Below are positions 1 to 32,873 of a stretch of 32,873 nucleotides of DNA, one piece after another (position 1 is the stretch's first letter; each line of letters opens with the position of its first letter). The DNA comes from a virus. A program made the position numbers and the translations under genes. The notes under the pieces are model-generated. The model searched no databases, was not told the DNA's origin, and saw only the letters and a list, made by a program, of their open reading frames with translations. The stretch lies in IMG/VR virus record IMGVR_UViG_3300042560_001833, positions 1 through 32,873 of that record. One strand, written 5' to 3'.

Positions 1-1889
1 TGCAAGCCCTTGGCCATCGCCTCGTCTGCGTCGATGTCAAGCAGCGACAGATATTCTTTCAGGACCGGCTCGCTATTGAGGTTCGGGAACTGGATCAGGA
101 ACGGCATTGCGCGCTCCATGTTCGCCAGTTTCGCCGCCTTGTTCGGCCTGCCGCTGCTTCCTGCCTTGATGTCAAGCATGAGGTCTTTCGCGATCTGCTC
201 GCGGGTCATCGGCTGCTCGGGCCATACGGCGCCCTGCCCGACGATTTCCCGCACCGTATCGACGCTCAGCGTCTGGAAGTACATCTGGCCCTTGGCGTGC
301 GCGACTTCGCTCAGGAACTCGTCGAGGTCGTCGATATTGTCCTCGATGCTCGACGACCGGCTCGCTTCCGCAATGCTGGTTTCGGTCGCGGTCGCACCGG
401 ACACGCCGCCAAGGTTCGCTTCCTGCGTGCCGACCACGCGCTGCATGTCGGCGAAGACCATTTCGACTTCGTAGAGGTTCGGGTCGATCGGTGCCGTCGG
501 GCCGCGCTGGATGATCTTCGAAACGTCCGGCGCATCCATCGCCGTTACGTTTATTTCGAATAGCTCATGCGCGTCGTGATTGCCGAACTTGGCCTTGTCC
601 TGCCCCTCGAGCAGCCCCTTGGCCGACACCCAGTATGGACGCGCGGCACGACGGTGTTCGCGAAGCCCTTCGCGACTGCGGTTGTATTCGTCCTGCGGGT
701 GACGTGCCTGCCAGACATCGGACGGCGGGTAGATCGAGCCGCCGTCGGTTTCGTCTTCCTCGGTTTCGTTGAAGACCAGCGCGAAGATCGGCAAGAACCT
801 GTCGAGCCGGATTTCCGGATCCGCGGGCTCCTGCAGAAAGTCCGCGTGTCCATCGCAGACCACGAACACCTGCTCGGCGACACGGTCCCAAACCTTCCAG
901 ATTTTCACGCACTCGTTTTTGCGCTTCTTGCCCTCTTCGTCGGCACGGTACTGGTTGAGTTCGGTCTTGAACTCCGAACGGATTTCGCTCGGCGTCTTGT
1001 CGTACTCGACCGCAACGTACCCGGCGCCGGCAAACGACTTCAGATGGTAGCAGTTCTCGTCGACGATGACCTGCGTCGATTTCGGGAAGCTCAGCACCGG
1101 GCCTTCGCGGACGACAACGGTTTCCGGTCGCTCGATGTCGACGAGCAACAGCCGCAGTCGTTCCACTTCGGCGGAATCTTCCTTGAGGTCGCCGTGCGCG
1201 CCGGCCGCCATGATCCGCTCGATTTCCTCGATTTTCGTGCGAACGTCAGAAATGCGCGCTTCCTTGTCCGGGTTGGGTGTCGAGTCCTCGCCGAGCATGC
1301 GCTGGAAATCCAGCAGAAGGTAGCCGACGCCGCACACCTTCGTGCGCCGCACCATCTTCTTGAGCTGCGCCTTGTAGTTCAGTTTCTGCTCGTTCATGTA
1401 GTAGGTGTCGACGATCTCGAGCGTCTTCGCCATGTTGTCGAGCTTCTTCATCTCGATCTGAGCCATCGCCACTTCGTTGAGCACGGCGGCTGCATTCGGG
1501 TCGCCCTTCTGAGCGTCCTGGAACGCCGCCATCGCCGATTCCGACGTGCCGTCCCACAACTGGAACAACAGCTTTTTGCGGCGCTGCACGACCGGCTGCG
1601 GGTGCTTCGCGTACAACTGCGCGACCTGCGTATTGATGTGCCTGTTCAGGATCGGCACGGTGTATTTCTTGGCGAGCACCCATTCCTTCGTCGCACCGTC
1701 GCGCGCCAACTGCATGCACTCGCGCATGCGCTTGAAGTCCGGGTCGAACTTGAGCTTTGAGCGCTTGATCTTGTCGATCCACGAACTGACGAGCGCCTTG
1801 CGCGCTGGATCCACGTCCGGCTGGCGCTCTGGCCCGGTTTCGGTCGGCGCCGCCTCTGGCGCTTCGGTTTCCACGATCTCGTCGGCCAT
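1..1889 (-). CDS. Phage portal protein (partial, C-terminus beyond window)
   Basis: This is an open frame of about 629 codons from an ATG at 1889 to the left edge with no stop. The protein starts MADEIVETEA and is rich in charged helices. It has the composition and place of a head-tail portal: it follows the large terminase with a 2-base gap (terminase stop TAG at 1892-1894). Portals form the dodecameric ring at the capsid vertex through which the terminase pumps DNA. The length (over 629 aa) fits the large portals of podovirus-like phages better than the 400-500 aa of many siphophages. No short diagnostic motif is visible, so the call rests on position, size and overall character. The ribosome site upstream (GGGTGG) is weak, so translation is probably coupled to the terminase. 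Confidence 0.8.
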   Translation of the reverse strand, partial: MADEIVETEAPEAAPTETGPERQPDVDPARKALVSSWIDKIKRSKLKFDPDFKRMRECMQLARDGATKEWVLAKKYTVPILNRHINTQVAQLYAKHPQPVVQRRKKLLFQLWDGTSESAMAAFQDAQKGDPNAAAVLNEVAMAQIEMKKLDNMAKTLEIVDTYYMNEQKLNYKAQLKKMVRRTKVCGVGYLLLDFQRMLGEDSTPNPDKEARISDVRTKIEEIERIMAAGAHGDLKEDSAEVERLRLLLVDIERPETVVVREGPVLSFPKSTQVIVDENCYHLKSFAGAGYVAVEYDKTPSEIRSEFKTELNQYRADEEGKKRKNECVKIWKVWDRVAEQVFVVCDGHADFLQEPADPEIRLDRFLPIFALVFNETEEDETDGGSIYPPSDVWQARHPQDEYNRSREGLREHRRAARPYWVSAKGLLEGQDKAKFGNHDAHELFEINVTAMDAPDVSKIIQRGPTAPIDPNLYEVEMVFADMQRVVGTQEANLGGVSGATATETSIAEASRSSSIEDNIDDLDEFLSEVAHAKGQMYFQTLSVDTVREIVGQGAVWPEQPMTREQIAKDLMLDIKAGSSGRPNKAAKLANMERAMPFLIQFPNLNSEPVLKEYLSLLDIDADEAMAKGL

Positions 1890-1891
1890 TT

Positions 1892-3511
1892 CTACCACCC
1901 TGCGTTTGCGGCCGCGCGCTTGCCGGCCGATGCTTCACGTTTCGTCTTGTTGAGCATGCCGATCAGCGTCGTTGCACTGGGTGCTCGGTCGTCGTTTGCC
2001 GCCACCGGGGCGGCGATCATCTTGTTAAGCCCCTGCCCGATGTGGCTGAGCCAGTCGACAAAGTCGTCATGCGTGCCGAACGGGAACTTGAGCAACTGCC
2101 CCTTTGCGTCGGACCACCACGGCGCATACCGCGGGAACTTCACCCGGCGCATGCTCATGCGGCCACGGATCGACTGCGCCCTTGTCATCTTGTCCTTGGC
2201 CGGCGTAACCGGGTGGATGAACGTATAGACGCGATCTTCCGACATGCGCTTCCGCAGGAACGGCCCGAACGATTTGGAGATCAGTTCGTTTTCCATCCAC
2301 CAAGCGGCGGGGTTGTGCCGCTGCATTTGCGCCAGAAGGTGCTCGACCGTCTTGTCAGTTTCGAAGCGGCCCCATACGAGGTCCGGCAACACCCACACCG
2401 TGTCGTTGTCGTCGACGCCGACGCAGCCGATCACCGATTTGTCGCTCATCTGCTTCGTGCTGACCGCGTGGTCGGACGCGCCGTAGATGCGCAGGTTTTT
2501 CGGAAGCTCGCCCACGTCGTAGGTTTCGAGCATTTCAGACTTGAAAAACTCGCCGTCTTCCGGCGTCGGCTCGCCCATGTAGAGCGCGCCAAAAATGCGG
2601 GCATCCTGGCGCTTTGCTTCAGCCAGCAGCGGCAGTGACTTGCGGCCCGGCCACAGGCTCGTCATGGGCTCGGCGCCGAACTGCTCGATCACTTCCGGAT
2701 CTTGCGGCGGGGTGAGCGGCAGGCCGAGCGCATGCGCCAGCTTGGCGTCCTTCACCACGGCCGGCAGGTTGATGTAGGTCCAGTTCTTGCTGATCCCCTT
2801 GTACTTGCCGTCGCGCTCCGGGTGGTCCGGGTCGCACAGGCGGCCGATCAGGTCGTCTTGGTGCCAGCGCGTGTGAACGATCACCACCGCCGTGCCATCG
2901 TGGCCGCGGGAGAACACGACGCCGTTGAACCACTTCCACAGGCGCTCGCGGTAAGATTCCGACTGTGCGTCGTCGTCATTCCGGATCGGGTCGTCGATGA
3001 AGAAGATGTCTGCTGGCTTACCCGTACCGGAGCCGCCGACACCGACGAAGTTGAGCTGGCCGCCCACCGTGGTTTCAAGGTGGTCCACAGACTTCACCTT
3101 CAGCGCATGCTCGGGGAAAATCTGGCGGTGGAACGTGCTGTCGATCATGTCGCGCACGTTGCCGCCGAACTCGTTGGCGAAGTCCTGGTTATAGCTGCCG
3201 AGCATGATGTTGCGATACGGGTCGCGACCGGACAGCCATGCAGGTGCAGCGCGGCTGAGAATGTCGGATTTGCCGAACTGCGGGCCGACGGAGATCGCCA
3301 CGCGCTTCAGCTTGCCGGCGTCGATCTTGTGGACAATCTCGGTCAGGATCCGCGCCAGCGGCGTCACCTGGTAGCGGGACTGAGTGACATCCCATGGAGC
3401 GTTCGTGTTTGGCATGCGCAAGCGGAGATAGGCCAGCAGATCGTCTCTGGCCGTCTTGATCGCAAGCAGCCGTCGGGCGGCCTGCAGTTGTTTTTCGAGT
3501 TCGTCTGCCAT
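1892..3511 (-). CDS. terL: Terminase large subunit (TerL)
   Basis: The 539-aa protein is the packaging motor: an N-terminal ATPase drives DNA into the prohead and a C-terminal RNase H-like nuclease cuts concatemers. The Walker A-like motif GPQFGKS is at about residues 76-82. Walker B IFFIDD is at 169-174, followed by a VHTRWHQDD coupling motif near 212-220. The nuclease domain shows an acidic residue in YGASDH (D347), ENE around 407-409 and a late GTHDDFVD motif, which is typical of the family with a 'psiM2_ORF9-like' C-terminus. I start at the ATG at 3511 (MADELEKQ). The frame runs 29 codons further upstream, but that stretch overlaps the end of the preceding gene, whose TGA lies one base before this ATG. 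The portal gene follows directly. Confidence 0.95.
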   Translation of the reverse strand: MADELEKQLQAARRLLAIKTARDDLLAYLRLRMPNTNAPWDVTQSRYQVTPLARILTEIVHKIDAGKLKRVAISVGPQFGKSDILSRAAPAWLSGRDPYRNIMLGSYNQDFANEFGGNVRDMIDSTFHRQIFPEHALKVKSVDHLETTVGGQLNFVGVGGSGTGKPADIFFIDDPIRNDDDAQSESYRERLWKWFNGVVFSRGHDGTAVVIVHTRWHQDDLIGRLCDPDHPERDGKYKGISKNWTYINLPAVVKDAKLAHALGLPLTPPQDPEVIEQFGAEPMTSLWPGRKSLPLLAEAKRQDARIFGALYMGEPTPEDGEFFKSEMLETYDVGELPKNLRIYGASDHAVSTKQMSDKSVIGCVGVDDNDTVWVLPDLVWGRFETDKTVEHLLAQMQRHNPAAWWMENELISKSFGPFLRKRMSEDRVYTFIHPVTPAKDKMTRAQSIRGRMSMRRVKFPRYAPWWSDAKGQLLKFPFGTHDDFVDWLSHIGQGLNKMIAAPVAANDDRAPSATTLIGMLNKTKREASAGKRAAANAGW

Positions 3512-3512
3512 A

Positions 3513-4961
3513 TCAGAACACAAAAATCTTGCGGCTGTTGTTTGGGTAGCGGTATGTGTCCCACATGCCAGAAACAAACCCGTTTCCGGTGCCCCCAAAG
3601 CCGTAAATGTCTTTGTGGTATGTGGTCAGAACGCCGTAGTTGTTGCTAACCCCGCTCGGATCGAAATACGCCCATAAACCGTTGTCGTTTGCCCATCTGT
3701 CGGCAAAGTCCAGTGACTCCGGGCTGTGCATTTTTTCTTCTATTCCAAGCGCCCTAAGCGTCAGAACCGTTGGGCACAGCCCCCAACAAGCGTTGGCTTG
3801 CATATACTCCGCCCGCGCCGTCCCTAAAGTCGGATATGGGTAATATGGATTAGCCCCGTCTTCTGTTCCGCACCCGTCATAAACACCGCTTGCATCGCGC
3901 CTTGAAGTGTTAGCCGCGCTCATGTCCCCGTACAAAGGAGGGCCGGAAGGATAAGAATTTCTTAGCCTTGGAAGTCGGTACTGCGAATACGCGCTTGCGC
4001 TGTAGTAATAGGACGCCTGCTCCTGAAACGGCGGAATTGGCTCCGAACTTAATGTCAACCCCGTAGTGGTTGCAGCCGCTTCCAACATTCCGCTGTCGCC
4101 AAGCATATGGCCTGCAAACAAAATGGGCAGCATATAACCTTGGCCAAACCCGCCGCCGTAAACATATTGGTCCGGGTACAAAAGCAAAGCGTGATAGTAG
4201 TCTATTCCAATTTGGGTAAGTCTGTTCGCGGCTGTTTGCGCATTTGCTTCGTTTGAAATTGCAATCATTGCTAATTGCACAATGCGCGAACCGGACCCGG
4301 TTTGAATATTTCCAGGGTAGAAATTTAGATTGTTTGATGGCCTTAAAAGCGTTGTTCCAACAGACGAAACAGGGTGAAAGTCGTAGATTAACCTGCTGCC
4401 CATCCCGATTGCGGTAATATCAACCGGAAACCCACCAGACCCTGATGCAACAGGCGGCGCCAGGTTCGGCAATTTCCCGTAATCAACGTCTGCCTGCGTC
4501 CAAAGTGTTTTTGTCGTTCCCATGTATGGCGGGCGAAATGCAGTGGCGCCGGGATTGCTCGCCAAAACCGTAAGCACTGACATATCCGTCAGGGCCACAG
4601 GGTTTGAACTATCCCCCGGCATTGCCCCGCCGGGATTGGCAGACACAGACGAACAAAGGCTTTGCCCGGAAACCAATGTCAGCGGCAAATCAAGTCCGTC
4701 ATTGTAGGCATCGCTATAAACAAATGTCCCGGTCCCGACTGCTGGCGTTCTGCCATCGTAACCATTGTGTGTTCTGGTAGTCGGGTTGATCATGGACCCG
4801 TTTCGAGCTGATGCGCCCGTTCCGGTCGGGGCCGGGGATATTGCCGTAACCTCAACGCCGCCACCGGAATCTACTACCCAAGGATCACCATTCAGAAAGG
4901 TGCCGTTTGTCGGGCTTCCCGTAATGGTCCAAGTGATCGCGTTGCGCGTTATGTCAACCAT
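3513..4961 (-). CDS. Virion-associated protein of unknown function, possible glycan-acting tail protein
   Basis: The 482-aa protein is not recognised. It is rich in G, S, T, N, P and Y. The first 100 residues look like a beta-rich attachment domain. The middle (about 230-330) alternates helices with glycine/tyrosine loops such as VYGGGFGQGYMLPILFAGHML, which recalls alpha/alpha-toroid polysaccharide lyases; this is only an inference. The C-terminus is rich in aromatic residues and has several cysteines (CGTE, NACWGLC). The start ATG overlaps the stop of the upstream gene as TAATG, and the stop is one base before terL. Base composition is clearly more A/T-rich than in terL and the portal, which suggests separate acquisition. 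Its position in the structural operon after the fibre genes argues for an exposed virion component. Confidence 0.75.
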   Translation of the reverse strand: MVDITRNAITWTITGSPTNGTFLNGDPWVVDSGGGVEVTAISPAPTGTGASARNGSMINPTTRTHNGYDGRTPAVGTGTFVYSDAYNDGLDLPLTLVSGQSLCSSVSANPGGAMPGDSSNPVALTDMSVLTVLASNPGATAFRPPYMGTTKTLWTQADVDYGKLPNLAPPVASGSGGFPVDITAIGMGSRLIYDFHPVSSVGTTLLRPSNNLNFYPGNIQTGSGSRIVQLAMIAISNEANAQTAANRLTQIGIDYYHALLLYPDQYVYGGGFGQGYMLPILFAGHMLGDSGMLEAAATTTGLTLSSEPIPPFQEQASYYYSASAYSQYRLPRLRNSYPSGPPLYGDMSAANTSRRDASGVYDGCGTEDGANPYYPYPTLGTARAEYMQANACWGLCPTVLTLRALGIEEKMHSPESLDFADRWANDNGLWAYFDPSGVSNNYGVLTTYHKDIYGFGGTGNGFVSGMWDTYRYPNNSRKIFVF

Positions 4962-5644
4962 TATGCAGGCTCAATAACAATTGTAAAACTGCACTGGTTT
5001 GAAACTGTTCCAGTTGTGGTGAATGTTCCGGGGTCATCTGACGCCGCCGTCAACAATCTTTCGGCTGTCCCCATGTTTGGGCATTGCGAGTTTGAAGAAG
5101 GTGAAAAGGTTCCTTCAAGGAAATTGGAATAATTCGTTGGTGCCGCTGTATAGGCGCACCCTATGGTGCCTGCATCGCCACCAGAGCCGGCAATGAACAA
5201 ATTAGTGGTTGCAGCAACCGTGTCCGAAACAGGCGGGTCGCCGCTTGCCAAGGCCGTTTCGATACTGATAGTTCCGGCGCGTCTGATTTGATAGGCGGTA
5301 GAAACTTGGTGCGAGGCCACAGCAGAGTCCACTGTAAGCGTTGCGCCTTCTGAGCCACTTGCGGTTTTGTAAAATATGTTGAACCGACAAACGCCAGAAC
5401 CGTGACCAAATGCTGCCGTTAAAGAAGTCCAACCCGCTGGCGTAGTCAGAGCCCCGGCAATGCCGTTGCCGTTGAAGATAATCAGCAGCAGCAAATTCCC
5501 CGCGACAATCGAGGATGGCAAATTGTGTATCTGCGTCGTGTTATACGTGCCATCGCCATCAGTGGACGTGGACGAAACAACAGCAATCGGCCCGCGCGTT
5601 ACCGGCGAACTTAGCAGCGCTTTCCTGACACCCATCAGCGCCAT
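4961..5644 (-). CDS. Predicted beta-rich virion protein
   Basis: The 227-aa protein is rich in T, S, A and G and has short alternating hydrophobic stretches (NLLLLIIFNG, TTPAGWTSL, NIFYKTASGSEGATLTV). This pattern occurs in jelly-roll or Ig-like beta-sandwich appendage proteins of phages, where a 'LLLL...TPAGWT' segment is common. No enzyme motif or signal peptide is visible. It ends in a TAATG overlap with the 482-aa gene and begins four bases after the stop of the upstream structural gene. The nearest upstream match to a ribosome site is GGGATT, which is weak, so coupling is likely. The role as a minor virion or adhesin protein is inferred from operon position. Confidence 0.75.
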   Translation of the reverse strand: MALMGVRKALLSSPVTRGPIAVVSSTSTDGDGTYNTTQIHNLPSSIVAGNLLLLIIFNGNGIAGALTTPAGWTSLTAAFGHGSGVCRFNIFYKTASGSEGATLTVDSAVASHQVSTAYQIRRAGTISIETALASGDPPVSDTVAATTNLFIAGSGGDAGTIGCAYTAAPTNYSNFLEGTFSPSSNSQCPNMGTAERLLTAASDDPGTFTTTGTVSNQCSFTIVIEPA

Positions 5645-5648
5645 AAGG

Positions 5649-6398
5649 TTAATCCCGGATCATGTGGTAGACGAATGTCACGCCTGCTGCTGCGTCCGGG
5701 GTGCGTCCGCCCACGTTGATCGCCACCGCAAACAAATCAGCGGAGCCACTGCACACGTAGGGCATGTTGATGTTGCTGGCACTAAGCTGGATCACGTTGC
5801 CAAGGGTAACAAGCGTGTCAAGCGAGAACGCGCCGAGCAGAAGAGTCTGCGCATCCGAGTCGGTCAGCGAAGTGCTGTCGAGCGCCACGTTGTCGGTGTA
5901 GGTTCCGGCCGGGTTACTCTGGAAGATCAAAACCTTGACATCGTTTGCAACCCAAAGGTTTGCGCTGTCGTCCTGTGCAATCATCCGAATGCTGGTCAGA
6001 ACACCGCCGCCGCCCGAAATGCGCGCTGCTGCTGCAATTGTCTGTTCGCCACCTAGCGTATCATTCGCTGTGTATGCACCAGCGGTCACAGTCGGGGAAA
6101 CGCGAACGATAAACGCCTGCCCTCCGTCCACCCGAAGGTCGCCCGCCGCGTTGACGGAAAGGTTTGTGTAGTCGCCATCAGTGCCTGCGCCTGCGGTTTT
6201 TGCATCGCGCCGAACCGCGCCAGACGGGACCAACTGATCCCCGGTAGTGTGCGCAATATCTTCCGCGTAGGAGGCGGGAGTTATGGCGTTGCCGCTTGCA
6301 TCGTGCAGGATGACGTTCTTGTACCACTCGCCCCCGACGTTGGTGAACGACATGTCGAAGGATGCACCCGTAGCGTCTTTTGCTGGTTTGGTTGCCAT
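5649..6398 (-). CDS. Predicted virion structural protein
   Basis: The 249-aa protein has the pattern of a family of phage structural proteins seen in alphaproteobacterial phages: a small N-terminal attachment region (FTNVGGEWYKNV), then a beta-rich domain with LTSIRMIAQDDSANLWVAND, KVLIFQSNPAGTYTD and a closing repeat of LGNVIQLSASNINMPY. It has no cysteine cluster and no membrane segment. The ribosome site AAGGAAAA lies 5 bases before the ATG. The composition is more A/T-rich than the terminase genes. It lies between the spike-base protein and the next structural protein, so a place in the tail or spike complex is likely. The exact role is unknown. Confidence 0.75.
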   Translation of the reverse strand: MATKPAKDATGASFDMSFTNVGGEWYKNVILHDASGNAITPASYAEDIAHTTGDQLVPSGAVRRDAKTAGAGTDGDYTNLSVNAAGDLRVDGGQAFIVRVSPTVTAGAYTANDTLGGEQTIAAAARISGGGGVLTSIRMIAQDDSANLWVANDVKVLIFQSNPAGTYTDNVALDSTSLTDSDAQTLLLGAFSLDTLVTLGNVIQLSASNINMPYVCSGSADLFAVAINVGGRTPDAAAGVTFVYHMIRD

Positions 6399-6409
6399 TT
6401 ACGTTTTCC

Positions 6410-6526
6410 TTATCCAAACATCAGGTTGCCGTTGCTCGAAAGGTCAAGCGAGAATGGATCGGCCGGGGCGCCGCCGACGGCGACAGTTAGCGCCGCGCGC
6501 CAAATGCTGAGCCCGACCGCGATCAT
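6410..6526 (-). CDS. 38-aa hydrophobic small ORF
   Basis: A 38-codon frame starts at an ATG that overlaps the spike-base stop as ATGA (6523-6526) and ends 11 bases before the next gene. The peptide begins MIAVGLSIWRAALTVAVGG and ends NGNLMFG. The same N-terminal style is found, to my knowledge, at the start of longer virion proteins in related phages, so this may be a truncated or minimal form of such a protein. Support is the overlap geometry and the tight fit between two genes. There is no independent functional evidence. Confidence 0.55.
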   Translation of the reverse strand: MIAVGLSIWRAALTVAVGGAPADPFSLDLSSNGNLMFG

Positions 6527-6786
6527 GCCTGCCATTCCAGAGTCAGGCCGCCCAGGTTCGTCACCTGGATGCAGCGGAATACGTTGACCCCCTTGACCAC
6601 CTGCTTGCCGGTGAAGATCGTGCCGTCCTCTCGCATCACGTCGATCGTGCCGTCGGCGCTCGCCACGATAGCCCGAGCAATGTAGCTCTGGCCGCCGTAG
6701 GTGAACGGCGTGCTGACGGTAACGGCGTCGTAGACGTTTGGCGGCGATTCGCTGCCGGCATAGTACCTGTTCGATTCACCAGCCAT
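6523..6786 (-). CDS. Spike base protein, RCAP_Rcc01079-like
   Basis: The 87-aa protein has the layout of the small spike-base family first described in the Rhodobacter capsulatus gene transfer agent and common in alphaproteobacterial phages. After a short lead comes YDAVTVSTPFTYGG, an 'ARAIVASADGTIDVMREDG' strand-turn-strand, and a closing segment VNVFRCIQVTNLGG. Members sit at the base of head or tail spikes. The start is supported by AGGAG upstream of the ATG at 6786. It is followed by an ATGA overlap with the 38-aa ORF and then by the structural proteins. The assignment is from sequence pattern and context; no search was made. Confidence 0.75.
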   Translation of the reverse strand: MAGESNRYYAGSESPPNVYDAVTVSTPFTYGGQSYIARAIVASADGTIDVMREDGTIFTGKQVVKGVNVFRCIQVTNLGGLTLEWQA

Positions 6787-6840
6787 GAGAAAATACTCCT
6801 ATTTGCTATTTCATACGCTTTCTGCGACCAAAAATCCAGC

Positions 6841-6939
6841 CTACTTGCGCGCTTCGTCGTCCAGGGCGGACGGATCGTGCTTGTAGGGCTTGCCGTCTGC
6901 CAGCGCCCACAGGATCAGTGCCTTGAGAAATGCGCGCAT
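6841..6939 (-). CDS. 32-aa small ORF after the fibre accessory gene
   Basis: The ATG at 6939 overlaps the stop of the 122-aa gene as TGATG, with AAGGAG about 8 bases upstream inside the end of that gene. The peptide starts MRAFLKALILWALADG and ends with a charged tail. Its first residues repeat the end of the upstream protein (IRAFLKEL), because the two segments of DNA are near-copies 29 bases apart. It could be a membrane-active peptide or a by-product of the duplication. A frame starting further upstream is possible but would overlap the 122-aa gene. Confidence 0.5.
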   Translation of the reverse strand: MRAFLKALILWALADGKPYKHDPSALDDEARK

Positions 6940-7307
6940 CACATCAACTCCTTGAGAAATGCCCGAATGGCAGCGCCGGTCGTCAATGGCGCTTCGCCCT
7001 TCAATGTGCGAATTTCGTTGATGCACCAAAGCAGCGCCTTGGTCTGTACTTCGTCGGTCATCCGCTTGGCGTGCTGGCCCTTGTATGCGTCCAGAACAGC
7101 GGCGCGCTGCGGGCGAACGCGAACATCTGCCAGCACTTCGCCCAGTTCGGTTTCGTTAAGAATGCGAGTCGGCATCGTGCCGTCCGCACGCCATGCGAGA
7201 TAGGTCGGATCTGTCGCCGGGACATAGTTGCCGGTTGCCGACGAAAAGACTTGCGCCTCATTGCCGGCGACAATCCAATACCAGTTTTTCGGGTCGTAAG
7301 TTTTCAT
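6939..7307 (-). CDS. Fibre-associated protein (phage YDPKNWYWIV-type)
   Basis: The 122-aa protein starts MKTYDPKNWYWIVAGNEAQVFSS and continues with a YVPATDPTYLAW motif, a small-protein pattern that recurs next to tail fibre genes in proteobacterial phages. The C-terminal half is helical and charged. Its place after two fibre genes suggests a fibre assembly or tail accessory role, which is inference. Its start overlaps the upstream fibre stop as ATGA (7304-7307), and its stop forms TGATG with the next small ORF. The last seven codons take part in a 29-base local duplication. Confidence 0.8.
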   Translation of the reverse strand: MKTYDPKNWYWIVAGNEAQVFSSATGNYVPATDPTYLAWRADGTMPTRILNETELGEVLADVRVRPQRAAVLDAYKGQHAKRMTDEVQTKALLWCINEIRTLKGEAPLTTGAAIRAFLKELM

Positions 7308-8368
7308 AGATATTGGCCTCCTGTTGTCGGTGCGATTCCGGCAACGCTGCCGGGGAAATACGAAGCGCCGCCGCCGCCTGTATTAATGACGCCATTCTGC
7401 ACAACCGAATAACGTGTCCCGGTAGCGGAGCCTGAGAAGGTCAAAGACGCCGCTTGGATAACCGCGCCCTGTTCGGCGTACACAAATTGCGCGCCAAATG
7501 CCGGCGTCCCGGTAATTGTCACAGTTGTGCCCTCAATACGAACAACCGAATTTGCCGCTGCATAAATGTGATATGAAGCCGCGCCGTTTATCGAATAGGC
7601 TCCGGATGCGGATATTGCCGAAAGGTCCGCCGCGAGAAAATGCCCTGTTGCGCAAGCGCCAAACGACAAATTAGTAAAGCTAAGCGTTGACATGCGTTGA
7701 ACGCGAAACCCGAAACCGCTTGTCGTGGTCTGCGGCCTCAAGTCCTTGACAGTTGCCCTTGCCCCATTCTGCAAAATAAAAGCGTCGGCGCTTGTGGTCG
7801 AAATAATGACGTTGGCGGGAGTTCCCGAATTACCTTGCCATGTCACGTTTCCGCCGCGATATGGCCCGGTAATCGTCACGCCTGCGGTGTAAGTGCCGTC
7901 ACCGATCTGGACAGTTGCCGTGAACCCGCCAAGGTCAAGCGTGCGGAGTACCGTTTCGGCCTTTGCCAAGGTCAGGAATGCGCCGCCCGAAGTGTTGGCT
8001 AGGCCGTCGTTGCTGTCGCTGCCATCGGTGCGAACGTAATAGGTCCGCGCACCAGTCAACGCCTCGAGAACCGACATGACAGTTCGCGCCTGCGCTGGCG
8101 TCAAGTCTTCCGGATCGCCCGTTCCGGCCGTGGTCCGGCCCTTGATCGTTGCCGTGGCCACGTCGACAAGTTTCGAGTTGGTGATCGTGTTGTCCGACAC
8201 GCCGCTTGTCGACAAACCACAACCGAGACTGTTCCACGCGGTCACGCCATCGCCGACCTTCGCCTCGCGCAAAGTCGTGTCGATACCGATCTCGCCTTCG
8301 GCCAGGATCGGGTTGCTTGCCGACCAGTTCGCCGTCGTGTCGCGCCGAAGTTGGAGTTTCACAGCCAT
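7304..8368 (-). CDS. Tail fibre protein with Mtd-type N-terminal domain and right-handed beta-helix character
   Basis: The 354-aa protein starts KLQLRRDTTANWSASNPILAEGEIG, the signature of the small N-terminal domain found in phage fibres such as Bordetella phage Mtd, here with the usual GDG..AWNSL ending near residues 37-48. After about 110 residues there is an RTDGSDSNDGLAN motif, often found at the start of pectate-lyase-like beta-helix fibres, followed by repeated short beta-strands rich in T, S, G and N. The fold suggests receptor binding or depolymerisation. Its N-terminus is closely similar to the N-terminus of the neighbouring fibre gene, so the two are paralogues at that end. Its start directly abuts the stop TAG of the upstream fibre. 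Confidence 0.85.
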   Translation of the reverse strand: MAVKLQLRRDTTANWSASNPILAEGEIGIDTTLREAKVGDGVTAWNSLGCGLSTSGVSDNTITNSKLVDVATATIKGRTTAGTGDPEDLTPAQARTVMSVLEALTGARTYYVRTDGSDSNDGLANTSGGAFLTLAKAETVLRTLDLGGFTATVQIGDGTYTAGVTITGPYRGGNVTWQGNSGTPANVIISTTSADAFILQNGARATVKDLRPQTTTSGFGFRVQRMSTLSFTNLSFGACATGHFLAADLSAISASGAYSINGAASYHIYAAANSVVRIEGTTVTITGTPAFGAQFVYAEQGAVIQAASLTFSGSATGTRYSVVQNGVINTGGGGASYFPGSVAGIAPTTGGQYL

Positions 8369-9406
8369 CTAGGTCAGCCCCCACAGTGTCGCGACAGTGC
8401 GCTGGTCGCTGTTTGACCCTTCGAAGTTGCCCGCCGACGCAGTCATCTGCACCGACGTGATCGTTTCAGTGTGGGAAGAATAGCCGCCCGTGCTCAACTG
8501 GCTCGAGTTGGACTGATTGGTGTTAGAGGATCGGTCAATCGACGACGGATTGTTCGCACCCTGCAACGAAAAGCACGTTCGCAAGTTCGTACCGTCGCCG
8601 TTGTCGACGTTCCATACTTCCCAACACTCGTAGGTAATGCCCGCAGAGATGGACGCTTGCGCTCCCAAGCCGACCTGCCGCCATGTGCCGCCACCAGGGC
8701 CTATGTTGAGGCGGGCGTACGCACCGTTCGAGGTCATCTGCCCGAGCATGTTGACCCGAATTGCCTTGTAGGCCGAAATGTTGGCCGAAAATGTCATACT
8801 GCTGACGTCCGAAGTCGGTTCCTGCTTCTCGATAAACACCCACCGGCCCGTCTGCGACACCGTATCCCACGCCGGGTTCGCCCCGGCGCCGTTCGTCTTA
8901 AGATATTGCCCGGACGTGCCCGGCGAGAGCTTCACGAAGTTCGTGCCGCTCCAGTACAGCACGTCTCCTTGGGCCAAAGTCAGGCCGGCGATGTCCGTCA
9001 GCCGGGCGTTGCTCGCCTGCTTGCCGGCCACCGTCGTCGTGAGCGCGTCCAATCCGCCCTGCGTCGCGAAATCCACGCCACCTTCAGCATTGATCAATGC
9101 TTTCAGCGCCGCTTCGTTCGCCACGGCCAGTAGCGACCGTGCGTAGGCGCTCAAATCCGTCGTCGCCGCAGCCGACGCGCCTGTGTAGTAGGCCATCTTG
9201 TCGGCCGCCACCGTCAGCGGCGTCAAAGCCGTCACCGCAGCCCCCGCGGCGCCCTGGTAGCTGAGCGAATTCCACGCGGTCGCCCCGTCGCCGAGCTTGA
9301 ATCGGTTCGTGTCCGTCTCAAAGCCGGGCTCGCCCTGCGCCAGAATCGGGTTCGCTGTCGTCCACTGGGCCGCCGTGCCGCGCCGAAGCTGAAGTTTTCG
9401 CGCCAT
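8369..9406 (-). CDS. Tail fibre protein, paralogue with Mtd-type N-terminal domain
   Basis: The 345-aa protein begins with a domain nearly matching its neighbour (KLQLRRGTAAQWTTANPILAQGEPG, then KLGDGATAWNSL). It continues with an A/L-rich shaft (about residues 55-165) containing the common fibre segment LYWSGTNFVKLSPGTSGQYLKTNG. The C-terminal 150 residues form a distinct beta-rich domain rich in S, N and T, likely the host-recognition tip. The start overlaps the stop of the fibre-anchor gene (TGATG at 9404-9408). Two fibre genes with the same head and different ends suggest a branched adsorption apparatus or alternative receptors. Confidence 0.85.
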   Translation of the reverse strand: MARKLQLRRGTAAQWTTANPILAQGEPGFETDTNRFKLGDGATAWNSLSYQGAAGAAVTALTPLTVAADKMAYYTGASAAATTDLSAYARSLLAVANEAALKALINAEGGVDFATQGGLDALTTTVAGKQASNARLTDIAGLTLAQGDVLYWSGTNFVKLSPGTSGQYLKTNGAGANPAWDTVSQTGRWVFIEKQEPTSDVSSMTFSANISAYKAIRVNMLGQMTSNGAYARLNIGPGGGTWRQVGLGAQASISAGITYECWEVWNVDNGDGTNLRTCFSLQGANNPSSIDRSSNTNQSNSSQLSTGGYSSHTETITSVQMTASAGNFEGSNSDQRTVATLWGLT

Positions 9407-9948
9407 CAGACACCCCCGCCGTCGAACGGATCCGTCGAAGTGTAGACGCTATCCGCCCTGCCGCCGTCGATCGCCGAAAGACCGGCGATAGCGTCAAGCG
9501 CGTCCTGCGCAACCACTTCCGCGGCTTCGCAAACCAGCCGGTCGGCCGTTGTCTGCGTCGCCTGCTCGCCGAAATTGAAGATGAAGCTCCACTTGCCGGC
9601 GGCCAGATCGTCGCCAAACGTGCCCGATGTGTGGTCTTCCTCGCAGAGATACATGCTGCCACCGAAAAGCACGTAGGCACTCTCGTTGTAGGCCAGCGCG
9701 GTTTCCCAGTTCGTCGGGGGCTGCAGTCCCGAAATGACCGCGGCGAGCTGGTCGTTGCCGACGGAGCCATTCGCGAGCCGGCCATCGTCGCGCTGGATGA
9801 GCGCAAGGCGAGCCCGAATCTCGTCCAGGGTCACTTTCGCGGCGTTGAATTCGTTGTCGACCTCGTCACCCGGCAATGGCGCAGTGGGCTGCAGCGCCTG
9901 GTAGTTCGTGAAGTTGTACTGCCGGTTGTATTCGACTGGTTGGGCCAT
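9406..9948 (-). CDS. Tail fibre anchor / head-proximal fibre protein
   Basis: The 180-aa protein starts MAQPVEYNRQYNFTNYQALQ and continues PLPGDEVDNEFNAAKVTLDEIRARLALIQRDDG. This N-terminal module is common in tail fibres of podovirus-like phages of alphaproteobacteria, where it attaches the fibre to the tail. Around residues 80-115 a short carbohydrate-binding-like strand pair is seen (WETALAYNESAYVLFGGSMYLCEED). Here the fibre is split, so this protein probably serves as the adaptor for the two downstream fibres. The upstream ribosome site is poor (GGGATCGGCG). Confidence 0.82.
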   Translation of the reverse strand: MAQPVEYNRQYNFTNYQALQPTAPLPGDEVDNEFNAAKVTLDEIRARLALIQRDDGRLANGSVGNDQLAAVISGLQPPTNWETALAYNESAYVLFGGSMYLCEEDHTSGTFGDDLAAGKWSFIFNFGEQATQTTADRLVCEAAEVVAQDALDAIAGLSAIDGGRADSVYTSTDPFDGGGV

Positions 9949-9991
9949 CGCCGATCCCGAAGACGCTACGCTCGGGCTGGAACCTACCGTG

Positions 9992-10060
9992 CTACGCGAT
10001 TTTTTGCAACATCATTCGCTTTTTGCCATTGACAACGGGCGGTTGTTCGGGCGTGGTCAT
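9992..10060 (-). CDS. 22-aa small ORF with strong ribosome site
   Basis: The peptide starts MTTPEQPPVVNGKK and ends MMLQKIA. The only strong support is the sequence AAAGGAGAA placed about 9 bases before the ATG at 10060, the best ribosome site in this part of the structural operon. It precedes the fibre-anchor gene by 43 bases. It could be a leader peptide, a small virion-associated peptide or a vestige. Longer frames that extend through the parS-like region exist but have poor composition and no ribosome site. Confidence 0.45.
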   Translation of the reverse strand: MTTPEQPPVVNGKKRMMLQKIA

Positions 10061-10102
10061 TGCGGGCTGTTCTCCTTTCCGGCCCCGGAGCGTCTCGCTC
10101 GG

Positions 10103-10141
10103 AACCCTCGGTGTTTGCGGAAGCGCCGGGGGTTTCTTTTT
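10103..10141 (+). terminator. Rho-independent terminator on the plus strand
   Basis: The arms 10103-10113 and 10124-10134 pair over 11 positions (two G-U), the loop is 10 bases, and the right arm runs into TTTCTTTTT. It is oriented for transcripts going left to right, although all nearby genes are on the minus strand. Confidence 0.6.
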
Positions 10142-10197
10142 GTCCGGATTTATACACCCACAGTTGATAAAAACGCCGATCGGCAAACCGGTGGGTG

Positions 10198-10237
10198 GGC
10201 TCTTCGGCGGGGTGCTGGCCCGGCTCTTCGGCGGGGT
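10198..10237. repeat. 16-bp direct repeat pair
   Basis: GGCTCTTCGGCGGGGT occurs at 10198-10213 and again at 10222-10237, that is with a 24-bp period. It lies 20 bp from the parS-like palindrome, so the two may belong to one protein-binding region. Confidence 0.7.
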
Positions 10238-10256
10238 TTTGCTCCGATCGAGCATA

Positions 10257-10272
10257 TGTTTCACGTGAAACT
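10257..10272. promoter_or_regulatory. parS: parS-like ParB binding site
   Basis: The sequence TGTTTCACGTGAAACT matches the widely conserved bacterial chromosomal parS palindrome (TGTTTCACGTGAAACA) at 15 of 16 positions. ParB loads at such sites as a CTP-dependent clamp. No parA or parB gene is seen in the window, so the likely partner is the ParB of the host. A single chance occurrence of a 15-of-16 match in 33 kb is very unlikely, although no functional proof exists. Confidence 0.7.
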
Positions 10273-10445
10273 GGCACGGTCCTTGCATGGTTACAGGATT
10301 TTGCCGGAATCCCAAATTTAGTAGATCAGCCTTGACGGTGAACGCACCGCGACGGCGCGGGACCGCCCCAGGGGCCGGGCGGCCGGCCGCTCGAGCGTGT
10401 CGAGCGCCAGCGCTCCGAGCGCGTTTAGCCTAAGCTAGGCTGTAT

Positions 10446-10877
10446 TTAGCCAAACTGAAACAAAGGATTAGCATCCCGATCGCCCGGATCCTGCTGCGCA
10501 CCAGGCTCGATCGTTAGTGCCTTGTCTGCTTTCGCCTGCTCGAGTCGTTCGATCATTTCGGCTAGCTCCTCGGCAGACATTTGCTCAAGCGGAGCATTAC
10601 TGCCGGCGCGGGAATTTTGGAACGTTTGTTCCGCAGATGGAACGGACATGCCAAAAATGGTACGCGCGGCACCAAGCCGGACTCTAGGGTCTGGCTCACT
10701 CAAAAGCTCGACAACGGTTTTCAAAGCCTTGGGCAGCAGGTCCGCAGTGAGCTTGCTGGCGAGGGCGGATAGCATCGCGTCGGGAAACTTAGGATGCTGC
10801 AGGAGATCGATCGCGCCATGCGGCAAGCCGAGCGATTCTGCCGCCTCGTTTGGTTCACGGCCGTCCAGGATCAACAT
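10446..10877 (-). CDS. terS: Probable terminase small subunit (TerS), N-terminus interrupted by an in-frame amber
   Basis: The 143-aa protein is helical. It has an N-terminal HTH-like segment (NEAAESLGLPHGAIDLLQHPKF), a HEAT-like core (PKALKTVVELLSEPDPRVRLGAARTIF) and a charged C-terminal helix (SAEELAEMIERLEQAKADKA). This is typical of small terminases, which bind the packaging site and feed DNA to TerL. The ATG at 10877 has no ribosome site. The same frame continues upstream through YDAPKRIVPFA to a TAG at 10911-10913 and beyond it to MKEKKRKMPV with ATG at 10943. The upstream part looks like genuine protein, so either the stop is recent, it is read through, or an internal start is used. 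TerS could also be another DNA-binding protein. Confidence 0.65.
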   Translation of the reverse strand: MLILDGREPNEAAESLGLPHGAIDLLQHPKFPDAMLSALASKLTADLLPKALKTVVELLSEPDPRVRLGAARTIFGMSVPSAEQTFQNSRAGSNAPLEQMSAEELAEMIERLEQAKADKALTIEPGAQQDPGDRDANPLFQFG

Positions 10878-10943
10878 GGCAAAAGGAACGATGCGTTTTG
10901 GCGCATCGTACTAAACCGGCATTTTTCGCTTTTTTTCCTTCAT

Positions 10944-11020
10944 GTGTAAATTCCCATTGACTATTGCGACGCCATGCTACATTGTACGCATCCAGAACGC
11001 AAAACCGAAAGGAAACGACA
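10944..11020 (+). promoter_or_regulatory. Divergent promoter region with TTGACTAT...CTACAT element
   Basis: TTGACT at 10957-10962 is followed, after 15 bases, by TACATT at 10978-10983 and the short dyad CTACATTGTA. The segment resembles the repressor promoter at 32338-32369 on the other strand (same TTGACTAT, TGCG and CTACAT blocks). The 15-base spacer is short for a sigma-70 promoter. A good ribosome site (GAAAGGAAAC) precedes the ATG at 11021. Confidence 0.5.
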
Positions 11021-11239
11021 ATGGCTGTTTTGAAAAGACTGTTCACCTGTAAGCCCGCAGAGGACGAAAGCGTTGACGCTGAGTACGTCCTCAATTCAAA
11101 TCCTGACATATCGATTCAGGTTTGCCCTTACGCCGGAGGCTATGCTGTCGGCAAATGGGTTGAATCAGAAGGCGCAATGTATGATTTAGGCACATTCACG
11201 TCGCTCGCAAGGGCGATGGAGATTGCGGTAACAGCATGA
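11021..11239 (+). CDS. Small protein of unknown function
   Basis: The 72-aa protein begins MAVLKRLFTCKPAEDESVDAE and has a compact mixed alpha/beta pattern (YVLNSNPDISIQVCPYAGGYAVGKWVES), ending in a helix. I do not recognise it. The start is chosen for its AAAGGAAAC ribosome site 4-5 bases upstream; a longer frame upstream overlaps the promoter. It is the first gene of a small plus-strand operon and overlaps the next by ATGA. A phage early-expressed protein acting on the host is possible, but nothing in the sequence shows it. Confidence 0.7.
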   Translation: MAVLKRLFTCKPAEDESVDAEYVLNSNPDISIQVCPYAGGYAVGKWVESEGAMYDLGTFTSLARAMEIAVTA

Positions 11240-11322
11240 TTGATCTCGCTCTCACCTTCACAATGGCCGGTCTAACCATCGGCTTTCTTAATCTGGCGCA
11301 TTGGCTGATTTTTCGCGCCTAG
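11236..11322 (+). CDS. 28-aa single-helix membrane peptide
   Basis: The ATG overlaps the upstream stop as ATGA. The peptide consists of one hydrophobic helix (LALTFTMAGLTIGFLNLAHWLIF) closed by RA. Overlap geometry and a clear transmembrane segment support it. The role is unknown. Confidence 0.5.
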   Translation: MIDLALTFTMAGLTIGFLNLAHWLIFRA

Positions 11323-11353
11323 ATTGTCGCAACAATAGGAAAGGAATCCCGCA

Positions 11354-11710
11354 ATGTCCGACATATACGAACAACACGACAAAGCCTTTCAAAATGTCTC
11401 CGCTTACGCAGTCCTGAAACAAGGCGCATTGATTGCCAAAGTGGCCTTCAAGTTTCCGCGCGATGGCGCTGGTCGCCTTCACTGCTATCTCCACTTCCCC
11501 GGCGTCCCGATGGTCCGTGGCCACGCGTCCGGCTACGGGTACGACAAGCGATCCGCCGCCATCGCGAGTGCCGCAAGCAAGGTGTCGGATCCGGAGCGCC
11601 GCTTGCTTGAGCACGCCCAAACCGCAATTCAAGCTATCGGAAACGATACTGGTAAGTATTGGGACAACAGACTCGCCGAATCCGGGTTTGAAATCATTCA
11701 AGTTGTCTGA
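11354..11710 (+). CDS. Conserved-looking phage protein of unknown function
   Basis: The 118-aa soluble protein has a good ribosome site (AGGAAAGGAA, about 7 bases before the ATG). The body contains beta-strands AYAVLKQGALIAKVAFKFPRDGAG and LHCYLHFPGVPMVRGHASGYGYDKRSAAIASAA, a pattern I associate with uncharacterised small phage and plasmid proteins, then a C-terminal helix. It has no catalytic motif. It lies 31 bases after the membrane peptide and is probably in the same transcript. Confidence 0.75.
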   Translation: MSDIYEQHDKAFQNVSAYAVLKQGALIAKVAFKFPRDGAGRLHCYLHFPGVPMVRGHASGYGYDKRSAAIASAASKVSDPERRLLEHAQTAIQAIGNDTGKYWDNRLAESGFEIIQVV

Positions 11711-11738
11711 TCTGTAGCAAACAAAGGAAAGACCGGCC

Positions 11739-11819
11739 ATGATAATCCTACTCGCCAAGCTTTTCCGCCTCTCCTGCATGCTCTTTTTTCTGGCGATCGT
11801 GATTCACGTTTGCACATAG
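11739..11819 (+). CDS. 26-aa membrane peptide
   Basis: Starts at ATG 11739, 11 bases after an AAAGGAAAG ribosome site. The whole peptide is a hydrophobic helix (ILLAKLFRLSCMLFFLAIVIHV) and it ends TAG at 11817-11819. The function is unknown. It is the second tiny membrane peptide in this operon. Confidence 0.5.
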   Translation: MIILLAKLFRLSCMLFFLAIVIHVCT

Positions 11820-11837
11820 CGCCGGGAGCTGCACCAA

Positions 11838-11876
11838 CACAAGCCGGCCGCCTGTACCATCGGGCGGTCGGCTTGA
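11838..11876 (+). other. Long hairpin without T-tract
   Basis: CAAGCCGGCCGCC pairs with GGCGGTCGGCTTG over 13 positions (one G-U), with a loop of about 13 bases, just after the 26-aa gene. No run of T follows, so it could be a mRNA stabiliser or a rho-type site rather than an intrinsic terminator. Downstream, GCATGCGT (11983-11990) and ACGCATGC (12016-12023) form a second inverted pair. A TTGACA box at about 11874 may start a promoter for the next gene. Confidence 0.45.
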
Positions 11877-12089
11877 CAGTCACACAACCGCATGCAATCG
11901 TCTGGATGGCCCTTAGAACGGCCGAAGCGACGGTTGCCCGATCCCCGATAGTCGGATCCCGTGTAGTGCATTTGTCCGGATGGCATGCGTGTATGTCCAA
12001 GGCTTGCGCCTAAAGACGCATGCGGCCGATCGCTTCGGTTTTCTAACGTCCGGACATCTACAAACCCTCTTAGAAACGGAAGCGAAACC

Positions 12090-12458
12090 ATGCCCCTGTT
12101 AAACAGTGAAAACGAAATACGGTTGCCTGTATCAGCAATCGCAACCTCCACAGGAATCGACTCGAACCGCCTACACCACTTGTGCCTGCTGAAAATGAAA
12201 GGCCTAAAAGCTTTGGGTCCGGTAACGCGCGTGCGCGGACTTGGGAAAACGGAAGTGATCTTTGAGCTAAACGAAACGCAAGCTTTGTACCTGTCGGAAG
12301 GGAAGCACACAAAGCGGATTAAACAGGCTTTCAGCCGCGCAAAACACGCGAAACTGTATTGGTTGCAAACCGAACGCTACGACGATGGGCGGTGGGAGAT
12401 CACCGGCCTTGTGCCGGAAGACGCCGCACTGGCGTTGCTGGCCAAACTATACCCGTAA
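12090..12458 (+). CDS. Putative Rha-like or regulatory phage protein
   Basis: The 122-aa protein starts MPLLNSENEIRLPVSAIATSTGIDSNRLHHLCLLK. Its middle reads EVIFELNETQALYLSEGKHTKRIKQAF, which resembles the core of phage antirepressor-type (Rha) domains, where 'LNxxQALYL' and a following basic helix recur. The C-terminal part differs from Rha proteins, so the family link is tentative. The start is preceded by ACGGAAGC. A terminator follows 22 bases after the stop. It could act on host or phage gene control. Confidence 0.6.
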   Translation: MPLLNSENEIRLPVSAIATSTGIDSNRLHHLCLLKMKGLKALGPVTRVRGLGKTEVIFELNETQALYLSEGKHTKRIKQAFSRAKHAKLYWLQTERYDDGRWEITGLVPEDAALALLAKLYP

Positions 12459-12480
12459 CACGCTCGATCACTCCAAAGCG

Positions 12481-12512
12481 AAGGCCGGCGCCACAAGCCG
12501 GCCTTTTCTTTT
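12481..12512 (+). terminator. Rho-independent terminator
   Basis: AAGGCCGGC (12481-12489) pairs perfectly with GCCGGCCTT (12497-12505), loop of 7, and the right arm leads into TTTTCTTTT. It ends the plus-strand operon before the convergent minus-strand gene. Confidence 0.9.
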
Positions 12513-12519
12513 GCGCCCG

Positions 12520-12672
12520 CTAACCCTTGCGCCTGCGCGCCAGGTAAAGCTCGAGCGCATATCCTATCATCGCGCTAAGTCCGAGCGCCGTCACCGCCGA
12601 AATGATTTCGAACTCGCCGCGCGCCCACTGCATAGCCACGACCACCAGCCCGACTGCCGCTCCGTACCGCAT
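12520..12672 (-). CDS. 50-aa two-helix membrane protein
   Basis: The start at 12672 is set by a strong GGGAGGT ribosome site. The peptide MRYGAAVGLVVVAMQW...ISAVTALGLSAMIGYALELYLARRRKG has two hydrophobic helices and a basic C-terminus. That topology is shared by small phage holins and by superinfection-exclusion proteins, but no lysis gene is adjacent, so no role is assigned. An upstream extension in the same frame reads across the 27-bp direct repeat and is not needed. Confidence 0.6.
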   Translation of the reverse strand: MRYGAAVGLVVVAMQWARGEFEIISAVTALGLSAMIGYALELYLARRRKG

Positions 12673-12683
12673 GCCTACCTCCC

Positions 12684-12738
12684 AAAATTTATTGGCCGGT
12701 CCATTAAGTCTGAAAATTATTGGCGAGTCCATTAAGTC
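12684..12738. repeat. Tandem 26/27-bp repeat between two minus-strand genes
   Basis: The segments 12684-12710 and 12713-12738 agree at 24 of 27 positions (one indel, two changes). One copy ends inside the stop codon of the upstream gene, and the other precedes the ribosome site of the membrane-protein gene. It may be an operator or a duplicated gene junction. Confidence 0.75.
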
Positions 12739-13474
12739 AGTCGATCGTGCGGTCGCTGCGCCGCCGTGGGGCTTGCAGCAGAGCGTGTTCTCGTAGTCTG
12801 GCCGGTATCCACAGATCGTCCGCTTCGTCGTAGCCAGCGGGCAACCTTGCCCACGGGGATGCCCTTTGCCACGCCACCAACGGGTAGGCATGCGCGAGCC
12901 ACAGCGGCAGCAGCTCGGAGTTATCGAGATCGTCGGCCTTCTTCCACAGCGTGACGATCTGCGCCTTATGGAAGCGCCACAGTCGATTGCGCCGGGCGAC
13001 TTCCTGCCATTCCGCGGCTTCGGCAGTAAGCCATGCCACCGATCCGGTCCCGTGTCCTATCACGCGCCTGTCGCCCGTGCGAACCAGTCCGATCGTCCAC
13101 ATGCGCTGAAGTTCGAACCACATATCCGCAAGGTCGGAATTGGCCGCCCACTCGTGATACCGCTTGCACAGCGTCGTGTACTGCAGTGCCTCGCCGATCT
13201 CCACGTCCTGCAGAATGATTTGCATCCATGGAACGCCGCGAGCATGCTGCTTGCGAGCCAGACTGGCCTCAAGCACCTTTGAATATTTCCGGACCTTATG
13301 TGCGTAGCGCTCGACCACTTCGCGATGTTGCTCGCGCCGACGCTGCGCCTCGATCACCCGCTCCAGCATACTCGCCTTCGGTTGCCTGACCTGGTTGATC
13401 CTGCGCGGCAGGCGGGTGAGGTTTTCAAGCGCCTCGCGTGCCAGGCGCGCTGCTTCGTTTTCTTCGTCTGCCAT
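12737..13474 (-). CDS. Unrecognised 245-aa charged helical protein
   Basis: The protein has a basic, arginine-rich coiled-coil-like N-terminal half (about residues 1-75: RRINQVRQPKASMLERVIEAQRRREQHREVVERYAHKVRKYSK) and a tryptophan-rich C-terminal half (AEWQEVARRNRLWRFHKAQIVTLWKKAD). It has no enzymatic motif. The start is supported by GAGGCGGG before the ATG at 13474. It lies downstream of the primase-helicase gene on the same strand and across the origin-like stretch, so a role in replication initiation or origin binding is attractive but unproven. Confidence 0.7.
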   Translation of the reverse strand: MADEENEAARLAREALENLTRLPRRINQVRQPKASMLERVIEAQRRREQHREVVERYAHKVRKYSKVLEASLARKQHARGVPWMQIILQDVEIGEALQYTTLCKRYHEWAANSDLADMWFELQRMWTIGLVRTGDRRVIGHGTGSVAWLTAEAAEWQEVARRNRLWRFHKAQIVTLWKKADDLDNSELLPLWLAHAYPLVAWQRASPWARLPAGYDEADDLWIPARLREHALLQAPRRRSDRTID

Positions 13475-13501
13475 CGCCCGCCTCTAAATAGCGACGCCCG
13501 T

Positions 13502-13540
13502 GGCGTATAGAGGGGCCGTACAGCCCCATATCTATACGCC
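13502..13540. other. Extended perfect hairpin upstream of the 245-aa gene
   Basis: The outer arms GGCGTATAGA (13502-13511) and TCTATACGCC (13531-13540) are perfect complements. An inner GGGGC (13512-13516) pairs with GCCCC (13523-13527). The adjoining CCTCTAGGGC can pair alternatively with the GAGGGGCC of the left arm. It could be a structured leader, an origin element or a terminator without T-run. Confidence 0.65.
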
Positions 13541-13820
13541 CTCTAGGGCTAGATATGCCGTTTTGACGTATTGAATTCATTTGTAAATCTGGTCTGACGC
13601 GATTCTGCCGCTAAGTGCCTTGAGCATTGATTCTAAATGGTTTTCCCACTCGGTACATTTTTTATACCCCCTCGTCACGCCTGACGTCTGACTAATTTTT
13701 CTGACGAATTTCCTGATTTATGGCAAAAAATCCAATGATTTCAATGCACGCAGAAAATCACGTAATTAGTCAGGGAAATTAGTCACGCCTCGTCACGCTC
13801 GCTTTCTGACGAATTTCCAT
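13541..13820. other. Candidate replication origin with iteron-like repeats
   Basis: No gene is seen in this A/T-rich stretch. TGAC(T/G)AATT occurs five times: direct at 13689, 13702 and 13807 (two as TGACGAATTTCC) and inverted at 13763-13772 and 13774-13785. GTCACGC occurs three times (13674, 13783, 13792). Between them are A/T-rich runs such as TTTTTTATACC and GGCAAAAAATCC. The last repeat ends two bases before the primase gene stop. Repeats plus A/T-rich DNA beside the replication helicase gene are the classical arrangement of iteron origins. Confidence 0.55.
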
Positions 13821-15929
13821 TTAATCCAGAAAATCTGCGCCTTTTTTCCGGATAAAAATTTCACGCTTTACAAGGCTCTCTGCGTTGTCGACGCCTTTCA
13901 TTTCGAACATTTCCAGCGCCCTTTCGCCAGTCGCGATTTCGCCAAGCCAGCGACGCCACGACGCTTCGGAGCGGTATCCAGACGCCAACAAGTGCGCCTC
14001 GACGGACGGCCATCCAACCCACAAAAGCCCCGCCCCCTCCATCGCCTTGACCACGGCGTCTATCTGCGACTCATGCGATTTGGTCTTCTCGGCTTTCTGC
14101 AATTTCGACATTTCGATCGGATCCAGCACACCCACGACATCGCCACCATCCACACCCTCTGGCCCGACACGATCGCGCAACGGCACACCGACGCGCCTGA
14201 ACCACACCGGATCGCCCCCGGCCAGCCCAAGGTTGTTCTTGGCGACATCGAGGCGCACGTACATGTGCCGCTGGTCTTCGGAGATACCGAAGGCGGCCGC
14301 GTCCTTCTCGGACATGCCGTACAACGTGAGGATGGCCCTGGTGACGCCCTGAATGGCGCTGGCGCCGCGCATGGCGTGCTGAGATCCGGCGAAGCCTTGG
14401 GAGCTGGCGCCGTCGGGCTTGCGATCATGGTGTAGGAGAAGGAGCGCGACATTGGCTTCATGAGCGATGCGTCTGAGCACACCGACCACGGCCGCCATTT
14501 CGACGTTGGCGTTTTCATCGCAACTGTGGAATTCGACCAGCGGGTCGAGGATCAACAGATCGGCGTTGGCGTCCTTCAGCAATTGAATGAGAGCTTCGGC
14601 GTGCTTGGTGGCCCGGACTACGCCGGACTTGTCCTTGCCGGCGATGATGAGCTTTTTCTGCACGCCTGACGCGATGTGAAAATGCTGGTGCAGGTTTGTG
14701 TCGTCGATCGCGAAGTGCTTGACTGTGGCGAGAATGCGGCGGTTGAGTTCGTCGAGGTCGTCCTCGTTGTTCCAGTTGAATACGACGAATGGCTTGCGGC
14801 GGGAAGGTTTGAGCCCGGCGATTAGCCGGCCGGTAGCAGCGCTCAGCGCAAGCTGGATGGTGAGCTGCGTCTTGCCGACGCCGCTGGATGCGCCGAGCAT
14901 CGTGACCATGCCTTTCGCAAGGATATCCTTGAAGATGAACGTGCGCTGCTTGATCTGGTCCGGGCTTATTGGCGTGACTGGCGTGAAGCGCGGGAATGGA
15001 TCGGACGGATCAATATCGTGCGCAAGGTGATCGGCGGTGAGCGGTATGTCGACATGTTCGAACTCGAACGCCGCGGACAGGTGCCCGGACGGGGCTTTGG
15101 CGTATGCGTAGGCGTTTCTGACCTTGACCTCGAGGTCGTCGACCGACCATGACGGGAATGCCTTGGTGTCGTTCCAGTATTCGAGAAGCAGGTCGAGCGC
15201 GAGGTCTTCCGGCACGCCGAAGTCCTTCATGCGAAGCGCGACAGAGTATGTGATGGCGTCACCGCCAGCGCCTTCGATGGCCTGGGGGGCGCGGTTGATT
15301 AGGTAATCGGTGGCGAGCTTGACAGCGTAGTCGATCGCGTCGTGGTCGGGTGCGGTTGAAAGGGGGACATCCGCTTTATTGGGCGCGGCCGGCTTCGACC
15401 ACAGCCACTTCGGCGCGTCGGCCAGCGGTGCGTCGTTGATTACCTTGTATTCAACCACCTTGCCGTCGACGAGCAGGCTCGACCCCGGCGCCAGCACGTA
15501 CCCGCCCTTGGATCTCACGTCGACGCCAGGGGCGATCTTCTCCGCCGAATTGCCGATCGGGCTGGAAGCCTTCAGGTACACGTGAAGCCCACCTGTCGGC
15601 GTTGTGACGGTCAGCGTGTCTTGCGGCAGTCCGTCGGCCAGCATCTGCTGGTAGGATTCAAGTCCTCTTTTTCCTCCCTTCACATCGTAGTCGAGAACGA
15701 CTTCGTGCTCCGAGACGGCGATTCCGACATTGTACGGCTGCGGTTCGCCGAGTGCGTCGGTCCACAACTGTCGAATCACTTTCGGATCAATAGTGGCACG
15801 ATTCGGCCAGTCGGATATCAAGGGCACCTTGCCAAAGGGCTCGACCGGGAACACGGGGAAGCCCTTTTCTGCGGCGGACAAGGCATGGTCCAGCATGCTC
15901 AGCGCACGCGGGCGAACTGTGTCAAGCAC
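13821..15929 (-). CDS. Bifunctional primase-polymerase / replicative helicase
   Basis: The 702-aa protein has an N-terminal Prim-Pol (archaeo-eukaryotic primase) domain, about residues 15-180. Its conserved stretch is VVLDYDVKGGKRG with metal ligands D80 and D82, PTGGLHVYL with H116, and GVDVRSKGGYVLAPGS at 135-150. A RepA-like (AAA_25/RecA fold) ATPase follows, with Walker A GASSGVGKT at 346-354, Walker B LLILDP near 458-463 and LLLLHHDRKP. Such proteins prime and unwind at phage and plasmid origins. The start is a GTG at 15929 with AGAGGA upstream. The gene is divergent from the replication operon at 16102, and the origin-like repeats lie at its 3' end. Confidence 0.92.
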   Translation of the reverse strand: MLDTVRPRALSMLDHALSAAEKGFPVFPVEPFGKVPLISDWPNRATIDPKVIRQLWTDALGEPQPYNVGIAVSEHEVVLDYDVKGGKRGLESYQQMLADGLPQDTLTVTTPTGGLHVYLKASSPIGNSAEKIAPGVDVRSKGGYVLAPGSSLLVDGKVVEYKVINDAPLADAPKWLWSKPAAPNKADVPLSTAPDHDAIDYAVKLATDYLINRAPQAIEGAGGDAITYSVALRMKDFGVPEDLALDLLLEYWNDTKAFPSWSVDDLEVKVRNAYAYAKAPSGHLSAAFEFEHVDIPLTADHLAHDIDPSDPFPRFTPVTPISPDQIKQRTFIFKDILAKGMVTMLGASSGVGKTQLTIQLALSAATGRLIAGLKPSRRKPFVVFNWNNEDDLDELNRRILATVKHFAIDDTNLHQHFHIASGVQKKLIIAGKDKSGVVRATKHAEALIQLLKDANADLLILDPLVEFHSCDENANVEMAAVVGVLRRIAHEANVALLLLHHDRKPDGASSQGFAGSQHAMRGASAIQGVTRAILTLYGMSEKDAAAFGISEDQRHMYVRLDVAKNNLGLAGGDPVWFRRVGVPLRDRVGPEGVDGGDVVGVLDPIEMSKLQKAEKTKSHESQIDAVVKAMEGAGLLWVGWPSVEAHLLASGYRSEASWRRWLGEIATGERALEMFEMKGVDNAESLVKREIFIRKKGADFLD

Positions 15930-15977
15930 TGCGGAATCCTCTCTTGGTAAATTTTTTGCGCAATTTGCGTTTATTAC

Positions 15978-16006
15978 TATTGACGCTGGTCAACGGGGTG
16001 TGTCAA
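15978..16006 (-). promoter_or_regulatory. Promoter for the primase-helicase gene
   Basis: On the minus strand TTGACA (16006-16001) and TCAATA (15983-15978) are separated by 17 bases, about 50 bases before the GTG start. The -10 box is imperfect. Confidence 0.5.
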
Positions 16007-16038
16007 GCATGTGTCACTGTAAATTCGGAATTACCAAG

Positions 16039-16086
16039 TTGACGGTGTGTGGGACGTAGGAATAGGTTCCTATGACTAAATTCCTA
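16039..16086 (+). promoter_or_regulatory. Promoter/operator of the early replication operon
   Basis: TTGACG at 16039-16044 may be a -35 box. The -10 area is covered by a palindrome TAGGAA-TAGG-TTCCTA (16057-16072), and a third half-site TTCCTA follows at 16081-16086. The three half-sites in 30 bases suggest binding by a repressor dimer plus a third monomer. Transcription would lead into the RuvC-like gene at 16102. Confidence 0.5.
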
Positions 16087-16101
16087 GAGGGGAGCCGCCA
16101 G

Positions 16102-16551
16102 ATGAAAATAGCAGCGTTCGATCTCGGCACGAAAGTCGGCTTTGCCGTATCCGACGGGTCTACTCGGTACAGCGGGTCGCAGAACCTTGCGGCGAAGAAG
16201 CATGAAAACTGGGCCGCGCGGTTCGAGAAGTTCGTGGTGCTGCTCGACAGCATCGCGAAGAACGGGGTGCCTGACCGGGTCGTGTACGAAGAGGTCCGAG
16301 CCCACAAGGGAACCGACGCCGCCCACATCTACGGTGCGTTCATGGCCGAGCTGCACAAATGGTGCAATGCGCGGAACGTGCCGGTGACTGGCGTGCCCGT
16401 CGGGACAATCAAGAAGTTCGCGACCGGGCATGGCAACGCTTCGAAGATGGAAGTTTTGATGGCGGTCGAGAAACGGTACGGGGTACTCGCCCAGGACGAC
16501 AACGAAGCAGACGCGGTGGCGCTGCTCGAATACGCAAGGAGCGAAATGTGA
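16102..16551 (+). CDS. RuvC-like Holliday junction resolvase
   Basis: The 149-aa protein has an RNase H fold. The first strand is MKIAAFDLGTK with catalytic D7, the second acidic residue lies in VVYEEVRAHKG (E63 or E64), and the C-terminal helix carries QDDNEADAVALLEYA, giving the last acidic pair (about D133/D137). This matches phage RuvC-family resolvases, which cut branched DNA arising in replication before packaging. I start at 16102 because AGGGGAG lies 7 bases upstream; a longer start at 16072 would overlap the operator. The stop forms TGATG with the next gene. Confidence 0.88.
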   Translation: MKIAAFDLGTKVGFAVSDGSTRYSGSQNLAAKKHENWAARFEKFVVLLDSIAKNGVPDRVVYEEVRAHKGTDAAHIYGAFMAELHKWCNARNVPVTGVPVGTIKKFATGHGNASKMEVLMAVEKRYGVLAQDDNEADAVALLEYARSEM

Positions 16552-16784
16552 TGAAGTGGAGAAGCATAGAGACGGCGCCGACCGATGGCACGGACTTTCT
16601 GGTTACGGGCGGGGAGATGGAATCCGAACTCGCTACTTGGGATGAGGACTACGGCGTGGCGCTAGTGTCTCGAACGGGCTCAAGCGGGAGCTTTGGGTGC
16701 TCGCACACCTGCTATTACTCGGTGTGGGTGAACAACCCGACGCACTGGATGCCGTTGCCGAAAGCGCCAGTGGTGAAACCATGA
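16551..16784 (+). CDS. DUF551 domain protein
   Basis: The 77-aa protein has the DUF551 pattern: MKWRSIETAPTDGTDFLV at the start and THWMPLPKAP at the end. This small domain is common in phage and prophage proteins and has no known reaction. Here the middle is slightly expanded with C and S residues (SFGCSHTCYYSV). Its ATG shares a base with the RuvC-like stop (TGATG), and its own stop forms ATGA with the following gene. Confidence 0.85.
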   Translation: MKWRSIETAPTDGTDFLVTGGEMESELATWDEDYGVALVSRTGSSGSFGCSHTCYYSVWVNNPTHWMPLPKAPVVKP

Positions 16785-17140
16785 CTAGTGTGTCGGAAAA
16801 AGAGCAAGAAATCGCAAGGCTGCGCGAACGCCTGCAACTGCTGGAGCAGCACAACTACGCGCTGCTGCGTGGCGTGCCGGACTTCCCGCCCGCATGGAAG
16901 CTCACGGCCGGCGAGGCCAGGCTGCTGACTGCGCTCGCCATGACCGGCAAGGCCGACATGGAGACGCTGCTGAAGGCCGTGCGGCTCAACGACAACGCGA
17001 AGCCGGCGCTGGTGAAGACGCTGGTGTCGAGCGCGCGTCGCAAGCTGCAGGCGAACGGCGTGGCGGTGGAAATCCACAACGACCGCGGCGAAGGCTACAT
17101 CATGCGGGGGCACCTGCCGACCTTGAGGAAAGACAGGTGA
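16781..17140 (+). CDS. Coiled-coil / winged-helix DNA-binding protein
   Basis: The 119-aa protein begins with a leucine-zipper-like coil (about residues 4-30: SEKEQEIARLRERLQLLEQHNYALL). The C-terminal part (about 42-112) is OmpR/PhoB-like: LTAGEARLLTALAMTG, then a helix and SARRKLQANG, ending in the winged loop EIHNDRGEGYIMRG. It has no receiver domain. It is a likely transcription or replication regulator binding as a dimer through the coil. A related protein is encoded at 23093-23479. The start overlaps DUF551 as ATGA, and the end overlaps the helicase start. Confidence 0.82.
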   Translation: MTSVSEKEQEIARLRERLQLLEQHNYALLRGVPDFPPAWKLTAGEARLLTALAMTGKADMETLLKAVRLNDNAKPALVKTLVSSARRKLQANGVAVEIHNDRGEGYIMRGHLPTLRKDR

Positions 17141-18492
17141 ATGACCTCGATCCTGTCCTTCCGCTCCAGGACGAAGACGCAAGATGGCTTGCGGCGCGTG
17201 ACGCTCGTTATCTCGCCCATGAAATGCGAGTTGGCAAGACACCTACCGCTATCCGAGCATGTGACCTGCTTGGGGTACAATCTGTCCTTTGGCTCACGAC
17301 GGGTGCGGCTCGGTTGGGACACCAATACGCTTGGCGAAGATTCAGTTATGTCGGTCGTGGTAGTCAGGTGATGATGGCCGGATCCGAACAGCCGACCGCC
17401 GACGTGGTCATAAGCACGTATGACCTGGCAACCGGCGCCCTGTACGAGAAATTGATGAAGAGGCAATTCGATGTGCTGGTCCTTGACGAAGCCCACAAGC
17501 TCAAGAACAAATCCACCAACCGGACCGTCGGTGTCTTCGGCGAAGGTTGCGACCGGAAAGACGGGCTCGCCTCCAAAGCGGCCCACGTCTATCCCCTCAG
17601 TGGGACGCCAGCCCCAAACCACCCCGGAGAACTCTGGCCCACGCTAAGGGCTCTGTTTCCGCAGGCGATCATGCGCGAGAACGGGACGCCGATGCCGAGC
17701 AGTGCGTTTGTCGATCGGTACTGCAAGACGAAGTTCAGCCCGTATGGCGGGATCCAGATCGTCGGCGCGAAGAACAAGGCCGAGCTGCGCGATCGACTGA
17801 AGCCGTACTTTCTGCGGCGCCGATTTGCCGACGTGTACCCTGACGCTGCGGGGATCGAAGTGCAGCAACTGTTCGTCGATGCTCAGTCGAACCTGGACGA
17901 GCTGCGCGAACTCGAGAAGAGCGATGTGTGCGCGGACTTGATGCGGCTGGCGCAGCGGGAAGACGTGAGCGCCGAAGTGCGTCGCCAGGCGTTGAAAGAG
18001 ATCGACAAGAAGATCGGGATGCGGCTGCGGCGTCTGACGGGGATGGCGAAAGCGCCGGGCGTGGTTGCGTGGGCAAAGGAATATTTCGAGGACCGGAAGA
18101 AGCTGGTCTTGTTCGGCCACCATACGGAAGTTTTGGATGCGCTGTGTGACGGGCTGGCCAAGTACAAGCCGCTGCGTGTGAGCGGTGGCGTGAGCGGCAA
18201 AGCGCGGGCCGAGGCGGAACATCTGTTCCAGACGGATCCGACCAGGCGCGTATTCGTCGGCAACTTGATTTCGGCCGGCGAAGGCATTGACCTGAGCGTC
18301 GCCGACGACGTGGTGCTTGTGGAGTCCGACTGGGTGCCGGGTACGAACGAGCAAGCGGTACGACGGATCGTGAACCTCGCGAAGAAGCGCGAGAACATCG
18401 CGTGGTTTGCCACGCTGGCGAAGAGCATAGACGAGCAGATCCAGCGGACGAATGCGCGGAAGACCGCGGACCTGCTGGCGATTTTCAACTGA
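17137..18492 (+). CDS. SNF2-type DEAD/DEAH helicase
   Basis: The 451-aa protein is a compact superfamily 2 ATPase. Motif I is HEMRVGKTPTA (residues 28-38, lysine 34), motif II DEAH at 117-120 in LVLDEAHKLKNK, motif III LSGTPAPN at 154-161, motif V ISAGEGIDLS and motif VI NEQAVRRIVNL near the C-terminus. Phage members open or remodel DNA during replication and recombination. I choose the GTG at 17137, which overlaps the preceding stop (GTGA) and has GAGGAAAG upstream. An in-frame start further upstream would overlap the winged-helix gene. The next gene follows after 13 bases with its own ribosome site. Confidence 0.92.
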   Translation: MNDLDPVLPLQDEDARWLAARDARYLAHEMRVGKTPTAIRACDLLGVQSVLWLTTGAARLGHQYAWRRFSYVGRGSQVMMAGSEQPTADVVISTYDLATGALYEKLMKRQFDVLVLDEAHKLKNKSTNRTVGVFGEGCDRKDGLASKAAHVYPLSGTPAPNHPGELWPTLRALFPQAIMRENGTPMPSSAFVDRYCKTKFSPYGGIQIVGAKNKAELRDRLKPYFLRRRFADVYPDAAGIEVQQLFVDAQSNLDELRELEKSDVCADLMRLAQREDVSAEVRRQALKEIDKKIGMRLRRLTGMAKAPGVVAWAKEYFEDRKKLVLFGHHTEVLDALCDGLAKYKPLRVSGGVSGKARAEAEHLFQTDPTRRVFVGNLISAGEGIDLSVADDVVLVESDWVPGTNEQAVRRIVNLAKKRENIAWFATLAKSIDEQIQRTNARKTADLLAIFN

Positions 18493-18505
18493 AAGGAACG
18501 AAGCT

Positions 18506-18712
18506 ATGAGCAGAGCAGATGAACCGGCGTTTCCGGTTGAGGCGAGTTACACTGCAAGCCCCGGCCTCACTATGCGCGAGTATGCGGCGATACATATCGC
18601 TGCGGCTTTGGTCTCAAATCGAGAATTGCTTGGGCCAGATGAAGACCGTGCAAAACGTGCTGTGACTATTACCGACGTTCTTATTGCAGCACTGGAAAGG
18701 AAACCAGAATGA
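18506..18712 (+). CDS. Small phage protein, first member of the ELERKPE array
   Basis: The 68-aa protein starts MSRADEPAFPVEASYTASPGLTMREYAAIHIAAALVSN. This 'AFPV...GLTMREYFA' form is common in small phage proteins of unknown role. It ends IAALERKPE, which is the first of five ERKPE junctions. The ribosome site AAAGGAACG stands before the ATG. The stop overlaps the next start as ATGA. It differs from the following genes in its body and shares only the tail. Confidence 0.78.
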   Translation: MSRADEPAFPVEASYTASPGLTMREYAAIHIAAALVSNRELLGPDEDRAKRAVTITDVLIAALERKPE

Positions 18713-18993
18713 GCGACTACGCTGTTTTGCTTCGATATTACCGCGACGAGGACAGGCTCTTTCCGCTGCCACGGCTTGACGGAATGTATGTTCGCCCGCG
18801 CTATGTCATTCATCAGCATGAATTGGATGAGTTGCTAAACGCTATTGAAGTACTCAGGGCAAAGAACGAAAGACTGCTGGAGGCGCTGAAACAAGTTGAG
18901 CGATGGTGGCTTGACGAGGAAATGCAAAAGCACAGCGGAGCGCCTGCTTGCATGTTTGCGGTTCGCGCAGAACTGAAAAGGAAACCAGAATGA
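18709..18993 (+). CDS. ELERKPE-array coiled-coil protein 1
   Basis: The 94-aa protein starts MSDYAVLLRYYRDEDRLFPL. A zipper segment LRAKNERLLEALKQVE (about residues 48-63) is shared with the next three genes, and the end is ELKRKPE. Its own N-terminal half is unique. The ribosome site lies within the last codons of the gene before it. The function is unknown. The coiled coil suggests dimerisation or pairing with other array members. Confidence 0.78.
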   Translation: MSDYAVLLRYYRDEDRLFPLPRLDGMYVRPRYVIHQHELDELLNAIEVLRAKNERLLEALKQVERWWLDEEMQKHSGAPACMFAVRAELKRKPE

Positions 18994-19220
18994 GCGACTA
19001 CGAAACCGCAAGCGCCGCATGGCAAGAGCGCGACGACTTGGTTGCTGAACTGCTGGCCCTCAGGGCAGAAAACGAAAGACTGCGCACGGCGCTGAAACGT
19101 GCAGCCACGACCTTGGCTTGGATAAAAGCAAATTGGGGAGAACCAGGGATTAAGAGCATGAGGCGAGTGGACGAAGGACTTGCCGTTGCCGCAGCAGAAC
19201 TGGAAAGGAAACCAGAATGA
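18990..19220 (+). CDS. ELERKPE-array coiled-coil protein 2
   Basis: The 76-aa protein starts MSDYETASAAWQERDDLVAELL. It continues with LRAENERLRTALKRA (about residues 23-37) and an amphipathic C-terminal helix ending in AAELERKPE. The start overlaps the previous stop as ATGA. The zipper DNA is closely similar to that of the neighbours, and the remaining sequence is different. No known domain is present. Confidence 0.78.
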   Translation: MSDYETASAAWQERDDLVAELLALRAENERLRTALKRAATTLAWIKANWGEPGIKSMRRVDEGLAVAAAELERKPE

Positions 19221-19492
19221 CCGACTACGACGGATTGCTTGCAAAGCTGCGAAGATTTGAGCGCAAGGAAGGGGATGCGCTTTCGGGGGAGGCTGCCGAC
19301 GCCATCGAAGCCCTGATACGTGAATGGAACAAATTCAGGGCAGAGAACGAAAAACTGCGGGAGGCGCTGTTTGCAGCCCGTGACGGCCTCCGCTGGTCGA
19401 AAATCCATTTGCGCCAGCATGGCACGGGGTCGGTTTCTGTTGAAGTCGCGTTAGACGCAACAGAAAAAGCACTGGAAAGGAAACCAGAATGA
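19217..19492 (+). CDS. ELERKPE-array coiled-coil protein 3
   Basis: The 91-aa protein starts MTDYDGLLAKLRRFERKEGDALSGEAADAIEALI. The segment FRAENEKLREALFAA (about residues 40-54) is the common zipper. The C-terminus is TEKALERKPE. Together with the next gene it has an 'ADAIEALI / ANALETLI' helix before the zipper, so the two are the closest pair in the array. The function is unknown. Confidence 0.78.
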   Translation: MTDYDGLLAKLRRFERKEGDALSGEAADAIEALIREWNKFRAENEKLREALFAARDGLRWSKIHLRQHGTGSVSVEVALDATEKALERKPE

Positions 19493-19794
19493 CCGACTAC
19501 GCCAGGATTGCGGGAAATCTGCGAAGAATAGCGGCTCGCAACGAATACGATCAGCTATCCGACCGCAAAGATACAAGCACCGAATGGCACGCCGCCAACG
19601 CCCTCGAAACCCTTATCCGCGAACGGGACGAGGCGAGGGCAGAGAACGAAAGACTGCGCACGGCGCTTGAATGCTATGGTGAACAGGCGCGGCTTGCAAA
19701 GCTAATCCACGCCGAAGGCGATCTAGGGCGGCACAGGCTTGCGAAAGATGGCGGCGACCGCGCCCGCGCAGAACTGGAAAGGAAACCAGAATGA
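19489..19794 (+). CDS. ELERKPE-array coiled-coil protein 4
   Basis: The 101-aa protein starts MTDYARIAGNLRRIAARNEYDQLSDRK. It has the helix ANALETLIRERDEARAENERLRTALE (about residues 37-62) and ends RAELERKPE. It is the last soluble member of the array. The final junction repeats the ribosome site for a short membrane ORF. The function is unknown. Confidence 0.78.
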   Translation: MTDYARIAGNLRRIAARNEYDQLSDRKDTSTEWHAANALETLIRERDEARAENERLRTALECYGEQARLAKLIHAEGDLGRHRLAKDGGDRARAELERKPE

Positions 19795-19892
19795 CACCTT
19801 GGGAACTATCTGCCGCCATCGAAAGCATCGCGCCAGCCATCGCAATTCTTGCGGCTGCTGTCCTTTATTGGAACTATGAGAGGACGAAATGA
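19791..19892 (+). CDS. 33-aa membrane peptide closing the ELERKPE array
   Basis: The ATG overlaps the previous stop (ATGA) and uses the same repeated ribosome site. The peptide MTPWELSAAIESIAPAIAILAAAVLYWNYERTK has one transmembrane helix (about residues 10-27). It lacks the zipper and the ERKPE tail of the other members. Confidence 0.6.
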   Translation: MTPWELSAAIESIAPAIAILAAAVLYWNYERTK

Positions 19893-19896
19893 ACGC

Positions 19897-19924
19897 TACA
19901 CTACGCAAAATTTGACGTAGTGTA
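19897..19924 (+). other. Short perfect hairpin after the array
   Basis: TACACTACG (19897-19905) pairs with CGTAGTGTA (19916-19924) around a 10-base A/T-rich loop. It lies between the membrane peptide stop and the next ribosome site. There is no T-tract, so it may be an operator or mRNA element. The CTAC/GTAG halves recall the operator-like palindrome at 32338-32347. Confidence 0.5.
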
Positions 19925-19942
19925 AGAACGGAGACACAAGAC

Positions 19943-20140
19943 ATGATCGTGACTGAAAACGAAGCCCGCACCAAATGGTGCCCGCATGCCCGTGACGCGG
20001 ATCTCGGCGGCAATCGCGACAGCGCACATGAGCACCCGCACGTCGCCACCTGCATCGGGTCGCAGTGCATGGCCTGGCGGTGGCTGCAGTCCACCAAGCA
20101 TTCCGGCCGTGGCTATTGCGGTCTGAGCGGCAGCGTATAG
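19943..20140 (+). CDS. Small cysteine-containing phage protein
   Basis: The 65-aa protein reads MIVTENEARTKWCPHARD... then ATCIGSQCMAWRWLQS... and ends GYCGLSGSV. The combination WCPxAR, CIGSxCMAWRW and GYCGL is typical of a widespread small phage family with four conserved cysteines, probably binding a metal. The function is not known. The ribosome site is CGGAG about 10 bases upstream. Confidence 0.85.
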   Translation: MIVTENEARTKWCPHARDADLGGNRDSAHEHPHVATCIGSQCMAWRWLQSTKHSGRGYCGLSGSV

Positions 20141-20175
20141 CCGTACTAAATCTGGCGTAAAAGTAGCAAATGTAG

Positions 20176-20394
20176 TTGACAGTCGAAATTCCAGTGAGTA
20201 GCGTCGTGACATCGAAATTGATTCCCCCGCCTTGGTTCGACGAGGCACTGGAACTCAAAGCGAAAGGAATGACCGTCCGCGGTATTGCCTACGCGCTCCA
20301 AGGTCGGGGGTACAAGATCAGCCACCAGCAGGTCTGGTACTGGACCACCCCGCAGGGGTTTCGAAGATTGAAATTTATCAAGAGAGGCAGATGA
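20176..20394 (+). CDS. Putative HTH protein (uncertain start)
   Basis: The frame contains PPPWFDEALELKAKGMTVRGIAYALQGRGYKISHQQVWYWTTP, a resolvase-type helix-turn-helix. It has no in-frame upstream ATG. The possible starts are TTG (20176), GTG (20194) or GTG (20206), and none has a clear ribosome site. Length is 72 aa from the TTG. The same TTGACA sequence could be a promoter -35 box instead, with a start further in. It is followed after 3 bases by the next gene. Confidence 0.6.
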   Translation: MTVEIPVSSVVTSKLIPPPWFDEALELKAKGMTVRGIAYALQGRGYKISHQQVWYWTTPQGFRRLKFIKRGR

Positions 20395-20397
20395 CCT

Positions 20398-20886
20398 ATG
20401 GCAATCGAAATCAGGATAACGGGCGAGACGGCGGAGCAGGTTCTGGCCGATCTGGTGAAACTCGCTGGGCAGAACACGATCATCGAGTGGAAAGGGATCG
20501 ACGCGGAAGATACGTCGCAGCCGGCACCGCAGCCGCAGAGCGAGAGCGAGCCAAAGGGCCGGCGTGGCCGCCCGCGGAAGTCCGAGAGTGGCAAGACCGA
20601 GGAATCCTATGTCGAGCCTGCGGAAACTTCCGGACCAGTGCCGCCAACCGAGGCGCCCGCTTCCTCTGCACCTGCCGCTGAGCCAGTCGCCGAGCCGGTC
20701 GAAGACCTGAAGGCGCTGCAGAACGAGTGCCGTGTCATGTCTGCGGAGCTGGTCAGCAAGAAGATACTCGACGCCGGCTCGATCACGAAGATGATCCGCG
20801 AGGCTGGCGCCGAGAAGATCGGCGAGCTGACCGTCGACGGGCTCAAGGCGCTGAAGTTCAAGCTCGAGCGGGAACTGTCGAAGTGA
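20398..20886 (+). CDS. Phage protein with AT-hook-like linker
   Basis: The 162-aa protein has a small N-terminal domain (MAIEIRITGETAEQVLADLVKLAG), then a proline- and glutamate-rich linker containing KGRRGRPRKSE (an AT-hook-like RGRPRK motif, about residues 54-64), and a helical C-terminal domain (residues 100-162). It stands just before the nuclease-like and ssDNA-binding genes, the usual place for a helper of recombination or replication. The role is otherwise unknown. The stop overlaps the next start (GTGA). Confidence 0.75.
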   Translation: MAIEIRITGETAEQVLADLVKLAGQNTIIEWKGIDAEDTSQPAPQPQSESEPKGRRGRPRKSESGKTEESYVEPAETSGPVPPTEAPASSAPAAEPVAEPVEDLKALQNECRVMSAELVSKKILDAGSITKMIREAGAEKIGELTVDGLKALKFKLERELSK

Positions 20887-22049
20887 ACCACGCCGACCGT
20901 TTCCACAGCAAGCTGAGCCCATCCGGCGCGAAGCGCTTTATGGCGTGCCCTGGCAGCATTCGATTGTCAGAAGGCATTCCCCGCCGTGACAGCGTCTTCA
21001 GCGCCGAAGGGACCGCAGCCCACGAACTTGCGGAGAAGTGCCTGACGACAGGCTTCGACGCGGCCAAGTATCTCGGCGAGAAGATCGGCGAGTTCGAAGT
21101 GACCGACGAAATGGCGCACGCCGTGCAGTCCTACGTCGACTACGTGCGGGGGTTCATCGAGCGCGGGTGGGTTGTCACGTTGGAAGAGCGGGTCGATCTC
21201 GGCCACATCGTCGACGGCATGTCGGGCACTGCCGACTGCTACGCCTACAAGGACGGGCACCTGTTCGTGATCGAATACAAGCACGGCAGGGGCGTCGCGG
21301 TCGAAGTCGACCAGAACCCGCAGCCCATGTGCTACGGCCTCGGTGTGATGAAGCGGCTCGGCAACCAGGCCAAGTTCACGAAGGTCAGCCTCACCATCGT
21401 CCAGCCGCGGGCCTCGCACCCGCGCGGCGGGATCCGCACGTGGGAAACCACGCCGGCCCGACTGGAAGAGTTTGCCGGCGAGCTTGCCGACGCGGCGTTC
21501 GCTACGCTCGATCCGGACGCGCCGCTGGTGCCCGGTGAGTGGTGCCAGTTCTGCCCGGCCGCCGACGCGAATGTCTGCCCTGCGCTGAAAGAGCAGGCAC
21601 TGGCGCTCGCTGCGGAAGAATTCGAGGACGCCAGCTATGCCGGGCTCAGCAACGAAGAACTCGGCGACTTGCTCGACAAGGTTTCGAACGTCGAGACGTG
21701 GTGCAAGAAGCTGCGCGAATACGCGAACGCCCAGGCGAAGGTCGGCCGCATGCCGATCGGCTACAAATGGGTGGAAAAGCGGGCTACCCGGAAGTGGTCG
21801 GACGAGGAATCGGTCGCAGCGAATTTGCGATTGGTGATGGACTTCACGGACGAGCAGATTTTCGAGCGGAAGCTGAAGAGCCCGCCGCAGATCGAAAAGC
21901 TCGTCGGGAAGAAGGACTTCGGTGTGCTTCGGCCGCTGATAGTTCAGCAGTCGAGCGGGCTTGTGCTGGCGCCGCTCGGAGATCCACGGCCTGAAGCGCA
22001 GCCAAATGCGGCAAGCGAATTCGAGGCCGTAAGCATGGATGATGAGTAG
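20883..22049 (+). CDS. DUF2800 protein (PD-(D/E)XK/RecB-like nuclease family)
   Basis: The 388-aa protein has the DUF2800 layout. The N-terminal SPSGAKRFMACPGSIRLSEG is followed by GTAAHELAEKCL, then GMSGTADCYAY and HLFVIEYKHGRGVAVE, a PD-(D/E)XK-like core in which the E-x-K of EYK is the likely metal site. The C-terminal EWCQFCPAADANVCPA contains cysteines as in AddB/Cas4-like Fe-S nucleases. Its phage role is probably DNA end processing together with the ssDNA-binding protein that follows. The start is GTG (20883-20885), overlapping the previous stop. Confidence 0.88.
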   Translation: MNHADRFHSKLSPSGAKRFMACPGSIRLSEGIPRRDSVFSAEGTAAHELAEKCLTTGFDAAKYLGEKIGEFEVTDEMAHAVQSYVDYVRGFIERGWVVTLEERVDLGHIVDGMSGTADCYAYKDGHLFVIEYKHGRGVAVEVDQNPQPMCYGLGVMKRLGNQAKFTKVSLTIVQPRASHPRGGIRTWETTPARLEEFAGELADAAFATLDPDAPLVPGEWCQFCPAADANVCPALKEQALALAAEEFEDASYAGLSNEELGDLLDKVSNVETWCKKLREYANAQAKVGRMPIGYKWVEKRATRKWSDEESVAANLRLVMDFTDEQIFERKLKSPPQIEKLVGKKDFGVLRPLIVQQSSGLVLAPLGDPRPEAQPNAASEFEAVSMDDE

Positions 22050-22069
22050 CAAATAGAGGAAAATGTAGG

Positions 22070-22696
22070 ATGGCAAGAGATTTCAATGCGTTTGTGCCCG
22101 GCAAGAAAGAGGGCACGATTCACTCTCCGAAGTGCCGCCTGATCTATCCGTCGCTTTTCGAAGCAGTGGACATGAAGGGCAACCCCAAGGGACCGGAAGA
22201 AAAGCTCCGGTATCGCCTGACGATACTGGTGCCGACGAAGGCCGACCTGACGTTGCTGCGCGAGCGCGTCGAGGCGGTGATACAGGACGAAGCGCCGGCC
22301 AAGGACCGCTCGACGGCCCGCAAGCCGTGGCTGAAGACGGCGGATTCGAAGGCGCTGGAAAAGTACAGCGATGAGTTTCCCGTCATGCTGCGCGTTCACA
22401 GCAAGTACGCGCCGCAGGTGGTCGGGCCGGATCCGACGCGGGCGCTCACCGAGGACGAAGTCTATTCAGGCCGGTGGGGCGTCGTGTCGCTCAACCCGTA
22501 TTGGTACGGCTCGATCGACGGCGGCAAGCCGGGCGTGGCTCTCGGCATGGGCAACGTGCAGTACCTCGATCATGCCGACAAGATCGGCGGGTCGCGTGTG
22601 ACTGCCGAGGACGAGTTCGAACCGGCTGACGATGTCGAAGATTCGGCACCGCCCAGTGCACGGGGCAACAGCACTTCTGACGATCTCTTCGGGTAA
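22070..22696 (+). CDS. DUF2815 ssDNA-binding protein
   Basis: The 208-aa protein matches DUF2815 (T7 gp2.5-like OB-fold): KCRLIYPSLFEAVDMKGNPKGPEEKLRYRLTILVP, then VVSLNPYWYGSIDGGKPGVALGMGNVQYLD. It ends in a strongly acidic tail (EDEFEPADDVEDSA...SDDLFG), which is the usual partner-binding tail of phage SSBs. Pairing with DUF2800 just upstream is the usual arrangement. A purine-rich ribosome site AGAGGAAAA lies about 9 bases before the ATG, and another start is unlikely. Confidence 0.92.
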   Translation: MARDFNAFVPGKKEGTIHSPKCRLIYPSLFEAVDMKGNPKGPEEKLRYRLTILVPTKADLTLLRERVEAVIQDEAPAKDRSTARKPWLKTADSKALEKYSDEFPVMLRVHSKYAPQVVGPDPTRALTEDEVYSGRWGVVSLNPYWYGSIDGGKPGVALGMGNVQYLDHADKIGGSRVTAEDEFEPADDVEDSAPPSARGNSTSDDLFG

Positions 22697-22817
22697 CAGG
22701 TTTCGCGTACCCGAAGACGCCGCTGCTGGCGCTCCTGGCTCAATAGGGACTGGTGCGACGAAACAGCCGGCAGCGGCAACCCTTTCTGTAGCAAGAATCG
22801 CAAAGGACTCTATCACC

Positions 22818-23096
22818 ATGACCGAAGGTCACAACAGCCGCCAGCAGCTCCGCAGCTATGTCGAGCGCATCGAGCGCCTGGAAGAAGAGAAGAAGGCGCT
22901 CGCCGAGGACATCAAGTCGGTCTACGTCGAGGCCAAGAGCAACGGCTACGATCGCAAGGCGCTCGCCCACATCGTGAAACTGCGCAAGCAGGACGCGACC
23001 GCCAGGGCGGAATTCGAGAGCATCGTCGACACCTACATGGTCGCGCTCGGCATGCTAGAGGTTTCGGCGCGCGAGATCGCCGAGGCACTGGGATGA
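22818..23096 (+). CDS. gapR: GapR-like nucleoid protein (DUF2312)
   Basis: The 92-aa protein closely follows the GapR pattern: LRSYVERIERLEEEKKALAEDIKSVYVEAKSNGYD, LAHIVKLRKQD, then a C-terminal helix. GapR is an alphaproteobacterial protein that clamps over-twisted DNA ahead of replication forks and stimulates topoisomerases. The ATG at 22818 has AAAGGA upstream; a longer frame would run across the intergenic stretch and is not needed. It overlaps the next gene as ATGA. A phage copy suggests help for phage fork movement or takeover of host chromosome control. Confidence 0.9.
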   Translation: MTEGHNSRQQLRSYVERIERLEEEKKALAEDIKSVYVEAKSNGYDRKALAHIVKLRKQDATARAEFESIVDTYMVALGMLEVSAREIAEALG

Positions 23097-23479
23097 ACTA
23101 CCACCGATCCGAAACGGCCATGCTGCGCGATCGCATCGAGCAACTAGAGGAAGAGCTTCGCCAGCTTCGCGAGACATTCGTCGGCGCACAGGACGACGAC
23201 CTGCGGTTCACGCTGAGCATCACGTACAAGCTGCCGCCGATGGAAGTCGCCGTGTTGCTGCTTCTGCTGCGCCGACGCTTCGTCACCCGCGAGCAAATGT
23301 ACGCCGCTGTCTACGGCGCCGACTCCGAGGTCCAAGAGCGGATATTCGACGTTACGATCAGTCGGCTCCGCAAGAAGACCCGCATCCACATAGCCAACGC
23401 CTACAGGATCGGCTGGTGGATCCCGAACCGCGAGAAGGTGTTGGAAGCAGTTCTTGAAGGAAAGGAGCTTCCGCTATGA
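23093..23479 (+). CDS. Coiled-coil / winged-helix DNA-binding protein 2
   Basis: The 128-aa protein has an N-terminal coil (about residues 5-28: ETAMLRDRIEQLEEELRQLRETF) and an OmpR-like winged helix (residues 40-115: LPPMEVAVLLLLLRRRFVTREQMYAAVYG, then VTISRLRKKTRI and AYRIGWWI). The layout repeats that of the protein at 16781-17140. It lacks the phosphoacceptor domain. It overlaps the GapR gene (ATGA) and the HD gene (ATGA), so the three are translated together. A DNA-binding regulator role is likely. Confidence 0.82.
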   Translation: MNYHRSETAMLRDRIEQLEEELRQLRETFVGAQDDDLRFTLSITYKLPPMEVAVLLLLLRRRFVTREQMYAAVYGADSEVQERIFDVTISRLRKKTRIHIANAYRIGWWIPNREKVLEAVLEGKELPL

Positions 23480-24024
23480 CAAAGATACTCACCTACAGCG
23501 GCGTCGTGTTCGACCTGATCGCGCCGAAGGCGGCAGACATCCGCATGGATGACATCGTCGTCCCGTTCGCCCGCATCGGTCGCTTCAACGACCACCTTGC
23601 GGAGCGCGTCACGCTGCTGCAGCACAGCCTGCTGGTGGCCGATCTGGTCGGCTACAAGGCCCGGCCATACGCACTGCTGCACGACGCCCACGAAGCATAT
23701 ATCGGCGACATCACGACGCCGGTCGTGCAAGCGCTCGACACTGCGAACTACGGCACCGCCAGCGCGGTCGCGGCGCTGAAGTATCGGATCGACTGCGCGA
23801 CCTACGTAGCGTTCGGTCTGTCGTACCCGAGCGACGACATTCTCGACGAGATCAAGGGCGCCGACCGCATGGCGCTCTCGATCGAGAGGGATTGTTTCGC
23901 GGATCCGGGGCCGGTTGAGTTGTGGGCCGACCTGCCCGAGCCGGTGTATGTCGCAATACCGCCTAACGACTTGTCGCGCTACCGTCACATGCTGATCTCG
24001 CTTTGCCCGGAGGTGCCAGCATGA
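23476..24024 (+). CDS. HD-domain phosphohydrolase (nucleotidase-like)
   Basis: The 182-aa protein resembles the YfbR/5'-deoxynucleotidase group. It shows H50 in LLQHSLLVADL, the pair H69-D70 in ALLHDAHEAYIGDITTPV and a later aspartate in EIKGADRMAL. The HD pair and surrounding residues are intact, so it is probably active. Such phage enzymes remove phosphates from dNMPs or clean up modified nucleotides. It stands in the nucleotide/replication operon with the dNMP kinase and polymerase downstream. The start overlaps the previous stop. Confidence 0.88.
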   Translation: MTKILTYSGVVFDLIAPKAADIRMDDIVVPFARIGRFNDHLAERVTLLQHSLLVADLVGYKARPYALLHDAHEAYIGDITTPVVQALDTANYGTASAVAALKYRIDCATYVAFGLSYPSDDILDEIKGADRMALSIERDCFADPGPVELWADLPEPVYVAIPPNDLSRYRHMLISLCPEVPA

Positions 24025-24758
24025 AGAAGTGGCTCGATGCGCTGATTGTCGCAATTTTCGTAGCGTATTGCATGGTGTGGTCGAGTGTCGCATTCGCACA
24101 GCAGAAGGTCGACGCGGCACTGGTTCTCGCGATCGACCATTCGAGCAGTGTCGACGCGACCGAATGGAAGCTTCAGCTTGAAGGCTACGCCGACGCATTC
24201 CGAAGCGATGCGGTCAAGGCGTCCATCACTTCCGGCTACCACCAGAAGATCGCCGTCGCGGTGTTCCGGTGGTCCGACTACTCCATGCAAGAAACCTTGA
24301 TCGGGTGGACGATCCTCGACGGCCCGGAAGCGGCCGACATGCTCGCCGCGCAGATCATGCAGTTCTCCAAGCTGCCGGCACTCAATGGCACCTGCATCGC
24401 GGGCGCGCTGGTGTTTGCTGGCGAAATGCTGAAGGCCGCGCCGTGGGCCGAGCGCCAGGTGATCGACGTGAGTGGCGACGAAGCCGAAAGCTGCGGCCCG
24501 AACGGTCCGTATGCAAGGCAGGCTAGAGACGCGCTGGTCGACTTGGGCGTGCAGATCAACGGACTGCCGATCCTGCAGGCGGAAGTGCCGGTGGTCTACG
24601 GGATCCCGGCCGGTGGCGACACCAACAAGAACATCGAGCGCTTCTACAGCGAGAACGTCGTCGGCGGGCCCGGTGCGTTCATGGTCACGGCCAACGGCTT
24701 CGGCGAGTTTGCGATGGCGGTCCAACGCAAGCTGTTGCTTGAGATCGCGGGGCTGTGA
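24021..24758 (+). CDS. Secreted DUF1194 VWA-like protein
   Basis: The 245-aa protein has a signal peptide (MKKWLDALIVAIFVAYCMVWSSVAFA, cut likely after about residue 26), then a von Willebrand A fold with MIDAS-like AIDHSSSVDATEW and IDVSGDEAE. This is the DUF1194 family of alphaproteobacteria, whose function is unknown. The phage copy would be exported. Such cargo (a 'moron') could change host surface or adhesion, but that is inference. It lies between the HD hydrolase and methyltransferase, overlapping both (ATGA and TGATG), so it is firmly embedded in the operon. Confidence 0.88.
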   Translation: MKKWLDALIVAIFVAYCMVWSSVAFAQQKVDAALVLAIDHSSSVDATEWKLQLEGYADAFRSDAVKASITSGYHQKIAVAVFRWSDYSMQETLIGWTILDGPEAADMLAAQIMQFSKLPALNGTCIAGALVFAGEMLKAAPWAERQVIDVSGDEAESCGPNGPYARQARDALVDLGVQINGLPILQAEVPVVYGIPAGGDTNKNIERFYSENVVGGPGAFMVTANGFGEFAMAVQRKLLLEIAGL

Positions 24759-25660
24759 TGGCGGCCTATTACAACGAGCACGACCCGAAGGCGGCCGCGT
24801 GGCTGCGTGAGCTAATCAAGGCGGGGCTGATAGCGCCCGGCGAAGTCGACGAAAGGTCGATCGAGGATGTCGTACCAAACGAACTCAACGGGTTTACCCA
24901 GTGCCATTTCTTCGCAGGAATCGGCGTCTGGTCCTACGCACTCAGGCTCGCCGGTTGGCCCGACGACAGGCCGGTTTGGACAGGATCCTGCCCTTGCCAG
25001 CCTTTCTCCGCGGCAGGCAAAAGAGGCGGGACTGCTGATGAGCGTCATTTGTGGCCAGCCTTCCAGTTTCTCATCGAACAGTGCCGCCCTGCAATCGTCC
25101 TTGGAGAACAGGTTGCGAGCAAGGACGGCCTCGCTTGGCTCGACACTGTACGCGCTGACCTGGAAGCATCGGGTTACGCCGTCGGGGCTGCGGATCTGTG
25201 CGCTGCGGGCGTCGGCGCGCCGCATATCAGACAAAGGCTCTGGTTCGTTGGAAAGCGCGGAGCCGAAAGGCTGGTGGGGAACGCCGACCGTGCAGAACGC
25301 GAGGCACGCGGCGTTCAGCCCATCGGAGCAGGAACGCGATCCGAACGTGTTGCACAATCAGGTGCATCTGGCGGGCTGGCCGACACCGACGACGCGCGAC
25401 TGGAAGGATGGCAGCGAGCAGCCGAACGTGCCGATCAACAGCCTGTTGGAGCGGGAAGTGTGGGCGGCGGGCCCGGCCCGACTAACGGCCACTGGCGAAC
25501 TGCTGACTGGCTCCACTGCCGGGATGGAAAGTGGCGGCCAGTTGAACCCGGCACATTCCCGTTGGTTCATGGGGCTTCCGAGCGAGTGGGACGACTGCGG
25601 GGTTACGGCAATGCAGTCGTTGCGCAGGCAGCGCAAGCCTTCATCGAGAGTGTGATGTGA
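24758..25660 (+). CDS. DNA cytosine-5 methyltransferase (Dcm-type)
   Basis: The 300-aa protein has the C5 methyltransferase motifs: FFAGIGVWSYALRLAGW (motif I, about 51-67), GSCPCQPFSAAGK (motif IV, catalytic C80), GEQV in place of ENV (motif VI, about 116-119) and APHIRQRLWFVG (motif VIII). The C-terminal CRDGKWRPVEPGTFPLVHGASERVGRLRGYGNAVV is the usual ending of phage members. It would protect phage DNA from host restriction. The usual ENV is EQV, so activity is likely but not certain. It overlaps its neighbours (TGATG on both sides). A second long frame lies inside it. Confidence 0.9.
   Translation: MAAYYNEHDPKAAAWLRELIKAGLIAPGEVDERSIEDVVPNELNGFTQCHFFAGIGVWSYALRLAGWPDDRPVWTGSCPCQPFSAAGKRGGTADERHLWPAFQFLIEQCRPAIVLGEQVASKDGLAWLDTVRADLEASGYAVGAADLCAAGVGAPHIRQRLWFVGKRGAERLVGNADRAEREARGVQPIGAGTRSERVAQSGASGGLADTDDARLEGWQRAAERADQQPVGAGSVGGGPGPTNGHWRTADWLHCRDGKWRPVEPGTFPLVHGASERVGRLRGYGNAVVAQAAQAFIESVM
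24867..25655 (+). CDS. Overprinted ORF within the methyltransferase gene
   Basis: A second open frame of 262 codons runs in another frame through most of the methyltransferase gene. It is not random-looking. It contains LASLSPRQAKEAGLLMSVICGQP, SLENRLRARTASLGSTLYALTWKHRVTPSG, GWPTPTTRDWKDG and GGQLNPAHSRWFMGLPSEWDDC. These phrases I recognise as recurrent in proteins annotated in many phages as hypothetical or methyltransferase-associated. It starts with ATG 24867 without a clear ribosome site and ends at TGA 25655, five bases before the other frame ends. Expression is unproven. Support is the length, composition and the remembered family pattern. Confidence 0.5.
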   Translation: MSYQTNSTGLPSAISSQESASGPTHSGSPVGPTTGRFGQDPALASLSPRQAKEAGLLMSVICGQPSSFSSNSAALQSSLENRLRARTASLGSTLYALTWKHRVTPSGLRICALRASARRISDKGSGSLESAEPKGWWGTPTVQNARHAAFSPSEQERDPNVLHNQVHLAGWPTPTTRDWKDGSEQPNVPINSLLEREVWAAGPARLTATGELLTGSTAGMESGGQLNPAHSRWFMGLPSEWDDCGVTAMQSLRRQRKPSSRV

Positions 25661-25866
25661 TGGCCGGTATCCACTGCGTCAACTGCGGCTCGACGAAGAC
25701 CAGCGTGGTCAATACGCGCCGGATCCCCGACATGGTGAAGCGTCGCCGGCTCTGCGAGGACTGCGGCTGCAAGTTCACGACGTATGAGAAGGTCGGCAAG
25801 GTGACTTTGCCGGCGCCTCGATCCTTCGCGTCCTTCACACCCCGTGGCTGGCTGGACGAGGCATGA
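25660..25866 (+). CDS. NrdR-like zinc ribbon protein
   Basis: The 68-aa protein has one zinc ribbon: CVNCGSTKTSVVNTRRIPDMVKRRRLCEDCGCKFTTYEKV, the same layout as the N-terminal domain of NrdR (CPxC...RRRRxCxxCxxRFTTYE). The ATP-cone domain is absent. NrdR controls ribonucleotide reductase genes by binding NrdR boxes, so a phage stand-alone ribbon might compete at such boxes, which is speculative. It overlaps the methyltransferase stop (TGATG) and the polymerase start (ATGA). Confidence 0.82.
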   Translation: MAGIHCVNCGSTKTSVVNTRRIPDMVKRRRLCEDCGCKFTTYEKVGKVTLPAPRSFASFTPRGWLDEA

Positions 25867-27968
25867 GGTCGCTCCACATCGACTTCGAAACCAGATCCCC
25901 GGTCAACCTGAAAAAGACCGGCGCCTACGTCTATTTCGACCACCCGGACACCGACCTGTGGTGCGCCGCCTACGCCTTCGACGACGAGCCCGTCCAGCTA
26001 TGGGTGCCAGGCGAGCCGTGTCCGAGCGACGTGCGCGAGCACGTTGTCTCTGGAGGACGACTCGTCGCACACAACGCCAGTTTCGAGCGGCTCGCCTTCA
26101 GCAAGATACTAGGCCCTCGCTACGGCTGGCCGGTGCCGAAACTGCGCCAGTGGTACTGCACGATGGCGATGGCTCTGGCACAGGCGCTGCCGGCCGGTCT
26201 GGAAGATGCCTGCGCGGTCACGCAGACCGCCGTCCAGAAGGACGAAAAAGGCAGTCGCGTGATGAAGCAGATGGCGAAGCCGCGCCGTCCGCGCAAGGAC
26301 GAGCCCGCCGACAAGCTGCTTTGGTGGGACGACGCCGCCCGGCTCAACACGCTCTACGAGTATTGCAAGACCGACGTTGAGGCCGAGCGCTTGCTGGAAA
26401 AGCGCCTTCGGCCACTGTCGGATTTCGAGCAGCACATTTGGTGGCTCGACCAGGAGATCAATGACCGCGGCGTGGCAGTGGACGTGGAACTCTGCAACGC
26501 GGCTTTGAAGATCGTCGACGAGCAGCGCGAACGGCTCGACCGCGAAATGCGCGACATCACGAACGGCGAGATCGCCGGCACGGGCGCGGTCAACCAGATC
26601 AAGGCTTACCTGCGGGACTTCGAAAACCTCGACGTGGGCGAGAGCCTGGCGAAAGACACCGTGGTCGAACTGTTGATCCGGGCCGACCTGAGCGCCAATG
26701 CGCGCCGGATCCTCGAGCTGCGCCAGGAAGGCAGCAAAACTTCTGTCGCCAAGATCGACGCACTGCTGAACGGCACGCAGGCCGACGGCCGGTCAAGGGG
26801 CCTTCTGCAATACCACGCCGCGTCTACCGGCCGGTGGGGCGGTCGGCGCTTCCAGCCGCAGAACATCAAGCGGCCGCAGATCGACGACGTGAACACGGCG
26901 ATCGACATCGTGCGGACGGGGAACCTCGACTTGGTCGAATCGCTCTACGGCAACGCGCTCGGCGTCGTGGGCGATTGCCTGCGGGGCATGGTGATCGCGC
27001 CGAGCGGGAGGAAACTCCTAGCAGCCGATTATTCGAACATCGAAGGCCGGGTAGCAGCGTGGTTGGCCGGCGAGCAGTGGAAGATCGACGCCTTCAAGGC
27101 GCAGGACGACGGGACCGGACCAGAGATATACCTGCTGACCGCTTCCGAGATCACCGGCATTCCGCTTTCGAAGCTCAACAAGAAGAGCCCGGAGCGCCAG
27201 GGATTCGGCAAAGTTCCCGAGTTGGGACTCCAATATCAAGGCGGAGTGGGTGCCTTCCTGACGATGGCGAAAACCTACGGCGTCCAGATCGCTACCTACT
27301 ACGATTTCGTCACGTCGACAGTGTCGAAGGACGTACTGACTTTGGTCGAGAAGGGGTGGAACAGCCGCGGCAAATCGAGCGGTGTCGACCTGCAGTCGTG
27401 GTGGACCGCCGAGGCCATCAAGGTGCGATGGAGAGGCCGGCACCCGGCAATGGTTGCCTTCTGGCGCGAAATGGAAGACGCAGCGATCGCCACCGTTACG
27501 ACGGGCGAAGAGCACGAAGTCGGCAAGATCCGCTTCTACAAGAAGGGATCGTTTCTGTTCATGGAACTGCCGAGCGGTCGGCCGCTCGCATACGCCTTCC
27601 CGGAGATCGACAAAATGGCGACGCCGTGGCGCAACGAAGACGACGAGATCGTCTACAAGGACACGTTGTTCTTCAAAGGCACCGACAGCGTCACGCGCCA
27701 GTGGTGCGTCCAGACGACATACGGCGGAAAACTCGTGGAAAACGCCTGCCAGGCCGTCGCCCGTGACGTGATGGCTCAGGCGCTGATCGGGCTCGACGCA
27801 TGGGGTTACGAAACTGTTCTGACGGTGCACGACGAAATCGTTGCGGAGAGCACCGAGCGCGTCGGGACCGCCGAGCATTTCAGCGAGTTGATGACAGTGC
27901 TTCCGGACTGGGCGGATGGTCTGCCCTTGGTCGCGGAAGGCTTTGAGGACAGGAGATACAGGAAATGA
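25863..27968 (+). CDS. DNA polymerase, family A, with 3'-5' exonuclease
   Basis: The 701-aa protein is the phage replicative polymerase. The exonuclease domain has LHIDFETRS (D7, E9), AHNASFERLAF (about 69-79) and YEYCKTDVEAERLL (about 165-178). The polymerase domain has motif A LLAADYSNIEGR (D389), motif B RQGFGKVPELGLQY (R445, K450, Y458) and motif C VLTVHDEIV (HDE at 656-658). All catalytic residues are present, so both activities are likely. The length is usual for this phage group. It overlaps both neighbours by ATGA. The primase-helicase at 13821 and the SSB at 22070 complete the replisome. Confidence 0.95.
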   Translation: MRSLHIDFETRSPVNLKKTGAYVYFDHPDTDLWCAAYAFDDEPVQLWVPGEPCPSDVREHVVSGGRLVAHNASFERLAFSKILGPRYGWPVPKLRQWYCTMAMALAQALPAGLEDACAVTQTAVQKDEKGSRVMKQMAKPRRPRKDEPADKLLWWDDAARLNTLYEYCKTDVEAERLLEKRLRPLSDFEQHIWWLDQEINDRGVAVDVELCNAALKIVDEQRERLDREMRDITNGEIAGTGAVNQIKAYLRDFENLDVGESLAKDTVVELLIRADLSANARRILELRQEGSKTSVAKIDALLNGTQADGRSRGLLQYHAASTGRWGGRRFQPQNIKRPQIDDVNTAIDIVRTGNLDLVESLYGNALGVVGDCLRGMVIAPSGRKLLAADYSNIEGRVAAWLAGEQWKIDAFKAQDDGTGPEIYLLTASEITGIPLSKLNKKSPERQGFGKVPELGLQYQGGVGAFLTMAKTYGVQIATYYDFVTSTVSKDVLTLVEKGWNSRGKSSGVDLQSWWTAEAIKVRWRGRHPAMVAFWREMEDAAIATVTTGEEHEVGKIRFYKKGSFLFMELPSGRPLAYAFPEIDKMATPWRNEDDEIVYKDTLFFKGTDSVTRQWCVQTTYGGKLVENACQAVARDVMAQALIGLDAWGYETVLTVHDEIVAESTERVGTAEHFSELMTVLPDWADGLPLVAEGFEDRRYRK

Positions 27969-28501
27969 ACACGATCATCGGACTGGGCGGCCCCAAGGGC
28001 AGCGGAAAGAGTTTTGCGGCTGACTGGCTTGTCGCAAATAGAGGCTACACGCGGGTGAAGTTTGCGACAGCCTTGAAAAACATGCTCCGGGTGCTCGGCC
28101 TGACCGACGAGCACATCGAAGGCCCTTTGAAGGAAGTCCCGTGCGACCTGCTCAACGGCCGGACGCCGCGGCACGCCATGCAGACGTTGGGTGCCGAGTG
28201 GGGTCGCAACCTGATCGACGACGCACTGTGGGTGGACACGTGGCGGCGTCGAGTGCTGGCCACGTCCGGGCCGGTGGTCGTGGACGACGTGCGGTTCGAC
28301 AATGAGGCCGCAGCGGTGCGGAGCCTGGGCGGCATTGTCGTCTTGATCTCGCATTCTGCGATTTCAACCGACGAGCACGCAAGCGAGCGGTTCGAGTACG
28401 AGCCCGACTACCGCGTGTTCAACGCCAAGGACGAAACCTTTCTGCCGCATATCGACCTGCTGGCAGCGATGATGGCGACGCGAAACGTGACCAAACCTTA
28501 A
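27965..28501 (+). CDS. Deoxynucleoside monophosphate kinase
   Basis: The 178-aa protein has a P-loop IGLGGPKGSGKS (residues 5-16), a long lid-like middle (PRHAMQTLGAEWGRNLIDDALWVD) typical of phage dNMP kinases, and GPVVVDDVRFDNEA, where a Walker B-like VVVDDVR stands. These enzymes raise dNMPs to dNDPs for phage DNA synthesis. It is the last gene of the replication operon, overlapping the polymerase by ATGA. The stop at 28501 is followed by a hairpin leader for the next gene. Confidence 0.88.
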   Translation: MNTIIGLGGPKGSGKSFAADWLVANRGYTRVKFATALKNMLRVLGLTDEHIEGPLKEVPCDLLNGRTPRHAMQTLGAEWGRNLIDDALWVDTWRRRVLATSGPVVVDDVRFDNEAAAVRSLGGIVVLISHSAISTDEHASERFEYEPDYRVFNAKDETFLPHIDLLAAMMATRNVTKP

Positions 28502-28533
28502 TTAGCCACCTTTCCTATTCGATGCTACAAGCT

Positions 28534-28563
28534 GCGACAGTTCCTACAGCAAGGGACTGTCGC
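28534..28563 (+). other. Hairpin upstream of the plus-strand virion gene
   Basis: GCGACAGTTCC (28534-28544) pairs with GGGACTGTCGC (28553-28563) over 11 positions (one G-U), with an 8-base loop. The next gene starts 24 bases later. The right arm is not followed by a T-run, so it may act as a leaky terminator or 5' stabiliser for the virion-gene mRNA. Confidence 0.6.
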
Positions 28564-28586
28564 AATCGTTTCTGGAGAAACACCAC

Positions 28587-29480
28587 ATGGCACAACCTTT
28601 TGACATCATCGTCCACACGCTCGGCTCGGCCGTTGCAAACAGCGCCACCTTCACGGTCAACTATCCGACCAACAAGGATGCCGGTGCGTACCGTTCTGGC
28701 CTCGACCACAAGGCCGCAACCAACGCCTACGGGATCCTGAGCACCGTTGACGGTACGCTCGGCGTTTCCTTCGGTGCGTCGAACATCACCGTAACCAACA
28801 AGTCTGGCGGCACGCTCGCAGCCGGCACGACCCTCTGGATCCAGCTTGCGCAGGGCCAGGACGTTGATCCCGACAACGCCCGTGCCAGCCTCGAACAGCT
28901 CGCGGCGACCAACCTGTTCGTCGTCAACCTTGGCGCACCCGACGTTGCGGACGCCGACGGCGTCAGCGTCTCGGCTTCGGTCACTTCCGGCGTTGCCGGC
29001 GTCATTACCGGCGCGCTCGCTTCTGGCGGCGTGGCGACCTTCGACGTACCGCGCAACGTAGTCGGCGCGTGGACCACCACGGCGATCCTCACCGTCACCG
29101 GCACCGACCAGTACGGCAAGGTGATGCGTGAATCTTCGGCGTCCGGCACCTCGATGGCTGGCAAGAAGGCGTTCAAGACCGTCACGGGCTTCACCTTCAG
29201 CGCCAACGTAACCGGCGCCACCGTTGGCTCCGGCGACGTTCTCGGCCTGCCAGTGTTCCTCGCGGGCGCGGCTCGCGTTCTCGGCGAAATGCAGGACGGC
29301 GCAAAGGCCACCGCAGGCACCACGGTCACAGGCGACGCCACCGTCCCGGCAACGGCGACGACCGGCGACGTTCGCGGCACCTACGATCCGAACGCTGCGG
29401 CGGACGGCTCCAAGGTGTTCGAACTGATCTGCGCGATCGACGACCCGTCGTTCCGTGGTGTTGCACAGTTCGCTGGCTGA
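28587..29480 (+). CDS. Abundant virion structural protein (decoration or fibre type)
   Basis: The 297-aa protein is rich in A, G, T and V and made of repeated beta-strands. A recurrent phage phrase is DVADADGVSVSASVTSG...DVPRNVVGAWTTTAILTVTGTDQYGKVMRES (residues about 115-190), typical of a beta-sandwich structural domain. Its codons are strongly biased to C/G-ending ones (GGC, AAC, ACC), which suggests high expression. The ribosome site TGGAGAAAC precedes the ATG. It has its own leader hairpin and terminator and so forms a separate transcription unit, unlike the other virion genes on the minus strand. Whether it is a head-decoration, tail or carrier protein is not known. Confidence 0.78.
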   Translation: MAQPFDIIVHTLGSAVANSATFTVNYPTNKDAGAYRSGLDHKAATNAYGILSTVDGTLGVSFGASNITVTNKSGGTLAAGTTLWIQLAQGQDVDPDNARASLEQLAATNLFVVNLGAPDVADADGVSVSASVTSGVAGVITGALASGGVATFDVPRNVVGAWTTTAILTVTGTDQYGKVMRESSASGTSMAGKKAFKTVTGFTFSANVTGATVGSGDVLGLPVFLAGAARVLGEMQDGAKATAGTTVTGDATVPATATTGDVRGTYDPNAAADGSKVFELICAIDDPSFRGVAQFAG

Positions 29481-29540
29481 CGTGAAACCTGAAGCGTAAC
29501 GCTGCATTGCGGCGCGCAAATGTCGCGATTTGTAGCAAGA

Positions 29541-29581
29541 AACCCCGGCTATCCTATTGGACGGCCGGGGTTTTTCTTTTT
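29541..29581 (+). terminator. Rho-independent terminator after the virion gene
   Basis: AACCCCGGC (29541-29549) pairs perfectly with GCCGGGGTT (29564-29572), loop of 14, with TTTTTCTTTTT on the right arm. This is the strongest terminator in the window, just before the attachment site. Confidence 0.92.
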
Positions 29582-29599
29582 ACTACATTACACTTCTAT

Positions 29600-29646
29600 G
29601 CCCTTTCACGGCGGTAACACGGGTTCGAGTCCCGTAGGGCGTACCA
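29600..29646 (+). other. attP: Probable attP core: copy of a tRNA-Glu 3' half
   Basis: The 47 bases comprise an anticodon-stem remnant GCCCTTTCACGGC, the variable region GGTAACA, a T-arm ACGGGTTCGAGTCCCGT (five-base arms pair perfectly) and the 3' acceptor strand with discriminator A and CCA. The anticodon loop contains TTC, that of tRNA-Glu. There is no 5' half, so it is not a tRNA gene. Integrases of this kind recombine at tRNA 3' ends, and this block would restore the host gene on insertion. The integrase gene lies 1.1 kb to the right. Confidence 0.82.
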
Positions 29647-29695
29647 CTACTTATCTCTATTAAATCAATGCTTGTCGGGTTTGTCGGTTTGCTTG

Positions 29696-29998
29696 CTACA
29701 CGGCTGGTTGCGGTGCTACCTGTGGCGCATCGAACTTTGTGTCGCCCATCGCCTTGACGATATCCGGCGCCTTGATCTGCAGCAATGTCGGCACGCCGCC
29801 GCCCCGCTCACGCTCCAGTTCAAGTTCGCGCTTGCTAAACCCGCACGCCACCCACACCTCGCGCCAGCCTTCGCGACCTATGGCGTACATGTAGAAGCTT
29901 TCGTTGCCCGACCGCGTGTGCACGTCGCACGGGCCGTACTTCACCATGAAATCCCGAAACCAGTCGGCCGCGTAGTCCTTTTCCTTTTCGGTCAACAC
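29696..29998 (-). CDS. Unknown 100-aa protein in the attP-integrase interval
   Basis: The protein begins at GTG 29998 with GGAGACGACTGA just upstream. It has a helical N-terminus (LTEKEKDYAADWFRDFMVKYG), an aromatic mid-part (SFYMYAIGREGWREVWVACGF) and a linker ending DAPQVAPQPAV. It is not recognised. The tail APQVAPQ and its DNA (CAGGTAGCACCGCAA) repeat at the end of the next gene upstream. It is the last gene before attP, so a moron or regulatory accessory is possible. Confidence 0.68.
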   Translation of the reverse strand: MLTEKEKDYAADWFRDFMVKYGPCDVHTRSGNESFYMYAIGREGWREVWVACGFSKRELELERERGGGVPTLLQIKAPDIVKAMGDTKFDAPQVAPQPAV

Positions 29999-29999
29999 G

Positions 30000-30272
30000 T
30001 CAGTCGTCTCCTAGTGTTTGCGGTGCTACCTGCGGTGTTATATCGGCTTCAGTCGCGTCGTCGTCCCATCCGCCGTCTCCGCTCTCTCTGTCGAACCAAC
30101 CGGCCACGGTTTTTACGAGTTCGGATTCATGCCATTCCCACGGCACGTTCTCACCTTCCCAAAGAATCAGTGCGTAAGACTTGTCCGCCCTCTTATGACC
30201 CACAACTCGACCTATCGAGCGTGATTTCACGCCGGGGGTGTGTTTCACGAAATCTCCGACATTAAGCACCAT
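30000..30272 (-). CDS. Unknown 90-aa protein
   Basis: The protein starts MVLNVGDFVKHTPGVKSRSIGRVVGHKRADKSYALILWEG, a beta-rich SH3-like pattern with a basic surface, followed by an acidic linker and the end ITPQVAPQTLGDD. ATG 30272 has the same GGAGACGACTGA element upstream as its neighbours. The end LGDD is the same as the end of the integrase apart from one residue (IGDD). The function is not recognised. Confidence 0.68.
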   Translation of the reverse strand: MVLNVGDFVKHTPGVKSRSIGRVVGHKRADKSYALILWEGENVPWEWHESELVKTVAGWFDRESGDGGWDDDATEADITPQVAPQTLGDD

Positions 30273-30273
30273 T

Positions 30274-30348
30274 TCAGTCGTCTCCAATGGCCAGCTTCAG
30301 GTGCGCCGGGCTGTGGTGGCCATAGGTCCGCAGCACGGTCGTTACGGT
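30274..30348. repeat. 75-bp copy of the integrase 3' end
   Basis: This segment matches 30723-30797, the last 24 codons plus stop of the integrase gene, at 73 of 75 positions. The copy would encode the same end including the active-site tyrosine, but it has no integrase body before it. It lies between the 123-aa gene and the 90-aa gene and supplies the latter's ribosome site. Confidence 0.95.
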
Positions 30349-30349
30349 G

Positions 30350-30721
30350 CTACCTGCCGCGTTTCAGACCCCACCTATCCCCGAATGCTTGGGCCAGGCA
30401 CTTCATCGCTTGGCGCCCACGCTTGCTGTCGTAGAATTCCCAAAAGTCCTCGTAATCGGTACGTGCGTTCGGGTGCGGCGGCCCGAGAAAGAACTCAAGC
30501 GAGAAGTCGCCTTCCCAAAAATGAGTCGGTTCGTCGTCGCCAAACATGCTCAGGTTTTTGCCGTTTGGCAGAGTGAGCGTGGGCCAGTACTCGTCTTTCT
30601 GGTGGTCAAATTCTAAATGCACCGGGTAATAGACTTTCCCGCTTTGCGTAGCGATGGCGAAGATACTGCCGCGCCCCACTTGCCGCTGTGCTACTGCCTC
30701 GTCCAGTTTTTCCCACGACAT
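30350..30721 (-). CDS. Unknown 123-aa protein downstream of the integrase
   Basis: The start is ATG 30721 with TTGGAGACGACTGAC upstream, one base after the integrase stop. The protein MSWEKLDEAVAQRQVGRGSIFAIATQSGKVYYPVHLEFD has a mixed alpha/beta pattern and several aromatic residues, and ends RWGLKRGR. It is not recognised. Just after its stop lies a 75-bp copy of the 3' end of the integrase gene, so this gene is flanked by direct repeats, like an inserted cassette. Confidence 0.7.
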   Translation of the reverse strand: MSWEKLDEAVAQRQVGRGSIFAIATQSGKVYYPVHLEFDHQKDEYWPTLTLPNGKNLSMFGDDEPTHFWEGDFSLEFFLGPPHPNARTDYEDFWEFYDSKRGRQAMKCLAQAFGDRWGLKRGR

Positions 30722-30722
30722 G

Positions 30723-31760
30723 TCAGTCGTCTCCAATGGCCAGTTTCAGGTGCGCCGGACTGTGGTGGCCATAGGTCCGCAGCACGGTCGTTACGGTATC
30801 TCCGAGCAGTGCAGCCACGTCGTATGGTGCCTTGCCCTTCTGCAGCAGGTGCGTCGCCCTGGTGTGCCGCAGAATGTGTGGGTGCGACTTGTCCGCCAGA
30901 CCGGCAGACTCGCAGAGCGATCGGAACGGCCGATAGAAATCGCGACCGCCAAACAGGCTTTCCCCGTCGCCGTTGGCGACCAGCCACCGGATGTCGTCCT
31001 CAATCGACTTGAACAGCGGCACGCGGGCCTTGCGCTTGTTCGTGACCACGGTGCCCTCTTCGTGCAGGTAGATCACGCCGGCATTCCAGTCGACCTGTGA
31101 CGCGGTCAGGTCCTGCACTGCCCGACGACGCGCCCCGGTGTAGTATGCGAGCCGGATGAAGCGCAGCAGGTGCCCTTCCGCCAGCATGAGCAGCAGTTCG
31201 AGTTCTTCCGTCGTGAACCACGCGGTTTCCTGCGTCTCGACCTTCGGGTTTTCGATGACCGGCAGTTCGGCCCGCGTCATGCGCTTCCATTTGACCGCGT
31301 GGTTCGCCGCCGCTGCCAGCACGCCAAGCTCGCGCCTAATGGTCGAGTTCGTGCCGGCCCGGTTCTTCCGGCGATCGCCGCCACCGACCTCGCCAGCGCG
31401 TCTCGCTGCCACATAGGCCCGGCACTTCGGCACATCCACGTCCTTGACCAGCACGCCCCGAAAGAACGCGCTCAGGTGCTTCGCTGCGTTGTGCTGGCGC
31501 ACTGGATCCGCGACCTGGTTGGCGTGCTCCCGCAGGTACTGGTCGAGGCACACGGCCACGGTCAGTCCCTCGCTTCCGGTTTCGTACAGGCCAGGGCCTT
31601 CGAGCAGGAATGTCCCGAAGCGAGCCTTCGCTTCAATCGGATCTTTTGTATCCAGAGAGAGCTGGCGCGTTCGCCGGATGGAGGCGTCGTACCAGTAGAC
31701 ATAGAACCGGCCGTTGCTCCTGCGGTCGAGCCACGGCGCTTCAGAGCGCTTGCGAGGCAT
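30723..31760 (-). CDS. int: Tyrosine recombinase / integrase
   Basis: The 345-aa protein has an N-terminal arm-binding part, a core-binding helical domain (about 70-165) and a catalytic domain. Catalytic residues are R211 in YYTGARRRAV, H295 and R298 in HPHILRHT and the nucleophile Y330 in LRTYGHHSP. The usual His/Trp before it is an aspartate (LLGD, D321), a variant I remember from other alphaproteobacterial integrases. It inserts the phage at attP, here probably tRNA-Glu. The start overlaps the excisionase frame by about 200 bases. The last 75 bases are repeated downstream. Confidence 0.93.
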   Translation of the reverse strand: MPRKRSEAPWLDRRSNGRFYVYWYDASIRRTRQLSLDTKDPIEAKARFGTFLLEGPGLYETGSEGLTVAVCLDQYLREHANQVADPVRQHNAAKHLSAFFRGVLVKDVDVPKCRAYVAARRAGEVGGGDRRKNRAGTNSTIRRELGVLAAAANHAVKWKRMTRAELPVIENPKVETQETAWFTTEELELLLMLAEGHLLRFIRLAYYTGARRRAVQDLTASQVDWNAGVIYLHEEGTVVTNKRKARVPLFKSIEDDIRWLVANGDGESLFGGRDFYRPFRSLCESAGLADKSHPHILRHTRATHLLQKGKAPYDVAALLGDTVTTVLRTYGHHSPAHLKLAIGDD

Positions 31761-31903
31761 TCTATTTCCCTTCTGTCGTACCGAGCGTGACCGCCCGGAG
31801 TGCGGATTACGTCAAGTTGCCATTTTTGCGACATTCGCGCCAGCGTTTTCGCGGACACGCACAGGGTGCGCGCCGCCTTGCCGGCAGAGAGCCTAACTGC
31901 CAC
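31562..31903 (-). CDS. xis: MerR-type HTH excisionase, overlapping the integrase
   Basis: The 113-aa protein starts at GTG 31903 with GGAG about 10 bases upstream, in the end of the repressor gene. Its first 55 residues form a winged helix: VRLSAGKAARTLCVSAKTLARMSQKWQLDVIRTPGGHARYDRREIECLASAL. This is the DNA-binding pattern of small excisionases and MerR-like regulators. The last 47 residues lie over the start of the integrase gene in another frame and look unstructured. It probably controls excision by bending attachment-site DNA. Confidence 0.75.
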   Translation of the reverse strand: MAVRLSAGKAARTLCVSAKTLARMSQKWQLDVIRTPGGHARYDRREIECLASALKRRGSTAGATAGSMSTGTTPPSGERASSLWIQKIRLKRRLASGHSCSKALACTKPEARD

Positions 31904-32294
31904 TTTTCAGAATCTCCATGACCTTCAAAGCCACGTCGAACGGCACCGCCTGGTTGACGCTCAGCCACACCGTTCCGTCCGAAAGTGATTCGAACTTCCG
32001 GCTCGGCGCACGCGGCGCTTCGGTGAACGCCACCGGTACGAAGTCGACCGGAACGAGATCGCGGGGCTCGCAGCCGAGCACCGTGGCGATGACCGAAAGC
32101 CGTTTTGGCGTCGGAAACGCAATGCCGCGAATGTAGCTGCTGATCGTATCGCGTTCGAATCGAACGTCGGCGGGCGCGATATTTTTGCATGCCGCGGCCA
32201 GTTCAGTCTGGCTCAGCCCCTTCTTCATCATCATCGTCTGGAGGCGGCGCGAGAATTCTCGCCTAGCCGCGATCTTGTCTTCTTTGGTACGCAT
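31893..32294 (-). CDS. XRE-family repressor
   Basis: The 133-aa protein has a helix-turn-helix of the XRE/Cro-CI kind at about residues 12-75: REFSRRLQTMMMKKGLSQTELAAACK...RDTISSYIRGIAFPTPKRLSVIATVLGCEPRDLVP. The C-terminal part is short, without a LexA-type protease, so any induction by DNA damage would have to be indirect. It probably maintains lysogeny by binding palindromes such as CTACATGTAG in its own promoter. The start is supported by GAAGGGAC upstream. Its end overlaps the excisionase start by 11 bases. Confidence 0.85.
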   Translation of the reverse strand: MRTKEDKIAARREFSRRLQTMMMKKGLSQTELAAACKNIAPADVRFERDTISSYIRGIAFPTPKRLSVIATVLGCEPRDLVPVDFVPVAFTEAPRAPSRKFESLSDGTVWLSVNQAVPFDVALKVMEILKSGS

Positions 32295-32337
32295 TTCGCC
32301 GTCCCTTCACGTAGCCCCGAACAGGCTCCCTGTCGTG

Positions 32338-32369
32338 CTACATGTAGTACGGTGACGCACTATAGTCAA
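32338..32369 (-). promoter_or_regulatory. Repressor promoter with palindromic operator
   Basis: On the minus strand TTGACT (32369-32364) and TACATG (32346-32341) are separated by exactly 17 bases. The -10 box lies inside the perfect palindrome CTACATGTAG (32338-32347), which suggests autoregulation. The start codon is about 45 bases downstream. Confidence 0.7.
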
Positions 32370-32380
32370 ACGTTATTTAC

Positions 32381-32873
32381 TTATGGAATGATTATTTCAA
32401 CAAAGCTCCGGAAGCCCCTTTCGCCGTGGTAAACGTACCCCTTCATGCTTCGTCCGGAAAGGTAGCCAGCCGCCGCGTGATAGGCGTCTGACGGGATCGG
32501 CGCCCGGTGACTGTATACACAGACGCCTGATATCTCTTTCAAAGTTTCGTGATGGATATGCCCGGTGTGCCAGTGCCGGGTCCGGGTGTCGGCCCACTCG
32601 CCAGGCCAGCGCGTCGCCATGAGGATCGGCAGATCTCCGGGCTTCGCCCGGTCGCCATGCACGCCGCCGATCAGATTTTTGCCAAAGCGCTTTACGAAAA
32701 ATGGGCTCGGGGAATTCTCGACGTGCACGTTCTTCTCTTTGCGGTAGTACATGCGGAGTGATTGTCGCAGGCCGACGGTGCCGACCGGATCGTGGTTGCC
32801 TTCCTTCAAGGCTATCTCGATGTGCTTGTGTTTCGATCGCGCTATTTCGGCGCACTCCGTCGCGATCTCGAGC
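32381..32873 (-). CDS. Calcineurin-like metallophosphoesterase (partial, N-terminus beyond window)
   Basis: The frame is open to the right edge. The visible 163 residues contain EGNHD (metal ligands N, H, D), HGDRAKPGD and HTGHIHHET (GHxH-type ligand motif), the second half of a metallophosphoesterase fold. The first half (DxH and GDxxD) would lie to the right. Phage members act as DNA phosphatases, exonucleases or phosphodiesterases, and the type cannot be decided here. The stop at 32381 is 12 bases from the repressor promoter. Confidence 0.85.
   Translation of the reverse strand, partial: LEIATECAEIARSKHKHIEIALKEGNHDPVGTVGLRQSLRMYYRKEKNVHVENSPSPFFVKRFGKNLIGGVHGDRAKPGDLPILMATRWPGEWADTRTRHWHTGHIHHETLKEISGVCVYSHRAPIPSDAYHAAAGYLSGRSMKGYVYHGERGFRSFVEIIIP

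Follow-up and report, generated by a model that had tools for sequence, protein, structure and literature searches.

The accessory-gene slot of a temperate phage probably consists of small, exchangeable genes arrayed in tandem, which recombine at short repeated junctions and at a leucine-zipper block inside the genes. The junctions are constant and the gene content between them varies among phages, the breakpoints of the compared exchanges fall at the junction, and genes 2-5 of the array are three-part mosaics. The window, which is the whole stretch of 32,873 nucleotides that was analysed, is a 32.9-kb virus record with the gene set of a temperate tailed phage, encoding terminase, Prim-Pol primase, family A polymerase, integrase and a Cro/C1-type regulator. 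Six small genes lie at 18506-19892, with an SNF2-type helicase (17140-18492) on their left and a DUF2800 exonuclease (20883-22049) on their right, and the GC content of the array is 0.52-0.55 (versus about 0.60). A five-junction array had been recognized at this place in a preliminary description and was confirmed, but the unit given there was too small, since it actually spans about 18496-19892, from gene 1 to a 33-aa peptide beyond junction 5. The features are as follows.

17140-18492, + strand: SNF2-type helicase, left anchor of the array (Pfam SNF2-rel_dom 2.3e-12; 97% identity to the sister phage)
18489-18498, + strand: left breakpoint, with the partial junction CTGAAAGGAA across the helicase stop; blastn identity stops at 18498
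18506-18712, + strand: gene 1, 68 aa, MSRADEPAFP...LERKPE, without zipper and with a ribosome site of its own
18693-18712, + strand: junction 1, 0 mismatches
18709-18993, + strand: gene 2, 94 aa, zipper-bearing reading frame
18856-18888, + strand: zipper block of gene 2
18974-18993, + strand: junction 2, 1 mismatch
18990-19220, + strand: gene 3, 76 aa, zipper-bearing reading frame
19062-19094, + strand: zipper block of gene 3
19201-19220, + strand: junction 3, 0 mismatches
19217-19492, + strand: gene 4, 91 aa, zipper-bearing, N part homologous to gene 5 (z 9.9)
19337-19369, + strand: zipper block of gene 4
19473-19492, + strand: junction 4, 0 mismatches
19489-19794, + strand: gene 5, 101 aa, zipper-bearing, the zipper within one predicted 47-residue helix
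19613-19634, + strand: IRERDEA block, 22 nt identical to gene 2 of contig L014, another shared internal segment
19636-19668, + strand: zipper block of gene 5
19775-19794, + strand: junction 5, 0 mismatches
19791-19892, + strand: gene 6, 33 aa, last gene of the array, with one hydrophobic segment as judged by eye
19895, no strand: right breakpoint, beside the hairpin TACACTACG...CGTAGTGTA at 19897-19924 (fold -14.5 kcal/mol, z -2.6)
20883-22049, + strand: DUF2800 exonuclease (PD-(D/E)XK), candidate recombination partner (DUF2800 5.6e-92; phrog_69 exonuclease 3.1e-108)
22070-22696, + strand: Gp2.5/Enc34-like ssDNA-binding and annealing protein (PF10991 1.1e-19; phrog_112 6e-26)
24755-25660: C5 cytosine DNA methyltransferase (PF00145, 1.9e-13)

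The six genes are joined by five copies of the junction CTGGAAAGGAAACCAGAATGA, of which four are identical and the fifth has one mismatch, whereas dinucleotide shuffles gave a mean of 0.01 junction sites and none reached five. In every copy, the junction encodes the C-terminus L(E/K)RKPE of the upstream protein, carries the Shine-Dalgarno sequence AAAGGAAA shortly 5' of the next start codon and contains an ATGA stop/start overlap. All five copies in the window fall inside the array, and the other genes of the phage are without it.

Conservation was evaluated on 13 junctions taken from four arrays. Counted from the start codon, mean pairwise identity approaches 1 at -11 to +2, reaches 0.6 at -18 to -13 and drops to about 0.25, the chance level, beyond -20 to +13, the perfection of the core in the other phages' junctions being partly due to their having been found by that pattern. 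The core is RAGGAAACCAGAATG, and perfect conservation reaches past the ribosome site (ACCAGA). The junction is conserved at the DNA level: its codons are uncommon in this phage (AGG 0.08, CCA 0.11 and AAA 0.21 of their residues), and the chance of this spelling of LERKPE under phage codon usage is about 0.0002 per copy. Among the junctions of the window, perfect matches are 17-31 nt long; against L014 they measure 22-35 nt and against the other arrays 15-26 nt, and many junction pairs share only 15-22 bp. The initial figure of 20 bases holds for a near-identical element in all five copies, but the conserved block is longer between some of them and reaches 35 nt with another phage.

The earlier observation that genes 2-5 share a zipper and differ elsewhere was borne out, and the zipper proved to be a shared DNA block as well. 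The sequence AGGGCARARAACGAAARACTGC is present in all four genes (18856, 19062, 19337 and 19636), while shuffles gave 0. Each gene was split at the zipper, and N parts, zippers and C parts were compared pairwise. The 33-nt zipper showed 82-94% identity in every pair (z 9-13), the N parts were related only in the pair of genes 4 and 5 (z 9.9), and no pair of C parts was convincingly related (z -1.1 to 3.7). Among zipper codon pairs for the same residue, 46/53 (about 87%) were identical. Had the genes diverged under selection on the protein, synonymous sites would not survive between two erased flanks, and it is simpler to assume that the flanks were replaced. No other viral contig yielded the zipper DNA, which limits the support for re-pairing at the zipper to one genome. 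AlphaFold places the zipper inside one long helix (gene 5, residues 29-75, pLDDT 80-89 over most), a predicted structure that fits a coiled coil.

Apart from these shared parts, the genes resemble few known families. Gene 1 matches the C-terminal part of phrog_2201 (6.9e-07), a family of unknown function, and this match and a marginal one for gene 5 are the only phrog matches among the array genes. No convincing match was obtained for the array genes of the window in Pfam, NCBIfam and defence families (one weak defence hit, 0.0071), and no family match was found for gene 6. In isolated phages, the array had no match at the DNA level, and neither genes 1 and 4 nor the L014 cassette had one at the protein level. 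A guess from position only is that the small proteins act on the host early, as accessory factors. The C5 methyltransferase possibly serves self-protection.

Related arrays were found by scanning the viral collection, which yielded two contigs of a sister phage (L030 and L031, which come from two metagenomes and agree exactly over 8661 bp) and two unrelated phages (L013 and L014). In blastn comparison, the window and the sister are 95% identical over 16774-18498 and 93% identical from 19895 on. Between these breakpoints, the window has 1.4 kb with six genes, whereas in the sister two junctions and other genes take up about 350 bp. The left breakpoint lies inside a junction: CTGAAAGGAA is common to both phages, and the sister alone goes on with ACCAGAATG, so that it has the full element CTGAAAGGAAACCAGAATG where the window has the partial junction (18489-18498). 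The right breakpoint is located just past gene 6 and not at a junction. At the hairpin beside it, the stem is conserved and the loop changed relative to the sister, with a terminator-like score on the minus strand. The two phages also differ at 3505-6527, 10981-12450, 16551-16774, 25254-25470, 27095-27458 and 29722-30270, all places without the junction repeat; therefore, junctions are not the sole exchange route.

The array of L014, a closed contig (127-bp end overlap), has four genes behind an integrase: a homolog of gene 1 in first position, which matches phrog_2201 at 2.8e-11, a coiled-coil-like gene, a DUF551-like gene and a second coiled-coil-like gene. L013 has four junctions behind a primase-like gene. 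Matches of window DNA to these two phages by blastn lie mainly at the junctions, the only extras, both in L014, being gene 1 and the 22-nt block. In addition, L013 and the sister share a mini-cassette of about 90 bp, 94.5% identical, that starts exactly at a junction and has different genes on its left. Mosaic breakpoints thus lie at the junction element in the two exchanges that were compared (window/sister at 18498 and L013/sister at L031 7349), and a short sequence is kept at gene borders while the flanking genes differ between phages. Varying cassettes with constant junctions, the check proposed in the preliminary description, were found at the sister locus and also in two phages whose DNA is unrelated elsewhere; the contrary pattern named there, fixed gene content with junctions decaying like the gene bodies, was not seen in the relatives. 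Only four array types were found, and the comparison of exchanges is limited to these. A scan of about 157 loci for at least three like start regions flagged the window only, but such a scan misses cases like L013, whose array went undetected despite its four junctions since its last reading frames run off the contig.

The mini-cassette (MxSYGKSMFPNDYLAAQ; L013 8505-8594, L031 7352-7432) has a frame that continues through the second junction into the next gene, giving that gene an N-terminal extension with its internal start retained. Its assignment as a remnant of a gene-1-type gene was rejected as too weak (z 2.6).

Two other origins of the array were weighed against exchange. In an old tandem duplication, the bodies would have diverged while junction and zipper were kept by selection for ribosome binding and dimerisation, with no exchange between phages. 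Genes 2-5 do resemble one another in start (MSDY/MTDY), zipper and C-terminal end, the N halves of genes 4 and 5 are clearly related, and the zipper DNA is private to one genome. However, plain divergence does not explain gene bodies at chance level around a zipper with about 87% identical synonymous codons, neither gene 1 nor gene 6 is a copy of the remaining ones, the sister has other genes at the locus and unrelated phages have the junctions, so that this origin is already weakened and appears quite improbable. A less improbable origin, though still an unlikely one, is that the junction is the favoured ribosome-binding and start region of a phage group, recurrent or translationally selected, with random illegitimate recombination of which only translated products survive. 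The 16-mer AAAGGAAACCAGAATG occurs in 48 viral contigs, in most of which (some 40) it stands singly at the start of unrelated genes, so part of the junction is a common start-site sequence, and selection alone can place mosaic boundaries at gene ends without targeting (model in PMC3233612). On the other hand, the phage's other genes do not use the junction, with 5/5 window copies in the array; the conserved element takes in upstream codons that are uncommon (AGG, CCA) and can be as long as 35 nt, and the two compared exchanges break at it.

A regulatory site, either an RNA hairpin or a protein-binding operator co-regulating translation of all cassettes as proposed for the start-associated sequences discussed below, would account for perfect conservation beyond the ribosome site (ACCAGA), and a CTGG/CCAG hairpin can be drawn around the Shine-Dalgarno site. 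This pairing was originally thought to display the ribosome site in its loop, a proposal that the results do not support: the fold is weak (-3.1 kcal/mol), folding of the junctions is close to the shuffled background (z -0.15 to -2.2), and there was no match to Rfam. Moreover, the left arm is lost in 3/13 junctions (L013 8152, L013 8582 and L031 7429) and weakened in three more, with no compensating changes, while the right arm is invariant across the 13. Such a regulatory role is highly improbable, although a protein may bind the right half of the junction.

Exchange of cassettes at constant junctions is the part of the original interpretation that is supported, whereas neither the hairpin display nor the absence of described relatives of the layout is. 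The mixed dimers suggested there for the zipper proteins are a hypothesis. The latter claim was too strong, as two close kinds are described, boundary sequences and start-associated sequences (PMC3233612, PMC3029335, PMC3203893). Targeted mosaicism in lambdoid phages is classically ascribed to conserved boundary sequences, a proposal in which short identical intergenic sequences serve as homologous-recombination sites that swap neighbouring genes (PMC3233612, PMC3029335). The junction would be like them in serving as such a site, but the array has one sequence five times in tandem, within coding ends and starts and with the ATGA overlap; its junction recurs in unrelated phages behind different genes, and an internal zipper block is present too.

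The start-associated sequences (SAS/ESAS) of cluster K mycobacteriophages have a 13-bp consensus, GGGATAGGAGCCC, at the ribosome sites of varied small genes (PMC3203893). In a 27-kb part of Anaya, 14 sites with at most two mismatches were re-found, which form a sharply bounded block of 13 bp. Like the junction, SAS are a repeated short element whose outer bases could pair and which lies a few bases 5' of the starts of varied small non-structural genes (PMC3203893). The position before the start is thus shared, but the consensus is not, the core of the junction being a different sequence. SAS are scattered, predominantly follow intergenic gaps of >50 bp and as a rule do not code for the end of the gene before them (PMC3203893), whereas 5/5 junctions overlap the upstream CDS in one uninterrupted array, and the element is about 20-30 bp, codes on two sides and comes with evidence of cassette exchange. 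Integron cassettes also are small exchangeable genes arrayed between repeated joints; unlike theirs, the joints of the array are coding and show no attC-like folded site (weak fold, no Rfam match). No link was found between the joints and the phage integrase at 30723-31760. Overall, the array combines features of boundary sequences and SAS, and adds coding ends, stop/start overlap, tandem layout, presence in unrelated phages and a second internal block.

In the exchange reading, the junction would have a triple role, providing the last codons (LERKPE), the Shine-Dalgarno site and the ATGA stop/start overlap for the next gene. Recombination between two junctions would then insert or remove a gene with translation always kept, since the junction supplies all that a swapped gene needs to stay translated. 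The ATGA overlaps may couple translation; as follows from the sequence of this overlap, each cassette obtains its ribosome site from the preceding gene. Recombination at perfect matches of 15-35 bp has probably altered gene content within the lineage and between unrelated phages, and the zipper DNA has probably acted as a second, local crossover block that re-pairs N- and C-terminal halves. The exchange could rely on single-strand annealing, carried out by the exonuclease and the Gp2.5-like protein that the phage itself encodes. Annealing at junction microhomologies is plausible, since both genes are encoded just downstream, starting 1 kb from the array. A perfect match of 23-27 bp is needed by Redbeta and of 31-34 bp by RecA (PMC3945230); some junction pairs reach this range, but many (15-22 bp) fall below the Redbeta minimum. 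A wider proposal, which we consider doubtful, is that selection keeps a recombination platform in co-occurring phages, where a coding, translation-coupled joint trades single genes between unrelated phages and a zipper joint re-pairs protein halves, powered by the phage annealing protein.

Whether clean single-gene swaps in phages are targeted by short shared sequences, or are random and then selected, is an old question, for which arrays of this type offer a clear case for targeting and a short, testable substrate. Their sequence suggests that such seams let small genes be traded without breaking translation, and the mosaic genes suggest that shared coiled-coil DNA can drive domain shuffling in small phage proteins.

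Bacterial genomes were also searched for copies of the array in prophages. Across about 85,000 species genomes, the exact 20-mer gave one match, in a prophage of Mesorhizobium ciceri (L029 7596-7615, - strand), where it lies between protease-like and capsid-like genes. This match is a single copy and not an array, so prophage copies were discarded, and no array was found in 395 genomes of the family of M. ciceri. In addition, a second joint type, CTRARGGACAAGCCATGA, was observed at L014 517-534 (- strand) and L031 7684-7701, where it forms the ...ALKDKP or ALRDKP end of proteins. About 18 further phage contigs, which vary in GC, have it too, but as single copies, and it was therefore set aside as evidence of exchange.
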